From the NCBI RefSeq assembly GCF_014699005.1, contig NZ_JACWZY010000022.1:62001-126000 (forward strand): 64,000 nt of DNA, given 5' to 3'. Below, piece by piece: positions 1-64,000 of this stretch. This stretch comes from Spirosoma profusum. GTDB taxonomy: Bacteria; Bacteroidota; Bacteroidia; Cytophagales; Spirosomataceae. Position 1 is the stretch's first letter. Each line of letters begins with the position of its first letter. The notes under the pieces were generated by a model, which ran no database searches, was not told the origin of the DNA, and saw nothing but the letters and a program-made list of their open reading frames with translations. Made by a program: the position numbers and the translations under genes.

Positions 1-275
1 AATCCGTATTGCAGCGTATAATATTTGGCGGCCGCCAGATAAGGCATCAGGCTGATAGAAAGGTCATTACTACGTATTGAATCGGCCAGAGCGGGGTTGT
101 TTAAATGATAGGCGCCATCGGGGCTAATTGCCGTCGCTACCTGCCCGCCCAAAGCAGCTACACGGGCGTGGGTAGGTAAGTCGAGAAACGAAAACACCCG
201 TTGTCCGCCAAACGGTTGAGCAACCACCCAACATGGACACAGCAAGAACAGGTAAAAAAAAGCTCGGACTTTCAA
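1..275 (-). CDS. porQ: Type IX secretion system protein PorQ, N-terminal part
   Basis: Only the first 91 residues lie in the window; the gene runs off the left edge. The frame opens after an in-frame TAA and the only start I find is TTG at 275. That gives a basic, very hydrophobic signal peptide followed by FSFLDLPTHARVAALGG and an NNPAL motif, the hallmark N-terminus of PorQ-family outer-membrane beta-barrel proteins. PorQ is required with PorU/PorV-type partners for type IX secretion and attachment of cargo at the cell surface. This fits the sorting domains on the large secreted proteins at 49-62 kb. The identification rests on the recognised motif. The TTG start is inferred. Confidence 0.8.
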   Translation of the reverse strand, partial: MKVRAFFYLFLLCPCWVVAQPFGGQRVFSFLDLPTHARVAALGGQVATAISPDGAYHLNNPALADSIRSNDLSISLMPYLAAAKYYTLQYG

Positions 276-536
276 GCGGATGTCAGGCGCGGTTTAGTAC
301 AAAGAAAGCCAATTTCGGGTATCGTAAACGCATTAATCTCAATAGAAAGGAACAATCGGGTTGTTCCATCGACCTTTTCTACGATTATCTAACGTAGTAC
401 AGGGGCATTCCAGCCTGTTCGCTTCATTTTTAATATTGCAGGAACGTAGCGCCTATTGATTGAGCCTTGTTTATCCTGGCTAGGGTGCTCGTTTTCCAAT
501 TATGAAAAAGCCTTGATTGTCCGTAAGTTTGTTACT

Positions 537-986
537 ATGAACTGGAAAAAATCGCCTTATTCCTTCGTCCTGACCCTCCTCATTCTTTGCGCCGGGCTAA
601 CTTATTTTGGCTGGCATCGGGCTGAACCCTGGAGCCCTGAGCAACTTCTCGACCCAGCGGATTTAGCGGCAGCCATCGCAGGACCTAAAGCCGAACAACC
701 GCTTATCATCAGCATCGGTCCGGCGGCTTCCATCAAATCGTCGGTGGGCGTTGGTCCGGCGGGGGAAGCCGAAAACCTGGCCAAGCTGGAAAAGTTACTC
801 AGTAAAGAATCCAAAGACCGGCAAATTGTGATTTACTGCGGCTGCTGCCCCTTCAAAAATTGCCCGAATGTTCGGCCGGCATTTACGAAACTCAACGAGC
901 TTGGTTTTAAAAATCACAAGCTGCTGAATCTCGCCAAAAACCTCAAAACCGACTGGATCGACAAGGGTTATCCGGTGGTGGAGTGA
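537..986 (+). CDS. Membrane-anchored rhodanese-like domain protein
   Basis: A 149-residue protein. I take the ATG at 537 because the residues after it form a typical N-terminal signal or anchor (MNWKK, then about 15 hydrophobic residues); an in-frame ATG at 456 would put a non-signal stretch in front. The rest resembles a rhodanese fold facing the periplasm: an IISIGPAAS strand, then IVIYCGCCPFKNCPN with several cysteines where the catalytic Cys loop of rhodaneses lies, and a helix ending in L-GF. Role: probably sulfur or redox handling, substrate unknown. Its 3' end overlaps the convergent permease gene by 19 bp. The cysteine-rich loop is denser than in ordinary rhodaneses and might bind metal. 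Confidence 0.7.
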   Translation: MNWKKSPYSFVLTLLILCAGLTYFGWHRAEPWSPEQLLDPADLAAAIAGPKAEQPLIISIGPAASIKSSVGVGPAGEAENLAKLEKLLSKESKDRQIVIYCGCCPFKNCPNVRPAFTKLNELGFKNHKLLNLAKNLKTDWIDKGYPVVE

Positions 987-2395
987 GTTTCGGAACTTTC
1001 TGCATCAGACGTAGCATCGATACTGTTTTTCCGCCAGAACCAGTAAAACGGCAATCCTGTGGCAATCAGGGCGAGACCTGTGAGTGCTTCACGAGGTTGG
1101 TTGATGAGCGTCATTCCCACCAGCAACGCGCAGAAACAGGCGAAAAAAGCGGGGATTAGCGGGTAACCTATTACGCGATAGGGACGTAGCAAATCAGGCT
1201 GTTTGATACGTAGCAGTATGACACCTACTGCTGTAGCGCCGTAAAAAATAAACGACGCAAATACCAGCATATCAGTCAATTGATCGAAACTACCCGACCA
1301 AACCAGTACAATCGACCAGCCACTTTGTAGCATAATGGCAACCGAAGGTGTTTTATGGCGTGGATGAATGACGGCCGCTGCTTTAAAAAACAGGCCGTCA
1401 CGCGCCATTGCATAAAAAAGCCGGGCGGGCATCAGAATCGATGCATTAGTTGAATTGGACGTAGTGATCAGGATCAATACCGAAATAAACGTAGCACCCG
1501 CCCAGCCAGCCGCCTGACGTATCACGTCAACAGCCGCGATTTTTCCGGGCATACCCGCCAACTGAATCAGTCCATCGATGGGCGTTACGTACACATACAC
1601 GACATTCAGCAGTACGTAGATACCAACAACGATGCTGGTGCCGATGCTTAGGGCAATCGGTAGATTTCGTTGGGGCTGTTTGATTTCTTCGCCGATATAC
1701 CCAATCTGATTCCAGCCTTCGTACCCCCAGAAAGCTCCCAGCGACGCTATCACCAATGAACCTAGTAAACTACTCCGTTCATTGGTCCCGATCGGCGGAA
1801 CCGAATGGGTCAGATTCGATAGACTTCCTGACTCAGCAGAAAAACCCAGCCAGGCAATTACAGCTACTGCCACAAATACAATGTAGATGAGTGCTCGACT
1901 GAACCCTTCTGCGAACGTAATGCCCCAGTAATTGAGTGAACTCAGAAACAGAATGAGCAACGTAGCGATGACTTTGACAATCAACTCGGCAGACTCGCCC
2001 GGCACGTCGATCAACGCCAGAAGCGACTGCCCGAAAATGTGCGCCAGTGCCGCAATAGTGGCCGTTCGCATGACGGCAAATGCGCCCCAACCATACAGAA
2101 AGGCAAACAGTTTTCCGTACACTTTCTTGAAGTAAACGTACTCCCCACCCGACTGCGGAAACATCCCCGCCATTTCGGCGTAAGTCAGCGCTCCCGTCAG
2201 GCTAACAATCCCTGCAACGACCCAACAACCCACCACCAGCAAGGGTGAACCGAGTTCAGCGGCCATAGGCGCCACTTTTTTGAACACACCCGAACCAATA
2301 ATTCCGCTCACCACAAGCAGAATAGCAGAACGAGTATCTAAGGCGCGGCTAAGATGGGCCATACGAGTTGATAGTTTTTTAGTTAGTGCATCCAA
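968..2395 (-). CDS. APC-superfamily amino-acid permease
   Basis: A 475-residue inner-membrane transporter with about 12 hydrophobic segments. The first helix carries the APC signature SGIIGSGVF, which forms the unwound substrate-binding part of TM1. The overall pattern (GALTYAEMAGMFPQSGGEYVY in TM3, EGWNQIGY in the middle) matches the LAT/serine-threonine exchanger branch of the amino acid-polyamine-organocation family. It is the last gene of a minus-strand run starting with the DUF1611 gene at 5613 and including a dipeptide epimerase, so import or exchange of amino acids such as those released from peptidoglycan is plausible. Substrate specificity cannot be read from sequence. Confidence 0.88.
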   Translation of the reverse strand: MDALTKKLSTRMAHLSRALDTRSAILLVVSGIIGSGVFKKVAPMAAELGSPLLVVGCWVVAGIVSLTGALTYAEMAGMFPQSGGEYVYFKKVYGKLFAFLYGWGAFAVMRTATIAALAHIFGQSLLALIDVPGESAELIVKVIATLLILFLSSLNYWGITFAEGFSRALIYIVFVAVAVIAWLGFSAESGSLSNLTHSVPPIGTNERSSLLGSLVIASLGAFWGYEGWNQIGYIGEEIKQPQRNLPIALSIGTSIVVGIYVLLNVVYVYVTPIDGLIQLAGMPGKIAAVDVIRQAAGWAGATFISVLILITTSNSTNASILMPARLFYAMARDGLFFKAAAVIHPRHKTPSVAIMLQSGWSIVLVWSGSFDQLTDMLVFASFIFYGATAVGVILLRIKQPDLLRPYRVIGYPLIPAFFACFCALLVGMTLINQPREALTGLALIATGLPFYWFWRKNSIDATSDAESSETHSTTG

Positions 2396-2423
2396 TCTAT
2401 CGATACGTAACTCTGTTAATACT

Positions 2424-2462
2424 GTCGACCAGCGACTAATGACTATCGACTGAAGACTGGCG
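2424..2462. repeat. Imperfect inverted repeat between permease and DUF3445 gene
   Basis: Short arms GTCGACCAG and CTGGCGAC enclose TAATGACTATCGACT. The same 15-mer reappears in the palindrome after holA at 10145-10159, so this is probably a decayed copy of that intergenic element. It overlaps the end of the upstream gene's coding sequence. Confidence 0.45.
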
Positions 2463-3374
2463 ACTACCCAAATACATCTGTAAAGCAGGCATAAAGGCTG
2501 TCATATTTTTGTAATCCAGCATGGCTGTGGGCGTTGTACTGAAAACCCGCGCCATTCGATACGCCCGTTCCGGGTCGGCGGCTTCGTCAGCTAGTCGGTT
2601 TTGGTACGTATGTATACCGAACAAAACAGCTCCTGAATGCGGTAATCGCGTGAGTGTCTGACGTTCGATACGTACGTAAAGCTGCTCACCGATTGTGTCG
2701 GGCGTTAACGTAGGAAGCTGTTCAATAAGCTGTTGTTTCAGCGCTGGCGTATGGCGGCTGGTCATATCGAGCTGATTGCTGATTTTCACGCTCCAGTTGG
2801 TCCGCCAGACAGGTCGACCGATGGGTAAACGAGCCATAAATGTCTGTGCGGCACGTAGCATCGGCTCGACGATAGACGTTATTGGAGCGTGAATCTCCCA
2901 GAACGACAGGCCAATTTTTTCGTCCAGACTCCAGTCGTTGGCGAAACAAAGTTGCCCGGCTACCAACGTAGCATCGTCACCCGCAAGCAGAATCAAATCT
3001 TCCTGAACTTGTCGGCCAACCCAATCGAGCGGCTCCAGTGGTAGCGTTGTTTCGTCACCGAACATAAAGGTTGTTTCTTCGTCTAGCAGATGGTTTTTCC
3101 AATGCCAGCACGTACCATCCTGACGTAATGAAAACGATTCAGGAGAAACCCGGGCCAGATTTTGCAGTACCAAATCCAGCACTTCCCATTGCGCCGTTAC
3201 GTTGCCAGGCAGTGCCTGGTAGTAATAGTCAGGCAGTTCCTTCAGAAGTTGGCGTTTCAGTGTTACGTCCGCTACGTAGTTTGCATCGATTTCAACCAGT
3301 CGGTCACTTTCCAACAGGGGTGTCGTCCCCATTTTATCATTATATCGCTGACCAAAAGGGAAGTACGGAAGCAT
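2436..3374 (-). CDS. DUF3445 / heme-dependent oxidative N-demethylase-like protein
   Basis: About 312 residues when started at the ATG at 3374 (MLPYFPFGQRYNDK). An upstream in-frame ATG at 3410 lies inside a palindromic repeat and would add 12 residues encoded mainly by the repeat, so I reject it. The sequence has the features of the DUF3445 family, some members of which are heme-dependent oxidative N-demethylases: an FPFGxRYxDKMGT start, then CFANDWSLDEKIGLSFWEIHAP and a late LYVRIERQTLTRLPHSGAVLFGIHTY block. Role here: oxidation of an N-methylated small molecule is possible but unproven. It is 115 nt downstream of the epimerase gene. Confidence 0.72.
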   Translation of the reverse strand: MLPYFPFGQRYNDKMGTTPLLESDRLVEIDANYVADVTLKRQLLKELPDYYYQALPGNVTAQWEVLDLVLQNLARVSPESFSLRQDGTCWHWKNHLLDEETTFMFGDETTLPLEPLDWVGRQVQEDLILLAGDDATLVAGQLCFANDWSLDEKIGLSFWEIHAPITSIVEPMLRAAQTFMARLPIGRPVWRTNWSVKISNQLDMTSRHTPALKQQLIEQLPTLTPDTIGEQLYVRIERQTLTRLPHSGAVLFGIHTYQNRLADEAADPERAYRMARVFSTTPTAMLDYKNMTAFMPALQMYLGSRQSSVDSH

Positions 3375-3396
3375 AAGTAACGTGAATAATGGGTAG

Positions 3397-3439
3397 TAAA
3401 TTTTTGTCATCCTTCCCTCATCAGGATGACAAAAATTTA
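3397..3439. repeat. REP-like palindrome, family A copy 1
   Basis: A perfect 17-bp inverted repeat (arms 3397-3413 and 3423-3439) built on TTTTTGTCATCCT, with a 9-nt loop. It lies between the dipeptide epimerase and the DUF3445 gene. The same core occurs at five more places in this window. On the minus strand it is followed by CATTATTCACGTT (3379-3391), a near copy of the 13-mer flanking other palindromes. Confidence 0.85.
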
Positions 3440-3488
3440 TTGTAATGATTTGACAATAAACACCTTATTCGCCCCCCTCAGATTCACG

Positions 3489-4559
3489 TCACTCAAGCCG
3501 ACTCAATCCCAGGCCCGCTCCGGCGGTTGGGCGCATGAAGCCATTTTCTACCACGAAACCACCAGATACAATATCTTCGGCCAGTTCGAAACTACCGTCG
3601 AGATCGATGTAGCGCGTGTGCGGGCAGGCAAAGGCTGCGTGCAGGGCTGCTGTGATGCTTACCCGACTCTCGTCGTTACATCCCCAAAATAGCGAAATTC
3701 CGGCGGCTTCGGCAATGGTAGCCATGTCCAACGCTGCCCGAATACCGCCACACTTCATCAGCTTGATATTATAAATCCCAAACGGCTGCGGTTGCTGGGC
3801 GAGTTGTAAAGCCGCTTTTGGGCCTTTCAGCGATTCGTCGGCGGCTAACCGTTTCCGAATAGCATCAGGTAAACGTAGCAAATCTTCTTCCTGACCAACC
3901 AGTAACGGCTGTTCAATTAACTCAACGGCGGCTTCAGCAGTAGCTTCCTGAAAAAGCGCTAAATCAGTGAGCGAATAGCCCTGGTTGGCGTCGACACGAA
4001 TCGTCATAGTATGTCGATACGTTTCCCGAAGCTTGATGATACGTTCACTATCTTCCGCTACGTTCAGGCCCGTTTTTACTTTCAACACCCGAAATCCCTG
4101 CTCATAATAGCCAGCTGCTTCGGCCAACGTATCGGCTACGTTCATGATGCCAATTGTGACCGATGTTGGTAACGAATGGATTTTCTGTCCATAAAACTGT
4201 ACGATTGGAATGCCCAAATATTGCCCGAACGAATCGTGCAGGGCAATATCCAGCGCGGCCAACGTACCAGGTGCTTTCGCAAATTGCTGACGTCCCTCCC
4301 GAATCAAGCCCTGAAAAAGCCGGATATCTTTCCCCACCAAACTACTCACCCATTCGCCCTGTAAATTTTGCAACGCCTGCTCCGGCGACTCACCAACCAC
4401 TTCTGGCGACGGATTAGCGGCCCCCAATCCAACCATTCCGTTGTCGAGCTCAATTTCCAGAAACACGTTTTCAACGTCAGATGTGGTCTGATACGCAATC
4501 GTGTAGGGCTTGGTAAGTGCCAGATTTCTCAGGTAAGTCCGAATCGATTTAATCCGCAT
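3489..4559 (-). CDS. Dipeptide epimerase, enolase superfamily (AEE- or DgcA-like)
   Basis: A 356-residue member of the muconate-lactonizing subgroup of the enolase superfamily. Visible catalytic set: KVK at 160-162, magnesium ligands D190 (VDANQGY), E216 (IEQP) and D241 (ADES), and the opposing base K266 (KLMKCGG). A C-terminal DLDG (D319, D321) matches the DxD motif that holds the dipeptide amino group in L-Ala-D/L-Glu epimerases, which favours dipeptide epimerisation. The gene overlaps the upstream DUF1611 gene by 11 nt, the arrangement described for DgcN/DgcA in D-glutamate catabolism, where the enolase-type partner racemises N-acetyl-D-Glu. Either role concerns D-Glu from peptidoglycan. 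Confidence 0.85.
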   Translation of the reverse strand: MRIKSIRTYLRNLALTKPYTIAYQTTSDVENVFLEIELDNGMVGLGAANPSPEVVGESPEQALQNLQGEWVSSLVGKDIRLFQGLIREGRQQFAKAPGTLAALDIALHDSFGQYLGIPIVQFYGQKIHSLPTSVTIGIMNVADTLAEAAGYYEQGFRVLKVKTGLNVAEDSERIIKLRETYRHTMTIRVDANQGYSLTDLALFQEATAEAAVELIEQPLLVGQEEDLLRLPDAIRKRLAADESLKGPKAALQLAQQPQPFGIYNIKLMKCGGIRAALDMATIAEAAGISLFWGCNDESRVSITAALHAAFACPHTRYIDLDGSFELAEDIVSGGFVVENGFMRPTAGAGLGLSRLE

Positions 4560-5613
4560 GGGACGTAGTGATTATAGATTGAATGACAGGCACTACCGCG
4601 TCGACACCCTGCTGTAACGGCAGCAAAACCGCAATTCCTAACGTTTCGGAATACGTTTTCTGATACATTACAGCTTCTTCCAGTGTACAATCTTCCGTAT
4701 TGATTGCCAGCGCAATAACCTCTGAACCATACGCCCGAATCAGCGCAATCTCCGACTCGACGGACGGAATTTCTCCCCAGGCGGGGTCATGGTCGTAATA
4801 CGTACGTTTGGGCGCGTGAACCAGCACTACGTAGCGCGCATTTCCCGACACCAGAAACTCCGAACCACAGGGACCGCTGGGATTACGTAGAGCGGCTTGT
4901 CCTTCAATGAGTAGTACGTCGGCGTGCGTTTCTCGCCAGCACGTAACGAGCGCGTTTTCCAACTCGCCCGACACAAAATCGTTTACCGTCGAATCAACAA
5001 TGAAGCCATATTGGCCACCTTGTAGCCAGCCCGTTTGTCCGGTATAAATCAGCTGCGCATTTAGTCCATGCCGTCCACAAGCTTCCCGAATCAGGCGAGC
5101 GGTAGTACGTTTGCCTAACGCGCAGTCGGTACCAATAACTGCGATAATGGGAGCCCTAATCTGTTTCACCTCGCCCGTCCAGAAATGCAGTTCGTGGCGG
5201 GGTTTGGGGCGCCGAACGTCAATAAGCTGGACGCCCTGTTTCTCAGCCAACGCAACCATATCGGGTTTATCATTCAGGAAATCGTGCAAGCCGTTGACGA
5301 CAGATAAGCCCCGTTCCAGGCATTCTTTCAGCGTTTCAAGCAGGGTTGGCGGCAAAATTCCACCGTTTGTGGCAATGGCCACAATGGCATATGAAACAGA
5401 TTCAACCTGCGCGAGTGCTACATCAACCGACGCAAAGACTGGAATCTGACGTGATTTTCCGTCCAGTACTTCGCCCGCATCCTGACCCGCCGTTGGTGCG
5501 TCGACCACGCCAACCACTGTATATCGTTCTGTTCCACGAATCAGCCCGTGAGCCGTCTTGGCATTGGGCGTACTTAAAAGGCCGTCTGTGAGCAAAATCG
5601 CCCGATTTGTCAT
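4549..5613 (-). CDS. DUF1611 P-loop protein, DgcN-like
   Basis: A 354-residue cytoplasmic protein with the two-part DUF1611 layout: an N-terminal Rossmann-like half (IVAIATNGG, VVNGLHDFL) and a C-terminal P-loop half with GTDCALGKRT at 161-170, a variant Walker A. Members of this family called DgcN have been reported as D-glutamate N-acetyltransferases working with an enolase-type racemase, DgcA; here the next gene is such an enzyme and overlaps by 11 nt. Biochemical equivalence in this organism is inference. It is the first gene of the minus-strand run and is divergent (100 nt gap) from the serine hydrolase/D-aminoacylase fusion at 5714. Confidence 0.82.
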   Translation of the reverse strand: MTNRAILLTDGLLSTPNAKTAHGLIRGTERYTVVGVVDAPTAGQDAGEVLDGKSRQIPVFASVDVALAQVESVSYAIVAIATNGGILPPTLLETLKECLERGLSVVNGLHDFLNDKPDMVALAEKQGVQLIDVRRPKPRHELHFWTGEVKQIRAPIIAVIGTDCALGKRTTARLIREACGRHGLNAQLIYTGQTGWLQGGQYGFIVDSTVNDFVSGELENALVTCWRETHADVLLIEGQAALRNPSGPCGSEFLVSGNARYVVLVHAPKRTYYDHDPAWGEIPSVESEIALIRAYGSEVIALAINTEDCTLEEAVMYQKTYSETLGIAVLLPLQQGVDAVVPVIQSIITTSHAD

Positions 5614-5713
5614 AAATAAGTAACGTAACAGCTATGTTTTACGGTAATATGGCGATTGTCGCCAAAACTATTACACGTAACGGCTATATTGGGCTGATTT
5701 TTCTGCCTGACCC

Positions 5714-8242
5714 ATGCACCCACCTCGGCTTTACGTAATCACTATCTTCCTCATTTTCATCTGGTTTCGCGGGACTTCCCAGTCTATTACGTCACCGCTG
5801 GATTCGCGCCTGAAAACCCTCGACTCGACACTGACCGTATTACATAATCAGGCAATGTTCAATGGCGTTGTGCTGGTGGCCGAACAGGGAAAAGTTCGCT
5901 ACCAGAAAGCGTTGGGAATTGCCAGTATCACCAACAACGTACCACTAACAACTCAATCTGCATTCAACCTGGCTTCTGTGTCGAAGCAGTTCATTGCGAT
6001 GATGATCATGCAGTTGCAGGAGCAGGGCAAACTAAAGTATGATGAACCCGTCCAGACGTATTTGCACCATTTTCCGTACACGGCTATTTCTGTACGGGAT
6101 TTGCTGAATCATACGTCGGGCCTGCCCGAGTATTTCGATCTGGCGCAGAAATACCTCGGCCCGCTCGATACGCTCACCAACGATGGACTCGTGCAATTAC
6201 TGAATCAGCACAAACCAGCGCCCGTTTTTCAGCCCGGCGATAAATGGGCGTATTGCAATACGGGCTACGTAGTGCTGGGGGCCATCATCGCCAAGGTGAG
6301 TGGTATGCCCGTCGAAACGTTTTTCGACCAGAATATCGTGCGCCCTTTGAAGCTAAAAAACACATATATCTATTACCACAAGAGTAAAACGGTTCCGCAT
6401 AATCGCGTTTATGGTTTCCGGCGGGAGAATGGCCGGAACGTAGCAGACGACCTGATTCGGCTGGATGGCGTGGTGGGCGATGGAAATGTGTATTCATCCG
6501 CCGAAGACCTGCTGATTTGGGCACAGTCCCTTTCTACCGGAAAACTGGTGAAGGAATTTACGATAAAAGAAGCGTTTATGCCCGTCAAACTAAATGATGG
6601 TACTACGTATCCCTACGGCTTCGGCTGGATGATTGAGGAGAACGGGAACGTACTGATGCACACGGGCGGCTGGGTCGGTTTTCGAACGTTAATCATTCGC
6701 TACGTCGACAGGAAACAAACGCTGATTATGCTGGCAAATGGCGGAAATGCGGCAGGACGGATTGCCCGCGATATTCTGGACGGAAAACCGGTGCAACTTC
6801 CCCAGACACAGCTTATTAGTAATGTAAGAGTTATCGACGGTACCGGAACGCCCGCCCGAAAAGCTGCCGTTCGACTACGTAATGATCGCATCTGGGAAGT
6901 CGGTACGTTGACGCCATTCAAGAATGAATCCGTTTTTGATGGAAAAGGAATGGTATTGTCTCCCGGTTTTATCGACAGCCACAGCCACCACGACCTGAAC
7001 GCACAACCTGACGCCTTACCGGCTGTGAGTCAGGGCATAACTACCATTGTGGTTGGCCAGGATGGTGGTGGTTTATTGATGGATACGTTGCAATCCCGCT
7101 TGAAGCGCCAACCCGTTGCTATTAACGTAGCAAGTTATACCGGTCACGCTATGCTACGTCAGAAAGCGATGGGTGCTAATGGGCTTTATCGCACCGCCAA
7201 AGCTGATGAAGTTGAGCAAATGAAAACGCTGCTACGTAGCGAAATGCACAATGGTGCGCTGGGTTTATCGACGGGGCTGGAGTATGAGTCGTCTTTCTTT
7301 TCCAATCGCGATGAGGTGCTTCAACTGGCGCAGGTGGCCGCCGATTCGGGAGGACGATACATCAGCCACATTCGCAGTGAGGATATTACGTTGGATGAAG
7401 CTGTGGATGAGATTATTCAGATTGGTCGTCAAACAAAAATGCCGGTACAGATTTCGCACTTAAAAATTGCGTTACGTTCCAAATGGGGGCAATCGCAGCG
7501 GCTGCTGGCTTTGCTCGAAGAAGCTCGCTCGGAAGGTGTAAAAATTACAGCAGACTGCTATCCTTACGATTACTGGATGTCGACGCTACGTGTCCTGTTT
7601 CCGAAACGTGACTATACCAACCCGGTCAGCGCCGAATTTGCTGTCAATCAATTATTTGACCCATCACAATCAGTGCTGGTACGTTACGCGGCTAATCCAG
7701 CTTACGCCGGAAAATCGGTTGGCGACGTAGCGAAACTACGTAACGAAAAGCCTGCCCAAACGCTGATGAATCTGGTGGCCGAAGCGTCGGACTTTGGCCA
7801 GAAAAATCCCGACGTTTCGGGCGTGGAGGGAATTATGGGGAAATCGATGAGCGAAACTGACGTCAGGGATTTTCTGACCTGGCCGCACACCAACATCTGC
7901 TCCGACGGTGCCAACGATGGGCATCCGCGCGGATATGGCGCTTTTACACGCGTGCTGGCCCGCTACGTCCGCGACCAGCGATTAATGACGCTCGAAACGG
8001 CCATCCAGAAAATGACGAGCCTTTCAGCAGAACACCTCGGTTTAAAAAACCGGGGTATCGTTACGTCGGGCTATTTCGCGGATCTGGTTTTATTCAATCC
8101 AGACACCGTACTAGATAAGGCACGTATCGGCGATAATAAAGCTTTGTCTACAGGAATTGAAGCAGTTTGGGTAGCGGGGAAATTAGTGTATCAGGGCCAG
8201 AAAACTACAGGTGTACGGCCCGGTACGTTGCTTCGGCGGTGA
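5714..8242 (+). CDS. Exported serine hydrolase fused to N-acyl-D-amino-acid deacylase
   Basis: 842 residues: a hydrophobic signal peptide (about 1-23), a class C beta-lactamase/DD-peptidase-like domain (about 35-350) and an amidohydrolase of the D-aminoacylase family (about 366-842). The first domain shows SVSK at 88-91, YCN at 180-182 and HTGG at 316-319, the SxxK, YxN and KTG-like elements. The second begins LISNVRVIDGTG and has the metal-binding PGFIDSHSHHD at about 418-427, with CSDGAND near the end. The protein could therefore cut D-amino-acid peptides and then deacylate N-acyl-D-amino acids in the periplasm. It is divergent from the DUF1611-epimerase genes, supporting a shared theme. 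Confidence 0.85.
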   Translation: MHPPRLYVITIFLIFIWFRGTSQSITSPLDSRLKTLDSTLTVLHNQAMFNGVVLVAEQGKVRYQKALGIASITNNVPLTTQSAFNLASVSKQFIAMMIMQLQEQGKLKYDEPVQTYLHHFPYTAISVRDLLNHTSGLPEYFDLAQKYLGPLDTLTNDGLVQLLNQHKPAPVFQPGDKWAYCNTGYVVLGAIIAKVSGMPVETFFDQNIVRPLKLKNTYIYYHKSKTVPHNRVYGFRRENGRNVADDLIRLDGVVGDGNVYSSAEDLLIWAQSLSTGKLVKEFTIKEAFMPVKLNDGTTYPYGFGWMIEENGNVLMHTGGWVGFRTLIIRYVDRKQTLIMLANGGNAAGRIARDILDGKPVQLPQTQLISNVRVIDGTGTPARKAAVRLRNDRIWEVGTLTPFKNESVFDGKGMVLSPGFIDSHSHHDLNAQPDALPAVSQGITTIVVGQDGGGLLMDTLQSRLKRQPVAINVASYTGHAMLRQKAMGANGLYRTAKADEVEQMKTLLRSEMHNGALGLSTGLEYESSFFSNRDEVLQLAQVAADSGGRYISHIRSEDITLDEAVDEIIQIGRQTKMPVQISHLKIALRSKWGQSQRLLALLEEARSEGVKITADCYPYDYWMSTLRVLFPKRDYTNPVSAEFAVNQLFDPSQSVLVRYAANPAYAGKSVGDVAKLRNEKPAQTLMNLVAEASDFGQKNPDVSGVEGIMGKSMSETDVRDFLTWPHTNICSDGANDGHPRGYGAFTRVLARYVRDQRLMTLETAIQKMTSLSAEHLGLKNRGIVTSGYFADLVLFNPDTVLDKARIGDNKALSTGIEAVWVAGKLVYQGQKTTGVRPGTLLRR

Positions 8243-8261
8243 TTGCGTATGGCAATTCCCT

Positions 8262-8637
8262 TCACAAATTATCAAGTAGCTCGTGCAGATTTATTTGATT
8301 AAAGTGCCTACGATTTAGCGTATCTAAAGGTAGGTCATTAGCTACGGCTGTTGCAGCAATAAAAAGGTCAGCTTTATCGATTGACTTTTGCTGTTTTTAA
8401 ATCGTGCAGCATATCAACTGCTATAGGGGCGGCTTTGCCATCAAATGGGAAAACAAGAATTTCAGAAAGCAATTCATTCCAAAATGGCAGTTAGGCTGGG
8501 ATTGCCCCGCTATACACTTCAAATTCTGTTACACTTGAAATGGCAAGCTGTTCAAACTGCTCTGAAAGGTAGACAAGTCTAGTTCTGGCTTTATCTGTCT
8601 TTCGGAAAAAATCGATTAATACGTTGGTATCAACCAT
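8262..8637 (-). pseudogene. PIN-domain (VapC-type) toxin, broken
   Basis: From the ATG at 8637 the translation begins MVDTNVLIDFFRKTDKAR, the typical PIN-domain start with its first acidic residue, and later gives KADLFIAATAVANDLPL and a typical C-terminus. An in-frame TAA interrupts it after about 50 codons (VYSGAIPA-stop) and a frameshift near 8390 is needed to join the last third. The product would have been an RNase toxin. The gene begins immediately after the antitoxin remnant at 8640, the usual order. Sequencing error is an alternative, but the neighbour is broken too. Confidence 0.75.
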
Positions 8638-8639
8638 TA

Positions 8640-8857
8640 CTATTCTGTCCGCCATTCATCAATCGATTTGCGGGTTTGCTCAACAATTTTTATCTGCTCA
8701 TCAGTATAGACAGGGCCGTTAAGCAGGATTTGTGTCAATCGCGATTGTTTTTTCACCGATTTCTTTTCGCTGTCCAATTCTTTTTGAAGCCTGACTTTCT
8801 GAGCTGGCGAACAATTGTCAAGATTTCCTGAAACGGTATGTGTACTTTTAATTCCAT
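8640..8857 (-). pseudogene. Antitoxin partner of the PIN toxin, frameshifted
   Basis: The frame starting at 8857 reads MELKVHIPFQEILTIVRQL, then shifts; the continuation in another frame reads QKVRLQKELDSEKKS and ends with SIDEWRTE before TAG at 8640. This is the pattern of small antitoxins encoded just upstream of PIN toxins. One indel around 8800 explains the break. Both members being disrupted suggests that the module is dead. Confidence 0.65.
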
Positions 8858-8995
8858 AGCCAAATGTACTGCTTTAACTCAATACGTGGATTGCCATTAG
8901 CTTCCTGTCAATTTTGCAGCTGGCAAACGTAGCTAGAATTTCCGATAAGCTCAACGTAACTCCAATTCGATACGTAACAAATGGCGAGCAATCTT

Positions 8996-9003
8996 TACTT
9001 TTG
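8996..9003 (+). promoter_or_regulatory. Candidate -7 box for holA
   Basis: TACTTTTG matches the Bacteroidota TAnnTTTG consensus, about 70 nt before the holA start. No clear -33 TTG element at the right spacing, so this is tentative. Confidence 0.35.
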
Positions 9004-9075
9004 CGGCTGGCTTTTGGTTGTCACTACGTAGGGAACCTGGACTCTGAAACTTGATACCTGAAATACTTTTTTGTT

Positions 9076-10110
9076 TTGATTGCTGCTGTTGACGCCCTGC
9101 TGAAAGATATCCGCAACAAGCGGATTGCTCCCGTTTATCTCATTCACGGTGACGAACCGTTTTACCTCGACCGTATTGCCGACGAACTCGAAAAAGTGGC
9201 CGTGCCAGTAGCTGAACGTGGTTTTAATCAGTTTGTGCTATTTGGTAAAGATACCGATGCGGGTGCCGTATTGAACTACGCCCGGCGCTATCCATTTATG
9301 GCTGAGCGGCAGTTGGTACTGGTAAAAGAAGCACAACAAATGAGCGGAATCAACGACAAGTCAGCGCAGACGCTATTGGAAGATTACGCCCTGAATCCGT
9401 TGTCGAGCACGATTCTGATGTTGTGCTACGTCAAAGAAGAAGGCAAACCGGGTCTCGATGAGCGAAAATCCTGGGTGAAGGCGTTTGGCGCCAAAGGGAA
9501 ATTGCTGGGTGTTAAAAAACTCTACGACAACAAAATTCCGGATTGGGTAGGTGAATACTGCCGCGAGCAAGGAGCGAAAATCAGTCCGAAAGCCTGCCAG
9601 CTCCTGGCCGATCATATTGGCAACGACCTACGTCGCATGGCGGGCGAAATAGACAAGATGTTGATTAATATGCACGTTGGCGAGGAGATTTCAGCGGCAA
9701 CCGTAGAGCGGTTGGTAGGTATCAGCAAGGAATACAACGTATTTGAATTGCAGAAAGCGCTAACTCAGCGGGAACTCGTGAAAGCCAATCAGATTGTCGA
9801 TTATTTTGGGCGTAATCCAAAAGATAATCCGCTGGTTGTTATTCTGGCGCAGTTATTCAGCTATTTCAGTAAAGTGCTGCTCGTGCAGGCGTCGAAAGAT
9901 CAGAGTGAGAAGGGATTGGCTCCATTACTGGGTGTGAATCCGTTTTTTGTGAAAGATTACCTGACAGCCGCCCGTACTTTCCCGCTCCCCAAAGTCGTGT
10001 CTATCATTCATTCGATACGTCAGGCCGATGCACGTAGTAAAGGCATCGACGCCCCGTCCATGAGTGAGAGCGATATTCTCCGCGAACTCGTTTTCGACGT
10101 ATTGCATTAA
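9076..10110 (+). CDS. holA: DNA polymerase III delta subunit
   Basis: A 344-residue protein with the HolA layout: N-terminal AAA-like domain beginning APVYLIHGDEPFYLDRI, a FPFMAERQLVLVKEAQ-type second block (here YPFMAERQLVLVKEAQ), a lid segment DLRRMAGEIDKM and a C-terminal collar domain with FELQKAL and NPFFVKDY. It loads the beta clamp as part of the clamp-loader complex. Start: TTG at 9076 is the only usable start before the conserved region; no ATG lies in frame upstream. It stands alone on the plus strand between a dead toxin-antitoxin pair and a convergent receiver gene. Confidence 0.9.
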   Translation: MIAAVDALLKDIRNKRIAPVYLIHGDEPFYLDRIADELEKVAVPVAERGFNQFVLFGKDTDAGAVLNYARRYPFMAERQLVLVKEAQQMSGINDKSAQTLLEDYALNPLSSTILMLCYVKEEGKPGLDERKSWVKAFGAKGKLLGVKKLYDNKIPDWVGEYCREQGAKISPKACQLLADHIGNDLRRMAGEIDKMLINMHVGEEISAATVERLVGISKEYNVFELQKALTQRELVKANQIVDYFGRNPKDNPLVVILAQLFSYFSKVLLVQASKDQSEKGLAPLLGVNPFFVKDYLTAARTFPLPKVVSIIHSIRQADARSKGIDAPSMSESDILRELVFDVLH

Positions 10111-10115
10111 GTTAA

Positions 10116-10160
10116 TAGTCGATAGTCATCAGCCTATAGGAACCTAATGACTATCGACTA
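10116..10160. repeat. Palindrome after holA
   Basis: Perfect 14-bp arms TAGTCGATAGTCAT (10116-10129) and its complement (10147-10160), 17-nt loop, without a T-run. It lies between the ends of the convergent holA and receiver genes, so it may act as a two-way terminator. Part of the sequence recurs at 2434-2449. Confidence 0.7.
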
Positions 10161-10170
10161 CACCTGACTT

Positions 10171-10575
10171 TCAGTTAGTTGGCACTAACTTAATCAACTC
10201 GAACCAGTAGCGACAGAAAACATCCATCCGGGCAAATATATCCTGTTTCATGACGCAGGAATTTGCTCCTGACTGGTAGAAATGCATCGTATCTTCTTCG
10301 GATAACGTACCAGCCCACACGACTATTGGAATATGCTGCCAGCCTGGATTAGCTCGTAATTGACGTAATAACTCCTGCCCATTCATGATGGGCATCTGCG
10401 AATCGACCATAATTAGGTCTGGGCGCATACCTTCCATTAATTTCTGGATAATTCCAGTACCATTCCAGACGTGTGTCAGTTTTACGGAAGCGTTATGGCC
10501 ATGCAGGTATTTAGTCAGGAGTAAAACATCATCGTCATCATCATCAGCAATTAGTAGATTGTATTCCATACGCAC
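10171..10575 (-). CDS. Stand-alone response-regulator receiver domain
   Basis: A 134-residue CheY-like protein with no output domain. Acidic pocket DDDDDD at 11-16, phosphoacceptor D58 in LIMVDSQMPIMNG, and the conserved lysine K110. The ATG two codons downstream (MEYNLL) may be the true start. Such single-domain receivers usually relay phosphate from a hybrid kinase or act by protein contact. No kinase gene is adjacent, so its partner is unknown. Convergent with holA. Confidence 0.85.
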   Translation of the reverse strand: MRMEYNLLIADDDDDDVLLLTKYLHGHNASVKLTHVWNGTGIIQKLMEGMRPDLIMVDSQMPIMNGQELLRQLRANPGWQHIPIVVWAGTLSEEDTMHFYQSGANSCVMKQDIFARMDVFCRYWFELIKLVPTN

Positions 10576-11009
10576 ACCGCTTCAGCCCCAAGGCGTAGAT
10601 AAATAAGTAAATCCACAACAGGTGGTTTGATGCCTATGCTGACCAGACAGTAAGCATCCTTTCCTAGTAAGTGCAAAGGCTCATATATTGTTTAAAAAAT
10701 CGCTCATTTTTCTCTTCACAATCGAAAATGAGTGCTGTATCTATCTAATTTTCAGGCACCAGCTATCCTGCTTTTTTCACAGTTTATTATCTCATTTCAG
10801 CATCTGGTCAATTCTGGATTTCGCGCGGCCTGCTTCTCCTTCTATTTTTGTCCGCAAGTGAACAAAGTTTGTCCAGTTACGGACAGTGTTGAGAAACGAC
10901 ACAAAACATAAGACTCTGACTATCAACACCAATTAAGAACTGGCACAGGCTTTGGAACACACAGATCATCACAGTAAACAACATCTTAAACCATCAAACA
11001 CACACAATC
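10576..11009. other. Intergenic region holding the upstream region of the small exported protein
   Basis: 434 bases without a coding frame I would support. The receiver gene promoter must lie at its left end. The right half holds the tandem TGTCC-N6-GGACA palindromes (10849-10885) and a 124-nt purine-poor leader (10886-11009) rich in ACA and ATC before the ATG at 11010. Confidence 0.6.
10849..10885. promoter_or_regulatory. Tandem operator TGTCC-N6-GGACA upstream of exported protein
   Basis: Two 16-bp palindromes: 10849-10864 (second arm GAACA, one mismatch) and 10870-10885 (perfect), offset by exactly 21 bp. The same arrangement precedes the PadR gene at 15121-15157. It lies 124 nt upstream of the start at 11010. 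Binding by the PadR protein is inference. Confidence 0.6.
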
Positions 11010-11384
11010 ATGTTACCAGTAATCAGTAAAGTTGCCGCTTCTATTCTCCTGAGTGCTTCTACCCTTTTCAACCCTACTACGCCGAAAACGCTCTCGTTTG
11101 GCGCCAGTGCTTACGTAACTGTCAATCACGAAATTCGGGTGGCGGTTGAAAAATCGACCGACGTATCAGTTGTTGTCCTGTTACGTGACAAAAACAACGA
11201 CGTGCTTTATCGGCAGAATTTGGGCAAGAAAGAATCCAGATTTGCCATGAAACTGAATGTTGATCAGTTGGCCGATGGCGTGTACGAATTGGAAGTAAAA
11301 TCCAGCGAAGGCAGCATCCGTAAGCAGTTAAATCTGTCGACAGAAGCAGCTAAACAAGTTACCCGTAGTATTGCCCTGCAATAA
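11010..11384 (+). CDS. Small exported beta-rich protein, function unknown
   Basis: 124 residues. The first 20-30 residues form a signal-like hydrophobic segment (VISKVAASILLSASTLF). The mature part looks like one Ig-like beta-sandwich: repeated alternating hydrophobic strands and a final FAMKLNVDQLADGVYELEVKS-type segment, similar to the fold of DUF3244-like proteins and of type IX sorting domains, though the gene is too small for a cargo protein. The long 5' leader and the double palindrome upstream suggest tight regulation, perhaps by the PadR at 15267. I do not recognise a specific family. Confidence 0.65.
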   Translation: MLPVISKVAASILLSASTLFNPTTPKTLSFGASAYVTVNHEIRVAVEKSTDVSVVVLLRDKNNDVLYRQNLGKKESRFAMKLNVDQLADGVYELEVKSSEGSIRKQLNLSTEAAKQVTRSIALQ

Positions 11385-11406
11385 GCAGACTTTATAGGTT
11401 GAGTAA

Positions 11407-11440
11407 ATACTAAAGCCTGACGTTTGTTAGGCTTTAGTAT
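11407..11440 (+). terminator. Hairpin after the small exported protein
   Basis: Perfect 12-bp stem ATACTAAAGCCT / AGGCTTTAGTAT with a 10-nt loop, 22 nt after the stop codon. No T-run follows, so termination may be factor-dependent or bidirectional. Confidence 0.55.
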
Positions 11441-11566
11441 TGAGGAGTCTGCGAGTTGACGTTACGTGCCCGGGTAAAGCCAAAAATTTCACGGTCGTTT
11501 TGTTACTTTTTCGGGCTGCTACGTCAAAAGAATAGTAACTACGACTACCTAACCTATAAAAATTTC

Positions 11567-11595
11567 AAGCCCGACTAAATCAGCCGGGCTTTTTT
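11567..11595 (+). terminator. Rho-independent terminator
   Basis: Stem AAGCCCGACT / AGCCGGGCTT (one mismatch), 5-nt loop, followed by TTTTT. It lies between the exported-protein gene and the convergent symporter. A weaker GTTACT...AGTAAC hairpin lies just before it at about 11503-11539. Confidence 0.7.
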
Positions 11596-11646
11596 ATTAA
11601 CGTAGTAAGTATAGATTCTAAATAGACAACCTACAATCATTTGTGA

Positions 11647-13209
11647 CTATTTCTTTACCTGACTTAGCAACGTAGCACCGAGGACAGGTTCAGTATCAAA
11701 TACAGTATTCAGGTGCGCTGCGGTAGGTTTGCGATGGGCCGTGAGCAGACTTACTACTACGTAGGCGGCAAAGGAAGCCAGAAAAGCCGGAAACACTTCA
11801 TGAATATCGCTCAGTCCTTCGAAGCGGCTCCGAACGCCGAAACGCCAGACGATATTGACAATAATCCCGGCCAGCATGGAGCTTACAGCCCCCAAATCGG
11901 TGCCCCATCGAAAATAGAGCCCACCGAAGATCGTCGGGAAGAAACTTGCTACGTATACGGAGCCAGCAAATGCCGATAGCTCAACAACATCGGCCGGTGG
12001 GAATATTGTGAAATAATACACAATGATGCAGTACAGCAACATGGCGATCTTCGTGCGGGGAATGATACGTTCGGCGGGCATGGGTTTCCAGACATTCCAG
12101 ATATCTTTCACCAACGTAGTGCCCACGACCAGCGTCACCGACGCCAGCGCAGCCATGCCAGCCGCAAAAAGCCCCATCAGGCAAATACCGCTGATGAGCG
12201 GATTATTGAATTTTTTCAGCATAAACCCCACTACTTCATCGGTATTATTGATGAGTTGAGCGGCTTCCTCAGCAGTTACCATGCCGTGTACAAGTGCACC
12301 CAGGCCCATCACGCAAACCAGCGAAATACCCATGAAAATGGGCGTCCAGGTCATGGCGAACTTCATCCCGGCCTTATCCTTAACCGTGTAGAAGCGAATG
12401 AGGAGTTTCGGTTCAGATATCTGTTTCATCCCAATCGACAGACCGATACCTACGATATACGTGAACGAGGTCAGTTGTCCGAACGTAACGAGACCGTTGC
12501 CGATAGGCGTTCCCTTTTTCGATACGTGCTCAACAAAAGCGATTTTAGTCATCAGTGCGTCGTAGCCACCCACGTAGATGAATGGCAGTGAGAGCATCAC
12601 CATCGCGACAATAAACATCAGAATCCCCTGAACGGCGTCGGTCCACATAATGCCGTACATGCCTCCCGCAATGGTGTAAAAGCACGTAAAAAACAGCATG
12701 AAGGCGGCTCCATAAGCGTAGGGAATGTCAAGAAGTGAGTGAAGTAAGTGCGCGCAGCCTTTGGCGATACCCGTCATGTACCAGACCGTCGCAAACAGAA
12801 TGATTACGGCCGATAAGACCCGAATGCTGCGTGAAAGTCCACTTTGGTAACGTAACTGGAAATAATCAGGCACGGTAAACGACTTGAGTCGGATACTCTG
12901 ATTGCGCATCCGGGGGCCTAAAATCTGCCAGGAAATAATGCAGAAAACCGCCCAGAAAACGCCTACCCAGGTCCATGACAAACCATACCGAAACGACTCA
13001 CCCGCTTGCCCAATGTAGGTATTCGTGCTGACGAAGGTGGAAAAGAAGGCTAACGAAACAACCCAGCCCGGTATCCGTCGGTTGGCAACGTAGTACTCCC
13101 CTACGGTTTTGCCCGCCTGTCGTTGCAGGTACCAGCCAAACGTAATCAGCAGAATCAGGTAAACCACCATGCAAAGCAGCACGGTAGCATGTTCGGAGAA
13201 GTAAGCCAT
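11647..13209 (-). CDS. Sodium:solute symporter (SSS family)
   Basis: A 520-residue inner-membrane protein with about 13 hydrophobic helices. Features of the SSS family: N-terminal helix, then VGEYYVANRRIPGWVVSLAFFSTFVSTNTYIGQ, where the AFFSTFVST stretch corresponds to the sodium-site region of TM1, and GGMYGIMWTDAVQGILMF in the middle. It is the last gene of an operon with a malonyl-CoA-synthetase-like ligase and a 35-residue membrane peptide, so a carboxylate such as malonate is a reasonable guess for its substrate. A perfect 28-bp palindrome lies in the gap to the peptide gene. Confidence 0.88.
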   Translation of the reverse strand: MAYFSEHATVLLCMVVYLILLITFGWYLQRQAGKTVGEYYVANRRIPGWVVSLAFFSTFVSTNTYIGQAGESFRYGLSWTWVGVFWAVFCIISWQILGPRMRNQSIRLKSFTVPDYFQLRYQSGLSRSIRVLSAVIILFATVWYMTGIAKGCAHLLHSLLDIPYAYGAAFMLFFTCFYTIAGGMYGIMWTDAVQGILMFIVAMVMLSLPFIYVGGYDALMTKIAFVEHVSKKGTPIGNGLVTFGQLTSFTYIVGIGLSIGMKQISEPKLLIRFYTVKDKAGMKFAMTWTPIFMGISLVCVMGLGALVHGMVTAEEAAQLINNTDEVVGFMLKKFNNPLISGICLMGLFAAGMAALASVTLVVGTTLVKDIWNVWKPMPAERIIPRTKIAMLLYCIIVYYFTIFPPADVVELSAFAGSVYVASFFPTIFGGLYFRWGTDLGAVSSMLAGIIVNIVWRFGVRSRFEGLSDIHEVFPAFLASFAAYVVVSLLTAHRKPTAAHLNTVFDTEPVLGATLLSQVKK

Positions 13210-13225
13210 AGAAGGTTTGGTTAAT

Positions 13226-13302
13226 GATGATCGATAAGTGATGAACGATGAGTGGGCTGGCGCATTAGTTTTTTACTCATCGTTCATCACTTATCGATCA
13301 TC
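13226..13302. repeat. Perfect 28-bp palindrome inside the symporter operon
   Basis: Arms 13226-13253 and 13275-13302 are exact complements, with a 21-nt loop. Each arm is made of imperfect GATGAnCGAT units. It sits between the small peptide gene (ends 13308) and the symporter start (13209). It could attenuate or stabilise the message. Confidence 0.8.
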
Positions 13303-13307
13303 GTTTT

Positions 13308-13415
13308 TCAACGCTCATCGTCCTTTACGTCGATGTTTATGAATTGCACGACAATGGCATTCACTACCATGATGACAATAATGAACCAATAGGGAAAAGC
13401 AGTCAGGAAATCCAT
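13308..13415 (-). CDS. 35-residue single-helix membrane peptide, symporter accessory
   Basis: Start ATG at 13415, stop TGA at 13308. The product starts MDFLTAFPYWFIIVIMV, continues as one hydrophobic helix and ends in a charged tail VKDDER. It lies 4 bp downstream of the ligase stop and about 100 nt before the symporter start, in the same direction. Very small membrane proteins are common partners of SSS transporters, so an accessory or stabilising role is likely. This is inferred from size, helix and position. No family-specific motif can be seen. Confidence 0.65.
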   Translation of the reverse strand: MDFLTAFPYWFIIVIMVVNAIVVQFINIDVKDDER

Positions 13416-13418
13416 AGC

Positions 13419-14894
13419 TCAGAAATATTGTTTCAGGTCGTTTTTGGTCACTTTACCCATCGCATTACGAGGAAGTTCGGTCACAATTCGATAATGACGC
13501 GGCACCTTATAGGCTGCCATCTGCGTGCGCATCCACTGGTTTAGTGCGGCCAAATCAATTTCTTCAGCAGGAACCAGAACTGCCGCTACAATTTCTCCCC
13601 ATTCTTCATCGGGCAGCGCAATTACCCCACAATCGGCGATGGCCGGATGTGTTCGGAGAACTTCCTCGATTTCGAGCGCCGATAGCTTATAACCACCCGA
13701 TTTGATAATGTCGATTGAACTACGTCCCAGAATTTTATAGCTTCCTTCGTCAACTACTGCTACGTCGCCGGTACGGAACCAACCGTCGTCGGTAAAGGCA
13801 TCCTGCGTCGCTTGTGGGCGATTCCAGTATTCGCGGAATACCGTAGCTCCTTTCACCTGAATTTCGCCGGGTTGCCCTTCTTCAACCAATTCGTCCTGCT
13901 CATCGACCAACCGAACTCCGACACCCGGCAGCGGTTGGCCGATATGGCCAGGAACTCGTTTTCCACGGTAAGGATTGCTGATGGCCATCCCGATTTCGGT
14001 CATACCGTACCGTTCGAGTAAGGTATGACCGCTGACCCGTTCCCATTTTTCCATGACCGTGACGGGTAATGCCGCCGAACCCGACACCATCAACCGGAAG
14101 TCGCGCATTGTTTCTGTAAGTATCTGTTGTTCAGCTTCGGGTAGCGATTCCCAATAGGCAATCAGCTTAAAATAAATGGTCGGCACCGCCATAAACAGGT
14201 TGATACGTCCTCGCTGAAAAGCAGCGAATACAGCGGCCGGCGAAAACTCAGGGAGAAATTCACAACAAGCACCAGCCCAGAGCGCACAACCGATTACGTT
14301 GACGATGCCATGCACATGATGTAACGGCAACACGCACAGAATATGATCGGCAGGTTGCCATTCCCAAGCCTTAATCAGCGTTGTCATTTGTGCCTCCAGA
14401 TTGGCGTGCGTACTGACAACGCCTTTGGGCAGACTAGTGGTACCACTGGTGTAAAGAATCATCGCCCCTCGCGTGGGGTCAACATTTGGCAAATCACCCG
14501 ATGAATTGGCTTCCGGTAACCCCAATTCAATAAAACGTATCGTCCGGGTTTCGAGAATGGGACGTAGCAGCGAAGCATATCGAGCCGATGCCACGACAAT
14601 CTCGGCAGACGTATCGTCGATAACGTACTGCAACGAAGCGGGTGGATACGTAATACAGAGTGGCACCGCAATGCCTCCCGCCCGCCAGATACCCCATTGC
14701 ACGTTAACATACTCGAAGCCAGGCTCTACCATAAACGCTACGCGGGTTTCGGACAAATCAGCCCGACCATTCAGAAGTTGGCGACTGAACTGTTCTGATG
14801 ACTCAAGTAATTGCGCATAAGTATGAGACTGGCCGTTTGCCAAAATAGCGGTAATAGTTGGGTGACGATGCGCCTGTTGCACTAGGTTGATCAT
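13419..14894 (-). CDS. Acyl-CoA ligase, malonyl-CoA synthetase (MatB/ACSF3)-like
   Basis: 491 residues, ANL superfamily. Visible motifs: P-loop MILYTSGTTSLPKG, LPLHHVHGI, RYGMTEIGMAISNP followed by RVPGHIGQPLPGV, the hinge GWFRTGDVAV, DIIKSGGYKLSALEIE and a C-terminal PRNAMGKVTKNDL with the catalytic lysine. The TEIGM-SNP-PG-GxPLPGV block and GGYKLSALEIE resemble malonyl/methylmalonyl-CoA synthetases (MatB, ACSF3) more than long-chain fatty acid ligases. The likely reaction is ATP-dependent activation of malonate or a related dicarboxylate. It heads an operon with a sodium symporter. Substrate choice is inference. Confidence 0.78.
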   Translation of the reverse strand: MINLVQQAHRHPTITAILANGQSHTYAQLLESSEQFSRQLLNGRADLSETRVAFMVEPGFEYVNVQWGIWRAGGIAVPLCITYPPASLQYVIDDTSAEIVVASARYASLLRPILETRTIRFIELGLPEANSSGDLPNVDPTRGAMILYTSGTTSLPKGVVSTHANLEAQMTTLIKAWEWQPADHILCVLPLHHVHGIVNVIGCALWAGACCEFLPEFSPAAVFAAFQRGRINLFMAVPTIYFKLIAYWESLPEAEQQILTETMRDFRLMVSGSAALPVTVMEKWERVSGHTLLERYGMTEIGMAISNPYRGKRVPGHIGQPLPGVGVRLVDEQDELVEEGQPGEIQVKGATVFREYWNRPQATQDAFTDDGWFRTGDVAVVDEGSYKILGRSSIDIIKSGGYKLSALEIEEVLRTHPAIADCGVIALPDEEWGEIVAAVLVPAEEIDLAALNQWMRTQMAAYKVPRHYRIVTELPRNAMGKVTKNDLKQYF

Positions 14895-15000
14895 AGTGCT
14901 AAAAGGGAAAGCCGTCGTCCTGTTACCCTATTGGGTAAAGTATTAGCTGGTACGTTATTTCGCTAATAAAGAACCTGTTTAAATTTTTCCTTACCGCAAT

Positions 15001-15090
15001 TTTTGTCATCCTGACGAAGGAAGGATCTTAATGTTTCCTAGCACTCAAGTGAAGATACTTTAAGATCCTTCCTTCTTCAGGATGACAAAA
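15001..15090. repeat. REP-like palindrome, family A copy 2
   Basis: A 30-bp stem with one mismatch (arms 15001-15030 and 15061-15090). The core is TTTTGTCATCCTGACGAAGG with an AAGGATCTTA extension. It is followed by CATAATTCACGTT at 15101-15113. This is the longest intact copy in the window. Confidence 0.9.
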
Positions 15091-15120
15091 AGTAACTACC
15101 CATAATTCACGTTTGTTTAT

Positions 15121-15157
15121 TGTCCTTCAGTGGACAGTAGTTGTCCATTTGTGGACA
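15121..15157. promoter_or_regulatory. Tandem operator TGTCC-N6-GGACA upstream of padR
   Basis: Two perfect 16-bp palindromes, 15121-15136 and 15142-15157, 21 bp apart (two helical turns), 109 nt before the PadR start. Spacing and half-sites are the same as at 10849-10885. Dyad sites side by side suit two dimers binding one DNA face. Autoregulation by PadR is inferred. Confidence 0.7.
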
Positions 15158-15266
15158 TTTTCACTGTAGGGCTTTTTTAAAGTTTCCCTTTTATGTCTGT
15201 TTTGGGCAGATTAATTAACTTGGCAGAAGATTTGTACGTAATAATATAAACTAATCACCTGAAACC

Positions 15267-15605
15267 ATGCGCCGGACGTATCTGGGGGAATTAGAGGAGA
15301 TTGTGCTGTTAATGGTGGCTATTCTGGATGGCGATGGTTACGGTGTGACCATCAGTCAGGCAATTGAAGAACATACGGGTCGGATCGTTGTCTTCGGTTC
15401 GATCCATAATACGCTTATTCGGCTGGAAGAGAAGGGTTTTGTGCGATCGGAACTGGGCGGGGCAACGGCAGAACGAGGTGGTCGACGCAAGCGACTGTTT
15501 CGGATCACAGGACTAGGGAGCCGGGCGTTGCAGGAAATCCAGCAACTGCGGCAGGAACTGTGGCAACTGGTACCACCGGTGTCCCTTCGGCTCAGCGGAC
15601 TATGA
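15267..15605 (+). CDS. PadR-family transcriptional regulator
   Basis: A 112-residue winged-helix protein. The pattern MVAILDGDGYGVTISQAIEE, SIHNTLIRLEEKGFVRSEL and GRRKRLFRITGLG is the PadR DNA-binding domain with its conserved tyrosine and wing. It lacks the long C-terminal helices of larger PadR proteins, so it belongs to the short group that dimerises through the last helix. Its stop overlaps the start of the downstream ABC permease (ATGA), so the two are translationally coupled. It probably controls its own operon through the tandem palindromes at 15121-15157. Confidence 0.88.
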   Translation: MRRTYLGELEEIVLLMVAILDGDGYGVTISQAIEEHTGRIVVFGSIHNTLIRLEEKGFVRSELGGATAERGGRRKRLFRITGLGSRALQEIQQLRQELWQLVPPVSLRLSGL

Positions 15606-18313
15606 ATAAGTCTCATCCAAATCCACCCCGCTGGGCACACTGGCTACTCACCAAACTTCACCCCAGTGATACGTTGGAAGAAGTGGCGGGCGATCTGGAC
15701 GAGTTGTATACGTACTGGTACCATCGGGCAGGCCCATCCCAGGCCCTGCTACGTTACCTGTTCAACGTAGCGTCGGTACTATCGCCTTTTGTGCGCCGAA
15801 GACGACGTCAGCAAACGTATCATCAATCACCATCAATCCTGCATCCGGTTATGCTACGTAATTATCTTTTCATTGCCTGGCGAAACAGCACGCGTAACAA
15901 ACTGTATTTTCTCATCAATCATGCAGGACTCGCTATCGGTATGACCGCCTGCATCTTCATGGTGGAGTACGCGAATTTTGAATTAAGCTACGATACGTTC
16001 AACCAACAGGCCGGAGACCTTTACCGAGTCGTGAATGATCGATATCAGGATGGCAAACGGGTGCAGCATAGCCCTATGACATATTCTGCCGTTGGTCAGG
16101 CAATGCGGCATGAGTTTCCGGAAGTCATCAATCATACCCGCGTAGCACCTTTAGCATCACGTATTTTAATTGCCGACGATCAAAAGATGGGTAAGCAAAA
16201 CGGTATGGCCGTCGATCCGTCTTTTTTTGGAATGTTTTCTTATCAGCTAATAGCGGGTAATCGGGATTTGGTGCTGAGAGAGCCGGATGAGATTATTCTG
16301 TCAGAATCCTGCGCCCGAAAACTCTTTCCCGATGTCGGCAGCAACGTAGCATCATTAATTGGCCGGCTGGTTAATCTGGAACGTAGTGCTGTTCCTTATA
16401 AACTAACGGGTATTTGTTATGATGTTCCGGACAATTCTCACCTCCAATTTGATTTTCTGGTTGCCTATTCATCGCTTTATCGTGGTGGTAATCGATACTG
16501 GAAATCTGCCGATTCCAGTTTCACGGAATCCTATTTCTACCATTATATCCAGTTAAAACCCGGTAGTGATCCTAAAAGGCTTGAGGCTCAGTTGCCCGGA
16601 TTCAGCCAGCGTTATTTTAGAGGTAACAAAGTCACGGGCAGCACTGAAAAGTTCTCTCTTCAGCCATTGCTAAAAGCTCATCTTTATTCTGATTTTGGGG
16701 CCGAAATTGGGAAAACGGGCAACGCCACTATCGTTTGGGGAGCATTGCTCAGCGCCCTCCTGATTCTTAGTATCGCCTGGATCAATTACATCAATCTTGC
16801 AACGGCCCGAGCCGTGGAGCGCGCCAAAGAGGTTGGAATACGTAAATCGTCTGGAGCGACCAGAACACAGTTGGTTTTCCAGTTTTTTTCGGAATCGCTG
16901 CTATCCAACTTTCTTTCGATGCTCCTGGCGGCTGGCCTGATTTACTTCGTCCAGGCTCGTTTTAACGAACTCGTTCAGCGCAATCTATCGATCCACTACG
17001 TATTTGGGGAAGGCTTGCAGAGCAACAGTGTTACGTTCGGGTTGTTACTGATAATCCTCTCAGGTATCTGTATTGCCGGCTTCTATCCAGCGTTGGTGCT
17101 GTCTTCGTTTAAACCCGTTGACGTACTAAAAGGGAAATTCAGTACGTCATCTCGAGGAGTTATTTTACGGAAAGCCCTGGTTAGTGGGCAGTTTGCAGTG
17201 ACTATTGCCTTGGTAGCCGGGTCGATTATCATCTACCAGCAAATGCGGTATGCCGCTCAGAAACCGCTTGGGCTTACACTTTCTCAAGTACTAGTTATTA
17301 GCCCTCCACAACTTTTAGAGAACGATTCCAGCTTCATTACCAGATCCCGAAGTTTCAAAGAAGAACTGAAAAATCTGGTTCATGTCAAAGCGGCCACCAA
17401 TTCCGGCCGGATTCCGGGAGAAGACCTGCATCGAATGTTTGATGTACACCGCCCAGATAAGCTTTCTTCCCCACGCTTTGCTGTAAACAACATGAGTATT
17501 GGGGAAGACTTCCTTGACCTCTATGACATTAAGCTACTGGCGGGTCGGAATTTTCGATCCACTGATTATAACGAGGATTTAAGCAAAGTCCGAACGACGT
17601 TACTCAATGAGTCAGCCGCTAAATTATTCGGCTTTCCAACAGCCAGCGAAGCCGTCGGGAAATCGATTATCCTGTACGAAAGGCCGTATGAAATCGTCGG
17701 TGTTACGCACGACTTCCATCAAAAGTCAATTCATCACCCGGTAGAACCCGTCGTGATGATGCCTAACTACAGCTTGTATAATCCTATATCGGTGAAGGTT
17801 GAGCCAAACGAGCTAACTACCACACTGGCAGCCATCAGGCAGGTCTATGACCGTTTTTTTCCGGGTAATGTATTTGCCTACCGCTTTCTGGACGATCAAT
17901 TCAACGAACAGTACAACGCCGACCGCGTGGTGGGCAAGGTATTCGCCCTTTTCGCGGGTTTGGCAGTGCTCATTGCTGCGCTTGGCCTGCTGGGCTTATC
18001 CTGGCTGGCTACCCGCCAGCGAACCAGGGAGATTGGTGTTCGTAAAGTGCTGGGAGCTTCTGTCCAAAACATCGTCTTACTATTGTCCGGAGATTTTTTA
18101 GGACTGATTCTCATTGCTTTCCTAGTTGCGGTTCCGGTGGCCTGGTTCGTCATGCAACGTTGGCTGACGGGTTTTGCCTACCGCATTTCGATCAATGCCT
18201 GGGTATTTGTCGCGGCCGGAGGATTGGCGCTCCTGATTGCCCTGATTACCATCGGTTACCAAACCCTGAAAGCAGCCAACGCAAATCCGGTTAAAAGCCT
18301 ACGGTCGGAGTAA
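15602..18313 (+). CDS. FtsX/MacB-type ABC transporter permease with N-terminal prefix domain
   Basis: About 903 residues from the ATG at 15602, which overlaps the PadR stop; an upstream in-frame ATG lies inside padR and is unlikely. Layout: a cytoplasmic permease-prefix domain (about 1-80, DTLEEVAGDLDELY), TM1 near 90, a large periplasmic MacB_PCD domain, a first FtsX core with EVGIRKSSGATRTQLVFQF, a second periplasmic domain and a final FtsX core with REIGVRKVLGAS. These permeases couple to a separate ATPase in export, lipoprotein or peptide-stress systems. No ATPase gene is adjacent. PadR-coupled permeases of this type are frequent in Cytophagales. Confidence 0.88.
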   Translation: MNKSHPNPPRWAHWLLTKLHPSDTLEEVAGDLDELYTYWYHRAGPSQALLRYLFNVASVLSPFVRRRRRQQTYHQSPSILHPVMLRNYLFIAWRNSTRNKLYFLINHAGLAIGMTACIFMVEYANFELSYDTFNQQAGDLYRVVNDRYQDGKRVQHSPMTYSAVGQAMRHEFPEVINHTRVAPLASRILIADDQKMGKQNGMAVDPSFFGMFSYQLIAGNRDLVLREPDEIILSESCARKLFPDVGSNVASLIGRLVNLERSAVPYKLTGICYDVPDNSHLQFDFLVAYSSLYRGGNRYWKSADSSFTESYFYHYIQLKPGSDPKRLEAQLPGFSQRYFRGNKVTGSTEKFSLQPLLKAHLYSDFGAEIGKTGNATIVWGALLSALLILSIAWINYINLATARAVERAKEVGIRKSSGATRTQLVFQFFSESLLSNFLSMLLAAGLIYFVQARFNELVQRNLSIHYVFGEGLQSNSVTFGLLLIILSGICIAGFYPALVLSSFKPVDVLKGKFSTSSRGVILRKALVSGQFAVTIALVAGSIIIYQQMRYAAQKPLGLTLSQVLVISPPQLLENDSSFITRSRSFKEELKNLVHVKAATNSGRIPGEDLHRMFDVHRPDKLSSPRFAVNNMSIGEDFLDLYDIKLLAGRNFRSTDYNEDLSKVRTTLLNESAAKLFGFPTASEAVGKSIILYERPYEIVGVTHDFHQKSIHHPVEPVVMMPNYSLYNPISVKVEPNELTTTLAAIRQVYDRFFPGNVFAYRFLDDQFNEQYNADRVVGKVFALFAGLAVLIAALGLLGLSWLATRQRTREIGVRKVLGASVQNIVLLLSGDFLGLILIAFLVAVPVAWFVMQRWLTGFAYRISINAWVFVAAGGLALLIALITIGYQTLKAANANPVKSLRSE

Positions 18314-18386
18314 AGTTGCTACCTTATTACGTTGGTTGAATCATTTATTAAATCAGGAAAGGCCCACAAACCTAAAGAAGAACCGT

Positions 18387-19445
18387 TTACTTTTGGGGCT
18401 TTTGGGAAACGGCTCGTTGCAATACGTCGAAGGGATAAGGCAAAGTCTTTCCAAAGAATTGAGATTGCCAATTTGGGACCAGACGATCGATCAGCAGAAA
18501 AAGGACCAGGCCTTCCTCCTGTACCCACGAGTCTGTGCGTTGCACCAGCCAGTACAACGTCTGATGAGCCGGTTGATCCCGAGGAGCATTCGCCATCGTC
18601 ACCTGGTATTGAACCCACATGGCAGACCCTTCCAACGAAAGGAAAATATCGTCGAGGTACGTGTAGCCCAGTTTGTCACCGGTAAAAAATTGCCCCTTAC
18701 GTTGCTTCATCAATGTCAGTCCTTTCGTTATTTCCCGACGACAGGAATCCATGTTGGCGGCCATATAAGCGTTCCAAAAGTGCTGTTTTTCGGCTGTGAA
18801 CAGCTTCTTATAGGCTTCGTTTTTCTCAAATAGGCGTTCAATCAGGTTGTCGTCCAGGTTTTCGGGTAATTTGTACTTTTTCTGGATATCCAGCAACTGT
18901 GGTAATACAAAAGGGAGTTGTCGTGTATGCGTCAGCTCATGGCTGTTTATCCCAAGGAATAATAAGTCCAGAAAACCAGCCTGATCGGCAGGGGCCAATT
19001 TGCGAAAAAACGAGGGTAGCGGAGCCATAAAAAAACTTTTTCGGTACTCGTCGTACGGCATGGTAACGGCTGGACGAGGAACCACACTGATAGGATCTCG
19101 GCCTGGAACCCATACCGACCCGGCGTGAGCCATTAAAATAACCCGATAAGACTGACTGCCAAACTGAATAGGTAGCTGTTTTATAGCCGAAGGTGGCAAT
19201 AGATTTGTATCCGGATTAATATGAAAGGCACGGGTGCTGTCGTAAAAAATAATCCAGGGTAAAGGTTGGGGGTTTATTAGCAGGTGTTTGGTACATACGG
19301 TTTCCCAGTTCTTTAAAACGGTTTGTATCCAGTTGGCATTGGATTGGCCAATTGAACGATTTAATTCGGCTGGTTGATTAGGCTGAGCCGCTGATATATA
19401 CCCGATCAGGAAAAAAGTTGTAGCCAGTATAATCCTCAGAATCAT
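18387..19445 (-). CDS. Exported protein with HELTH motif, putative zinc peptidase
   Basis: About 352 residues from the ATG at 19445 (MILRIILATTFFLIGY), which directly opens a signal peptide; an earlier ATG at 19487 adds 14 non-signal residues. Counting from 19487, HELTH lies at 183-187, preceded by a hydrophobic helix LLFLGIN. An E-G-S-A-M motif at about 286-290 could supply the third zinc ligand, as in gluzincin-like peptidases. I do not recognise a named family. Substrate and partner are unknown. It is convergent with the ABC permease gene. Confidence 0.55.
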   Translation of the reverse strand: MILRIILATTFFLIGYISAAQPNQPAELNRSIGQSNANWIQTVLKNWETVCTKHLLINPQPLPWIIFYDSTRAFHINPDTNLLPPSAIKQLPIQFGSQSYRVILMAHAGSVWVPGRDPISVVPRPAVTMPYDEYRKSFFMAPLPSFFRKLAPADQAGFLDLLFLGINSHELTHTRQLPFVLPQLLDIQKKYKLPENLDDNLIERLFEKNEAYKKLFTAEKQHFWNAYMAANMDSCRREITKGLTLMKQRKGQFFTGDKLGYTYLDDIFLSLEGSAMWVQYQVTMANAPRDQPAHQTLYWLVQRTDSWVQEEGLVLFLLIDRLVPNWQSQFFGKTLPYPFDVLQRAVSQKPQK

Positions 19446-19513
19446 AGCAATAGGCTTTAATAGTGTTGGGTAAGGTAAGTTATTCAATTGGTCGATTCCA
19501 ACCTAACAACGTA

Positions 19514-19663
19514 CTAATGAATATCTTCCATAACTGGAATTGAATTCGGTGGAGCTTTCAAAACGAGTTTATAGCCATCCGGGTCGGTCAGTTCACGCCC
19601 CTACCCCGACGAGCTGCCTTTACTACTGACTCGATATCGAAGCACAGCTGTTCTAACTTTCAT
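19514..19663 (-). pseudogene. Remnant of a glyoxalase/VOC-family protein
   Basis: From the ATG at 19663 the frame hits TAG after 20 codons, then continues as GRELTDPDGYKLVLKAPPNS before a stop. ELTDPDGYKLVL is the characteristic end of vicinal-oxygen-chelate proteins, with the glutamate metal ligand. Almost all of the fold is missing, so this is an internally deleted and nonsense-mutated relic. Confidence 0.5.
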
Positions 19664-19794
19664 AGTAAAAAATACCGTTTGTCCCGATAAATATCCCTTT
19701 ATCACTTTTAAATATTATACAAGCTACATGGTTTTGCATAGTAGCTTGTATATCCTTATAATTGACCGTATTTTCGTTAAAATCTAAAATGGTC

Positions 19795-20229
19795 ATGAAA
19801 AATCTGATTTTTTTAATCGCTCTTCTACTGTCCAAACTCACACTCAGTTTTGGACAGTGTGATAAAGATGTTACGTTAACTAGTTCAAAAACAGAGTATC
19901 TCGACGGTTCAGGGACGGTTCATCGAACGGATGATGAAGAGAGCACGATTGCCATCAACAAAACGCAGATAACGATCACACCCGGCAATCCTGATCGTAA
20001 AATGGTTGGAACGATTCAGTCTACTACCTGTAACTGGCCAACGGCCTATCAAGAGGGAAAAACCGTCATCAAAGTCGTTTTTCAGGGGCCATCCGATGCT
20101 CCGCGTCACGCTACGATGACCATAGAAGGCAAAGCTGGAAAGATTACGTTCCTGATGGAAATAGACGAAATGCCCGATAAAAAAATCCGTGTCAACGTGA
20201 CTAGCTTCAAGGAAACCAAAAAAGAATAA
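19795..20229 (+). CDS. Small exported protein, unknown function
   Basis: 144 residues from the ATG at 19795 (MKNLIFLIALLLSKLTLSFG), a clear signal peptide with a short basic start. The mature part is about 125 residues and polar, with alternating beta-like segments (TIAINKTQITITPG, VIKVVFQGP, KITFLMEI) and two cysteines that could pair. No known domain is recognised. It stands alone on the plus strand, next to a VOC relic and before palindrome A3. Confidence 0.6.
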   Translation: MKNLIFLIALLLSKLTLSFGQCDKDVTLTSSKTEYLDGSGTVHRTDDEESTIAINKTQITITPGNPDRKMVGTIQSTTCNWPTAYQEGKTVIKVVFQGPSDAPRHATMTIEGKAGKITFLMEIDEMPDKKIRVNVTSFKETKKE

Positions 20230-20282
20230 CGCTACGTCGCGGGCTTTTGATTGAGGCTGCTTAAACTTTTATTCGAGAACGG

Positions 20283-20350
20283 TTTTTGTTATCCTGACGC
20301 AGCCGGGCCCGCAACGGCGGACCGCGCCGGAGCGGAAGGATGACAAAAAA
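20283..20350. repeat. REP-like palindrome, family A copy 3
   Basis: Arms TTTTTGTTATCCT and AGGATGACAAAAA (one wobble) enclose a GC-rich insert of about 40 nt with inner CCGG/CGCCGG dyads. The left flank has CTGCTTAAACTTTT and the right flank CATAATTCACGTT at 20395-20407. It lies just before the end of the SDR gene. Confidence 0.8.
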
Positions 20351-20432
20351 AGGGACAACTATCTAATAATCAGTTTATTAATTTATTAAATACTCATAAT
20401 TCACGTTAATTTAGCATATAAATGCTTTACTT

Positions 20433-21224
20433 TTACCAACTCGTCCAGCCGCCGTCGACCATCAGATTGTGCCCAGTAATATACGTAGCAGCATCCGACA
20501 ACAGGAAAGCTACCGATCCGGCAATTTCGTCAGCCTTACCGACCCGACCCATCGGTGATTTTTCGGCTAATCGTTCGACGAAATCTGGGTACGTCTGCTG
20601 CACGGTTGGATTGGGAAAAGGTCCGGGCGAAATGCAGTTGCACCGAACATTACGTTTGCCCCAATGAACTGCCATATATTTGGTCATCTGGATAATTCCA
20701 GCTTTCCCAACCCCATATTCGAGCGGGTTTTTGTTCATCGGTGATTGATAAACCTCAGGATTAGGCGAAACGACGCCATACATACTGGAAAATGAGACAA
20801 TACTACCTCGTTTCTGCTGAGCCATCTGCTCGCCGACTGCTCTGGTGAGTACAAAAGTGGATGTGAGGCCGGTATGATTTACCTGATCAAATTCGGCTAC
20901 CGACAGATCTTCCATCCGTTTGGCGGTTGACGCGAATGTCAGATTCACCAGACCGTGTGGTACGTTACGTTCCTGAATCTGTGATTGCACAAACGTATCA
21001 AGCGCTTCGCAATCGCTCACATCCAACGTAGCAGCCGTTACGTTCGGCGATAGAGACGCTTCATCTATGAATGTCTTACTACGTTCCCCCAAATCAACGC
21101 AAAGTACAGTTGCGCCCAGCTCGTGAAGCAACCGCACAACGGGCTGGCCCAGATACCCGGCTCCTCCAAATACCCAAATATCTTTTCCAGAAAGATCAAA
21201 CGGTCCTCTTTTCGGTGTATCCAT
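20433..21224 (-). CDS. Short-chain dehydrogenase/reductase (SDR)
   Basis: 263 residues with a classical SDR layout: cofactor loop GGAGYLG at 20-26, acidic D44 after beta-2 (LCVDLG), suggesting NAD(H), catalytic S147, Y170 and K174 (EYGVGKAG), then NCISPGPFPNP and a C-terminal LMVDGGWTSW. It is the last gene of the long minus-strand unit headed by susC. With the neighbouring acyltransferase and PhyH dioxygenase it probably oxidises or reduces a sugar-like or polyol intermediate. Compare the second SDR at 44462, which lacks the catalytic lysine. Confidence 0.85.
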   Translation of the reverse strand: MDTPKRGPFDLSGKDIWVFGGAGYLGQPVVRLLHELGATVLCVDLGERSKTFIDEASLSPNVTAATLDVSDCEALDTFVQSQIQERNVPHGLVNLTFASTAKRMEDLSVAEFDQVNHTGLTSTFVLTRAVGEQMAQQKRGSIVSFSSMYGVVSPNPEVYQSPMNKNPLEYGVGKAGIIQMTKYMAVHWGKRNVRCNCISPGPFPNPTVQQTYPDFVERLAEKSPMGRVGKADEIAGSVAFLLSDAATYITGHNLMVDGGWTSW

Positions 21225-21233
21225 TACGTTGGT

Positions 21234-21989
21234 TTAAGCAGTTTGGCGTTCAATCGCCAGATTTTTAAGATAGGCTTCTTTAGCCATCAGATCTTCTTTG
21301 GCCGAAACGCCAAAATAAACCAGTCCAATAACCCGTCTCGAACGGGTAAGACTATTATTTCCGTCGGCCCGGTGAATGGTCATGCCATGATGAGCCAGTA
21401 CGTCGCCCGCTTTGGCAGGGACAGCCACCTCGTTTTTTCTATCTACGTCGGTTCCGAAATCAACGATTGTCTGCGAAAAACCCAACGTAGCATTTTTGCC
21501 GTGTAGCCGCATACCCAGCCGATGAGAGCCTTTTACGTAGCGCAAACAGCCATTATCAAGATCTACATCTTCCAGAGGAATCCAGAACGTAACGGCCTGG
21601 GGTGGCGATAGCATAAAATAGTACGCATCCTGATGCGGTGGCGTGGGCTTTCCTATTCCCGGCGGTTTGTTGAAATACTCTACATCTCCTTTGGCTATCT
21701 TTTCACCCAGTACGTGTTCAGCCAATTTCTCAAATCGACTGCCATTTAGAAGGATGCTGAAAAAAGGATCGTAATCGGATAAGTGAAACAATTGCTTCAA
21801 CGACGAAGGATCGTTTTTCACTTCAAAAAAAGCATGATTCTCAGGCATTGTCGGTACTACGTTCCGGATGAACGCCCATACTTTTTCGTTCAATTCCTGA
21901 ACTTCTTCCTGACTAAGAAAGCCCGGGATTGCTACGTAGCCATTTTGATCGAAATCGTCTTTTAGCTTCGGGAAATCAATCGATTTCAT
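21234..21989 (-). CDS. Phytanoyl-CoA dioxygenase (PhyH) family oxygenase
   Basis: 251 residues, an Fe(II)/2-oxoglutarate oxygenase. The facial triad is visible as H119-x-D121 (PPHQDAYYF) and H206 (MTIHRADGN), with a following Arg in SRRVIG as the likely 2-oxoglutarate anchor. FWIPLEDVDLDNGCLRYVKGSH is typical of PhyH proteins. Substrate unknown: members hydroxylate fatty acyl-CoA, ectoine, phosphonates and natural products. It lies 9 nt upstream of the SDR at 20433 and downstream of palindrome A4, so these two genes may form a subunit of the operon. Confidence 0.85.
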   Translation of the reverse strand: MKSIDFPKLKDDFDQNGYVAIPGFLSQEEVQELNEKVWAFIRNVVPTMPENHAFFEVKNDPSSLKQLFHLSDYDPFFSILLNGSRFEKLAEHVLGEKIAKGDVEYFNKPPGIGKPTPPHQDAYYFMLSPPQAVTFWIPLEDVDLDNGCLRYVKGSHRLGMRLHGKNATLGFSQTIVDFGTDVDRKNEVAVPAKAGDVLAHHGMTIHRADGNNSLTRSRRVIGLVYFGVSAKEDLMAKEAYLKNLAIERQTA

Positions 21990-22014
21990 TTGATAAATAA
22001 CATGAATTTGTGGC

Positions 22015-22075
22015 AGTATTTTTTGTCATCCTTCAGCACCGGCCGCCCGGTTGCATCAGGATGACAAAAAATACT
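22015..22075. repeat. REP-like palindrome, family A copy 4
   Basis: A perfect 18-bp stem (22015-22032 and 22058-22075) with core AGTATTTTTTGTCATCCT and a GC-rich 25-nt loop containing CCGGCCGCCCGG. It lies between two genes of one transcription unit (22085 and 21989), so it may reduce downstream expression or protect RNA ends. Confidence 0.85.
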
Positions 22076-22084
22076 ATTCGTTAC

Positions 22085-22762
22085 TCAGGCTTTCCCCGGA
22101 TACTCTTCGTCCATCCACGTATAGTCGTCGGGGCGGTTGTCCCACAAATCCAGGCCACAAAAAATCTGTTTTGGATCATTACCCTGTCCAAATTTTTCAG
22201 GAAGTGGACGGAATTGTGCGGGCACTCCGTAAGCTAGTGAATTGGGTGGGATGTCCTGAAGTACTGTGGAGCCAGCTCCAATAAAGCAGTTATCGCCAAT
22301 GGTGACGCCGGGACCGACAGTTACTCCCCCACCGACTACTACGTGATTCCCGATGGTCGGTCCCTTTACACCGGATTCGCGCATAGGGAGTTTGGCGTTC
22401 AGGAAATTGGCTCCAGGTCCAATAAAAACCAAATCACCGATGATTGTGCGGCTTGGCAGGTAAACATGAGCCATGATCTTCACACCTTTACCGATGGTAA
22501 GTTTGCCCTCCAACGTAGCACCATGCAGAATAACAACCCGATCCCCAATCTGGCACTCGGCACGTATCGTTACGTTATGACCGCAACTAAATCGGTCGCC
22601 AATAATGGAGTCGGCATAGATGACGGTTCCGCTATGAATCCGGGCACGGTTACCCAACTTTAGCGGTTCTTTCCAGCCGGGGTATTCATAGCCCAACATA
22701 ACATTCGGGCCAATTTCGGCGTCATCTCCCAGCAGGCAGTTTCGCATATCGATTGCATTCAT
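22085..22762 (-). CDS. Left-handed beta-helix (hexapeptide repeat) acyltransferase
   Basis: 225 residues made almost wholly of hexapeptide repeats of the [LIV]-G-x4 type (IGDRFSCGHNVTIRAECQIGDRVVI, VGGGVTVGPGVTIGDNCFIGAGS), ending in a GVPAQFRPLP segment as in sugar-modifying O- or N-acetyltransferases (NeuD/WbbJ-like). It should be a soluble trimer using acetyl-CoA or another acyl-CoA. In this catabolic context it may acylate an intermediate or detoxify a sugar, but a biosynthetic role is equally possible. Adjacent to the ceramidase-like gene (24 nt gap). Confidence 0.8.
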   Translation of the reverse strand: MNAIDMRNCLLGDDAEIGPNVMLGYEYPGWKEPLKLGNRARIHSGTVIYADSIIGDRFSCGHNVTIRAECQIGDRVVILHGATLEGKLTIGKGVKIMAHVYLPSRTIIGDLVFIGPGANFLNAKLPMRESGVKGPTIGNHVVVGGGVTVGPGVTIGDNCFIGAGSTVLQDIPPNSLAYGVPAQFRPLPEKFGQGNDPKQIFCGLDLWDNRPDDYTWMDEEYPGKA

Positions 22763-22786
22763 GGGTAATAGGAATCAGATGACAGA

Positions 22787-24289
22787 CTAGCGGGCAAGTT
22801 GAGCGATTTTTTCAATGGCCAACGTAGCAGCCGTATCACCACCCGGCGATTGATAAGGAGGTGTTTTACCGCGATACCTAAAAAAGCCTGCCTGATATTC
22901 CCGGTCGTCGCAGGAGCTGCTATCAGGAATATAGCCGTAATTGCTGTCGGTATAACCCGCCGTGAGTACGCAGGGTAGGGCGGCTTCTTTTTTAATCTTT
23001 AAGCCCGTTTTGACAAAAGGTTCAAACGGGAACCCGACAAAGCCAACATCACCGAAACGGGCAACCGATATGGTAATCGGCATTTCGGTTGGTACATTTT
23101 GCAACTTGTTGGTTTTATGCTGCTCCAGTGCCCATACGTACCAGGGTCTGACGGCATCAACCAGTCTGGCCCGATAAGGCGGAGTCAGTGCTTTGGGGAA
23201 GTTCATTCCTACACATTCGTACGTATTTTCATCACCTGCATTTCCTCGTTTGATAAAATCGTCAATCAAATTAAGGTCTTTCTGTAGACTCTTTTGATCA
23301 GGCAGAGGAGCCAGAGGAATTTGTACTGTTTCTCGGGTCCATTCCATACCGGTCCGTTTGGATTTATGGAGCGATTTAGCTGCAATAATGAACGCATCAC
23401 CAAGCTGATCACCGAGCAAACGTGCCTGATCGATGGTGCCAGTCAGCATGTGTTTGGCATTAATATCTCCAGCGAAACCCTGCAAAAACGCGACGGGAAC
23501 TCCACCCAGATAGTTCGACAATTTTTCAGAAGCAGTCTGCGGAAATTGCCCATAGCTAATCATTTTCTCAGGATTGTAAGCGGCTACAGGGTGACCTGTA
23601 AAAAGTGAAAGAGCGGCAACTGGTTTATCAGCCTTGTTTTTCAACACGACAACCATCGCTTCGGGATCGATCACACCAATATACCCCTCCCCTGCCAACA
23701 TGCGGTCTTCTTCGCGCATGAAATACGTTTTCCCATCAAGACGTCGTCCACGCCGATTATAAGTAATCCGGTTTTCTTCCGCAACGCCCCATTCGACAGT
23801 CACAGGTTCTAATGTCTGAGTAAGCTTATTTGCCGACTGCTGAAGCTTTTGTAGAAACTCCTGTCCCAACTCCCAGCTCATATAATGGGGTGTTTTGAGG
23901 TCAGGCTTCGCAGTACTGTCGACAAGTAAAAAAGGAATGGTATGGCTGTGGGAAGAAGCGGTAATGATGGCCTCAGGAGAAATCTTTAAGGTTTTCGACA
24001 GAATAGAAACACAGGCGTTCCGCAAGACCTTGCTTTCGACACCAAAAGGAGACGACAGAAAACAGAGTTTATTCGGCCCTTCTTCAAATAGGAGAATGGT
24101 AGTTTTTAGATCGCCATATACCGCTTCAATCATGTTCCCGGATTTACTGTGGCTGGCGGGCGTACCTACTTTGGGCGTTACCGAGAATGTCTGCGCGGAA
24201 GCCGTTAGCCGAACGTCTCCACCGACGACCGAATTCGTCAAAAATGTCATTAAAAGAAAAACGAAACTAAAACCATTCTTACTTTTCAT
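22787..24289 (-). CDS. Exported neutral-ceramidase-like hydrolase
   Basis: 500 residues with an N-terminal signal peptide (FSFVFLLMTFLTNSVVGG). It belongs to the neutral/alkaline non-lysosomal ceramidase N-terminal domain family: ITASSHSHT supplies the histidines of the zinc site, and QGFAGDINAKH and the late GFVGFPFEPFVKTG and TAGYTDSNYGYIPD blocks fit. True ceramidases are longer and have a C-terminal domain missing here. Bacterial relatives in SusCD-type loci probably cut amide or ester bonds of other substrates. It lies in the susC operon; a second, cytoplasmic-looking homologue is at 37894. Confidence 0.75.
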   Translation of the reverse strand: MKSKNGFSFVFLLMTFLTNSVVGGDVRLTASAQTFSVTPKVGTPASHSKSGNMIEAVYGDLKTTILLFEEGPNKLCFLSSPFGVESKVLRNACVSILSKTLKISPEAIITASSHSHTIPFLLVDSTAKPDLKTPHYMSWELGQEFLQKLQQSANKLTQTLEPVTVEWGVAEENRITYNRRGRRLDGKTYFMREEDRMLAGEGYIGVIDPEAMVVVLKNKADKPVAALSLFTGHPVAAYNPEKMISYGQFPQTASEKLSNYLGGVPVAFLQGFAGDINAKHMLTGTIDQARLLGDQLGDAFIIAAKSLHKSKRTGMEWTRETVQIPLAPLPDQKSLQKDLNLIDDFIKRGNAGDENTYECVGMNFPKALTPPYRARLVDAVRPWYVWALEQHKTNKLQNVPTEMPITISVARFGDVGFVGFPFEPFVKTGLKIKKEAALPCVLTAGYTDSNYGYIPDSSSCDDREYQAGFFRYRGKTPPYQSPGGDTAATLAIEKIAQLAR

Positions 24290-24349
24290 GGCTGAATCGG
24301 TTGTCTGGTTATATAAGATTCTCGCTTATTACTCGTAGAAATCAACCTG

Positions 24350-25630
24350 TTAATTGACTGGTTCAGGGTTAATCTGGGGAATTTTCGACTTCCTCATACT
24401 GATCTGATAGGTTCGATACAACAGAAAAGCACAGAGTAGCATAACAACGGCCGCTACCTGAAACATAAAGCTCAGGTTAACATGGGCATCCCGTAACACG
24501 CCCCCAGCATATATACCCACACCGCCGATAACGCAACTAAACAGGTTCAGAATACCGTATCCGGTTGCCAGATATTTACGGTCGGCCACCATCGATAAAA
24601 TGGGCATCATATTGGCATCGATGAAAGGCCTGGTGAACGCATAGAGTAAAAAACCAGCAATGGTAATCCAGAGTACACTAGTCTGGCTGCCCAGGAATAT
24701 GCCGGGTGTTGCCAGCACTAATCCAATAGCGGGTACGATGATCCGGGCTTTAGGATTAAACTTCGTCCAGAAATCGGCAATGGCACCACCAGAAAGTACA
24801 CCAACTAACATGGCTGGGAAAAAATAGCCAGTGGAGTATACGCCCGCCTGCGTTTGTGTAAGGTTGAATTTTTCCTGGTAGAATGTCGGCAACCAGCCTG
24901 TAATAATCCAGCTAACAACACCCAAAAGCCCCCAGGCTGCAAGAGCCATTACATAAGCCGGTTCTTTAAACAGCTTTTTCACAGCATCTCCAAAACTTAT
25001 GCCATCGGCCTTGCCTTGGAGACTTACTTCCTCAGTTTTAGGCGCTTCTTTTAGCGAAAAGAAAAGCACGATTGCATACCCGATACCGATTGAGCCAAAT
25101 ACCGTAAATGCATAATTCCAGGAGTTATTTTCGGCCAGCCAGGCGCCAATAAATCCAAGGCTTTGCCCCACATAAACGCCTGCCATATGAATTCCGGTTG
25201 CCAGCGATTTGGTTGCGCCTTTGTGGTAATCGACGATCAATGCAACCGCTGCGGGAATATAACAGGCCTCGCTGATACCCATCAACGCTCTCGTTACCAA
25301 TAACTCTTCATACGTAGTAGCGCGCGAGGTTAACCACGTAACAACCGACCAGATAAATAAACTGCCAATAATAACCCGGCTTCGATTAAACTTGTCGGCC
25401 AGATAGCCAGCGAAAGGGCTTAACAAGCCGTAGATCCATAAAAAAGTAGAGGTCAGCAAACCAAACTGCGCATCCGTCATTGGGATTGTTTTCAGGATCG
25501 ACAGGCGCATGGTCGTAATCATCATCCGGTCGAGGTAATTCAAACCGCCTACGAGGCAAAGCATCAGAACGACCAGCCATGCGTAGGAAAATAATTTTGG
25601 TTTGAAGTCGCTTACCTCGTTACTACTCAT
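24350..25630 (-). CDS. MFS transporter of the anion:cation symporter (ACS) type
   Basis: 426 residues with 12 predicted helices. TM1 is followed by GGLNYLDRMMI, the family signature; GYLADKFNRSRVIIG matches the MFS loop 2-3 motif, and ISEACYIPAAVALIVDYH the ACS TM4 pattern. ACS members import organic anions such as hexuronates, galactonate, sialic acid and phthalate. It is the only inner-membrane importer in the island, so it probably brings the SusCD-imported product, likely acidic, into the cytoplasm. Confidence 0.85.
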   Translation of the reverse strand: MSSNEVSDFKPKLFSYAWLVVLMLCLVGGLNYLDRMMITTMRLSILKTIPMTDAQFGLLTSTFLWIYGLLSPFAGYLADKFNRSRVIIGSLFIWSVVTWLTSRATTYEELLVTRALMGISEACYIPAAVALIVDYHKGATKSLATGIHMAGVYVGQSLGFIGAWLAENNSWNYAFTVFGSIGIGYAIVLFFSLKEAPKTEEVSLQGKADGISFGDAVKKLFKEPAYVMALAAWGLLGVVSWIITGWLPTFYQEKFNLTQTQAGVYSTGYFFPAMLVGVLSGGAIADFWTKFNPKARIIVPAIGLVLATPGIFLGSQTSVLWITIAGFLLYAFTRPFIDANMMPILSMVADRKYLATGYGILNLFSCVIGGVGIYAGGVLRDAHVNLSFMFQVAAVVMLLCAFLLYRTYQISMRKSKIPQINPEPVN

Positions 25631-25777
25631 AATTGTTGCGAAATGATAATGGCTACTGAATCAGCCCAGTAATGCCAATTCTGAATGAAGCAAACTTAAC
25701 CTGAATACGTATCAACTGCCTGTATTTTTCGGTGGATAACTGATACTATTCTTCAGAAGGGCCAGCGAACAGGGTAT

Positions 25778-26440
25778 TCATTGTGAATCTTTCACCAGAC
25801 GTACCGCCAGACCGGTTGTCATCACAAAACTCGATTTTCGCACACGGGAATCTTTATAAGATAAACTCCGGCAGTAGACGTTATCGACAAGATATTTCGT
25901 GGTACTCCACCAATACCCAGCCGAACCAGCTTCGAAAAATGGCCCTCCATATAAATGAGATCCTTCATGACTGCGGTATCCGCCGGGAAGTGCGCCAAAC
26001 TGGCTTGTGTTAGTCCCATTTCCTCCATTTTTCCAACCTTCTTTTGCTTTCAGGCTTTTTCCGGCCTCATCAACCCCACCTAACTGCTCGATCAGTTTAT
26101 TCCATTCTTCATCCGATGGTACGTGCCACCCTTCGGGAGCTAATTTGCGTTTATCGACGACCGCCCAGAAATTGTACAGTTTGCCATATTGTTTTCCCTT
26201 CTTCGGATCATTTCCAACGTAACACCAGGCCGGTTTACCGTCAATGCAGGCTTTTTCCCAGGCGTCATACGTATTGGCTTCAAATACGGGCTCGCCATTC
26301 CGAAACTGACTAATATTCAGATTCTCAGTGGTCCATTCCTGCGTCCCAATCAGCGCCGATTTAAGGGGAACAGTTGGCACTGGACTTCGCATCGACATCA
26401 ATAAGAATATAGCAATCCACCAACTACGTATTGAATTCAT
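25778..26440 (-). CDS. FISUMP-domain exported protein
   Basis: 220 residues with a signal peptide and one Fibrobacter succinogenes major paralogous (FISUMP) domain. Landmarks are WTTENLNISQF near the start, GKLYNFWAV, LAPEGWHVPSDEEW, then ALPGGYRS and YWWSTTKY, ending in a VRLVKD strand. The domain is frequent on Bacteroidota surface or periplasmic proteins, and its molecular function is not established; a carbohydrate-binding or C-type-lectin-like role is often guessed. It lies 8 bp downstream of the beta-propeller gene, in the susC operon. Confidence 0.8.
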   Translation of the reverse strand: MNSIRSWWIAIFLLMSMRSPVPTVPLKSALIGTQEWTTENLNISQFRNGEPVFEANTYDAWEKACIDGKPAWCYVGNDPKKGKQYGKLYNFWAVVDKRKLAPEGWHVPSDEEWNKLIEQLGGVDEAGKSLKAKEGWKNGGNGTNTSQFGALPGGYRSHEGSHLYGGPFFEAGSAGYWWSTTKYLVDNVYCRSLSYKDSRVRKSSFVMTTGLAVRLVKDSQ

Positions 26441-26448
26441 AATCAGCG

Positions 26449-27909
26449 TTATTTAAAGCGAATGGAATATAAGTCCGCATCTTTGAGGTAAATACGCAGA
26501 CGAACAGGTTTGGAAATCAGTTTCGACAGATCCGAATTCCCATCCCACGATACCGTTCTGGCGATTTCGTTGCCAACCAATTCCTGCGAATCGAGCAATG
26601 AATAACCCGGAATATCCTTTCCATTTTCATCCTGAATGGCGATACGTATCTCCCCGGCTACCGAGGTTGAATAATTGATTTCGAATTCTTTACCTGTAAA
26701 GGTGAACGCTTTCGTTGTGAACGCTCCGCCTTTATATGGCCCCTTGACGGAACTAAATCCATCGACACGTAGCGAATAGCGTTCTAAATGCCCCGTTGGT
26801 TGCGCGTAATCCTGATTCACGTAGAGCGACATCTGGTCTTTTCCGGTGGGTACTACGTTCAGCGAAGGGTAATTGGTACGTGCCGACCAATGGTTCAATC
26901 CAATGGCGGGACGAATAAACGCTTCCATAAACGTACGGTCATATACGTTCCCGCCCCGCGAACTCATTAAAAACGGTTCCGATAACCCTTTATGCTGGCT
27001 GGGGTCTACTTTCAATTCCTGCAATTGTTCCTCAGTCATTATCTGGCGGTGGGGAACAAAACGCGAACCGATGGCGATGTAAATGTGCGGAGCCCTGAAA
27101 TAAGGACTGGTTTGCTGGGTATATAGATGCTCATGGGGCGTATTCCCATATGACATTTCGACAGCTTTTGTCCAGTGAATAAAATCCGCTGACGTAGCAC
27201 GACTTACCGACCGATACCCCCGCTCGCCGGTACCCGTCCAGGAGCGAAAATAGCAGACGTACTGCTTCTCAAGTTCCGACCAGAATGGTACGTTCTGCGA
27301 GTCGAGCAAACCCTCCGTAATGGCTGGTTTTTCCTGCATTTTTTTCCAGTGAATCCCATCGGCAGATATAAACGGGACTAATCCACTCTTATTCGTACCG
27401 CCGAAAGCCTTGTATTTCTGATCGGGTTTTGCGGCCGGATTTTTATCGATAAACGGGCAAAAATTGTGGGTGAAGGGTGCTTCGTCTACCACTACGTTGT
27501 TGTCTTTCGAGCCATTGACATCAATAATCCCCAACGCCGGTTTTTCCCACGTTATACCATCTTTCGACTGCGCGTAACACGTATTCTCACTAAATTTGCC
27601 GTCACTACGTTTATAACCGCCCCGATAATAAGCCCGAAGAAGGCCATCATCAGCCAGCAACGTGATGTAAGCTGGGGTTGTACTTTCCCAGGGCTTGTCA
27701 AAAAAGAAAACCGGGCCTTCATCGCGGGGATGATGCAGCACCAACGTAACATCTTCCATTTTGTCAATCAGGTAATGATCGACAAAAATTTCCCGTCTGG
27801 TTCCCAACTCGATACGTTCTCCGGCAAGGGGTATTTGTATCCATGCGAGGCTGCATACCGTAGCAGCTACAATCATCCATCCGAGACCAGTGAGTTTTCG
27901 TTTATGCAT
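26449..27909 (-). CDS. Exported beta-propeller protein, glycoside-hydrolase-like
   Basis: 486 residues with an N-terminal hydrophobic signal (WMIVAATVCSLAWIQIPLAG). It starts IELGTRREIFVDHYLID and runs through repeated blades (YAQSKDGITWEKP, ISADGIHWKKM, TSADFIHWTKA), the SxDGxxW-like turns found in five-bladed GH32/GH43-type and sialidase-type propellers. A C-terminal beta-sandwich of about 110 residues (FTGKEFEINYS to the end) may bind substrate. Catalytic acids cannot be assigned safely. Together with the sialidase-like exoenzyme at 34604, it is a candidate for breaking down the SusCD substrate. Confidence 0.6.
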   Translation of the reverse strand: MHKRKLTGLGWMIVAATVCSLAWIQIPLAGERIELGTRREIFVDHYLIDKMEDVTLVLHHPRDEGPVFFFDKPWESTTPAYITLLADDGLLRAYYRGGYKRSDGKFSENTCYAQSKDGITWEKPALGIIDVNGSKDNNVVVDEAPFTHNFCPFIDKNPAAKPDQKYKAFGGTNKSGLVPFISADGIHWKKMQEKPAITEGLLDSQNVPFWSELEKQYVCYFRSWTGTGERGYRSVSRATSADFIHWTKAVEMSYGNTPHEHLYTQQTSPYFRAPHIYIAIGSRFVPHRQIMTEEQLQELKVDPSQHKGLSEPFLMSSRGGNVYDRTFMEAFIRPAIGLNHWSARTNYPSLNVVPTGKDQMSLYVNQDYAQPTGHLERYSLRVDGFSSVKGPYKGGAFTTKAFTFTGKEFEINYSTSVAGEIRIAIQDENGKDIPGYSLLDSQELVGNEIARTVSWDGNSDLSKLISKPVRLRIYLKDADLYSIRFK

Positions 27910-27968
27910 CGGGATTAACAGGCTATTTGACTACGTTGCTCATTCACTGACAATATGTTACGTTATTT

Positions 27969-28059
27969 TCTTTGACATGCTGACGAAGGAAGTATCTTAA
28001 AGCATCCAAATGAATTAGTAGGGAAACGTTAAGATGCTTCGTTCCACAGCATGACAAAA
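27969..28059. repeat. REP-like palindrome, family A copy 5
   Basis: Imperfect arms of about 30 nt (TTTGACATGCTGACGAAGG and its counterpart near 28030-28058) with GTCATGCTG instead of GTCATCCTG. It lies between the HisD-like gene and the propeller gene inside the susC operon. Confidence 0.75.
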
Positions 28060-28064
28060 TCGCT

Positions 28065-29360
28065 TCAGTGACCAACAGGTTCTGCTACGTCTCCATAGCG
28101 CCGTACACGTAGTGCAGCCTGTTCTTTGTGCCCCATAAATCCTTCAATTTCACAAAGGCGCATTCCATACTCGCCGATGGTGACACTGGCTTCCGGCGTG
28201 CATCGCTGATACGTGCAATTCTTCAAAAATTTACCGACCCACAATCCACCGGTGTACCTGGCGGCCTTATTGGTCGGCAGTGTATGGTTCGTACCGATTA
28301 CTTTATCGCCGTACGCTACGTTGGTTTCCGGCCCCAGGAAAAGAGCGCCGTAGTTGGTCATGTTTTCCAGAAAATAATCTGGATTTCTGGTCAGCACCTC
28401 TACGTGTTCGTAGGCCAATTTATCGGCTTCAACTACGGCTTCCTGCTCATCCGCAACCAGAATTATCGAGCCATTATCCCGCCACGCTACGCTCGCAATA
28501 TCGGCCGTTGGTAACACCTGAAGTTGCCGTTCTATTTCCACCAACGTTTCGTGAGCCAGCTTCTCGGACGTAGTAATTAGTGCGCCCGGAGAAGTTGGCC
28601 CATGTTCGGCCTGGCCGAGTAAATCGCAAGCAACCATTTCCGCATCAGCGGTTTCATCGGCGATGACCAGAATTTCGGTTGGTCCGGCAAATAAGTCGAT
28701 GCCGACTTTACCGTACAACTGACGTTTTGCCTCTGCTACGTAGGCATTGCCCGGCCCAACGATGATATCGACAGGCTCGATGGTTTCGGTACCTACGGCC
28801 ATTGCGACCATAGCCTGCATACCGCCTAACAAATAGATTTCGTCAGCACCGGCCAGGTGCATGGCCGCAATCGTAGCGTTGGGAATTTTCCCTTTGATGG
28901 GTGGTGTACAGCCAATTACCCGCTTCACACCGGCCACTTTGGCCGTCAGAATACTCATGTGGGCCGATGCGACCATTGGGTAGCGGCCACCGGGAATGTA
29001 GCAACCCGCGCTGTTGACCGGGATATTTTTATGGCCCAGAATGACACCTGGAATCGTTTCTACTTCTATATCCCGAATGGAATCCCGTTGCTGCTGGGCA
29101 AAAAAACGAATCTGCTTCTGGGCAAACGTTATGTCATCAATAACCTGCTGCGGAACCGTTTGGATGATTTCGTCAATTTGTTCTTTACTCAACCGGAACG
29201 ACTCCGGACTCCAGTTGTCAAATGTTTCCGAATACTTCCGTACAGCCGCGTCGCCATTGGTTTCGATGTCTTTAATAACATCACTGACAATGATTTTTAC
29301 TTTATTGTCGGCTTCCTGAAGTTCGGTTTCGCTTTTACCCTGTTTAATGATTGTGGCCAT
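28065..29360 (-). CDS. HisD-like alcohol dehydrogenase, probably not histidinol
   Basis: 431 residues, histidinol dehydrogenase family. The zinc ligands correspond to Q250 and H253 (LLGQAEHGP), D352 ([14 protein letters not shown]) and H411 (EGFMGHKEQ), so it should be an active four-electron, NAD-dependent oxidase of a primary alcohol to an acid. The segment [21 protein letters not shown] differs from biosynthetic HisD and resembles catabolic paralogues such as sulfopropanediol 3-dehydrogenase. No other his gene is near. In this operon it likely oxidises a polyol-like intermediate. Exact substrate unknown. Confidence 0.78.
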
Positions 29361-29387
29361 GAATTGTCGGCTGTGATTTTGTAAGAG

Positions 29388-30875
29388 TTAATATCCTGGG
29401 TTTTGCTTCACTTTTGGTTCAAGGCTCAGGATTGTATTCTGAATGGGAAAAAGCAAGGCGCTTTCCGTTTTACCTTTCAATAGCGGGACTTTTTCCAACG
29501 CTTTTCCAAAACGAACCAGATCCCACCAGCGCTTGCCTTCCTGAAGCAATTCAAATAAACGCTCCTGCAAAATGGCTTCGTCGTTACTCGCCTGCGTTCC
29601 ATTTACGAACGTATGAGCTGCATACGTAGCGCCATAAGCCCGTTTTCTGATTTTATTGATTTCTACCGACGGATCGCGACCAAGGCCGTTCAGGATTTCG
29701 GCTTTCATCAATACGATATCTCCATAGCGGTAAAGGATGTAATCATCATACATGGTTCTGACACCACCGTTGATGACGCCGGGCCATTTCTGATCCAGTA
29801 CGTAGAGTAAACTAGTTACGCCATCCTTCGTCTGAGTGACCTCGATCAACGTAGCAGCCTTACGCAAATCGTCTTTACTGAACTGATCGGCGACAGCTTT
29901 AGAAATCTGCCAGTAAGCATCTTTCCCGCCCAACGGGAGTAGCTTGTTGATCACGGCCTGATCCGTAAATGGAGCTTTTGGGGCTGTTAGTTCAGGAACT
30001 CCGCCATAAACCGACCTGGCCGACGATTCACCCACCTGAAACCGGACTGCCATAATGATTTCGTTATTTCCTTTGTTATTGAAATCGAAAATCTTCGTGT
30101 AGTCGGCCAATAGTTCGAGTCCACTCGTGGCTTCCAGCTCAGTGATAGCTGCTAAAGCTGTCGTAAAATCGGCGGACCCTCCATTTAACCGCTTCGCTGT
30201 CCACAAGAACACGTCGGATTTCAAGGCGTTTACCGCTGGTTTTGACCATAAGGTACGGCCCGCTGGGAACGTAGCAACCGGGAAAAGTGAAAGTGCCTTT
30301 TCAATATCCTGTTTGATAAACTTAAACACGTCGGCCTGCGGTGAGCGTTCGCGATAAATTATAGCAGGGTCGACCGTTTCGGTAGGTTGATCGATCAGAA
30401 TCAGATCGCCCCACGTTTTTGTCATCGTGAAATAGATGAAAGCCCGCATGGCATAGGCCTGCGCCAGTATCGAATTCTTTTCGGCCTCCGTCGGGAACGT
30501 AATGGTTGGTACGTTCTTGATAATCAGGTTCGCATCCTGAACAACTGAGTACATGGTTGTCCAGTCAGGACCCGCGTTGACGGTGCTCAGGTTGTTGGTG
30601 AAGACGTAAAAGTTAATCGACGGATCGAAGCCAAAATTCTGAACGTAAATTTCACTACGTCCCTCTCCCCAGACAAATAAATTGGTGGCGGCCTGGGATC
30701 GCATTCGGACATACATCCCATTTAACGCGCCCTGGGCGTCTTCTTTCGATTGCCAGAACGACGCATTGGAAATCTGGCTGATGGGTTTCAACGTCAAGTC
30801 GTCCGTACAACTCGACACGATCATTACAGTTACGAATGCGTAGACCAGTTTTATAGCTAATGATTTCATAGTCAA
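29388..30875 (-). CDS. SusD/RagB-family outer-membrane lipoprotein
   Basis: 495 residues with a lipoprotein signal ending VSSC at about residue 23. Typical SusD features: TLKPISQISNASFWQSKEDAQGALNGMY near the start, DANLIIKNVP, YAMRAFIYFTMTKTWGDLI and, near the end, NKIRKRAYGA and FELLQEGKRWWDLVRFGK. It should form the lid on the SusC channel at 30900 and capture the substrate at the cell surface. It lies 24 nt downstream of susC and 27 nt upstream of the HisD-like gene, so the pair is transcribed with the catabolic enzymes. Confidence 0.93.
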   Translation of the reverse strand: MTMKSLAIKLVYAFVTVMIVSSCTDDLTLKPISQISNASFWQSKEDAQGALNGMYVRMRSQAATNLFVWGEGRSEIYVQNFGFDPSINFYVFTNNLSTVNAGPDWTTMYSVVQDANLIIKNVPTITFPTEAEKNSILAQAYAMRAFIYFTMTKTWGDLILIDQPTETVDPAIIYRERSPQADVFKFIKQDIEKALSLFPVATFPAGRTLWSKPAVNALKSDVFLWTAKRLNGGSADFTTALAAITELEATSGLELLADYTKIFDFNNKGNNEIIMAVRFQVGESSARSVYGGVPELTAPKAPFTDQAVINKLLPLGGKDAYWQISKAVADQFSKDDLRKAATLIEVTQTKDGVTSLLYVLDQKWPGVINGGVRTMYDDYILYRYGDIVLMKAEILNGLGRDPSVEINKIRKRAYGATYAAHTFVNGTQASNDEAILQERLFELLQEGKRWWDLVRFGKALEKVPLLKGKTESALLFPIQNTILSLEPKVKQNPGY

Positions 30876-30899
30876 TTCGATAATGAGTTGGAAGGCGAC

Positions 30900-33800
30900 T
30901 TAAAAATTGGGTGAAATCTGAACACCGAATACAATGTTTCTCGGAACCGGGTAGCGACCATTATCCGTACCGCCCTCTTCAGGATTCAAGCCGGTAAACT
31001 TGGTGAAATACAGCAGATTGCTAGCGGCCAGATGAAGCCGAACGTTGCTGAGTTTAATGCGTTGCGTCATCGTCGTCGGGAAGTTGTACGATAGCGCTAT
31101 TTCTCTGAGACACAGGAAATCACCGGGTTCATAGTAGTTCGAATTGCCCCGCCAGAGATTCTGCTTCTGGTTCTGATCGGCCCAGTAGTAACGGGGAATA
31201 TCCGTTACGTCGCCCTGCTTCTGCCATGACCGGGTAACGGCTTTCGAGATCGCATTCTGACCAGAGAAGTTTCCTAAAACGCGGGCCTTGGTTTCGTTGT
31301 AAATCATGTGGCCCAAGGTGTAATCGAAACGAACGGTCAGGCCGAAATTGGCAAAGCTAAACCGGTTCGTTACGCCACCTGTCCAGGTTGGGAACTGATT
31401 TCCCATATAAATCCGGTCGCGATCATCAATGATTTTGTTATTGTCGATGTCACGCCAGTTCACATCGCCACCGCTTTTGGTTTTATCGGTTCCCACCACA
31501 AGCATATCGGTTGGACCTGCCTTAGCCGCTTCGTCGGTAGCGTAGATGCCCAGTTGTTGGTAGGCAAACATATCGCCGATACGTCCTCCCTCCTGCAATC
31601 CACCTTTGAAATCGTAGTCACCCAGCGCTTCGTCCCAGATGTTGATACCTCCAATTCGGTTGTTCTTGATGCCGTTGCTGGGTAGTTTGATGATTCTGGT
31701 TTTAACATAAGCGGCATTCAACGAAGCGTTCCACTGGAGTTTCGATTGGGGCGATAAAATCTGCGCATTGAGGTCGACTTCAAATCCTTTGTTTTCCAGG
31801 CTTCCCAGATTGGTCAGAATGCTGGTAAAACCCGTCGAACGTGGCAGGGCCAGATTGGTCAACAGATTGTCGGTCACGCGTCGATAGACATCCACAATCA
31901 GCGACAAACGATTGTTAAAAATACCCGCATCGAAACCGACGTTGAAGGTTTTCGAGCGCTCCCATTGCAGGGCAGGGTTCGCTAATGTCGAATTGTAAAT
32001 GGCGGCATTTCCCATATACCGATCACCGACCGCGTAAGCTCCCTGTGCCTGATAATTGCCAAGGCCGCTGATATTCCCGTTGACACCATAGCTGGCCCGG
32101 AGCTTCAGCGTCAGCAAATTAGCTGGTATACCATCCCAGAATTTTTCCCGGTGCAAATTCCAGCCCATCGATACGCCGGGAAAAAATCCCCACTTATATT
32201 CCGCCCCAAGGTTCGACGCGCCATCGTAGCGGCCGTTAATGGTCAGGAGATACTTTTGATCAAAATTGTAGTTTAGTCGACCGAAGTAACCGTACAGCAG
32301 CAGAACCGATTCATTACTGGATACGGCCCAGGGCGTTGCCGACGCATTCAGCGTTGGGATAAGATCGGTAGCCGCGTTACGTCCCACTGCCGATAAGCTA
32401 TCCGTCATCGATTTGAAATAAGAAAATCCGGCAGTGGCTTCAAAATTATGAATGTTACGTACTGATTTCAGGTACGTTAAAACGGCATCTGCCTGATTCT
32501 GTACTACGTTCTGCCGCGATATGATAGCTTCACGATCTGTGTTGAGAATGAGCGGGCCGTTCAGATACGATTTAAGAAAACTCCGGTTGGAAAACGTGTT
32601 ACTGACCCGCGATATCTGCGGCCGAAACGAAAGTCCGGGGATAATGTCCCAGTTAGCTCCGGCGACCATGATGTAATTATCCCGTCTCCGTTTAGCATCG
32701 TAGCGGCTGATGTAATAAGCCGGATTCCCATTGGTAAACAGACGACCGGGCGCTAGTGAACCGTCCTCAAACTGGTATTTCGACGTTTGGGCCGTATTAA
32801 TGTTGTTTTTGAAAACAATCCCCACGTTAGGCACCTGACTATCTTCTACGTTGGCATAGTTCAATCGGGCGAAAAACTTCAGCGTTTTTGTTGCCTGAAC
32901 ATCGCCATTCAAGTTGAACGACAGCCGGTTATAATCGGTATTGATCGCAATACCCTGGTTCTTCAAATAGCCCAGACCCATGCTGTATTTGACCTTTTCG
33001 GAACCGCCTGAAATAGACAGATTATGATCGTGGCTGTACGCTCTTCTGAAAATGGTTTTCTGGAAATCGGTTCCTTTGAAAATCAGCGTTTTCGTCGGGT
33101 CGAGCGGATCGGCAATGGTCTCCCATTTAGCACCCCACTGGTCGGCGGGACGACTTAATAGGTTCTGATTTTCCGGCGTCAGGTACATGGTCGTGAACGC
33201 CGTATTATTGGTCAGGTCGTTCGCCGTTCCACCCGCATTTGACTGCGTGAGCGATGACAACACGCTGGGTGTGCGCGCACCACTGGCCGCCAAACCGAGA
33301 CGCATGAAATACACGAAGTCCTTGGCATCAGCCAGTTCATATAATTTACCAACGTCCGACGAACTAAGGTTATAACTGTAATTAATCTGCATGACGCCTG
33401 CTTTCCCGGACTTCGTCTCGACAATAATTACCCCGTTTGACGCTCTGGCGCCATAAATCGACGTAGAGGCCGCATCTTTCAAGACCTGAATCGACTCAAT
33501 ATCATTCGGGTTGATATTGTTCATGTCGCTTCGAATAACACCGTCGATAACGTAGAGCGGGCTGGCTCCATCGGGGTTATTGATGGACGTACCACCTCTC
33601 AGAATGACACGTGGCGGATCTCCCGGCTGGCCAGACGTACTTTGCACGCGCAAACCCGGAATATTACCCTGCAAGGCCGAAGCTGGGTTCGCGTAGGTTA
33701 AGTTCTGGAAAACCTTGTTGTTCAGCTTAGCAATCGACGTAGAGACCGTCTCTCTGGATTGTGAACCATAGCCAACAACGAGCACTTCTTTTAAGGAAGC

Positions 33801-34127
33801 TACATCTGCTTCGAGCGCTACGTTAATCTGCGTGTTATTACCGACAACAATCTCCTTGCTTTTGTAGCCGATAAACGAAAAAATAAGGCTTGTACTTCCG
33901 TCCGGGACTGTAATCGTAAACATTCCTCTGGAATCTGTCGTGGTTCCGGTAATGGTTCCTTTCACCTGAATGTTAACGCCCGGCAACAGATCATTTTTGT
34001 CGTCGGTTACCTTTCCAGATACTTTTACACTTGCCTGACCCAGCGCAAACTGCGCAAAAAAGCACAGTAGCGTTAGCATGACGGTAGCCTTCCCTAAAGT
34101 AAGTTTAAATAAAATTTTATTTTGCAT
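30900..34127 (-). CDS. SusC/RagA-family TonB-linked outer-membrane transporter
   Basis: About 1075 residues from the ATG at 34127 (MQNKILFKLTLGKATVML, a signal peptide). The more distal in-frame start at 34232 would place the likely promoter inside the gene and is rejected. Order: signal peptide, carboxypeptidase-D-like domain (VSGKVTDDKNDLLPGVNIQVKG), TonB box region near LKEVLVVGYG, plug (ASALQGNIPGLRV, SIYGARASNGVIIVETKSGK), then the 22-strand barrel. No STN domain is present, so it is not a direct anti-sigma signaller. It heads the long minus-strand operon. Confidence 0.92.
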   Translation of the reverse strand: MQNKILFKLTLGKATVMLTLLCFFAQFALGQASVKVSGKVTDDKNDLLPGVNIQVKGTITGTTTDSRGMFTITVPDGSTSLIFSFIGYKSKEIVVGNNTQINVALEADVASLKEVLVVGYGSQSRETVSTSIAKLNNKVFQNLTYANPASALQGNIPGLRVQSTSGQPGDPPRVILRGGTSINNPDGASPLYVIDGVIRSDMNNINPNDIESIQVLKDAASTSIYGARASNGVIIVETKSGKAGVMQINYSYNLSSSDVGKLYELADAKDFVYFMRLGLAASGARTPSVLSSLTQSNAGGTANDLTNNTAFTTMYLTPENQNLLSRPADQWGAKWETIADPLDPTKTLIFKGTDFQKTIFRRAYSHDHNLSISGGSEKVKYSMGLGYLKNQGIAINTDYNRLSFNLNGDVQATKTLKFFARLNYANVEDSQVPNVGIVFKNNINTAQTSKYQFEDGSLAPGRLFTNGNPAYYISRYDAKRRRDNYIMVAGANWDIIPGLSFRPQISRVSNTFSNRSFLKSYLNGPLILNTDREAIISRQNVVQNQADAVLTYLKSVRNIHNFEATAGFSYFKSMTDSLSAVGRNAATDLIPTLNASATPWAVSSNESVLLLYGYFGRLNYNFDQKYLLTINGRYDGASNLGAEYKWGFFPGVSMGWNLHREKFWDGIPANLLTLKLRASYGVNGNISGLGNYQAQGAYAVGDRYMGNAAIYNSTLANPALQWERSKTFNVGFDAGIFNNRLSLIVDVYRRVTDNLLTNLALPRSTGFTSILTNLGSLENKGFEVDLNAQILSPQSKLQWNASLNAAYVKTRIIKLPSNGIKNNRIGGINIWDEALGDYDFKGGLQEGGRIGDMFAYQQLGIYATDEAAKAGPTDMLVVGTDKTKSGGDVNWRDIDNNKIIDDRDRIYMGNQFPTWTGGVTNRFSFANFGLTVRFDYTLGHMIYNETKARVLGNFSGQNAISKAVTRSWQKQGDVTDIPRYYWADQNQKQNLWRGNSNYYEPGDFLCLREIALSYNFPTTMTQRIKLSNVRLHLAASNLLYFTKFTGLNPEEGGTDNGRYPVPRNIVFGVQISPNF

Positions 34128-34162
34128 AACAATAGGCGTACAAGGTTTTGCGATATGAATGT

Positions 34163-34230
34163 TAAGCAAAACTAATGAGTACAAAATCCCTGTTCTGCTA
34201 CTTTTGTGTGCTTTTATAGTACTATTCTTC
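34163..34230 (-). promoter_or_regulatory. susC promoter with AraC-type direct-repeat operator (site P1)
   Basis: Reading on the minus strand: AATAGT (34226-34221), 18 nt, AGTAGCAGA (34202-34194), 19 nt, TAGTTTTG (34174-34167), a TAnnTTTG -7 box 40 nt before the susC ATG. ATAAAAGCA lies between the half-sites. The same order and spacing occur at 34436-34495, 44270-44330 and 48061-48120. The half-sites AAWAGTAnCA are offset 21 bp. Confidence 0.7.
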
Positions 34231-34435
34231 ATAAGTAATCTGTGAGCACCCGAACAACGGAGGAAGGCTAATTTTTACCTGATTTACAGCGTTTGTGAAG
34301 CTTGGATTGAGCGCAATCGGGTAGCTTTTTTAGCAGAAAACAACGATAAACGCCTTTAAAATCATCAACCCGTTTCCCGATAACGTATTGATTCTGTCAG
34401 TTCAGTTAATATGATCTATCTGCTATTCTTTGAAA

Positions 34436-34495
34436 AATAGTGTCATAAAAGCAGTCAATAGTAGCAGACTTAAACTGACGGGAACTTTAGTTTTG
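34436..34495 (+). promoter_or_regulatory. Sialidase-unit promoter with AraC-type operator (site P2)
   Basis: AATAGT 34436-34441, 18 nt, AGTAGCAGA 34460-34468, 19 nt, TAGTTTTG 34488-34495. ATAAAAGCA at 34445-34453 is identical to P1, as is GTAGCAGA. The two AATAGT copies (34436 and 34457) are 21 bp apart. A leader of about 100 nt follows before the ATG at 34604. Confidence 0.7.
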
Positions 34496-34603
34496 CTTTA
34501 AGTCAAGATTCTATCATTACGTTCTTGTTATTCTGAACGAACGCTGCTTATCAATAACAGGAAGCCATTCTTTAACTACAATCCTTAGCCCGAATCGCTA
34601 CTC

Positions 34604-35806
34604 ATGATCTCAAAAAAAAATACGCTCGGTTTTCTTTGGTTTCTTTCTTACCTGATTTCGCTTTGTACTACGTCCGTCGCGAAAGACGTAGCGTTTGCTT
34701 TTCGGCCCGATAGTATACCCGGAGTCCGCAAGCTGAAAGATTTGATCATTTATAAGGATAGTGTGTTCTTTTCCGCATTTCCCTCGATCGTTAAACGTAG
34801 TAACGGCGAGCTTCTTCTCGCTTTTCGGCGGGCACCAGACCGTAAGGGTTTTGGCGAAAAAGGCACTAACCATGTCGATCCGAATAGCTATCTGGTCGGC
34901 CTTCGATCGAAAGATGGCGAGAACTGGCCCAAAGAACCCGAACTGATCTATGCTCACGCATTTGGTGGTTCACAGGACCCGTGTCTGTTGCAGTTGAAAA
35001 ATGGGGATATTCTCTGTGCCAGCTACGGGTGGGCGTTTGTCCGGCCTGACGGAATTCCTAACTTAAAAAAGCCTTACTTCGAGACGAGCGGAGCCATTTT
35101 TCTGGGCGGTTATCTGGTTCGCTCAACCGATGGCGGCAAAAGCTGGCAGGGGCCGATATACCCTCCGCATCTTCCGGCTGAATTAAATTATAGCGCCCTC
35201 GGCGAACCACTTCCCCCCGCTAACCGAGGGGCTTTATACGAAGGTAAAAGCGGACGTATTTACTGGGTTGTCGTAGCTAATGATCAGAAGGGGCCATATA
35301 AATCGTCAAACTATTTACTTGTTTCGGACGACAAAGGGCTTACCTGGAAATACGAAAGCGTAGTAGCCACTGATGATAAAGCGTCATTTAACGAAGCCTC
35401 GGCTTACGAAACACCGAAGGGTAATATTGTGGCTTTCTTACGCACAGCTAACATGGACGATCAAGCCTGTATTGCTCGCTCAACGGACGGCGGAAAAAGT
35501 TTTAAATGGGAAAAAATGGGCTTTCAGGGCCATCCGTTGCAAGCGCTACGTTTGCCTGATAACCGTGTATTGCTCGTTTATGGCTATCGGCATAAACCGT
35601 ACGGAATCCGCGCCCGAATTCTGAATGCGGAATGTACCGATTTTGCCACAGCCCCCGAAATGACCCTTCGTGAGGACGGTGGTGGCTACGATATTGGCTA
35701 TCCCTGGTCAGTACAGTTGGATAAAAACCGGGTATTGGTTGTCTATTACTATAATATCGATAACAAGACACGACATATCGCCGGAACAATTCTGGAAATC
35801 AAGTAA
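34604..35806 (+). CDS. Exported sialidase-like (BNR/Asp-box) glycosidase
   Basis: 400 residues with a signal peptide (TLGFLWFLSYLISLCTTSVA). Six-bladed propeller features: FPSIVKRSNGELLLAFRR near the start with an Arg usable for the carboxylate triad, and Asp-box motifs STDGGKSW, SDDKGLTW and STDGGKSF. It resembles the sialidase superfamily (GH33-like), but related propellers act on other sugars, so sialic acid is not proven. It is the first gene of a plus-strand unit divergent from susC and shares the P1/P2 promoter block, so it is likely the exoenzyme of the locus. Confidence 0.78.
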   Translation: MISKKNTLGFLWFLSYLISLCTTSVAKDVAFAFRPDSIPGVRKLKDLIIYKDSVFFSAFPSIVKRSNGELLLAFRRAPDRKGFGEKGTNHVDPNSYLVGLRSKDGENWPKEPELIYAHAFGGSQDPCLLQLKNGDILCASYGWAFVRPDGIPNLKKPYFETSGAIFLGGYLVRSTDGGKSWQGPIYPPHLPAELNYSALGEPLPPANRGALYEGKSGRIYWVVVANDQKGPYKSSNYLLVSDDKGLTWKYESVVATDDKASFNEASAYETPKGNIVAFLRTANMDDQACIARSTDGGKSFKWEKMGFQGHPLQALRLPDNRVLLVYGYRHKPYGIRARILNAECTDFATAPEMTLREDGGGYDIGYPWSVQLDKNRVLVVYYYNIDNKTRHIAGTILEIK

Positions 35807-35843
35807 GTACATTCTGCTACGTATTAGTTTTCACTACGTTCAA

Positions 35844-36782
35844 ATGAAGTTAATACATTCCTTTTGGGGAATTCTTTTCCTTATGATAGCCACAGAAAGA
35901 AGTGCCGCTACGTCATCTGTAAAGCCAGACTCACTACGTCAGGTATGTCTACTGGAATTAAGGAATCTGCTTCATACGCAAACTGGCTGGATTAAAGTAC
36001 ATGCTGCCGAATATCTGCTCTGGGCGAATGAACCAGCGAGTGTTCGGGAGGTGTATTTAGAGGAATTACGTCGCTTCGAAAACGAATCGCCCTATCGGAT
36101 CGGAATCTGGCGGGTTTTGGCACAGGCCGCAACAGATACAGCCGAAAAAAATAAATGGATTGTACGTATCACGACCGCTTTTATAAATCCCGACGGTCCA
36201 GATCGGGTCCATGCTGCCGAAAGTCTGGCAAAGCTTGGCGTCTCGCCAATGAGCCTTGACCGTAAAGTAACTCAGGAGGCACTGGTCAGCCCTAATGGAG
36301 CGTTGGCACTGTATACTCTTTGGGGCACTACGTTATCTGACGACGCTACGTCTGTTACGTCGAAACGTAGCAAATTTCTGGAAATGGCTTTGAACCAGCA
36401 TGAAGACGTAGCAATACGTCGGTTGAGTGCTTTTATATTACGTCGGCTGGGCGATTTGAACGTAGCAGACTGGACTAAATTGGCAAATGCTACGTTAATA
36501 GAACCCGTTTCGTCTGGTATTCGGGTCAATCTTCTCCACGCTGCAATCGTAACTAGTCCAGCAAGTGAAAAGCAAACGATACCTTACTATCAGCTTCGTA
36601 CAGAGCTTCTTGCCGTTCATTCGACTTCGCTTACCAGCGACCTGCTGGAGTTGATTGCGGCCTTATCACAAAAAGGCGAATCCACCGACGTAGTGGTTTT
36701 GCTTCCGTACCTAAAACATGAGAACGCCGATGTGCGCGCTGGAGCAGCATACGCCGTTTTGAAGATTATTCAGAGAAAATAG
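35844..36782 (+). CDS. Exported HEAT-repeat-like helical protein
   Basis: 312 residues from the ATG at 35844 (MKLIHSFWGILFLMIA), a signal peptide; a longer frame from 35670 runs inside the sialidase gene and is rejected. The mature part is a run of helical pairs with HAAEYLLWANEP, HAAESLAKLGV, IRRLSAFILRRLGD and VRAGAAYAVLKII, the pattern of HEAT or PBS-type repeats. It probably scaffolds or binds partners at the envelope. It follows the sialidase-like gene by 37 nt and ends 1 bp into a strong terminator. Its coding sequence is especially rich in ACGTA motifs. Confidence 0.7.
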   Translation: MKLIHSFWGILFLMIATERSAATSSVKPDSLRQVCLLELRNLLHTQTGWIKVHAAEYLLWANEPASVREVYLEELRRFENESPYRIGIWRVLAQAATDTAEKNKWIVRITTAFINPDGPDRVHAAESLAKLGVSPMSLDRKVTQEALVSPNGALALYTLWGTTLSDDATSVTSKRSKFLEMALNQHEDVAIRRLSAFILRRLGDLNVADWTKLANATLIEPVSSGIRVNLLHAAIVTSPASEKQTIPYYQLRTELLAVHSTSLTSDLLELIAALSQKGESTDVVVLLPYLKHENADVRAGAAYAVLKIIQRK

Positions 36783-36824
36783 AAGTCGCCCGGTACAATG
36801 ACAAAATTGTGCCAGGCGACTTCT
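36781..36824. terminator. Bidirectional terminator between HEAT and AraC genes
   Basis: 19-bp arms AGAAGTCGCCCGGTACAAT and ATTGTGCCAGGCGACTTCT with a 6-nt loop. Pairing is perfect but for one mismatch and one wobble. It overlaps both stop codons of the convergent genes. Confidence 0.75.
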
Positions 36825-37692
36825 ACCGAATGATCAACGTTTTTCGGTAATCGCTGGGCGTCATCCCTTTCAATTTTTTGAACTGTCGATTGAAATTTGC
36901 CAGGTTGTTGAAACCGCATTCGTAAGCTACTTCCACAATGTTACGGTCGTGTTCGGAAAGCAATTTACAGGCGTGGCCAATTCTGACCGTCGTCAGGTAT
37001 TCGACAAAAGTTACCCGGAACTGCTCCTTGAAAAAATTACAAAATGCCGTAACACCCATATTTCCGACTGCCGCGATTTCTGACAGGCTGATATCCTTAT
37101 CAAAATTCTGCATGATGTAGCCCGTAATTTTTTTGAATCGGTCGGAGGCACCGTACTGAAAGTTTTGCACAAACCGTGGGCTGGCTAAAAAGTCGTATTC
37201 TGTCGTATTGGACATGATATCGAATATCTGCAACAGCGCCGACAACCGTGGCAGACCATTCATAGCGGGCATCTGTTTGATCAGCGTTATGATTTTTTGC
37301 CGCGTTTCTCCATACAGAACCAACCCCCGATCCGCCAGTTTCAATACCTTCCGAAACTCCTTCATTTCAGGAATATTCATAAAAAATTCCCCCAAAAAAT
37401 CGTCTGTAAAATGGATGACGAGTGCATCCGCTTTATGCGTGGCCTGCCGCTGTAAATAGATTGGGTCATTAACCCAAACATGGGGCAGTAACGACCCCAT
37501 AAAAACCAGATCGTCTTTTTGAAAGTAACCGATATGGTCGCCAACCATCCGTCTGCCCGTACTTTCGTTTATCAGAACAAACTCATAGTGAGGGTGATAG
37601 TGCCAGGGAGCGGGAAAGAAATCCCCTGTTTCCCGAAAAACGATAAACGATTTGTCGACATCCTGAGGCAGATGAACTTCAACCGCTTTCAT
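36823..37692 (-). CDS. AraC-family regulator with N-terminal cupin domain
   Basis: 289 residues: cupin sensor (about 20-150, WHYHPHYEFVLINESTGRRMVGDHIG) and a C-terminal pair of helix-turn-helix motifs (DISLSEIAAVGNMGVTAFCNFFKEQF and YECGFNNLANFNRQFKKLKGMTPSDYR). It lies in the middle of the island between two regulated units and is the natural candidate to bind the direct-repeat sites P1-P4, whose 21-bp spacing and overlap with the -33 region fit an AraC activator. The inducer is probably a small sugar-like molecule. Its own upstream region shows no clear copy of the site. Confidence 0.85.
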   Translation of the reverse strand: MKAVEVHLPQDVDKSFIVFRETGDFFPAPWHYHPHYEFVLINESTGRRMVGDHIGYFQKDDLVFMGSLLPHVWVNDPIYLQRQATHKADALVIHFTDDFLGEFFMNIPEMKEFRKVLKLADRGLVLYGETRQKIITLIKQMPAMNGLPRLSALLQIFDIMSNTTEYDFLASPRFVQNFQYGASDRFKKITGYIMQNFDKDISLSEIAAVGNMGVTAFCNFFKEQFRVTFVEYLTTVRIGHACKLLSEHDRNIVEVAYECGFNNLANFNRQFKKLKGMTPSDYRKTLIIR

Positions 37693-37893
37693 AGACTTTG
37701 AAGCTGTTTAAACTTTAGTAATAATCCTTATTAAAACGTCAATTTCGAGTAGTTCGAACGGCGCGAATGAGCAATAAACACGATAATAAGGGTACAAACA
37801 AAGCTATGATTGAAATCTGAATTTTACTTCAGTTGACGTATGAGGAATGGATTTATACTCTTCCTGAGAAGCAGTTTTTGAATCGGGAAGAAA

Positions 37894-39249
37894 TCAGAGC
37901 TGTTGCAGGAGTTTTAACAAATGCTCCCGAATTTGTTCCTCGGAGCCGGAGACCAGACAACTACATCGGCACCGCCAGGTTTCATAACCTCCTTTAGCCA
38001 TCTCCGAAGCAGGCGGAACGTAGCCGACATTTCCATTGGCCAGGCTAATTGTAAAATAGCTCTTTCCTTTTAACTGCTTTTTCAGGTATAATCCGGTTTC
38101 AGAAAAGAATTCACCCGCCAGGGCTCCAATCAAACCTGTGCCAATTTTAATAGCCTGAACAGGTGCCTTTTGCTGATCTGGATACTCATTGAGCAACAAT
38201 TGCTCGCGGGCATAAATTTGCCGTAACCCTTCCTGATTCGGAATAATTGTCTCGTAACGACTTGTCGAAACAATCTGACGGGCCCGTTGCAATTCATCCG
38301 CGCTGGGTTTGGAAGTTGCTACGTCTACTAAGTCATACAGCGATTTTAATTCGGAATTGGTCTGCCATTGAAGGCTAGAAACAGACTCAACCACGCGTTT
38401 AGCCAGATCGGAGCCAATTAACTTACTTTTTTCAAATAGTTGGTTTGGATAATCTTTAGTACCCAGGAAATCCCAGATGTTTACGTCGCCACTGGTTCCA
38501 TTACTCATCATGCCAACAAACTGGTCATCCGTTTGCAATAGCTCTGCAAGAGTGTTGGAAAATACGCCAAAATAATCGGCGGAGATTGTTCCATCTTCCC
38601 AGTCGCCGACGTAGTGCAGTGAGTAATTGCCCAAAATGCTAATCCAGGAATTGTCCAGACCTTTTACTGCCAGATAACTGAGTTCAGGATCAGTTGGAGC
38701 ATTTCCTGCTTCGATCAGCGATTCAGCACCGAATGGGTTGGTTTTCACCTGATCAAATCCATCCGAAACGGGATTAGGCAACGGATAATCAGCTGCCATT
38801 TTATACCGCCGACATAGCACGTGTTCCGGCGCATCGACCGAACCGAATGCAATCTGAGCAGGTTTTAAACGTCTCAACGCCAACTCTACAGATTTTACGA
38901 TCAGGCTGGGAAGTTTTTTGCGATAAGCAGGGTCCATGCTTCCCAGATGTACATCTGCCACCGATCCGGCTGCATGTGTATGGGTGCTGGAGATTAAAAC
39001 ATTGGCAACTGGAATACCTGTTTTAGCCAAAATCTCAGCTTTCACTACGTCCAGAAAATCCTGTGTCATGACACAGATATCGACCACCACTATGGCCACA
39101 AACGTATCATTACGCTTCAGAACCAGCGCCTTGGCATATAAATCATCGTGGATATACGTAGCGTAATGGGTAATAAAATCGCCGTTTATCCGGGTGCCTA
39201 AGGGTGGAGTCGTTTCGACACGCGCAGCGCCTGCTTGAAATTGAGTCAT
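37894..39249 (-). CDS. Cytoplasmic ceramidase-like hydrolase
   Basis: 451 residues, neutral/alkaline non-lysosomal ceramidase N-terminal domain family, without a signal peptide (starts MTQFQAGAARVETTPPLG). Zinc-site histidines in SSTHTHAAG; MSNGTSGDVNIWDF and ANGNVGYVPPASEMAKGGYE are typical blocks. A homologue with a signal peptide is encoded at 22787, so one family is used both outside and inside the cell. It is the last gene of the 44232-37894 minus-strand run, after a palindrome of family B. Likely amidase or esterase on a cytoplasmic intermediate. Confidence 0.75.
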   Translation of the reverse strand: MTQFQAGAARVETTPPLGTRINGDFITHYATYIHDDLYAKALVLKRNDTFVAIVVVDICVMTQDFLDVVKAEILAKTGIPVANVLISSTHTHAAGSVADVHLGSMDPAYRKKLPSLIVKSVELALRRLKPAQIAFGSVDAPEHVLCRRYKMAADYPLPNPVSDGFDQVKTNPFGAESLIEAGNAPTDPELSYLAVKGLDNSWISILGNYSLHYVGDWEDGTISADYFGVFSNTLAELLQTDDQFVGMMSNGTSGDVNIWDFLGTKDYPNQLFEKSKLIGSDLAKRVVESVSSLQWQTNSELKSLYDLVDVATSKPSADELQRARQIVSTSRYETIIPNQEGLRQIYAREQLLLNEYPDQQKAPVQAIKIGTGLIGALAGEFFSETGLYLKKQLKGKSYFTISLANGNVGYVPPASEMAKGGYETWRCRCSCLVSGSEEQIREHLLKLLQQL

Positions 39250-39360
39250 GGGAATAGTTTGTTTCGGCTGATGAAGTAGTGGGCGTTTATCAACGCCCTT
39301 TGCTACGTTAACGTGAGCTACTGATAATCTATAGGTTAACCAATTGGTTTACAATAAGTG

Positions 39361-39449
39361 CTGACGCATAGGGCTTCGACAGGCTCAGCCTGACAGTCCA
39401 CTCAAAGTTGTTGACTCAAGTCGATTTGTCAGGCTGCCCTATGCGTCAG
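39361..39449. repeat. Palindrome family B copy 1
   Basis: Outer arms CTGACGCATAGGGC and GCCCTATGCGTCAG, inner arms GCCTGACA and TGTCAGGC, with an unpaired TTCGACAGGCTCA on the left that has lost its partner. The second copy (55666-55760) keeps both. CATAATTCACGTT follows at 39467-39479, right before the dipeptidase stop. Confidence 0.8.
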
Positions 39450-39483
39450 CAACACGCTAACAGGTCCATAATTCACGTTTACG

Positions 39484-40563
39484 TTAAGCCCAGGCTTTTC
39501 TCAAAAAACGGAGCCAGTTTTGGCTAAAGATGTTATCAATGTCCGCATCAGAATAGCCTCGTCGCGACAGAATTTGCTCGAACTTTTGCAAATCAGCAAT
39601 CGAGTTCAAATCCCAGGGCGATTGTTCGGTTCCGAAAATACCGTCCAGGTCGCTGCCAATGGCTACGTGGTTGCTGTTACCTGCGATCTGGCAAATGTGA
39701 TCCCAATGGTCGACCAGATTTTCCAGTCGAATATTCAACTGCCACGGGTCCGAAACCATGTCGATAAAGCGGATATCCATCGCCCAGCAATCGAGCATTC
39801 CACCAATAACAGCTCCTCGTTCGATTAGTCGTCGGATTTGATCATCAGTGAGTTGACGCTGGTTAGGTACAATCTTGCGGACGTTGTGATGGCTCGCCCA
39901 GATAGGCCCTTCGTAGAAATCAAAAACCTGATCAAAACCTTCATCGGTCAGGTGGGTCATGTCCAGAATCATATTCAGTTTGGACATTTCCTTCATCAGC
40001 TCAAAACCCTTTGGCGTTAACGGGCCTTCTGATTTCGTTCCGGGCGCATACCGGCCGGGACCAAAATGCGACAATCCAACTGCCCGTAACCCATACTCAT
40101 AGGCTCGATGCAGATACGAAACATCGACCAGCGAATCTGCCCCTTCCAGACTTAAAATATAGCCAATCGGCTTCGTTTCATCAGCGATCGAATCATCATT
40201 CCAGAGCGCCAGATGGGTTTCCAATGCCTGGAGGTTCGTAATCTGTACCATTTCGCCCAAAGCCTCCATCTCACGATACCAGGCGAGTTGAGCCTGCGTC
40301 ATGGCCCATGCCTGCTGTGGAGAACGCCATCCCGTCAGTGCGTTACCAAATGGCGCGTGTCGAGCTAACTGAGTGGCCACCACCAGGCCAATCCGACCTT
40401 TCCGTAGCTCCGGCAAACAAACCGTACCTTTTCCACGGTCATTTTTATCGGTCATGTTCATTTCCAGTTGCCGAATCTCCTGCAAGGGCCGGGTTAGATC
40501 CCGATTCCATTCGATGGCATTCATGGACAAATCCAGATGAGCATCAACGATCAGCCTTCTCAT
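39484..40563 (-). CDS. Membrane dipeptidase (M19) family amidohydrolase
   Basis: 359 residues of the renal-dipeptidase type. Metal-site residues: H8-L-D10 in VDAHLDLS, E in LSLEGADSL, H in MTHLTDEGF and SHHNVRKIVPN, and GSDLDGIFG near the C-terminus. No signal peptide is seen, so it should act in the cytoplasm. M19 enzymes cut dipeptides, often with a D-residue or modified amino acid at the C-terminal side. Placed with an aminotransferase and RidA, it suggests that the imported substrate carries an amide-linked amino acid. Gap of 8 nt to the upstream dehydrogenase-like gene. Confidence 0.85.
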   Translation of the reverse strand: MRRLIVDAHLDLSMNAIEWNRDLTRPLQEIRQLEMNMTDKNDRGKGTVCLPELRKGRIGLVVATQLARHAPFGNALTGWRSPQQAWAMTQAQLAWYREMEALGEMVQITNLQALETHLALWNDDSIADETKPIGYILSLEGADSLVDVSYLHRAYEYGLRAVGLSHFGPGRYAPGTKSEGPLTPKGFELMKEMSKLNMILDMTHLTDEGFDQVFDFYEGPIWASHHNVRKIVPNQRQLTDDQIRRLIERGAVIGGMLDCWAMDIRFIDMVSDPWQLNIRLENLVDHWDHICQIAGNSNHVAIGSDLDGIFGTEQSPWDLNSIADLQKFEQILSRRGYSDADIDNIFSQNWLRFLRKAWA

Positions 40564-40571
40564 CGCTACGT

Positions 40572-41552
40572 CTAATTGACTTCGTTTTTTACCGGCTCAA
40601 CTACCTCTTCTGACTGGGAATCGAAGGGATACTTTTCCATCAACTCGCTGATCTGAAAGCTGAATTGGCGGGTGAGATTCGCCCATTTTTCCGGTTCACC
40701 AGGTTCATAGCCATAAAATCCTTTTCCGGCGTCCATTCCTACGTCATTCGCCTGAATTCGTTGCGTGAAGAAATCAGGAAGGTTTTGGCTGGTCGATAAC
40801 TCTGGGTTTAAGTCCTTCATAACCATGCCATAAGCATACGTTCCCATTAAGTCCATGTAACGAAGATTCCCCGCAAACGGCAGATAGTACCCAGCGTCAT
40901 TGCGGCACGCCCGATCAATGTCTTCTACAGATGCGTAGCCATTTTCAACCAAATAAAACGCTTCCCGAATCAGGGCAGCCATCAATTTCATACGTACTCC
41001 CGTTTCGCGCTGAATCACATACGGGTCTTTGCCCCAACGCTGCCGGGCCATTGTTGCTACGTAGTCAATGCAGGATTTGCGAGTAGACTGATTGGCAATA
41101 ATTTCCAGAAAGAACGTAGTATGGGCCGGTTCCGTCCAATTGACGCCGATGATACGTCCGGGTTCTGCTACGTTCTCTTGTAGGGAACGTAACGGAATGC
41201 TTTCTGTATTAACCGCAATGATCGTATTGGCTGATATATTCTTTTCTAATCCGCTGATTGCCTGTTTCTTGACAGCCAGATTCTCTTCTGTAATGAGAAT
41301 CGCCAGATCAATATCAACGCTAAAATCAGGCTCTTTTCGGATGATTAAATTACTGTATGCATAGTTGTTGCCTTCATAGGTACTACTATCCAGTCTGTGG
41401 CGATCCGTAATCGTTTGGGCTTTTGCTACGTCAGTTGTACTAAGCATTACTGTAAATCCTGCTTTTTGCAAACAGGCAGCAATACTGTACGTCAACTTAT
41501 CGCTTCCCAGCAGAAGAATCGTTTCCTTTGGCGAGCCCACTACGTTCATCAT
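40572..41552 (-). CDS. 3-hydroxyacyl-CoA-dehydrogenase-like protein, degenerate active site
   Basis: 326 residues, clearly homologous to the gene at 42863. The nucleotide-binding loop is LLLGSDKLTYSIA instead of GxGxMG, and the catalytic histidine of the HxxxP motif is replaced (N138 in GVNWTEPAH; the paralogue has H144 in GIHWAEPAF). The helical C-terminal domain, with DIDRACRNDAGYYLPFAG and GMDAGKGFYGYEPGE, is intact. It may be a non-catalytic partner of the paralogue, or use another mechanism. It sits 12 nt downstream of the aminotransferase gene. Confidence 0.78.
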   Translation of the reverse strand: MMNVVGSPKETILLLGSDKLTYSIAACLQKAGFTVMLSTTDVAKAQTITDRHRLDSSTYEGNNYAYSNLIIRKEPDFSVDIDLAILITEENLAVKKQAISGLEKNISANTIIAVNTESIPLRSLQENVAEPGRIIGVNWTEPAHTTFFLEIIANQSTRKSCIDYVATMARQRWGKDPYVIQRETGVRMKLMAALIREAFYLVENGYASVEDIDRACRNDAGYYLPFAGNLRYMDLMGTYAYGMVMKDLNPELSTSQNLPDFFTQRIQANDVGMDAGKGFYGYEPGEPEKWANLTRQFSFQISELMEKYPFDSQSEEVVEPVKNEVN

Positions 41553-41564
41553 GATGTGGTTAAC

Positions 41565-42866
41565 TTAGTTGATTTTCTGGAGCACCTTGCGGGCTGTATC
41601 GATAGCCAGGTGGATGTCTTCTTCGGTATGCACGGCACTAATATACCACAAGCCACGCCCGATAATTCGAACGCCTTCGTCGTGCATGGCCGCAATAAAT
41701 TTGCCCAATTTCGCTTTATCCACAGCAAGGGTATCCCGGTAATCGGTCATTTTTTCTAACGTAGTAAAGCTGATGCAAAACATCGGGCCCGGCCCTTCTA
41801 CCAGCAACGGCTGACCCGTTTCGGAGGCCGCCTGCTTCAGTCCTTCCATCAGTATTTTGCCAAGTCGGAACATGCGCTCGTAGGGTTGCTCATGTTCAAG
41901 AACCGTTAACGTAGCGAGTGCTGCCGCTACCGTCGGATTACCGGCGTTCATCGTTCCGGCATGAATTACTTTTGCCTGTTCGATTAATTGCATCCACTCG
42001 TATTTGCCCACAATGGCGCTGATCGCGTAACCACTGGCAATGGCTTTTGCGAAGATGGACATGTCAGGCGTGATGCCAAAATACTGTTGAGCGCCACCCA
42101 GCGAAAGTCGAAATCCGGTGATGACCTCATCGAAAATCAACGCAATACCATATTCCGTACAGATTTCCCGCAATCCTTCGAGGAAACCCGGCTTCGGTTC
42201 GATACAGCCGTTGTTACACATGATGGGCTCCGTAATAATCGCAGCTATTTCCTCGCTACGTTCCGCAACTGTTTTCCTGACCAGTTCCAGATCATTCCAG
42301 GGCAGAATAATAAAATCGTTTTCTACACCTTCCGGTAGCCCTTGTGTCCACGGAAAAACGGCCGGATTTTCCCGGCTACCCAAAGCCTCAACCGAAGGTG
42401 CTGAAATGCCCCAGCAGACGTTATCCAGCCAGCCGTGGTAATGCCCTTCAAAACGTAAGAATTTGTTACGTCCTGTTTTCGCTCTGGCTACCCGAAAAGC
42501 CGTCTGAACGGCTTCTGAACCATCCAGACAAAAGCGCATCAGCTCGGCCGAAGGAATGATTTGCTGCAACTTCTCCGCCAGTTCTATTTCACGAATGTGC
42601 TGACCAGCAAACAGTTGCCCTTTCTGTGAGTATTCCGTAACAGCCTGCAAAACCTCTGGATGCGAGTGGCCTAAAATCAGAGGTCCCTGGCTTAAGGTAA
42701 AGTCAAGGTATTCGTTTCCATCGACATCGTAAATACGGCTTCCCTGTCCATGCGTGTAGAAAAGGGCGTGCGGATGATTGTATTTCCGAAATTCTGAAGA
42801 AACACCGCTTGCCAACACTTTTTTGGCCCGTTCCAGCAACGTCGCAGACTCGTTGTATTGTCTCAT
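41565..42866 (-). CDS. Class III aminotransferase, glutamate-1-semialdehyde-aminomutase-like
   Basis: 433 residues, PLP-dependent fold type I. PLP lysine K274 in SIFAKAIASG, DEVITGFR at 246-253 for ring stacking, FCLDGSEAVQTAFRVARA for the phosphate, and a GHYHGW loop as in GSA aminomutases. Catabolic enzymes of this branch act on beta- or omega-amino groups. It is flanked by two hydroxyacyl-CoA-dehydrogenase-like paralogues and overlaps the upstream one by 4 nt (ATGA), so products may pass between transamination and dehydrogenation. Not part of a heme operon, so hemL function is unlikely. Confidence 0.83.
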   Translation of the reverse strand: MRQYNESATLLERAKKVLASGVSSEFRKYNHPHALFYTHGQGSRIYDVDGNEYLDFTLSQGPLILGHSHPEVLQAVTEYSQKGQLFAGQHIREIELAEKLQQIIPSAELMRFCLDGSEAVQTAFRVARAKTGRNKFLRFEGHYHGWLDNVCWGISAPSVEALGSRENPAVFPWTQGLPEGVENDFIILPWNDLELVRKTVAERSEEIAAIITEPIMCNNGCIEPKPGFLEGLREICTEYGIALIFDEVITGFRLSLGGAQQYFGITPDMSIFAKAIASGYAISAIVGKYEWMQLIEQAKVIHAGTMNAGNPTVAAALATLTVLEHEQPYERMFRLGKILMEGLKQAASETGQPLLVEGPGPMFCISFTTLEKMTDYRDTLAVDKAKLGKFIAAMHDEGVRIIGRGLWYISAVHTEEDIHLAIDTARKVLQKIN

Positions 42867-43834
42867 TTTAGGTTTAGTTTGTCAGCAGAATAGTCGGCAG
42901 CGAGCTGACAGATATCCAGATTAAACCGGGTGAATGCTTCCTCCCACTGTTTGCCTTCTTCACCCTCATAGGGGTAAAGACCCTTGTTATTATGAACACC
43001 CCTGGCATCCTGTTGTACCATCTGCTGCATCAGCCTGGGTACAGTCGTTGAGTTACTTAATTCAGGAAAAACGGTGTTCAGAATCGTGTCAAAATCCTTG
43101 AAACCCGAATAGTCCATCCGGCGAAAAATACCCATCAACGTCATCCAGGAACCGGCGTCGTAGCGAAACGCTTTATCGAGGTCTTCGGGAGTGGCATTTC
43201 CCTGTTCGAGCTGATGGAAAATTTCGCGGTAAACAGCGTACATCAACCGATTTGTAATGAACCCGCGAATGTCCTTTTTAAGCAAGGTCGGTTCCTTCCC
43301 CCAGCAATGAGCAAGATCGAGAATATGGTTGGCTTTTTCGGGTGAAGTCAGATTTCCACAGGTGATTTCAAGGAAGCGGGTCATAAAGGCGGGTTCCGCC
43401 CAGTGAATACCCAGAAATCGTTCGGGGTAGCTAACGTAACGCTGGAGGGTGCTGATTGGGATGGCCGACGTATTACTGCTAACGATACAATCCGGGCTCA
43501 CAACTGAGGTAATTTTCTGATAAACAACCGATTTGATATCAACATCCTCAATCACACATTCGATCACTACGTGGCAGGATTTCAGGATGGCGTAGTCTTC
43601 GGAAATCGTCAGCAATTGCCAGTAGTTTTCAGCATTTGCAATCAACCCGGCTTCTTCGCACTGCTTTAGCTGATTAAAAATTCGCTCATCAGCTTCCAGA
43701 GAATCCGCCGGAATTGGTGCGACCGCTTTCACCGGATGGCCGGCAATGAGCAAAGCGGCAACGATACTACTTCCCATAAGCCCCAAACCGACGACGCCAA
43801 TGTGGATCTCTGCTACGTTGAACGGGCTACTCAT
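42863..43834 (-). CDS. 3-hydroxyacyl-CoA dehydrogenase family protein
   Basis: 323 residues with intact signatures: Rossmann loop VVGLGLMGSSIV (15-24), SNTSAIPI at 120-127 and catalytic H144 in GIHWAEPAF with a following Glu (FLEI). The C-terminal domain carries DLDKAFRYDAGSWMTLMG. The family includes true 3-hydroxyacyl-CoA, L-gulonate and carnitine dehydrogenases, so a small beta-hydroxy acid could be the substrate. It overlaps the aminotransferase gene by 4 nt and follows ridA by 11 nt. The more divergent copy is at 40572. Confidence 0.82.
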   Translation of the reverse strand: MSSPFNVAEIHIGVVGLGLMGSSIVAALLIAGHPVKAVAPIPADSLEADERIFNQLKQCEEAGLIANAENYWQLLTISEDYAILKSCHVVIECVIEDVDIKSVVYQKITSVVSPDCIVSSNTSAIPISTLQRYVSYPERFLGIHWAEPAFMTRFLEITCGNLTSPEKANHILDLAHCWGKEPTLLKKDIRGFITNRLMYAVYREIFHQLEQGNATPEDLDKAFRYDAGSWMTLMGIFRRMDYSGFKDFDTILNTVFPELSNSTTVPRLMQQMVQQDARGVHNNKGLYPYEGEEGKQWEEAFTRFNLDICQLAADYSADKLNLK

Positions 43835-43845
43835 CAGGTGTGGAT

Positions 43846-44232
43846 TCAGGCGTTTGGAAGTCTTACGATGCAGTCGATTTCAACTTTGAGGTTTTCGGCC
43901 AGCACGGATTGTACCGTCGTTCGGGCGGGTTTTATGCCGGGAAAATAGGATGCATAAACGACATTGTATCGGTCGAATTCATCGATATTGGCCAGGTGAA
44001 CCGTGCATTTCACTACGTTCTCCATTGAGCCGCCCGCAGCCTTAATAATGGCCGCAATGTTGTCTAATGTTCGAGCAGTTTCCTCTTCAATCGTGCCAAG
44101 AACGAACTGCGAGGTTTTAAAATCAACAGCCGCTTGTCCACTTACAAACAGGAAATTATCGACGATAACGCCATCGGAATAAGCGCCGGTTGCAAAATCA
44201 GGATCTCGATCTGGATGGACTACCTTTTTCAC
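43846..44232 (-). CDS. RidA-family enamine/imine deaminase
   Basis: 128 residues of the YjgF/YER057c/UK114 family: FLFVSGQAAVDF, ETARTLDNIAAIIKAAGGSMENVVKCTVHLA and KPARTTVQ, where the Arg binds the carboxylate of the 2-imino acid. It forms trimers that hydrolyse reactive enamine or imine intermediates made by PLP enzymes, here presumably the aminotransferase two genes on. It is the first gene of the five-gene unit running to 37894 and lies directly behind the P3 promoter at 44270-44330. Confidence 0.88.
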   Translation of the reverse strand: MKKVVHPDRDPDFATGAYSDGVIVDNFLFVSGQAAVDFKTSQFVLGTIEEETARTLDNIAAIIKAAGGSMENVVKCTVHLANIDEFDRYNVVYASYFPGIKPARTTVQSVLAENLKVEIDCIVRLPNA

Positions 44233-44269
44233 GAAAAAGAAAATATTATTTTATGAAAGATCTGCTTTA

Positions 44270-44330
44270 CAAAAGTACGTACCGCCGTAATAAGTGTTCT
44301 TCTACTTTCTCATGGATTACTAATACTATT
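44270..44330 (-). promoter_or_regulatory. ridA-operon promoter with AraC-type operator (site P3)
   Basis: On the minus strand: AATAGT (44330-44325), 18 nt, AGTAGAAGA (44306-44298), 20 nt, TACTTTTG (44277-44270). The spacing matches P1 and P2 within one base, and the box lies 38 nt before the ridA start. The inner ATAAAAGCA is not kept. Confidence 0.6.
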
Positions 44331-44386
44331 TTTTAGTAGGCTTTTAGGATTGCTACGTTGAATTCGGCGGTATTAGTACCAGGCTG

Positions 44387-44435
44387 TTTGTCATGCTTCC
44401 GCTCCGGCGGCCCGGCTTCGTCAGCATGACAAAAA
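44387..44435. repeat. REP-like palindrome, family A copy 6
   Basis: Arms TTTGTCATGCT and AGCATGACAAA with a GC-rich loop CCGGCGGCCCGG; the GTCATGCT form links it to copy 5. It lies between the SDR stop (44462) and the P3 promoter, so it may end the upstream operon. Confidence 0.8.
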
Positions 44436-44461
44436 CCTACTAATGCTGATTTGGCAACGTA

Positions 44462-45241
44462 TCAGGCATTCAGCCCACCATCCATCAGAATGTTTTCTCC
44501 ATTGATGTAAGCACCAGCGTCAGAAGCCAGCAGCACAACCAGCCCTTTGATATCGTCCTGATTCGCCATGCGACGTAGTGGTACTTTCTTACAGTAATTT
44601 TCCAAAAACCTTTCCGGCTGGTTGTTAAATAATCCGCCGGGGCTGATGCAGTTAAAGCGGATATTTTTACCGGCGTTCATCTGCGCCATATACCGTGTGA
44701 GGTTAATCAGACCGGCGTTATGGAAAAAATAATCGGGGGGAAGATCGCCCATGTTTACGGTGCCATCATAGTTGGATAAATCAGGGCCGAACATACCCAT
44801 CATCGACGCAATATTAATCACGCTTCCTCCCCCACTCTGAACAATCAAATCTGTCATTTCGCGGAGCAAATCCATCATACCCGTCGCATTGACCTGCATC
44901 GATTCGTCGAACTGGCTCATCGGTGCGTTGTAGCCTTTCATCGGGCGAGAAACGGCATTGTTTACAAATCCGTCGAGTTTCCCAAATATCCGTTGAACCT
45001 CGTTCTTTAAAGCCATCACCGATACGTGACTGGCCTGGTCTACCTCCATCGGATGCACATCTAAACCACGATCTGTAAATAATTTCGCCGTTGCTTCGGC
45101 CGATTTTACATCTCGAGACGTAGTGATTACAGTAGCATCAGCTTCGGCAAGGCCTTCTACGATGCATTTGCCGTAATTGCCTGATCCTCCAGTCACTAGG
45201 ATGACTTTTTCTTTTAAACTGAGCAGTTCTTTTACGTTCAT
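44462..45241 (-). CDS. SDR-family protein lacking the catalytic lysine
   Basis: 259 residues, SDR fold: GGSGNYG at 18-24, NNA at 94-96, S146 in INIASMMG, and Y171. The YxxxK motif reads YFFHN (codons TAT TTT TTC CAT AAC), so the catalytic lysine is Asn175. The downstream ISPGGLF and GENILMDGG segments are normal. It may bind nucleotide without hydride transfer, use a different proton relay, or be a recent loss-of-function variant. It is the last gene of the 48013-44462 unit with aldolase, aldo/keto reductase and Gfo/Idh genes. Confidence 0.82.
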   Translation of the reverse strand: MNVKELLSLKEKVILVTGGSGNYGKCIVEGLAEADATVITTSRDVKSAEATAKLFTDRGLDVHPMEVDQASHVSVMALKNEVQRIFGKLDGFVNNAVSRPMKGYNAPMSQFDESMQVNATGMMDLLREMTDLIVQSGGGSVINIASMMGMFGPDLSNYDGTVNMGDLPPDYFFHNAGLINLTRYMAQMNAGKNIRFNCISPGGLFNNQPERFLENYCKKVPLRRMANQDDIKGLVVLLASDAGAYINGENILMDGGLNA

Positions 45242-45256
45242 CTTGCCTGGATTCCC

Positions 45257-46174
45257 TTATAGATTAATTACCGCTCCACCCTGCTCCTGACTTTCTTGGG
45301 CAGCAATGAGTACGCGCATAAGATTCACTGTTTTATCGAACGAAATCCGGGGTTTTCCTTCTTCTACGGATCGCAGAAATTCGATGAGGTTGTCCCGAAA
45401 CATGGAATAGGAATTTCGGATGTCGATCAATTTCCAGCCTTGTTGGCCAAAAAGAGAAATCTGGAACGTACCACTGATATCGTTGAATAAATGGAGCATG
45501 ACGACCAGCCCATCTTCCAGTATAAGCTGTACGATTTCTTTGTCTGGCTCGCCAATGTGCCGAACCGAAACAGGCTGTGGATCACCGAGAATACCAAAGA
45601 TACCTTCGAGTAGATGAATGCCGTATTTTTTCCAATCCTTCTTACCAACCGCCGTTACCAGTTCCAGTTTGCCGAATGATTTTAACTCCTGGCGCGCAAT
45701 TCGGCACTCATTGGCATACCGCATGGACGAACACGACATAATGAATTTTCCGGCAGCGGATTGCGCTGAAAACCAATCGAGGTCTTCCGTAGAATACGTA
45801 AGCGGTTTGTCAATAAAAATTGGTATGCCAGCTTCAATAAACGGCTGGGCCATCTCCTTATGCTTTTCCGGATCGTCGCGGGCGAGAATAATGGCGTCGA
45901 CTTCGCCAATCATGTCTTCCAGCTTTTCAACTGTGTTGGCAATGCCAGCCCCTTTAGCAATGCTGCTGGCGATGGCCGGTTCCTGCGCCCAAACATGGGT
46001 CACTTTTGCGGTGTCTATCCCTACCGTATCACGGTTGGCGTTGAGGTATTCAGCAACGGCCGGATAACCGATTCGGATAATTTCATCCCCGTCAAATACG
46101 CCATTAATAATGGCCGACCAGGAGTAAGGATGGGCGTTTCCGGGACTCATCCCGATGATTCCAATTTTTAGCAT
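45257..46174 (-). CDS. Gfo/Idh/MocA-family oxidoreductase
   Basis: 305 residues. N-terminal Rossmann half with a relaxed loop (GIIGMSPGNAH) and DKP at 122-124 (FIDKPLT), the place of the EKP signature whose lysine takes part in catalysis. The C-terminal half is the alpha/beta substrate domain. A histidine near residue 188 (YGIHLLEGIFG) is in the usual active-site position. These enzymes oxidise or reduce sugars, inositols and related polyols with NAD(P). Its position between an aldo/keto reductase and an SDR supports sugar or polyol breakdown. Confidence 0.82.
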   Translation of the reverse strand: MLKIGIIGMSPGNAHPYSWSAIINGVFDGDEIIRIGYPAVAEYLNANRDTVGIDTAKVTHVWAQEPAIASSIAKGAGIANTVEKLEDMIGEVDAIILARDDPEKHKEMAQPFIEAGIPIFIDKPLTYSTEDLDWFSAQSAAGKFIMSCSSMRYANECRIARQELKSFGKLELVTAVGKKDWKKYGIHLLEGIFGILGDPQPVSVRHIGEPDKEIVQLILEDGLVVMLHLFNDISGTFQISLFGQQGWKLIDIRNSYSMFRDNLIEFLRSVEEGKPRISFDKTVNLMRVLIAAQESQEQGGAVINL

Positions 46175-46221
46175 CGTACGGATTGACGTAGTGATGGTTG
46201 CTACATCCTATACTAATTCAT

Positions 46222-47178
46222 TTATTTTAACCAGCCCATGTTGTGCCAATGGGTCATGTTCAAAAAATCAGGGTCGGGATACGCTAACTGTGTGGCCTGA
46301 CGTAGCAGTTTCTCGTCCAGATAAAACCCATTGGCCGTACGTAGCGCTTTATGCAGGTATTCTTTTTTGTCGATACCAATCAACACCGACGAAACGCTGT
46401 CGAACGATAAGGCAAACTGAGTAGCCAGCGTCGGTAAATCCGATAAATTTTCGTTCAGCAAACGCCGGTAGTTCTGGATATGCGTTTCCACTTGTGACAA
46501 TGCCGGATGCAGATTTTTTCCACGATCACTCAGCAAACCCTTCATCAAAACAGAGCGAATTACCAGCCCGATTCCATGTTGCGCTGCCTTGTCAAAACAC
46601 TGGCTATGCGTTTGATCCATTAGATTAAACGGCAACTGAATAACATTCCAATTGCCTGATTCAATCGCTAATTCAGTTTCTGCCGTAAAGTACGTAGAGG
46701 CACCCGTTGCCCGAATCAAACCCTTTTCTTTCAAACCAGCAAAGGTATCCGCAATAACTGCTCTCGATAAGATTTCCGCGTCGACCTGATGCAGCATGTA
46801 CACATCGACGTAGTCCATCTTTAGCGCAGCTAGACTTTCCTGGAGTGATGTTTCAATAATCGTTTTCAACTGACGATCAGCGGGCAATTGTCCGTCCTTA
46901 CCTCGCAGATGTTTGCATTTAGTGGCTAGTACGATTTCTCCTCTACGTCCTTCAAAGGCGTTGCCCATGATGGTTTCGCTGGCTCCATACAGTCGCGCTG
47001 TATCGAAAAAATTAATGCCTTTGTCCAGTGCTTCGTGAAGCAAATCAATAGCTTCCTGCTGAGAAAGCATATCGGCCTCACTCTCTACACCAATGCCGTA
47101 GGGAACGCCGATTTCAACACCGCCAAAAGCAATTTCAGATACCGAAAGGCCGGTTGTTCCCAGAGGTCTCTTCTTCAT
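46222..47178 (-). CDS. Aldo/keto reductase
   Basis: 318 residues with the AKR tetrad D59, Y64 (FFDTARLYGASE), K87 (LATKC) and H130 (DVYMLHQVD). The start RPLGTTGLSVSEIAFGG is typical of bacterial AKRs that act on aldoses and small aldehydes. It could reduce the aldehyde released by the neighbouring HpaI-type aldolase. Gap of 28 nt to the aldolase gene and 47 nt to the Gfo/Idh gene, all in one direction. Confidence 0.87.
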   Translation of the reverse strand: MKKRPLGTTGLSVSEIAFGGVEIGVPYGIGVESEADMLSQQEAIDLLHEALDKGINFFDTARLYGASETIMGNAFEGRRGEIVLATKCKHLRGKDGQLPADRQLKTIIETSLQESLAALKMDYVDVYMLHQVDAEILSRAVIADTFAGLKEKGLIRATGASTYFTAETELAIESGNWNVIQLPFNLMDQTHSQCFDKAAQHGIGLVIRSVLMKGLLSDRGKNLHPALSQVETHIQNYRRLLNENLSDLPTLATQFALSFDSVSSVLIGIDKKEYLHKALRTANGFYLDEKLLRQATQLAYPDPDFLNMTHWHNMGWLK

Positions 47179-47206
47179 TAGGCTAAGCGTTCAGTGATAC
47201 GTAGGC

Positions 47207-48013
47207 TTATTTTTCGAGATAAGACGTAGATGATACGTTGGTAGACGTAGTGCCAAACGCCTTGACCAAATCCTGACAGTAATTTTTTAATCCTACTACG
47301 TCGGCCCCTATACTGACGAATTGATACCCCATTGACAGCAGTTCGGCCAGATTACCCGGACCGCCAACCGTTCCGGCAAATTTTCCGTGTTTTCGGGCTA
47401 CCTCAGCTACTTTGATACGTGTTTCAAGCAGTTTCGGGTGATTCCATTGTCCGGGTGCGCCAATGCCCTGACTGAAATCGCCGGGTCCGAAAAACAGCAT
47501 ATCATATCCTTCGAGGGCGGCAATGGCGTCGAGTTCTTCCAGTGGTTCCGGGTCTTCGATCTGGAGAATCACGAAACGCTGTTCGTTAGCTTCCTTCAGA
47601 TACGTATCGAAATCCAGTGCCGTATATGCACCATCCGCATTGCCACCGTCAATCGGTCGCCGGCCAACGGGGTGGAACCGGGTCATGTCCACTATTTTTT
47701 TAGCCTCTTCCAGACTCATCAGATGCGGAACCATAATTCCGGTAGCATCGAGTTCAAGGGGGCGGATATAATCGCTGTAACTCCCCCGAGATACACGTAC
47801 CAGCAAATCAGCCTGTTGCGATTTGGTCGCCCAGACATGCGCGGCTACGGTCGACCAGTCCTGCCCGATATGTTCCTGATCAATCCAGACGCAATCGAAC
47901 CCTGAAATCGCTGCGAGTTCAGCTACTCTTGGATCTGCCAGGTTTATCTTAAAACAGCTTACCATTTCTCCGGATCTGAGTTTCTTCAGAACACGACTTT
48001 CGCGCATTTTCAC
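47207..48013 (-). CDS. HpcH/HpaI-family class II aldolase
   Basis: 268 residues, TIM-barrel aldolase of 2-keto-3-deoxy acids. Active-site features: DQEH with H48, R74 in LVRVSRG, metal ligands E153 (LQIEDPE) and D179 (FFGPGDFS). Members split 2-keto-3-deoxy sugar acids into pyruvate and an aldehyde, for example 2-keto-3-deoxyrhamnonate to lactaldehyde. As first gene behind promoter P4, followed by an aldo/keto reductase, Gfo/Idh and an SDR, it would be the lower end of a pathway in which a sugar is oxidised to an acid, dehydrated and cleaved. The substrate is inferred only by analogy. Confidence 0.85.
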   Translation of the reverse strand: MKMRESRVLKKLRSGEMVSCFKINLADPRVAELAAISGFDCVWIDQEHIGQDWSTVAAHVWATKSQQADLLVRVSRGSYSDYIRPLELDATGIMVPHLMSLEEAKKIVDMTRFHPVGRRPIDGGNADGAYTALDFDTYLKEANEQRFVILQIEDPEPLEELDAIAALEGYDMLFFGPGDFSQGIGAPGQWNHPKLLETRIKVAEVARKHGKFAGTVGGPGNLAELLSMGYQFVSIGADVVGLKNYCQDLVKAFGTTSTNVSSTSYLEK

Positions 48014-48060
48014 GGTTCCAGAATGATTATTGGTGGATTCACTACGTGGTAAAGGTGACT

Positions 48061-48120
48061 CAAAGGTATGTAGCCCGACTTCCGATTGCTATTACTTTTA
48101 TATCGGTTTATGATACATTT
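48061..48120 (-). promoter_or_regulatory. Aldolase-operon promoter with AraC-type operator (site P4)
   Basis: On the minus strand: AAATGT (48120-48115), 18 nt, AGTAATAGC (48096-48088), 19 nt, TACCTTTG (48068-48061), 48 nt before the aldolase start. ATCATAAA after the first half-site matches GTCATAAAA of P2. This is the weakest of the four sites, but its spacing is exact. Confidence 0.5.
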
Positions 48121-48254
48121 TTTCAGTACGCTACGGATTCAAGAATTTTCCATTTACGGGAATAGGCTCGAATTGAGTCGATTTTAATAAAGGGAAACAG
48201 AATTTTGTGTTGACGACGGAAAATAGACCTGTTAAATAACATCACTCCGAGACA

Positions 48255-48770
48255 ATGATATTACCAAAGGAAAGAGACCCCAGATTCATAACCATACGGC
48301 GCGGTGGCACGTTAACCGACTCAACGCATCATCTACTTGCCTTATGGGCCGCTACTTGCGCCGAACACGTACTGCACTTATTTGAGCAAGCCAGCGCTGC
48401 CGATACACGACCAAGGCAGGCCATCAAATTAACCCGAGCATGGGTAAATGGAGAGATAACGATGCAGCAGGCCCACAAAGCTGCTTTCGCGGCAAATGCG
48501 GCTGGAAAGGGACTGCCTGATGCGGCCAGATTTGCCGCCCTGGCCGCTGGCCAAGCTGTAGCTGTGGCTCACGTAGCAGCCCATGAACTGGGTGCCGCAG
48601 CCTACGCAATCAGAGCCGTCAGGGAGTCGGTTGCTGAAATTGAGAGGAATAAAATCGGACAAAACGAATGTCAATGGCAGCGGGACCAATTGCCAGATGC
48701 GATTCATGAGCTTGTTTTGGATGACCAAAAATTAAGAAATCACCTATGCTGGTCTATGTTTACTTGTTGA
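48255..48770 (+). CDS. Imm-5-like putative immunity protein
   Basis: 171 residues, all-helical, with FITIRRGGTLTDSTHHLLALWAATCAEHVLHLFE at the start and AWVNGEITMQQAHKAAFAANAAGK in the middle, the pattern of proteins annotated as putative immunity proteins (Imm-5-like). Alanine-rich helices (AAGQAVAVAHVAAHELGAAAY) follow. Such proteins accompany polymorphic toxins, but no toxin gene is adjacent here, so it is an orphan and its real role is open. It starts 137 nt from promoter P4 of the divergent aldolase unit. Confidence 0.7.
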   Translation: MILPKERDPRFITIRRGGTLTDSTHHLLALWAATCAEHVLHLFEQASAADTRPRQAIKLTRAWVNGEITMQQAHKAAFAANAAGKGLPDAARFAALAAGQAVAVAHVAAHELGAAAYAIRAVRESVAEIERNKIGQNECQWQRDQLPDAIHELVLDDQKLRNHLCWSMFTC

Positions 48771-48842
48771 CGTAGCAAAAACTATTTTTTTGACAGGAAA
48801 CTCATAACTCACTCACTTCAAAAGGCTGACTTTCAATCGTTT

Positions 48843-49131
48843 CTACGTTAGCATGAGCGCTACCTTAAAGCCGTTTTCATACGTAATACGTAACACACCG
48901 CCGATACGTGTGGCCCGCATCTGCATGTTCAAAAGGCCGAGTCAGTCGGTGTTTGCCCCTTTTTTGACGTACCATTATCATAAACGAGTAGATACAACTG
49001 CCGATTGGATTCACGGAAGGCCATCGTTACGTGTGTGGCATCCGAATGTTTGCAGATGTTGGTGATGGCTTCCCAGCTACACCGGCAAAGTAACGTATCA
49101 GACGGGGCCCAAGCTGAGGCTGGGGTTCTAA
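48843..49131 (-). pseudogene. Histidine-kinase ATPase-domain remnant
   Basis: Minus-strand translation gives SWEAITNICKHSDATHVTMAF and LYLLVYDNG, the N-box and start of the G1 region of a two-component kinase, then a frameshift near 48940, after which GLLNMQMRATRIGG and FKVALMLT complete the domain to TAG at 48843. The sensor, dimerisation part and start are missing: the reading frame breaks off about where the 44-bp palindrome begins (49135). It looks like a truncated and frameshifted relic. Confidence 0.7.
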
Positions 49132-49134
49132 AAG

Positions 49135-49234
49135 GTTGTGACACAGAGATGCACGGAGTGTAAAAGAGATTCACAGAGGTTTTACTAATTCTCTGTGAAT
49201 CTCTTTTACACTCCGTGCATCTCTGTGTCACAAC
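49135..49234. repeat. Perfect 44-bp inverted repeat (family C)
   Basis: Arms 49135-49178 and 49191-49234 are exact complements around a 12-nt loop (GTTTTACTAATT). The outer ends are GTTGTGACACAGAG. CGTAATTCACGTG follows at 49241, a near copy of the 13-mer seen beside families A and B. It carries no coding frame. It could be a non-autonomous mobile palindrome or a very strong terminator of the PKD gene. Confidence 0.9.
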
Positions 49235-49275
49235 TTCAACCGTAATTCACGTGAAGTATGAAAGTACTTTACCTA

Positions 49276-52200
49276 TTATCGCTGGATTAATACCCGTAAC
49301 GTAGTGGCCGCTTGTCCGGCAGGTTTAATCTGCATTAAGTAAAGTCCATCCGGTAGCTGTCCAAGCCCGAAACGGTACGGCTCTGCGGGGGCTGCTTCGA
49401 GATGCGTGCGTTGAAGCGGGCGGCCTGAGAGATCATTAAGTTGCAGGCCAACCGGCTGACCAAGAGCCGGACGCAGATCAATCAATACATGGTCGCTGGC
49501 TGGATTGGGCCACATACCAAACGTAGCAATCACCTCCTCCACGCCTGATCTGGCCCCTGCCGGACACGTCGTTTCGGAAACGCTCCATTGCTGATTCTGG
49601 CCCGTTCCCAGCGTCTGCTGAATGATTGCAGCACCGTCAGTCGTACTGGCATTCCGAACAGTGATGGCTTTGTTAGAATTACGATTGCTGAACGTATAGA
49701 AACCCTCAGCGTTACGTTGCACAGCCCACTGCTGATGACTGCCTCCCCAATACGTCCACTGTTCCAGCAACACATCATCGGCCGTCGAGAAACTGGGCGC
49801 CTGAATTCCTTTCTGATTGTGCAGTACCACCATTTTGTAATAGCCACCGTCAGTCGGGATTAGCCGCCACTTTTGCCATGCCTGATCGACATTGGCGTTC
49901 TGCCGCAGGTTGGCCCCATCGTCGTAGGAACCATTCGGTACGTTCAGTACCAGCCCACTGCTACGTGACTGGATGCGGTAACACTTGGCCGGATCGATAC
50001 TGACGACCGAAGTTGGTGGTGGCGCGGTAGTGGTAGACGAAGGTGGAGACGTAATGGTCGTACAGGCGCGTTCTTCAATGAGCCACTGCTGATTATTACC
50101 CCCGTTCGGCGTATTCTGAACAACTAAACCTCCTTCATCTGAGTTACCATTCTGAACTTCGAGTGCCTTGCCTGAGTGACGGGCCGCAATCTGGAAATAA
50201 CCGCTGGTGTTACGTAGCAGGGCAAAATGCTGGTTATAACTCCAGTTTCCGTTGAACGTCCATTGCTGAAGGGCAGCGCCATTTTGCTGCGATCCCCACA
50301 ATACGTCGATGACTTTGTTACTGTGCACCGCGCCGATTTTATAGTAACCATTGTTTGTAGCTTCGAACCGCCACCGCTGCGATTGCTGATTGGCGTCGGT
50401 ACGTTGGCGAACCAAAGCGCCATCCTCCAGGGAGCCGCCCTCTACGCCCAGCACCTTTCCACTCACCCGCGATACCAGCCGGTAGCATTTGTCGGGTTCA
50501 ACGGTCAAAACAGAGCCTGAAGTCGAGTTGAGCGAGATGTTAAATACCTGACTTGTGCTACGTTGCCCTTTACTATCCGTCACTGTGAGTTGAGCCGTAA
50601 AATTGTTGATGGTTCCTGATCCGTGCTGCCCGGTTTGTGTAGTAAATACCTTCACAGGATTTGCTACGTTCAGATACGTACCATCACTAAACGCCCACTC
50701 ATAGAAAAGCTGATCACCGTCGGGGTCAGAAGATTTATCGCCAGTGAACGTAACACTCAAAGGTGAAGTACCCGTTAGCGAGGTAGACGTAGCCACGACC
50801 ACGGGCGGACGGTTGACGGTCGACGATTTTGTATTCACTTCTACCCCACCCGACCAGCCATCTGAATGGGCAGAGACCCGGAAATAATAAAGTTGCCCTG
50901 GCGTCAGGTCAGTTACTACCACCGAATTTCCCGTACCCAAATAAAGTACCCTGGCAGCATCTGCTGGGTAAGTCGCTGGGTTAGCTGTGAAGCTAGAGCT
51001 GACTGTACTAATAACTGAATTAGGATCAGGTATATAGCCAAGGATAGTTGAGCCGGGCTTACCCACAACTAGCACTTTATCGAAGGGGATTGTCGGATTC
51101 GTCCAGATGAGCCGTACACTGCTGCTCGTGAGTGTAGTGGCCGTCAGGCCGGTAACATTTAGCTTAGGCGAGTTGCAGTCGGGGTAAATCTTAACCGAAT
51201 CTTGGGCCGTGAGGTTGCCTATATCCGTCACCTTCAGCGTAAATACGTAGTAGTAATCGTCAATACCGTCGCAACCTACGGGTGAGACCGTAAATACAGG
51301 ATTAGTGCCCGTCATGTAGGTTGGGTATTGATCCTTGCCGTTAATGCGCAATTTTCCCTGCCAAAGATAGTTCACCCTGTCGGGCACATCGTCGGTAACA
51401 GTAGCGGCCAGCGTATAACTGGTGGTCATGTTGAGCGCGTACTTTGATAGGTTTACTGGCGTCGTAATCTTGGCCGTCGGAGGTGGATTAGTAACACTCA
51501 CACTGATTGTCTGAAATCCACTATATCCTCCTTTGTTATCGCCCACAGACATCCTAACCATAAAACTCGTTTGTGGGTATCCCCCTTTACCCAGAATTGG
51601 GGTAAATACATGGACGGGATTGGCTACGCTAGACGAGCTGCCATCGCCAAAATCCCAACTGTAGGTAATTGGATCACCATCGGGGTCGTAAGATTTGTTG
51701 CCAGTAAAGGTCACGCTCAGGGGCGACGTACCCGTTAGCGAGCTCGCTGTAATCACCGCCACAGGTGGTTGATTGGGAGTCGATGCTTTCGCGTTTACCT
51801 CTATACCGGCATTCCACACGGCGCCAGTTGAGGGAGCCGTTCCTTTGCGGGTGTAGACTCGAAAATAATAGGTTTGCCCCGGTGTCAGGTCAGTTACTAC
51901 CAACGAAGTAGACGTACCCTGATATAAAGCCTTGCCACCAAGGGCTACTGTGCCCGTAGCGGTGAAACTATTGCTGGTAGCGTACGTAGCACTGTTAGGA
52001 ATATCGGTGAAACCCGACCCGGCTTTCCCTACTACCAGTACATCGTCGAACGAAGTACTGGGGTTGATCCAGTTGAGCCGTACACTGGTAGTATTGAGCT
52101 GAGTCGCTGTCAGGGTAGCCACATTAAGCGTAGGTGTGCTACAATCAGGGTAAATTTTAACGGAATCTACCGTTGAGGAAAGCCCACCTAAATCCTTCAC

Positions 52201-52878
52201 TTGCAACGAAATAACGTAGTATGAAACGTCTCCATCACAGCCAATCGGTAAGATATCGAATTTTGGATTACCTCCTCCAGTGGTTCTCACCAGCATGTCC
52301 CGATTGTTACGTCGCAGCTTTACTGTCCAAACGTAGGTTAGTTCAGTAGCAAACTCATCGGTAACGGTCGGGATTGCGGTGTAAACGGTCGCTTTGTCGA
52401 CGGCATACCTGTCATTATTGGTCGGATAATAAATCTTGGCCGTTGGCGGGGTGTTTGGGATGCTGACATAGAAGTTGGTACTTACACTGATACCTCCTTT
52501 ATTGTCAGACACCGTAAGTTTGGCGGTGTAGCTCTGAACAATAACTCCCTGCTTTCCCCGCGTTTGCGTAAAGACATGAACAGGGTTGGCCTGGGTGGAC
52601 GTAGTGCCATCGCCAAAGTCCCATAGGTACGTAATGGGGTCGCCGTCGGGATCGTACGATTTATTACCGGTAAAGGTAACGCTGAGCGGTGAACTACCCG
52701 TTAACGTAGTGGACGTAGCAACGGCAACGGGTGGTTGATTGGCACCGATATCGCTGAAACTAGTTGAATGCGGATGCCCAAGGACGGTAGTTGGGAGGCC
52801 CAACCAACAGAGGAAGCCAAGCAAAAGGCTATAGCCAACGGCGCAAGCCTTTGGAGGGTACGTAAATTTTGCTATCAT
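49276..52878 (-). CDS. Type IX secreted PKD/ricin-lectin protein
   Basis: 1200 residues. Signal peptide (about 15-34), three PKD domains that begin near 48, 370 and 690 (each NQPPV or NRPPV, LSVTFTG, DPDGD, DFGDG or FSDG), two fibronectin-III-like domains between them (LNWINPS, DLTPGQTYYFRV), two ricin-type beta-trefoils near 795-930 and 965-1105 (YRLVSRVSGKVLGV, QRWRFE; YRIQSRSSGLVLNV, QKWRL), and a C-terminal sorting domain (about 1118-1200: WPNPASDHVLIDLR to GLYLMQIKP). It should be exported by the type IX system and bind glycans at the surface. No enzyme domain is seen. Confidence 0.88.
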   Translation of the reverse strand: MIAKFTYPPKACAVGYSLLLGFLCWLGLPTTVLGHPHSTSFSDIGANQPPVAVATSTTLTGSSPLSVTFTGNKSYDPDGDPITYLWDFGDGTTSTQANPVHVFTQTRGKQGVIVQSYTAKLTVSDNKGGISVSTNFYVSIPNTPPTAKIYYPTNNDRYAVDKATVYTAIPTVTDEFATELTYVWTVKLRRNNRDMLVRTTGGGNPKFDILPIGCDGDVSYYVISLQVKDLGGLSSTVDSVKIYPDCSTPTLNVATLTATQLNTTSVRLNWINPSTSFDDVLVVGKAGSGFTDIPNSATYATSNSFTATGTVALGGKALYQGTSTSLVVTDLTPGQTYYFRVYTRKGTAPSTGAVWNAGIEVNAKASTPNQPPVAVITASSLTGTSPLSVTFTGNKSYDPDGDPITYSWDFGDGSSSSVANPVHVFTPILGKGGYPQTSFMVRMSVGDNKGGYSGFQTISVSVTNPPPTAKITTPVNLSKYALNMTTSYTLAATVTDDVPDRVNYLWQGKLRINGKDQYPTYMTGTNPVFTVSPVGCDGIDDYYYVFTLKVTDIGNLTAQDSVKIYPDCNSPKLNVTGLTATTLTSSSVRLIWTNPTIPFDKVLVVGKPGSTILGYIPDPNSVISTVSSSFTANPATYPADAARVLYLGTGNSVVVTDLTPGQLYYFRVSAHSDGWSGGVEVNTKSSTVNRPPVVVATSTSLTGTSPLSVTFTGDKSSDPDGDQLFYEWAFSDGTYLNVANPVKVFTTQTGQHGSGTINNFTAQLTVTDSKGQRSTSQVFNISLNSTSGSVLTVEPDKCYRLVSRVSGKVLGVEGGSLEDGALVRQRTDANQQSQRWRFEATNNGYYKIGAVHSNKVIDVLWGSQQNGAALQQWTFNGNWSYNQHFALLRNTSGYFQIAARHSGKALEVQNGNSDEGGLVVQNTPNGGNNQQWLIEERACTTITSPPSSTTTAPPPTSVVSIDPAKCYRIQSRSSGLVLNVPNGSYDDGANLRQNANVDQAWQKWRLIPTDGGYYKMVVLHNQKGIQAPSFSTADDVLLEQWTYWGGSHQQWAVQRNAEGFYTFSNRNSNKAITVRNASTTDGAAIIQQTLGTGQNQQWSVSETTCPAGARSGVEEVIATFGMWPNPASDHVLIDLRPALGQPVGLQLNDLSGRPLQRTHLEAAPAEPYRFGLGQLPDGLYLMQIKPAGQAATTLRVLIQR

Positions 52879-52925
52879 TTTATGGGTTAGATTTAATGTA
52901 GTCAGGTGGTAACCTTGACGTAAGA

Positions 52926-52933
52926 CAAAACTA
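52926..52933 (-). promoter_or_regulatory. Candidate -7 box of the PKD/ricin gene
   Basis: TAGTTTTG on the minus strand, about 48 nt before the start codon, identical to the box in P1/P2 but without their AraC half-sites. A -33 element is not evident. Confidence 0.4.
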
Positions 52934-53135
52934 AGCGGTTTTAATGCTTTTACATTAGTCCTTATTAAGCATTCATTTGCTCATTTTAGGCATCGGAATA
53001 CGACGGTTATTTTAAGTCTACATAGGCATCTGAATCGCATATCAGTAAGTAACAGACGCTGGCGATTAAAGACGTAGTCCGTTAAAAAGTAGGCAATTAA
53101 CCAACCATGATACGTGTACCTTATACACCTCAACT

Positions 53136-53969
53136 ATGCTACCTGTCGATATGCATCACCAGGAATTCGACCCCTCTGAAGCGCTAAGCGATACCATAAA
53201 ATGCTTTTGGTATAACAGTAGAGACTTCGGAGAATTGCAATCGAGTTTTGAGGTAGTACCTGATGGCTACGCTGAAATTATTTTTCATTTCGGAAGCCTC
53301 AGCAGTATTTCTCATAATGGCGACTTGCAGCCATTGCCATCCCCGTTTATGATGGGCCTGCTCAATGAGCCTGTTCTTTTTTACACAAAAAACCGCTTGG
53401 AAATAATTGGTATTCGATGCTTTCCGTGGACCGTGTTCGATTTGCTCGGATTACCATCTGGAAAAATTGGAGTGCGCATCGTGAAGCATTCTATCGCCCA
53501 ACTTCAATCCTCATTGGAGAAGTCGATTCATGCTGGTCGGATAGAAGAAGCGCTGGCTCAGGTGAAACAGTATTTCCTGAATATACACATGCAGATTAAG
53601 ATGGACAGCATGCTATTCAAAGCTGGAGTTGCTATGCAGGTCGCAAACGGCACCATGCCGGTAAGCCAGGTAGCAGCCGCAGCTCATGCGACGGTTCGTA
53701 CGCTGGAAAGAAAGTTCAAGCAATCGTCTGGCTATTCTGTTAAAGACGTGTCCGGTCTGATGCGCTTCGAGCGGGTACGAAACCACTTGTGGCTCCATCC
53801 AGATGTCAACCTTGCTGGCTTAGCACATGAGCTCGGTTATACGGACCAATCGCACCTGAGCCGGGAATTCAAGCGATACAGTGGCACTACGCCAGCGGCA
53901 TTCGCCCGAAAAGCAAAGAAAGGAAAACCGGCTGCAAGCCCCGATTTTGTCGCGTTTATACAAGACTGA
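53136..53969 (+). CDS. AraC-family regulator with DUF6597-like N-domain
   Basis: 277 residues (ATG at 53136; a second ATG five codons on is equally possible). The N-terminal half (SEALSDTIKCFWY, VVPDGYAEIIFHFG) is the DUF6597-type sensor seen in many AraC proteins, and the C-terminal half carries two helix-turn-helix motifs (MPVSQVAAAAHATVRTLERKFKQSSG and LAHELGYTDQSHLSREFKRYSGTTPAAF). It lies 40 nt upstream of an FAD monooxygenase gene in the same direction and probably controls it. Confidence 0.85.
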   Translation: MLPVDMHHQEFDPSEALSDTIKCFWYNSRDFGELQSSFEVVPDGYAEIIFHFGSLSSISHNGDLQPLPSPFMMGLLNEPVLFYTKNRLEIIGIRCFPWTVFDLLGLPSGKIGVRIVKHSIAQLQSSLEKSIHAGRIEEALAQVKQYFLNIHMQIKMDSMLFKAGVAMQVANGTMPVSQVAAAAHATVRTLERKFKQSSGYSVKDVSGLMRFERVRNHLWLHPDVNLAGLAHELGYTDQSHLSREFKRYSGTTPAAFARKAKKGKPAASPDFVAFIQD

Positions 53970-54009
53970 CGCAGGCGCATTCCCGAATTTTGTGTCACAA
54001 TCATCCTAT

Positions 54010-55572
54010 ATGACAATGACACTCGAACGTATGCAATCCGCACAAAATCAGCCTATTTACGACGTAATTATTTCTGGAGCAGGTCCGGTAGGTCTGTTTC
54101 TCTCCTGTGAACTGGCCCTGGCCAACTGTTCCGTTCTGGTACTGGAAAAGGCAGAAAATCCGCACTCGCCCTTAAAGCGACTTCCGTTCGGAATACGAGG
54201 ACTATCGGCGCCTACGATTGAAGCACTTTACCGCCGTGGGTTGCTAAACGAACTTGACGTACATAAACGCCTTAAAAATCCCCACCAGCATGCCGAACAC
54301 GGGTCGCGTCGTCAGGTTGGACACTTCGCTGGTATCCCCTTTCATGAGGGCGATATCGACACCTCCCAATGGACGTATCGTCTACCCAGCTCGACCGATA
54401 CCAGCTTAATTTCTGAAATGCAGGAGCTTGAAACGATACTGACCCGCCGGGCAGAAACCCTGGGCGTAGACATCCGATGCGGGTTCGCCACCACTGACTT
54501 TCATCAAACCGAGGACGGGGTAACTGTTCAGTCAGGCAATCAATCTTTTTATAGCAAATGGCTCGTGGGTTGCGATGGAAGCCGCAGTGTTGTTCGCAAA
54601 GTGGGTGGTTTTGACTTTGCCGGTACGGAACCCGAATTTACTGGCTACACGACTCAGGTTGACATTGTTGACCTGGAGAAGCTAAGCCCAGGCCGGAACG
54701 TAACACCAACCGGAATGTACCTGCAATCGCAGCCAGGATATGTAATGATTCAGGATTTCGATGGCGGTGTGTTTCATAGTTCAGGAAAACCCGTCACGCG
54801 TGAACACATTCAGGCGGTGCTACGTCACGTATCGAACACCGATGTAACAATCAGCGCCCTGCATATTGCAACCACCTGGACCGACCGGGCGCGGCAGGCC
54901 ACTACGTACCGAAACGGACGGGTACTTTTAGCGGGCGATGCGGCCCACATTCATGCGCCGTTGGGGGGTCAGGGACTTAACCTCGGGCTGGGCGATGCCA
55001 TGAATCTGGGCTGGAAGCTCGCTGCAACCATCCACGAAGAAGCGCCGGAAGGCTTGCTGGACAGTTATTTCACTGAACGACATCCTATTGCCGCGCACGT
55101 TCTGGATTGGTCACGCGCTCAGGTTGCCATCATGAGACCCGATGCCTATGGCCGCGCGCTGAATGCAATTGTCCGCGATCTTATGAATACGCCCGATGGA
55201 GCTACTTATTTTGCAGGACGAGTGTGGGGCATTTTCACACACTATACCCTCGGAGGAGATCACCCTTTTGTAGGACGTAGCGTTCCCAATTTTGAGCTGG
55301 AAGACGGTACAACGATTGGCGAACGCATGTATGATGGTCGAGGCATACTACTTGACTTTGAAAGTGTTACGTTACGTAAAGCGCTGGCAAGTGAATACGA
55401 AGGGCAGATCAACTATATCGCAGGCAGCGCAAAAGATCAATTAGGTGTAAGCGCTGTACTGATACGTCCTGATGGGTTTATCGCCTGGGCTTCTGACAAT
55501 GACTCAGATTACGACGGACTCCAAAAGGCTGCGGCTCGCTGGTTTATTCGTCATACGAAGGTCAGGCATTAA
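54010..55572 (+). CDS. FAD-dependent aromatic-type monooxygenase
   Basis: 520 residues from the ATG at 54010; an open extension upstream runs inside the AraC gene and is not used. Class A flavoprotein hydroxylase: GAGPVG at 23-28 binds the ADP part, the DG motif is at 189-190 (VGCDGSRSVVRK), the GD motif at 309-310 (LLAGDAAHIHAPLGGQG), with the C-terminal thioredoxin-like tail of phenol- and polyketide-type hydroxylases. It resembles PheA/TfdB/RdmE-like enzymes. Likely NAD(P)H-dependent hydroxylation of a phenolic or antibiotic molecule; detoxification of an antibiotic such as rifampicin or tetracycline is possible but cannot be told from sequence. Confidence 0.83.
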   Translation: MTMTLERMQSAQNQPIYDVIISGAGPVGLFLSCELALANCSVLVLEKAENPHSPLKRLPFGIRGLSAPTIEALYRRGLLNELDVHKRLKNPHQHAEHGSRRQVGHFAGIPFHEGDIDTSQWTYRLPSSTDTSLISEMQELETILTRRAETLGVDIRCGFATTDFHQTEDGVTVQSGNQSFYSKWLVGCDGSRSVVRKVGGFDFAGTEPEFTGYTTQVDIVDLEKLSPGRNVTPTGMYLQSQPGYVMIQDFDGGVFHSSGKPVTREHIQAVLRHVSNTDVTISALHIATTWTDRARQATTYRNGRVLLAGDAAHIHAPLGGQGLNLGLGDAMNLGWKLAATIHEEAPEGLLDSYFTERHPIAAHVLDWSRAQVAIMRPDAYGRALNAIVRDLMNTPDGATYFAGRVWGIFTHYTLGGDHPFVGRSVPNFELEDGTTIGERMYDGRGILLDFESVTLRKALASEYEGQINYIAGSAKDQLGVSAVLIRPDGFIAWASDNDSDYDGLQKAAARWFIRHTKVRH

Positions 55573-55665
55573 ATCCCAATTTGTCGGTTCTCACTGGCAA
55601 AAAATTCCTTAACTAACGTAAATTCTGGATTGATGGCTCAATTCGCCAATTCGTTTACAGTGCAT

Positions 55666-55760
55666 TGGCTTCGACCAGGCTCAGCCTGACAGTCTACTTG
55701 AATTTGCTGACTCAAATTGGCTTGTCAGGCTGAGCCTGTCGAAGCCCTAAGCGTCAGCAA
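55666..55760. repeat. Palindrome family B copy 2
   Basis: Arms GGCTTCGACCAGGCTCAGCC and GGCTGAGCCTGTCGAAGCC (one mismatch), continued inward by TGACA/TGTCA. It shares GCTCAGCCTGACA and CTGACTCAA with the copy at 39361-39449. Flanks read AACGTAAATT on the left and TTATTTACGTT on the right, variants of the 13-mer found by the other palindromes. Confidence 0.8.
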
Positions 55761-55797
55761 TGCGTTGATTTAGCTATTATTTACGTTCACTAGATTA

Positions 55798-55841
55798 AGT
55801 GCTCAGGAAGCCCCAGACAGTACTGAGGATTCCTGAGCACT
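55798..55841. terminator. Bidirectional terminator hairpin
   Basis: 11-bp arms AGTGCTCAGGA and TCCTGAGCACT between the convergent monooxygenase and beta-helix genes, 8 nt beyond the latter's stop. No long T-run. Confidence 0.65.
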
Positions 55842-55849
55842 CGGTTCAC

Positions 55850-58800
55850 TTAACGGATAATCACTTTCAGTTGCTGACGCTGCTGATTCGTTTGTACACT
55901 CAGAATAAGTAACCCTGATTGCCCACGTATCGGCAGACTAACTGTATCGGTTTGACCAGCTTCCGAAAGCTGCTGTTTGGCAACGAGTTTCCCTTGTTGA
56001 TCAACCAGGCCCAGATCGACCTTTTGCCCCGAAACACCGCTGATTTGCACGCGCATCCAGTCGCCTTCTACCGGATTGCCCAGTACGCGAACCTGTAAAC
56101 CTGTTCCTGATTCCATTATCCCCTGTCGACTATTAGAACCACATGCCGCCAGCCAGTTGTAGGTATAACTGGTTGTGCTGTTACCCTGCTGAGCCTGCAG
56201 TTGAAGCGTCACATTATCGGTGTACAGCGTCAACGAGTAAGGACCCGATGCGATAGTGGGCAGCAGTTCATTGACTACCGAGAAACTCACCGGCTCACCC
56301 GTTAGACCGCTATACTGAGGAGTGAACGCAATGGCCCGCTTGTTGGCACTGATAGTTACGCAACTCAGTGTTTGCACGCCCGTGATAGCAAATCCATTGT
56401 TTGCGTTTGCTGGATTGACCGTCAGCAGAAAACTCGTACTCACACTCAATCCCTGTGGATCAGTGGCCGTGACGACCACTGTACTCACGCCCGTCACACT
56501 TGGTACTCCGCCAATCTGAGTTGGCGAACTGAAATTCAAGCCCGCCGGTAGACCAGTGACTGATAAGACCAGACTTTGAGGTGACTCATTATCTGTAAAC
56601 GCCGTTTGCGGGATGGTGTAGCCAAACCCTTCGCCGACCTTAGCCACCTGATTGGTCAGCGGCTGATTGACACGAGGAGGTGTATTGGGCTGGGGATTGG
56701 TACAAGTGGCTAGCCAGTTATAGCTAAATGATGCCTCACCCGCACTACCGTCCTGGCTGGCTTTCAACACAATCGTCGGATTGTCATTGTAAAGCTGGAG
56801 CGAATATGGCCCCGGTGCCGTTGTAGGAGCCATCTCATTAACCACTTGAAAATTGATGGTTTGTCCGTTCAAACCCGCATACTGAGGCATAAAACTTATG
56901 GCATATCGGTTACTACTCAACTGGGTACAGGTGATCGGATTAACACCCGTGATCGCGAAAGGCCCGGTTGCCGTTACTGACGCAGGCTGCACCGTGAAAC
57001 CGAAGCTGGTATTTGTGGTGAGTCCATCCGGATCGGTTGCCGTCAACGTAACGGTAGACGTACCGGTCTGCGAAGGCGTACCAGACAGCGTGGTTCCGGT
57101 CAGCGATACACCCGTCGGTAACCCGCTGGCCGTCAGAGTGAGCGCATTCGGTGTCTGGGCATCGGTGAAGGTAGTGGCCAGATTGAGACTGTACGGCTGC
57201 TGTACGATGGCCACCTGATTCGACACCGGATTGACCACCGTTGGCGGAGTATTGGTCGCCGTTTGTTCAACGACCGTCAGCCGGAAACTGGTACTGACCG
57301 AAAGCCCCTGCGGATCAGTTGCCGTAACAGTGACACTACTCACACCCGACACTCCGGGAACACCTCCGATTTGGTATGGTGGCGTAAAATTTAATCCCGC
57401 CGGTAATCCAGCAACCGACAACACCAGACTTTGCGGAGTTTCATTATCAGTAAACGCCGTCTGCGGAATGGTGTAGCCAAATCCTTCGCCTACACGAGCC
57501 ACCTGATCGACCAGGGGTTGATTGACGCGAGGGGGCGTGTTGGACTGTGGATTGTTACAATTAGCCAGCCAGTTGTAGCTAAACGAAACTTCACCGACAG
57601 TTCCTGCCTGCTGCGCTTTTAGGACAATCGTCGGATTATCATTGTACAACAGGAGGGTATACGGTCCCGGCGCCGTAGTTGGGAACATCTCGTTAACCAC
57701 CGAAACGCTGACCGGTTGTCCGTTAAGACCAGCGTACTGAGGAGTAAAACCGACTGCATAGCGATCAACCCCAATCTGGTTACAGCTGTTAGTGGTCACG
57801 GCGGTAATGGCGAAAGAACCGGTCGGCTGAGTCGTCTGGAAAACCGTAACCGACGCCTGAGCGAAGCAATTCCCAACGGAACCCGTAACCGAATAAGGAC
57901 CTGGGTTATTGACAACAATGAAGTTGGTAGTAACCTCCGTCGACCAACGATACGTAGCAGCGCCACTAGCCGTAAGGGTCGCACTTTGACCGGGCGTGAT
58001 CGTCAGCGACGGATTAGCCGAGATGGAAACCATTGGCAAGGTATTATCCTGACTCACCACGATACTGGTGGTAGCGGTGCAGCCATCGGCACTTGTCAAC
58101 GTAACGGAATACGTATTAGCTGACGTAGCGCTGATGCTCGACGTAATGGCCCCAGTGCTCCAATGGTACGTCCCACTGCCCACTGCACTCAAACTCACCA
58201 TTGGCGTAGCACAACTTAACGTAACACCGGTCGGCGTTCCGATGGAGGGTGAGATACTTACCGTAGGCACGCTGCTGTCCTGACTGACTTGCACCGATGT
58301 CGTAGCCGAACAGCCCGATGAGGTTACGACTACTGAATACGTACCACTCGCACTCACTACCGCTGTGCCTGCCGTTGGATTCTGACTAACTATAGTCGGT
58401 CCGCTGAACGCATACGTAGTACCTCCGCCCGCCGTCAGCGTCAGAGACGTATGGGCGCAGGTCAACGTACCACCAAAATTAGCCGATAAGGTGGGCGTAG
58501 GAATTGGATTGACCGTTACGTTGGTGGTCGATGAAGCTTGTTGTCCTGAAGCCAGTATGGTCAGCGTGAATGTCTGAGAACCTGCCCCAGCCGCCGTCAT
58601 ATTCTGGCTGAACGACGTACTGGACGTAGTACCCGTGGTAGTGCTAGCGCCGTTAGTGAGCGTGAAGGCATAACTACCCGTTACGTTGCCGATGGTGGCA
58701 GTGATGGTGAGAGGACTTCCTACACATACAGTGTTAGACGTAGCAGCCAGCCCAGCGATAGTAGCGACAGCCTGATTCACCACCAGCGTATACGTAGCAC

Positions 58801-61774
58801 TCGAACCTGAACAACCACTGGCATCGACGGCACGAACCGTGATCGAATAACTACCCGTTTGAGTGGGCGTACCACCCAACACACCCGTACTAGCCAGCGA
58901 AATACCGGTAGGCAACGCACCGCTGGTTATGCTGAAACTATAATTACCGGAGCCGCCAGTCGCCGTAAACGTACCACTGAACAGGCTGCCCAGTGCTGCT
59001 GTTGTTGTCGCTGGATTAATTATGCTGATGGCCGTGGGGGCTCCCTGATACTCATAAGCACCCATGTCAATCGTGCTGCCAAACATTCGCGTATTGCCCG
59101 CCAGATCGGTGGCTGGCCCGTTGTAAACTGCGCTGTTACCGGCGTTGATGGCCGGAGAGCAACCTTTGAGCTGGGTAGACGTAGTGCTGACGAAAGGAGA
59201 AACCGTAGTTACTATATTGCCGGTACCCGCCAAATTCACATCAGACAAGGTATAGGTAGCCGTCACAACACCGCCACTATGTGCCATAATGGGCTGTTGG
59301 TTAAGTGGTCCATTGTTGAATACCACACTATTTGTGAGGGTGACATTACCAGACGTATAGATCACATTCCCATAATCAGCGATGTTAGCCTGAAAAGAAC
59401 AGTTCGTGATCGTAAACGAATGACTGGTCTGATAACTGTACAGTGCCCCTCCGCCATTATTCGACTCGTTGCCGATAAACGAACAGTTAGTCAGATTAAG
59501 CGCTGTAAATCCCCCATCGCCATTGCCTATTCCTCCGCCGAACAGCGCATAATTGTTTATGAACAAACTATTGCTGATCCGTACATTACTTGTACCTCCA
59601 TTATAGACAGAATTAACGATGCCCCCTCCATAACCGCTCAAACCAGAATTATTTCGGAACACGCAGTTTGTCAATACTGGGCTACTGTTTCCACCATCGT
59701 ACCCGAAATTACTCATACCGCCACCACCGCCTGCAGCATTCTCTAAAAACAGGCAGTTCTGGAAAGTGGGGCTGCATAGTTGACCATTACCGTTACCCCG
59801 GTTTATCACACCACCACCACCTTCGTACTGATTTTGTTCTGGTCTTAACCCATATCCTTTGGTAATCACGAAGCCATCCAGCACCGCCGATTGTGTCAGC
59901 CCCGGTGGGTTGTCGATGACGTGCAGGCTGTTGTCTTCAACCGTACCGGGATTACCAATTTCACCACTCAGAATGCTATTGCTGGGCTGACCAGTAGTCG
60001 GGTTGACGGCAGGTCGTTCATTCAAGCTGTTTTCGTTACCCAGGAATCCCCCGTAGATTGCCACTCCGTTCTTCATAGAGAAACTTAGATTGGGATCGGT
60101 GTTGGCATCGCCACCAGGTTTGTACGTACCCTGCGCCACCCAGACTTCATGGCCACTGTTGCTGAGGTCAATCATGGCTTGCAGGTTCGAGGAAGCATTG
60201 CCCCACGAACTACCGTCGCCACTGCCACTGGCTGTTGGTTTAACGTAGCGGATTGGCCCTCCTGAGGCTGTTACAGTCAATACGTAGGGCGAACTCAGGT
60301 TCGTACAGCCACTGGCGTCGGTGCCTCGTACAGTGATGGTGAAACTGCCGCTCTGAGTGGGAATGCCACTCAGCACACCCGTAGAGGACAGACTCAAGCC
60401 TCTTGGCAACGTACCACTGCCGAGCGTAAAACTGTAGGGAGTTGTGCCGCCACTGACGGAGAAGCTCTGACTGAAAGAGGTTCCAGCGTTAGCAGTAGTG
60501 ACGCCGGGGTTGTTGACGGTAAGGGTGACGGGGGCGCTCTGATATTCATAAGCCCCTATATCGATGCTACTGCCAAACACCCGCGTACTGCCCGCCAGAT
60601 CGGTGGTAGTGGAGTTGGCCGCGTTGTTACCGGTATTGATGGCCGGTGAACAGGCGTTAAGCCGGGCATCGGTGTTGCTGACGAAGGGCAAGATGGCAGT
60701 GGTGAGGTTGCTGTTGCCGGAGTAGCCCGTCACTGAACTCTCAAACAGGCAGTAGGTAGCCGTCAGAGAGTTACTACTAGAATTAGTATTGGTGATGGTA
60801 TTTATTGCACCATTGCCAAACAGCACGCAGTTGGTTAACGTCACAACACCGTTGCCTGCATTAAATATTCCTCCCCCGCCATCAGCAGCCGAATTATTCT
60901 GAAAGCTGCAGTTGGTCAAATTTGGAGTACCGCCTTGATTGAACACTCCTCCACCCTGATTAGCCGAATTAGCTTGAAAGTTACAATTAGTTACCGTTAA
61001 GCTGCTGACGCCAATACTGTATATCCCCCCGCCACTAGTTATAGCCGTATTAGATTGAAAGCTACAGTTAGTCAAACCAGGGCTACTGCCATCATTGTAC
61101 ATTCCCCCGCCCTGATTAGTCGAATTATTCAGGAAGCTACAGTTAGTGACAATCGGGCTACTGCTATAATTCAGCATCCCCCCACCATAAGAAGAAGCCA
61201 GATTACTGATGAAGACACAATTACGCACCGTAGGGCTGGTCAACACGTTAATCATGCCACCTCCCTCAATATCATTGCCAGTGCCATTGGCATTACCATT
61301 CCGGATGACAAAGCCATCCAGCACCGCCGAATTGTCAATACCCGTCTGGTCATTGTTAACTACGTGGTAACTGTTATCGCCGGTGGTGCCCACTGTACCA
61401 ATATCCCCGCTGAGCACCGTCGTGAAACTGGTGGGGTTACGTTGTGCAAACGTTGGGGTACCAGTAGCAGCAAAGCCTCCGTATATAGTTACCCCATTTT
61501 TCATCTTAAAGCCAATAGTGCGGTCGTTACTCGTAGTGGGTTTGTATGTACCACGAGCCACCCAGACCTGCTGCACACCGTTGACATCAATCATCGCCTG
61601 GAGGTTCGAAGAAGCATTGGCCCAACTATCTCCGGTGCCTGTACCAGTTGCCGTTGGTTTAACGTAGCGGATCGTTTGTGCCTCGGTAATGATGCTTACC
61701 GTAAGCAGTACCATGAGTAGTACACATACCGGCAGACTGGTGATACGTTGCTGAAAAAGCAAAAGTGAGTTCAT
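55850..61774 (-). CDS. Giant type IX secreted beta-helix and Ig-repeat surface protein
   Basis: 1974 residues. Signal peptide (1-33), a first right-handed beta-helix (about 35-410, many LTNCSFxxN and GGGxxN turns), a He_PIG/Ig domain, a second beta-helix (about 505-935), another He_PIG domain, SprB-like Ig repeats (CTATTSIVVSQD), then three repeats of a block starting FAITxVxTxSC with PQYAGLNGQ, WLAxC and NTPPRVNQPL, two of which end in FTDNExPQSLVLSVxGLP. The C-terminal 80 residues (VRVLGNPVEGDWMRVQISG to LKVIIR) are a type IX sorting domain. Probably a surface adhesin or gliding-type protein. No catalytic domain is evident. Confidence 0.85.
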   Translation of the reverse strand: MNSLLLFQQRITSLPVCVLLMVLLTVSIITEAQTIRYVKPTATGTGTGDSWANASSNLQAMIDVNGVQQVWVARGTYKPTTSNDRTIGFKMKNGVTIYGGFAATGTPTFAQRNPTSFTTVLSGDIGTVGTTGDNSYHVVNNDQTGIDNSAVLDGFVIRNGNANGTGNDIEGGGMINVLTSPTVRNCVFISNLASSYGGGMLNYSSSPIVTNCSFLNNSTNQGGGMYNDGSSPGLTNCSFQSNTAITSGGGIYSIGVSSLTVTNCNFQANSANQGGGVFNQGGTPNLTNCSFQNNSAADGGGGIFNAGNGVVTLTNCVLFGNGAINTITNTNSSSNSLTATYCLFESSVTGYSGNSNLTTAILPFVSNTDARLNACSPAINTGNNAANSTTTDLAGSTRVFGSSIDIGAYEYQSAPVTLTVNNPGVTTANAGTSFSQSFSVSGGTTPYSFTLGSGTLPRGLSLSSTGVLSGIPTQSGSFTITVRGTDASGCTNLSSPYVLTVTASGGPIRYVKPTASGSGDGSSWGNASSNLQAMIDLSNSGHEVWVAQGTYKPGGDANTDPNLSFSMKNGVAIYGGFLGNENSLNERPAVNPTTGQPSNSILSGEIGNPGTVEDNSLHVIDNPPGLTQSAVLDGFVITKGYGLRPEQNQYEGGGGVINRGNGNGQLCSPTFQNCLFLENAAGGGGGMSNFGYDGGNSSPVLTNCVFRNNSGLSGYGGGIVNSVYNGGTSNVRISNSLFINNYALFGGGIGNGDGGFTALNLTNCSFIGNESNNGGGALYSYQTSHSFTITNCSFQANIADYGNVIYTSGNVTLTNSVVFNNGPLNQQPIMAHSGGVVTATYTLSDVNLAGTGNIVTTVSPFVSTTSTQLKGCSPAINAGNSAVYNGPATDLAGNTRMFGSTIDMGAYEYQGAPTAISIINPATTTAALGSLFSGTFTATGGSGNYSFSITSGALPTGISLASTGVLGGTPTQTGSYSITVRAVDASGCSGSSATYTLVVNQAVATIAGLAATSNTVCVGSPLTITATIGNVTGSYAFTLTNGASTTTGTTSSTSFSQNMTAAGAGSQTFTLTILASGQQASSTTNVTVNPIPTPTLSANFGGTLTCAHTSLTLTAGGGTTYAFSGPTIVSQNPTAGTAVVSASGTYSVVVTSSGCSATTSVQVSQDSSVPTVSISPSIGTPTGVTLSCATPMVSLSAVGSGTYHWSTGAITSSISATSANTYSVTLTSADGCTATTSIVVSQDNTLPMVSISANPSLTITPGQSATLTASGAATYRWSTEVTTNFIVVNNPGPYSVTGSVGNCFAQASVTVFQTTQPTGSFAITAVTTNSCNQIGVDRYAVGFTPQYAGLNGQPVSVSVVNEMFPTTAPGPYTLLLYNDNPTIVLKAQQAGTVGEVSFSYNWLANCNNPQSNTPPRVNQPLVDQVARVGEGFGYTIPQTAFTDNETPQSLVLSVAGLPAGLNFTPPYQIGGVPGVSGVSSVTVTATDPQGLSVSTSFRLTVVEQTATNTPPTVVNPVSNQVAIVQQPYSLNLATTFTDAQTPNALTLTASGLPTGVSLTGTTLSGTPSQTGTSTVTLTATDPDGLTTNTSFGFTVQPASVTATGPFAITGVNPITCTQLSSNRYAISFMPQYAGLNGQTINFQVVNEMAPTTAPGPYSLQLYNDNPTIVLKASQDGSAGEASFSYNWLATCTNPQPNTPPRVNQPLTNQVAKVGEGFGYTIPQTAFTDNESPQSLVLSVTGLPAGLNFSSPTQIGGVPSVTGVSTVVVTATDPQGLSVSTSFLLTVNPANANNGFAITGVQTLSCVTISANKRAIAFTPQYSGLTGEPVSFSVVNELLPTIASGPYSLTLYTDNVTLQLQAQQGNSTTSYTYNWLAACGSNSRQGIMESGTGLQVRVLGNPVEGDWMRVQISGVSGQKVDLGLVDQQGKLVAKQQLSEAGQTDTVSLPIRGQSGLLILSVQTNQQRQQLKVIIR

Positions 61775-61897
61775 AAATAAGATAGTTAAAGTGCTCAGGT
61801 AGAGATACGTTGTAAGTACCTGACGGTTACACGAATTTGATTACTGAAGTGGATGCTATTTTTAAGTTGGATGGGTCAGTCGAAACGTAACGCGCCA

Positions 61898-64000
61898 TTA
61901 TTGCCCTAGTCGGACCTTACCACCAGTGCTAAAGGTTAATCGCCCCTGCGCTACGTAGCGGATACGCTGGCAGTTCACCATCGTGCTGGCGGGCACCGTA
62001 ACCTGATGGGCAATCGTCACTACGTTATCCGCAGCCGGCACCTGATTGCAGGACCACGTAGCAGGATCATTCCAGCTCCCGTTTTTGACACTGGTTAGTA
62101 GATTCGACGGGCAGGGCTGATACTCATAAGCGCCCATGTCGATCCGGCCGTTTTCAAACCGGACATTACCCGCCAGATCGGTTAAACCCACCGTAGCGGT
62201 TGTGGTAGCAGGGTCGCCCGCGTCGATGGCAGGCGAATTAGCAGCCAGCATGACGTTGGCTGTGCTGGCAAAGGGCGATGTAGTGGTAGTAATGTTACCG
62301 GTTACACTCGTGTAACCCGTTGTCGAAGCATCGAATAAGGAGTAGCGAGCCGAAGGCGGTACCGTATTGGTGCTATTCCCGAACGTAGTATTCCCGAAAA
62401 TAGAGGAAGCATAATTTCCGAAAAAGATGCAGTTGGTAAGCTGCGGAACGGAGGTTGTCTGAGTGCCTTCATTAAAAATGGCCCCACCCGAAAAAGCCGT
62501 GTTATCAAGGAAAGAGCAGTTAATGAGTACAGGACTATTGTTCGCAAAAAATCCCCCATTGTAGATGGCACCTCCCATGTTGGGGCCGGTATTTCGGATA
62601 AACGCGCAGTTGACTATCAGAGGGCTACACGACACGTCGGTTGTAGAGCTGTAGATGCCAGCACCCCGGTTGTTAGCATAATTGTCTACAAATACACAAT
62701 TCCGAATTTGCAGGCTACTCTGCGACATACTGAGGCCACCTCCATTACCATCAACGATTGATGCGCCAAGGCCTCTGGCACCTGTGATGATAAACCCATC
62801 GAGGATTGTCGTATTTGCTAATCCAGTACCGACAAGGATGTGGTAGCTGTTATCCGTTGTAGTACTGGGATCGCCGATCTCGCCCGAGAGGATAGTGGTA
62901 AAACTGCCCGGATTTCGGTCTGTCATAGCAGGTGTGCCCGTAGCAGGAAAGCCCCCGTAAATCGCCACGCCACTCTTCAGCGAGAAACTAATGGTACGTG
63001 CCGTTGTGCTGGTTGGTTTATACGTACCTGCTCCGACCCAAACCTGCAAAACACCTGTCGCACTGATCTGACTCTGCAAATCGCCCGATGCATTGGCCCA
63101 ACTGGTTCCGTCGCCATTGGCTCCTGCCCGAACGTAGCGGAGCGTGGGGGGAGGTACAGGAATCGTCAGTACGTAGGTTAAACCAATAGCCGTACACGTA
63201 TTAGTATCACGGGCCATCACAACTAATGAAAAACTGCCGCTCTGGGTCGACGTACCGGAAAGTATGCCAGTTGTTGAGAGACTCAGACCGGATGGCAGGC
63301 TTCCACTGGCTAAACTGAAGCTGTATGGGCTTACGGTACCAGACGCCGTAAAGGTTTGACTGAACGTAGCACCGACTGTAGCCGTATTGACCGTCGGATT
63401 CGAAACCACGATCAGCGTTTTGCTGGTGATGGAAATGACTTGTGCATTGGCGCAACCCTGCGCATTCGTTGCGGATACGGTATACGTACCGGGCGTATTG
63501 ATAACGGCCGTACCTGCCGACTGACTCTGGCTGATGATGCTTCCGCCCGTAAACGAATACGTGAATGGAGCACCGTTGTTGCCCACTGCGGTGAGCGTTA
63601 GGGAGGTTTGTTTGCAGGTCAGGGTGGTACTGGGGCTGGCCGATAACGTAACAGCAAATCCATTGCCCGCTGCCTGAAACTCAGCAGCTCCCATGTCCAC
63701 TACGTTGCCAAAAATGCGGGGGTTACCGACCAGATCGGTTACGGGTAATGCTGTTGACGAATAGGGGCCGCTGAGAGCCGTCTGACTGGCTGGAGAACCC
63801 GCGTCGATGGCCGGAGCGCAAGAATTAAGTGCGATACCGGTGGTGCTCACAAAGGGCGAACTACTGGCACTGACATTTCCGGTTAGACTGGTGTATCCCG
63901 TCATCCCGACTTCAAACAGCGAGTAACGAGCCCGCACAAGACCACCATTATTGTATAAACCAGTAGCGCCCCCATTGTTGAAAAGAATGCAGTTGGTAAT
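61898..64000 (-). CDS. Second giant beta-helix surface protein, partial
   Basis: The frame is open to the right edge, so only the C-terminal 700 residues are seen. Order: beta-helix turns, a PKD-like/SprB-like segment (CKQTSLTLTAVG), He_PIG (FSLASGSLPSGLSLSTTGILSG), a new beta-helix starting RYVRAGANGDGTSWANAS, and a C-terminal module SVKNGSWNDPATWSCNQVPAADNVVTI ending GRLTFSTGGKVRLGQ. Its domains match those of the gene 123 nt downstream, so the two are tandem paralogues. The ending is not a standard type A sorting domain. The right end of the gene lies outside the window. Confidence 0.82.
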   Translation of the reverse strand: MTNCILFNNGGATGLYNNGGLVRARYSLFEVGMTGYTSLTGNVSASSSPFVSTTGIALNSCAPAIDAGSPASQTALSGPYSSTALPVTDLVGNPRIFGNVVDMGAAEFQAAGNGFAVTLSASPSTTLTCKQTSLTLTAVGNNGAPFTYSFTGGSIISQSQSAGTAVINTPGTYTVSATNAQGCANAQVISITSKTLIVVSNPTVNTATVGATFSQTFTASGTVSPYSFSLASGSLPSGLSLSTTGILSGTSTQSGSFSLVVMARDTNTCTAIGLTYVLTIPVPPPTLRYVRAGANGDGTSWANASGDLQSQISATGVLQVWVGAGTYKPTSTTARTISFSLKSGVAIYGGFPATGTPAMTDRNPGSFTTILSGEIGDPSTTTDNSYHILVGTGLANTTILDGFIITGARGLGASIVDGNGGGLSMSQSSLQIRNCVFVDNYANNRGAGIYSSTTDVSCSPLIVNCAFIRNTGPNMGGAIYNGGFFANNSPVLINCSFLDNTAFSGGAIFNEGTQTTSVPQLTNCIFFGNYASSIFGNTTFGNSTNTVPPSARYSLFDASTTGYTSVTGNITTTTSPFASTANVMLAANSPAIDAGDPATTTATVGLTDLAGNVRFENGRIDMGAYEYQPCPSNLLTSVKNGSWNDPATWSCNQVPAADNVVTIAHQVTVPASTMVNCQRIRYVAQGRLTFSTGGKVRLGQ

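Follow-up and report, generated by a model that had tools for sequence, protein, structure and literature searches.

In E. coli, AraC binds at araI1-I2 of araBAD to tandem half-sites 21 bp apart, the inner of which overlaps the -35/-33 region. Direct repeats of 21 bp have been published for AraC-type regulators of Bacteroides, and the operators of the hybrid two-component sensors (HTCS) of B. thetaiotaomicron average 21 bp between tandem sites (PMC3878776). RhaR regulons are controlled by AraC-family proteins in Bacteroides and other groups (PMC3870299). For promoters of the primary sigma factor of Bacteroidota, PMC7366714 gives a consensus with a -7 box TAnnTTTG.

We analyzed a stretch of 64,000 nt (the window) and identified a two-part DNA site that is common to five promoters of one catabolic gene island. 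The tandem 21-bp arrangement and the inner overlap are the same as those of E. coli AraC at araI1-I2, whereas the window belongs to another phylum with another sigma factor, and an autoregulatory site was not found at its araC gene. The likeness to the HTCS regulons lies in the direct-repeat operators, the SusCD targets and the AraC-type DNA-binding domain; however, an HTCS combines a hybrid sensor kinase, a receiver and an AraC domain in one protein, whereas the regulator in the window has 289 aa with only a helix-turn-helix (HTH) recognized. As in the RhaR regulons, an AraC-type regulator adjoins its catabolic genes, but the gene content differs and a rhamnose pathway is not recognized in the window. 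Among the papers listed by literature searches on AraC-type regulation in Bacteroidetes and on Spirosoma promoters and operators, nothing specific to this regulon was found. The regulon itself is new, and its type is already known.

Operators and promoter boxes of the island

The full layout consists of a 6-base box, N18, a 9-base box, N19 (N20 at ridA) and TAnnTTTG, and is 60-61 bp long. It had been noticed by eye at four promoters (34167-34226, minus; 34436-34495, plus; 44270-44330, minus; 48061-48120, minus), and these coordinates, boxes and spacers are exact to the base. The count was incomplete, as P5 (25691-25750, minus) had been overlooked. The five operators are as follows:

34194..34226, minus strand: P1 operator, upstream of susC; half-sites 21 bp apart; TAGTTTTG at 34167-34174; whole-genome E 1.5e-4
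34436..34468, plus strand: P2 operator, upstream of a BNR (sialidase-like) gene; TAGTTTTG at 34488-34495; E 0.006
44298..44330, minus strand: P3 operator, upstream of ridA; TACTTTTG at 44270-44277; E 4.2e-5
48088..48120, minus strand: P4 operator, upstream of the HpcH/HpaI aldolase operon; TACCTTTG at 48061-48068; E 0.005
25718..25750, minus strand: P5 operator (full layout 25691-25750), upstream of the MFS transporter operon; TAAGTTTG at 25691-25698 (offset 52); E 5.1e-4

The half-site consensus, AATAGTATCAGA and AAAAGTAGCAGA, is repeated at 21 bp, or two helical turns, and the self-similarity of the matrix is maximal at shift 21 (1.31; runner-up 0.75 at shift 18), which bears out the period read by eye. 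A pair of similar half-sites, spaced by about 21 bp and facing the same way, is the arrangement of an AraC-type direct-repeat operator. The one-base-longer spacing to the box at P3 (+53) recurs at the ridA promoters of three other genomes (G107, G139, G116) and at a site upstream of a 3HCDH gene in G132. The stretches reported as shared by P1 and P2 are present, although GTAGCAGA taken alone is weaker evidence than it looked, because the genome as a whole is enriched in the word GTAGCA.

With up to 3 mismatches allowed, the spaced half-site pattern picks out P1, P2 and P3 in the window (3 matches versus 0.01 expected in shuffles) and misses P4, the least pattern-like site. A matrix trained on relatives' sites only scores P1 at 36.5, P3 at 35.3, P2 at 24.9, P4 at 23.4 and P5 at 17.5; the next match in the window scores 9.2, and 15 random sequences of 64 kb reach 10.9 at most. 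With the refined matrix, P5 is again the weakest window site (20.0), and the best random score is 13.1 (20 sequences). Model R1 was built from 34 of the 38 distinct relatives' sites, leaving out four that lack the box, namely three reversed sites upstream of araC and a match at the edge of locus L061. Applied to the 8.73-Mb genome that contains the window, it ranks exactly P1-P5 as the top five (E from 4.2e-5 to 0.006), followed by a sixth match with E = 0.19; the clustering proposed earlier as a check was thus observed, all five best matches lying inside the island. Individually, P4 and P2 are modest genome matches (E 0.005 and 0.006): of the 35 other genomes in the genus, two contain a match with a lower E (0.003, partial). 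A nearly full-length match in G034 (E 0.013, matrix score 31.4) is accompanied neither by the box nor by an ortholog of the regulator.

Several candidates were discarded. An exact-spacing pattern with the P1/P2-specific middle ATAAAAGCA recovered genome-wide only P1, P2 and one match with 3 mismatches, versus 4 for its reversed control, and is too narrow for P3-P5 because their middle letters differ. Its sole match in another member of the genus (G005, locus L004) was dropped, as it lacks a box at the correct position and has a matrix score of 5.9. A second, inverted-repeat-like stretch suspected at 44380-44440 was not confirmed.

The TAnnTTTG box, which is not part of the matrix model, stands at +52 or +53 in all five window sites, and at that offset in 0 of 8 further matches in the same genome and 0 of 7 from elsewhere in the genus (taking the best matrix site at each locus). 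Among the 38 distinct relatives' sites, 33 have TAnnTTT[GA] in place. With positions inferred from TAnnTTTG, none of the five window sites keeps a TTG in the -33 stretch, in agreement with the claim that the inner half-site overlaps this region as in class II promoters; over 38 distinct boxed sites, window included, TTTG is found at -33 in none and TTG in one. The five promoters therefore have the Bacteroidota -7 box but lack the -33 box TTTG, and so fall short of a full consensus promoter when taken alone.

Predicted operons and proposed mode of regulation

The operators precede five predicted operons, their limits drawn from strand and gaps, and the proposed binder is encoded among them:

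25778..34127, minus strand: proposed P1 operon; susC, susD, a histidinol-dehydrogenase-like gene, the 26449 gene and a FISUMP protein
34604..36782, plus strand: proposed P2 operon; BNR protein and the 35670 ORF (without a Pfam family)
37894..44232, minus strand: proposed P3 operon; ridA, two 3HCDH dehydrogenases, class III aminotransferase and M19 dipeptidase
44462..48013, minus strand: proposed P4 operon; HpcH/HpaI aldolase, aldo/keto reductase, GFO-type oxidoreductase and SDR
20433..25630, minus strand: proposed P5 operon; MFS transporter, the 22787 gene, hexapeptide transferase, PhyH dioxygenase and SDR
36823..37692, minus strand: AraC-family regulator, 289 aa, proposed binder of all five operators

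The start of susC is likely at 34127 and not at the ORF start 34232. A ceramidase-like gene comes next in the P3 unit after a 234-bp gap, and the P3 gene order is conserved in most of the 15 mapped relatives. By strand and gaps, the regulon would comprise 21 or 22 genes under the five promoters. The regulator has a C-terminal double HTH (Pfam PF12833, E 2.9e-22, residues 207-284, plus PF00165), whereas residues 1-206 have no Pfam match and contain a conserved W-H-x-H motif in the alignment, which is no more than suggestive of a cupin-like effector and dimerization domain. Accordingly, the AraC half of the label "cupin-AraC" given in the earlier note stands, and "cupin" is not confirmed by Pfam.

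We consider it highly likely, judging from sequence comparisons, that the 36823-37692 protein controls this local five-operon regulon as a class II activator through the 21-bp tandem half-sites. It would most likely bind AATAGTATCAGA and AAAAGTAGCAGA as a dimer. The inner half-site may stand in for the missing -33 element upstream of the -7 box, so that RNA polymerase would need the bound regulator. The signal may be a substrate or a pathway intermediate, whose presence would turn on together SusCD uptake, the BNR hydrolase, the ridA/aminotransferase/dehydrogenase operon, the aldolase operon and the MFS transporter operon.

It is unlikely that the protein, bound at these sites, is a repressor or has the dual action of E. 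coli AraC. Autorepression could be served by the reversed, box-less site found 63-79 bp upstream of araC in 9 of 11 Dyadobacter loci; however, the window's araC lacks this upstream site, which most Dyadobacter relatives have, and an inner half-site at the -33 position with the -33 TTG gone at all five promoters fits an activator.

Co-occurrence of the site and the regulator

Across 222 genomes of the family, the regulator ortholog was found in 27, the site in 29 and both in 26. The site is thus present in 26 of 27 genomes with the ortholog versus 3 of 195 without it, counts that are not independent because the genomes are related by descent. Among ortholog-bearing genomes other than the window's own and outside model training, 10 of 11 have the site; the exception within the whole set is G212 (81% complete), where it was not found at threshold. 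The regulator gene is no more than 40 kb away from 85 of the 93 matches (training sites included), and in relatives the matches precede orthologous ridA, susC and BNR genes; at locus L168, the site also precedes a susC 75% identical to that of the window. Three genomes have the site without the ortholog. Two of these matches (G109 and G121) were judged to be chance, because the box is absent; the third (G200), which belongs to a related cluster and has no TAnnTTTG at +52, is ambiguous.

In other families, the site occurs within about 1.5 kb at 19 of 40 ortholog loci (at least 58% identity), versus 3 of 80 in the backward-read control. In the short flanks covered, 23 of 61 loci whose ortholog reaches 58% identity lacked the site, as did all three loci with orthologs of 51-54%.

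The claim that the units form one regulon of the 36823 protein gains support from the restriction of the top matches to the island, from this co-occurrence and from the orthologous targets. One regulon bound by a different AraC-type protein encoded elsewhere is improbable: the genome has 96 first-look candidates for AraC-like proteins and the 36823 protein is a predicted binder, but the site tracks the 36823 ortholog, both over the family and at the loci of other families, and the six genus members seen with a closest AraC relative at about 40% identity show either no match or one weak partial match (G031). An artefact of chance, promoter-like A/T bias, GTAGCA abundance or recent local duplication has very little probability, for although P1 and P2 are the most alike of the sites and just about 210 bp apart, the same site upstream of orthologous genes in relatives rules out duplication or GTAGCA as the whole source of their likeness, random scores stay below the weakest window site, and the whole-genome ranking and the box control refute it as a full explanation.

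Because the five promoters share the site, and the site in relatives mostly accompanies an AraC-type regulator gene, the island is very probably one switch-controlled unit of a familiar kind. We also lean, if only slightly, towards a broader reading, in which the regulator, its operators and at least five operons form one regulon cassette travelling through several Bacteroidota families. It would mark a conserved catabolic pathway (RidA, aminotransferase, two 3HCDH dehydrogenases, M19 dipeptidase, ceramidase-like protein, HpcH/HpaI aldolase, PhyH dioxygenase and interchangeable SusCD importers), the operator set defining its members, including remote operons in some Larkinella genomes. A spacing spotted by eye in one sequence holds across genera and partly across families. 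The analysis supplies an operator open to testing for an AraC-type regulator from a group of environmental Bacteroidota, fixes the promoters to the base and, by means of the operator, delimits a conserved pathway.

As a separate and perhaps stranger matter, this genome contains 5,462 occurrences of the word ACGTAGCA.

Predicted operator sites and promoter architecture

The earlier note described one layout shared by four promoters, and the sequences of P1 to P4 proved to be exactly as it had them. Its count of four was incomplete, as a matrix scan revealed a fifth, overlooked site, P5.

Predicted operator sites in the window, with the units proposed from strand and gaps
P1, before susC: 34167-34226 (-); 33-bp operator, then TAnnTTTG at 52 bases from the operator start; unit: susC, susD and three further genes
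P2, before BNR (sialidase-like): 34436-34495 (+); 33-bp operator, then TAnnTTTG at 52 bases from the operator start; unit: BNR and 35670
P3, before ridA: 44270-44330 (-); 33-bp operator, then TAnnTTTG at 53 bases from the operator start; unit: ridA to M19, perhaps with the ceramidase-like gene
P4, before the HpcH/HpaI aldolase: 48061-48120 (-); 33-bp operator, then TAnnTTTG at 52 bases from the operator start; unit: aldolase to SDR
P5, upstream of the MFS transporter (24350-25630): 25750 (-); found by matrix scan, with TAAGTTTG at +52; unit: MFS to SDR

The spaced pattern, with three mismatches allowed, matched only P1, P2 and P3 across the window, against 0.01 matches expected. A matrix constructed from 14 distinct sites of relatives scored P1 at 36.5, P3 at 35.3, P2 at 24.9, P4 at 23.4 and P5 at 17.5; the next window score was 9.2, and 15 random 64-kb sequences peaked at 10.9. 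After refinement on 34 distinct 33-mers, the five sites scored 38.4, 34.9, 28.5, 28.5 and 20.0, no other window position reached 8, and the top score of 20 random sequences was 13.1. Both matrices and the model R1 (see below) were built without any window site, though the first search expression was derived from the pattern of the earlier note.

The operator consensus is AATAGTATCAGA-N9-AAAAGTAGCAGA, two 12-mers identical at 10 of 12 positions and repeated with a period of 21. Precedents for this period are the AraC-type motifs of RhaR regulators, described with 21-bp periodicity (PMC3870299), and HTCS motifs, whose tandem sites are on average 21 bp apart (PMC3878776). Among 38 distinct sites of relatives, TAnnTTT[GA] is located at +52 in 29 and at +53 in four, and is absent in five. 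Like the window ridA promoter, those of ridA in G107, G139 and G116 use the +53 spacing, as does the site preceding the 3HCDH gene in G132. The B. fragilis promoter consensus (PMC7366714) combines TAnnTTTG at -7 with TTTG at -33. In contrast, among the 38 distinct sites that carry the box, those of the window included, 37 lack TTG in the -33 stretch and none has TTTG; therefore, the operator appears to replace the -33 element, judging from its position relative to the box, in agreement with the placement proposed in the earlier note.

Ranking of the sites in the whole genome

The sequence-only model R1, trained on 34 of the 38 distinct sites of relatives, was run against the organism's own 8.73-Mb genome. 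As the earlier note had proposed that a genome-wide motif search be made, it is pertinent that the five best matches all fall inside this island: P3 (E = 4.2e-5), P1 (1.5e-4), P5 (5.1e-4), P4 (0.005) and P2 (0.006). The sixth match (E = 0.19) covers 31 of 41 model positions. Because R1 does not include the box, the box can serve as an independent check: it is found at +52 or +53 in all five window sites versus none of eight further matches in the same genome. Seven of 35 other genomes of the genus gave an R1 match at E up to 0.1, six of them partial (18-27 positions) and one, in G034, nearly full length (E = 0.013, matrix score 31.4); all seven lack the box. The best two of these (E = 0.003) outscore P4 and P2, and thus rank alone is not decisive for P2 and P4. 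Genomic rank, place and box, taken jointly, do settle the matter in favor of both as predicted operators.

Co-occurrence of regulator and site

Among 121 family genomes searched, a clear ortholog of the AraC-family protein was identified in 15 others (64-85% identity, E ≤ 9.2e-125), including Dyadobacter, Larkinella and Rhabdobacter; the next-best relative has 45% identity. Comparison of ∼35-37 kb around each ortholog revealed shared window genes (ridA, dehydrogenases, aminotransferase, M19, ceramidase-like, aldolase, AKR, GFO, SDR, BNR and MFS), though not all of them at every locus. The strict site expression matched in 12 of the 15 loci, upstream of ridA, susC or BNR orthologs, and the matrix found at least one site scoring 24 or more in all 15. 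R1 likewise matched in all 15 genomes, which are those that supplied it (best E 4.5e-6 to 4.2e-11).

In 222 family genomes, the ortholog (E ≤ 1e-85) was found in 27, the site (E ≤ 5e-4, under stricter filters that lose weak matches) in 29, and both in 26. The ortholog occurs without the site only in G212, which is 81% complete, and the site without the ortholog in G200, G109 and G121. Excluding R1 training genomes and the organism's own, the site is present in 10 of 11 ortholog genomes. Fisher tests gave 2e-29 and 1e-13, values that are only descriptive because the genomes are related. The distribution is patchy, our genome being the sole member of its genus among the 27.

Of 93 site matches, 85 are located within 40 kb of the regulator gene (training sites counted). 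Ortholog-bearing genomes have five matches on other contigs; all four inspected (G102, G120, G128 C19 and G209, the last before a susCD pair) are boxed at +52 and therefore look like remote regulon members. Those in G102, G120 and G128 (Larkinella stretches L162, L163 and L164) are strong sites, so the regulon of these genomes may have remote members.

We further scanned 80 loci with flanks of up to 1.5 kb (site score at least 14, group split counted by hand). At 58% regulator identity or more, sites occur in 38 of 61 loci. Dyadobacter (11/11), Larkinella (8/8), Rhabdobacter (0/1) and a Cytophagaceae MAG (0/1) together contribute 19 of 21; the 40 loci from other groups (e.g., Cyclobacterium, Lunatimonas, Chitinophaga and a Pedobacter MAG) contribute the other 19, and 12 of the latter have a boxed site (+52). 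The three loci at 51-54% identity lack a site within these flanks, and 3 of the remaining 16 have one; three of the 80 loci did so when read backwards. The NFNRQFKK segment of the second helix-turn-helix is invariant across 19 aligned relatives; since four of these are only 42-44% identical, it is by itself no marker of shared specificity.

In Dyadobacter, 9 of 11 loci (L169-L172, L174-L178) carry a reversed site without the box 63-79 bp ahead of araC, and another precedes araC in G116; these are possible autoregulatory sites. The corresponding place in Larkinella holds a boxed site oriented toward the divergent ridA. The promoter-near stretch upstream of the window araC lacks the site (best matrix score only -7).

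Predicted regulon content and genomic context

The island-restricted sites and the ortholog/site co-occurrence match the regulon that the earlier note had proposed for the AraC-family protein encoded at 36823-37692 (-). By strand and gaps, this regulon would comprise 21 or 22 genes under five promoters. The susC open reading frame starts at 34232, upstream of P1; its start is likely the ATG at 34127. Among ten island proteins, only RidA passed a curated NCBIfam cut-off (general Rid family). Our literature search listed no publication on this regulon, which is a new predicted one of a kind already known, with support unusually good for a case built from sequence alone.

The gap that separates the M19 gene from the ceramidase-like gene contains a perfect inverted repeat of 16 nt (39359-39374 and 39436-39451, arms 61 nt apart), possibly a terminator or a small repeat element.

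The 8.73-Mb genome contains 5,462 copies of the word ACGTAGCA, versus 223 for the backward-read word. It is also abundant in three other members of the genus (G006, 1,756; G033, 2,371; G035, 1,625), the remaining 32 having 77-479 copies, and it resembles iterated words such as HIP1 or uptake sequences. The window contains ACGTAG/CTACGT 191 times in both orientations, versus 31 expected; 164 copies fall inside 36 listed genes and 26 lie elsewhere. Among nine sampled 20-kb stretches of this genome (G000), L141 (G000:C2:20000-39999) and L144 (G000:C13:50000-69999) have lower G+C (0.436 and 0.448) and far fewer ACGTAG words (18 and 11, versus 37-59 in the other seven), and thus look as if recently acquired.
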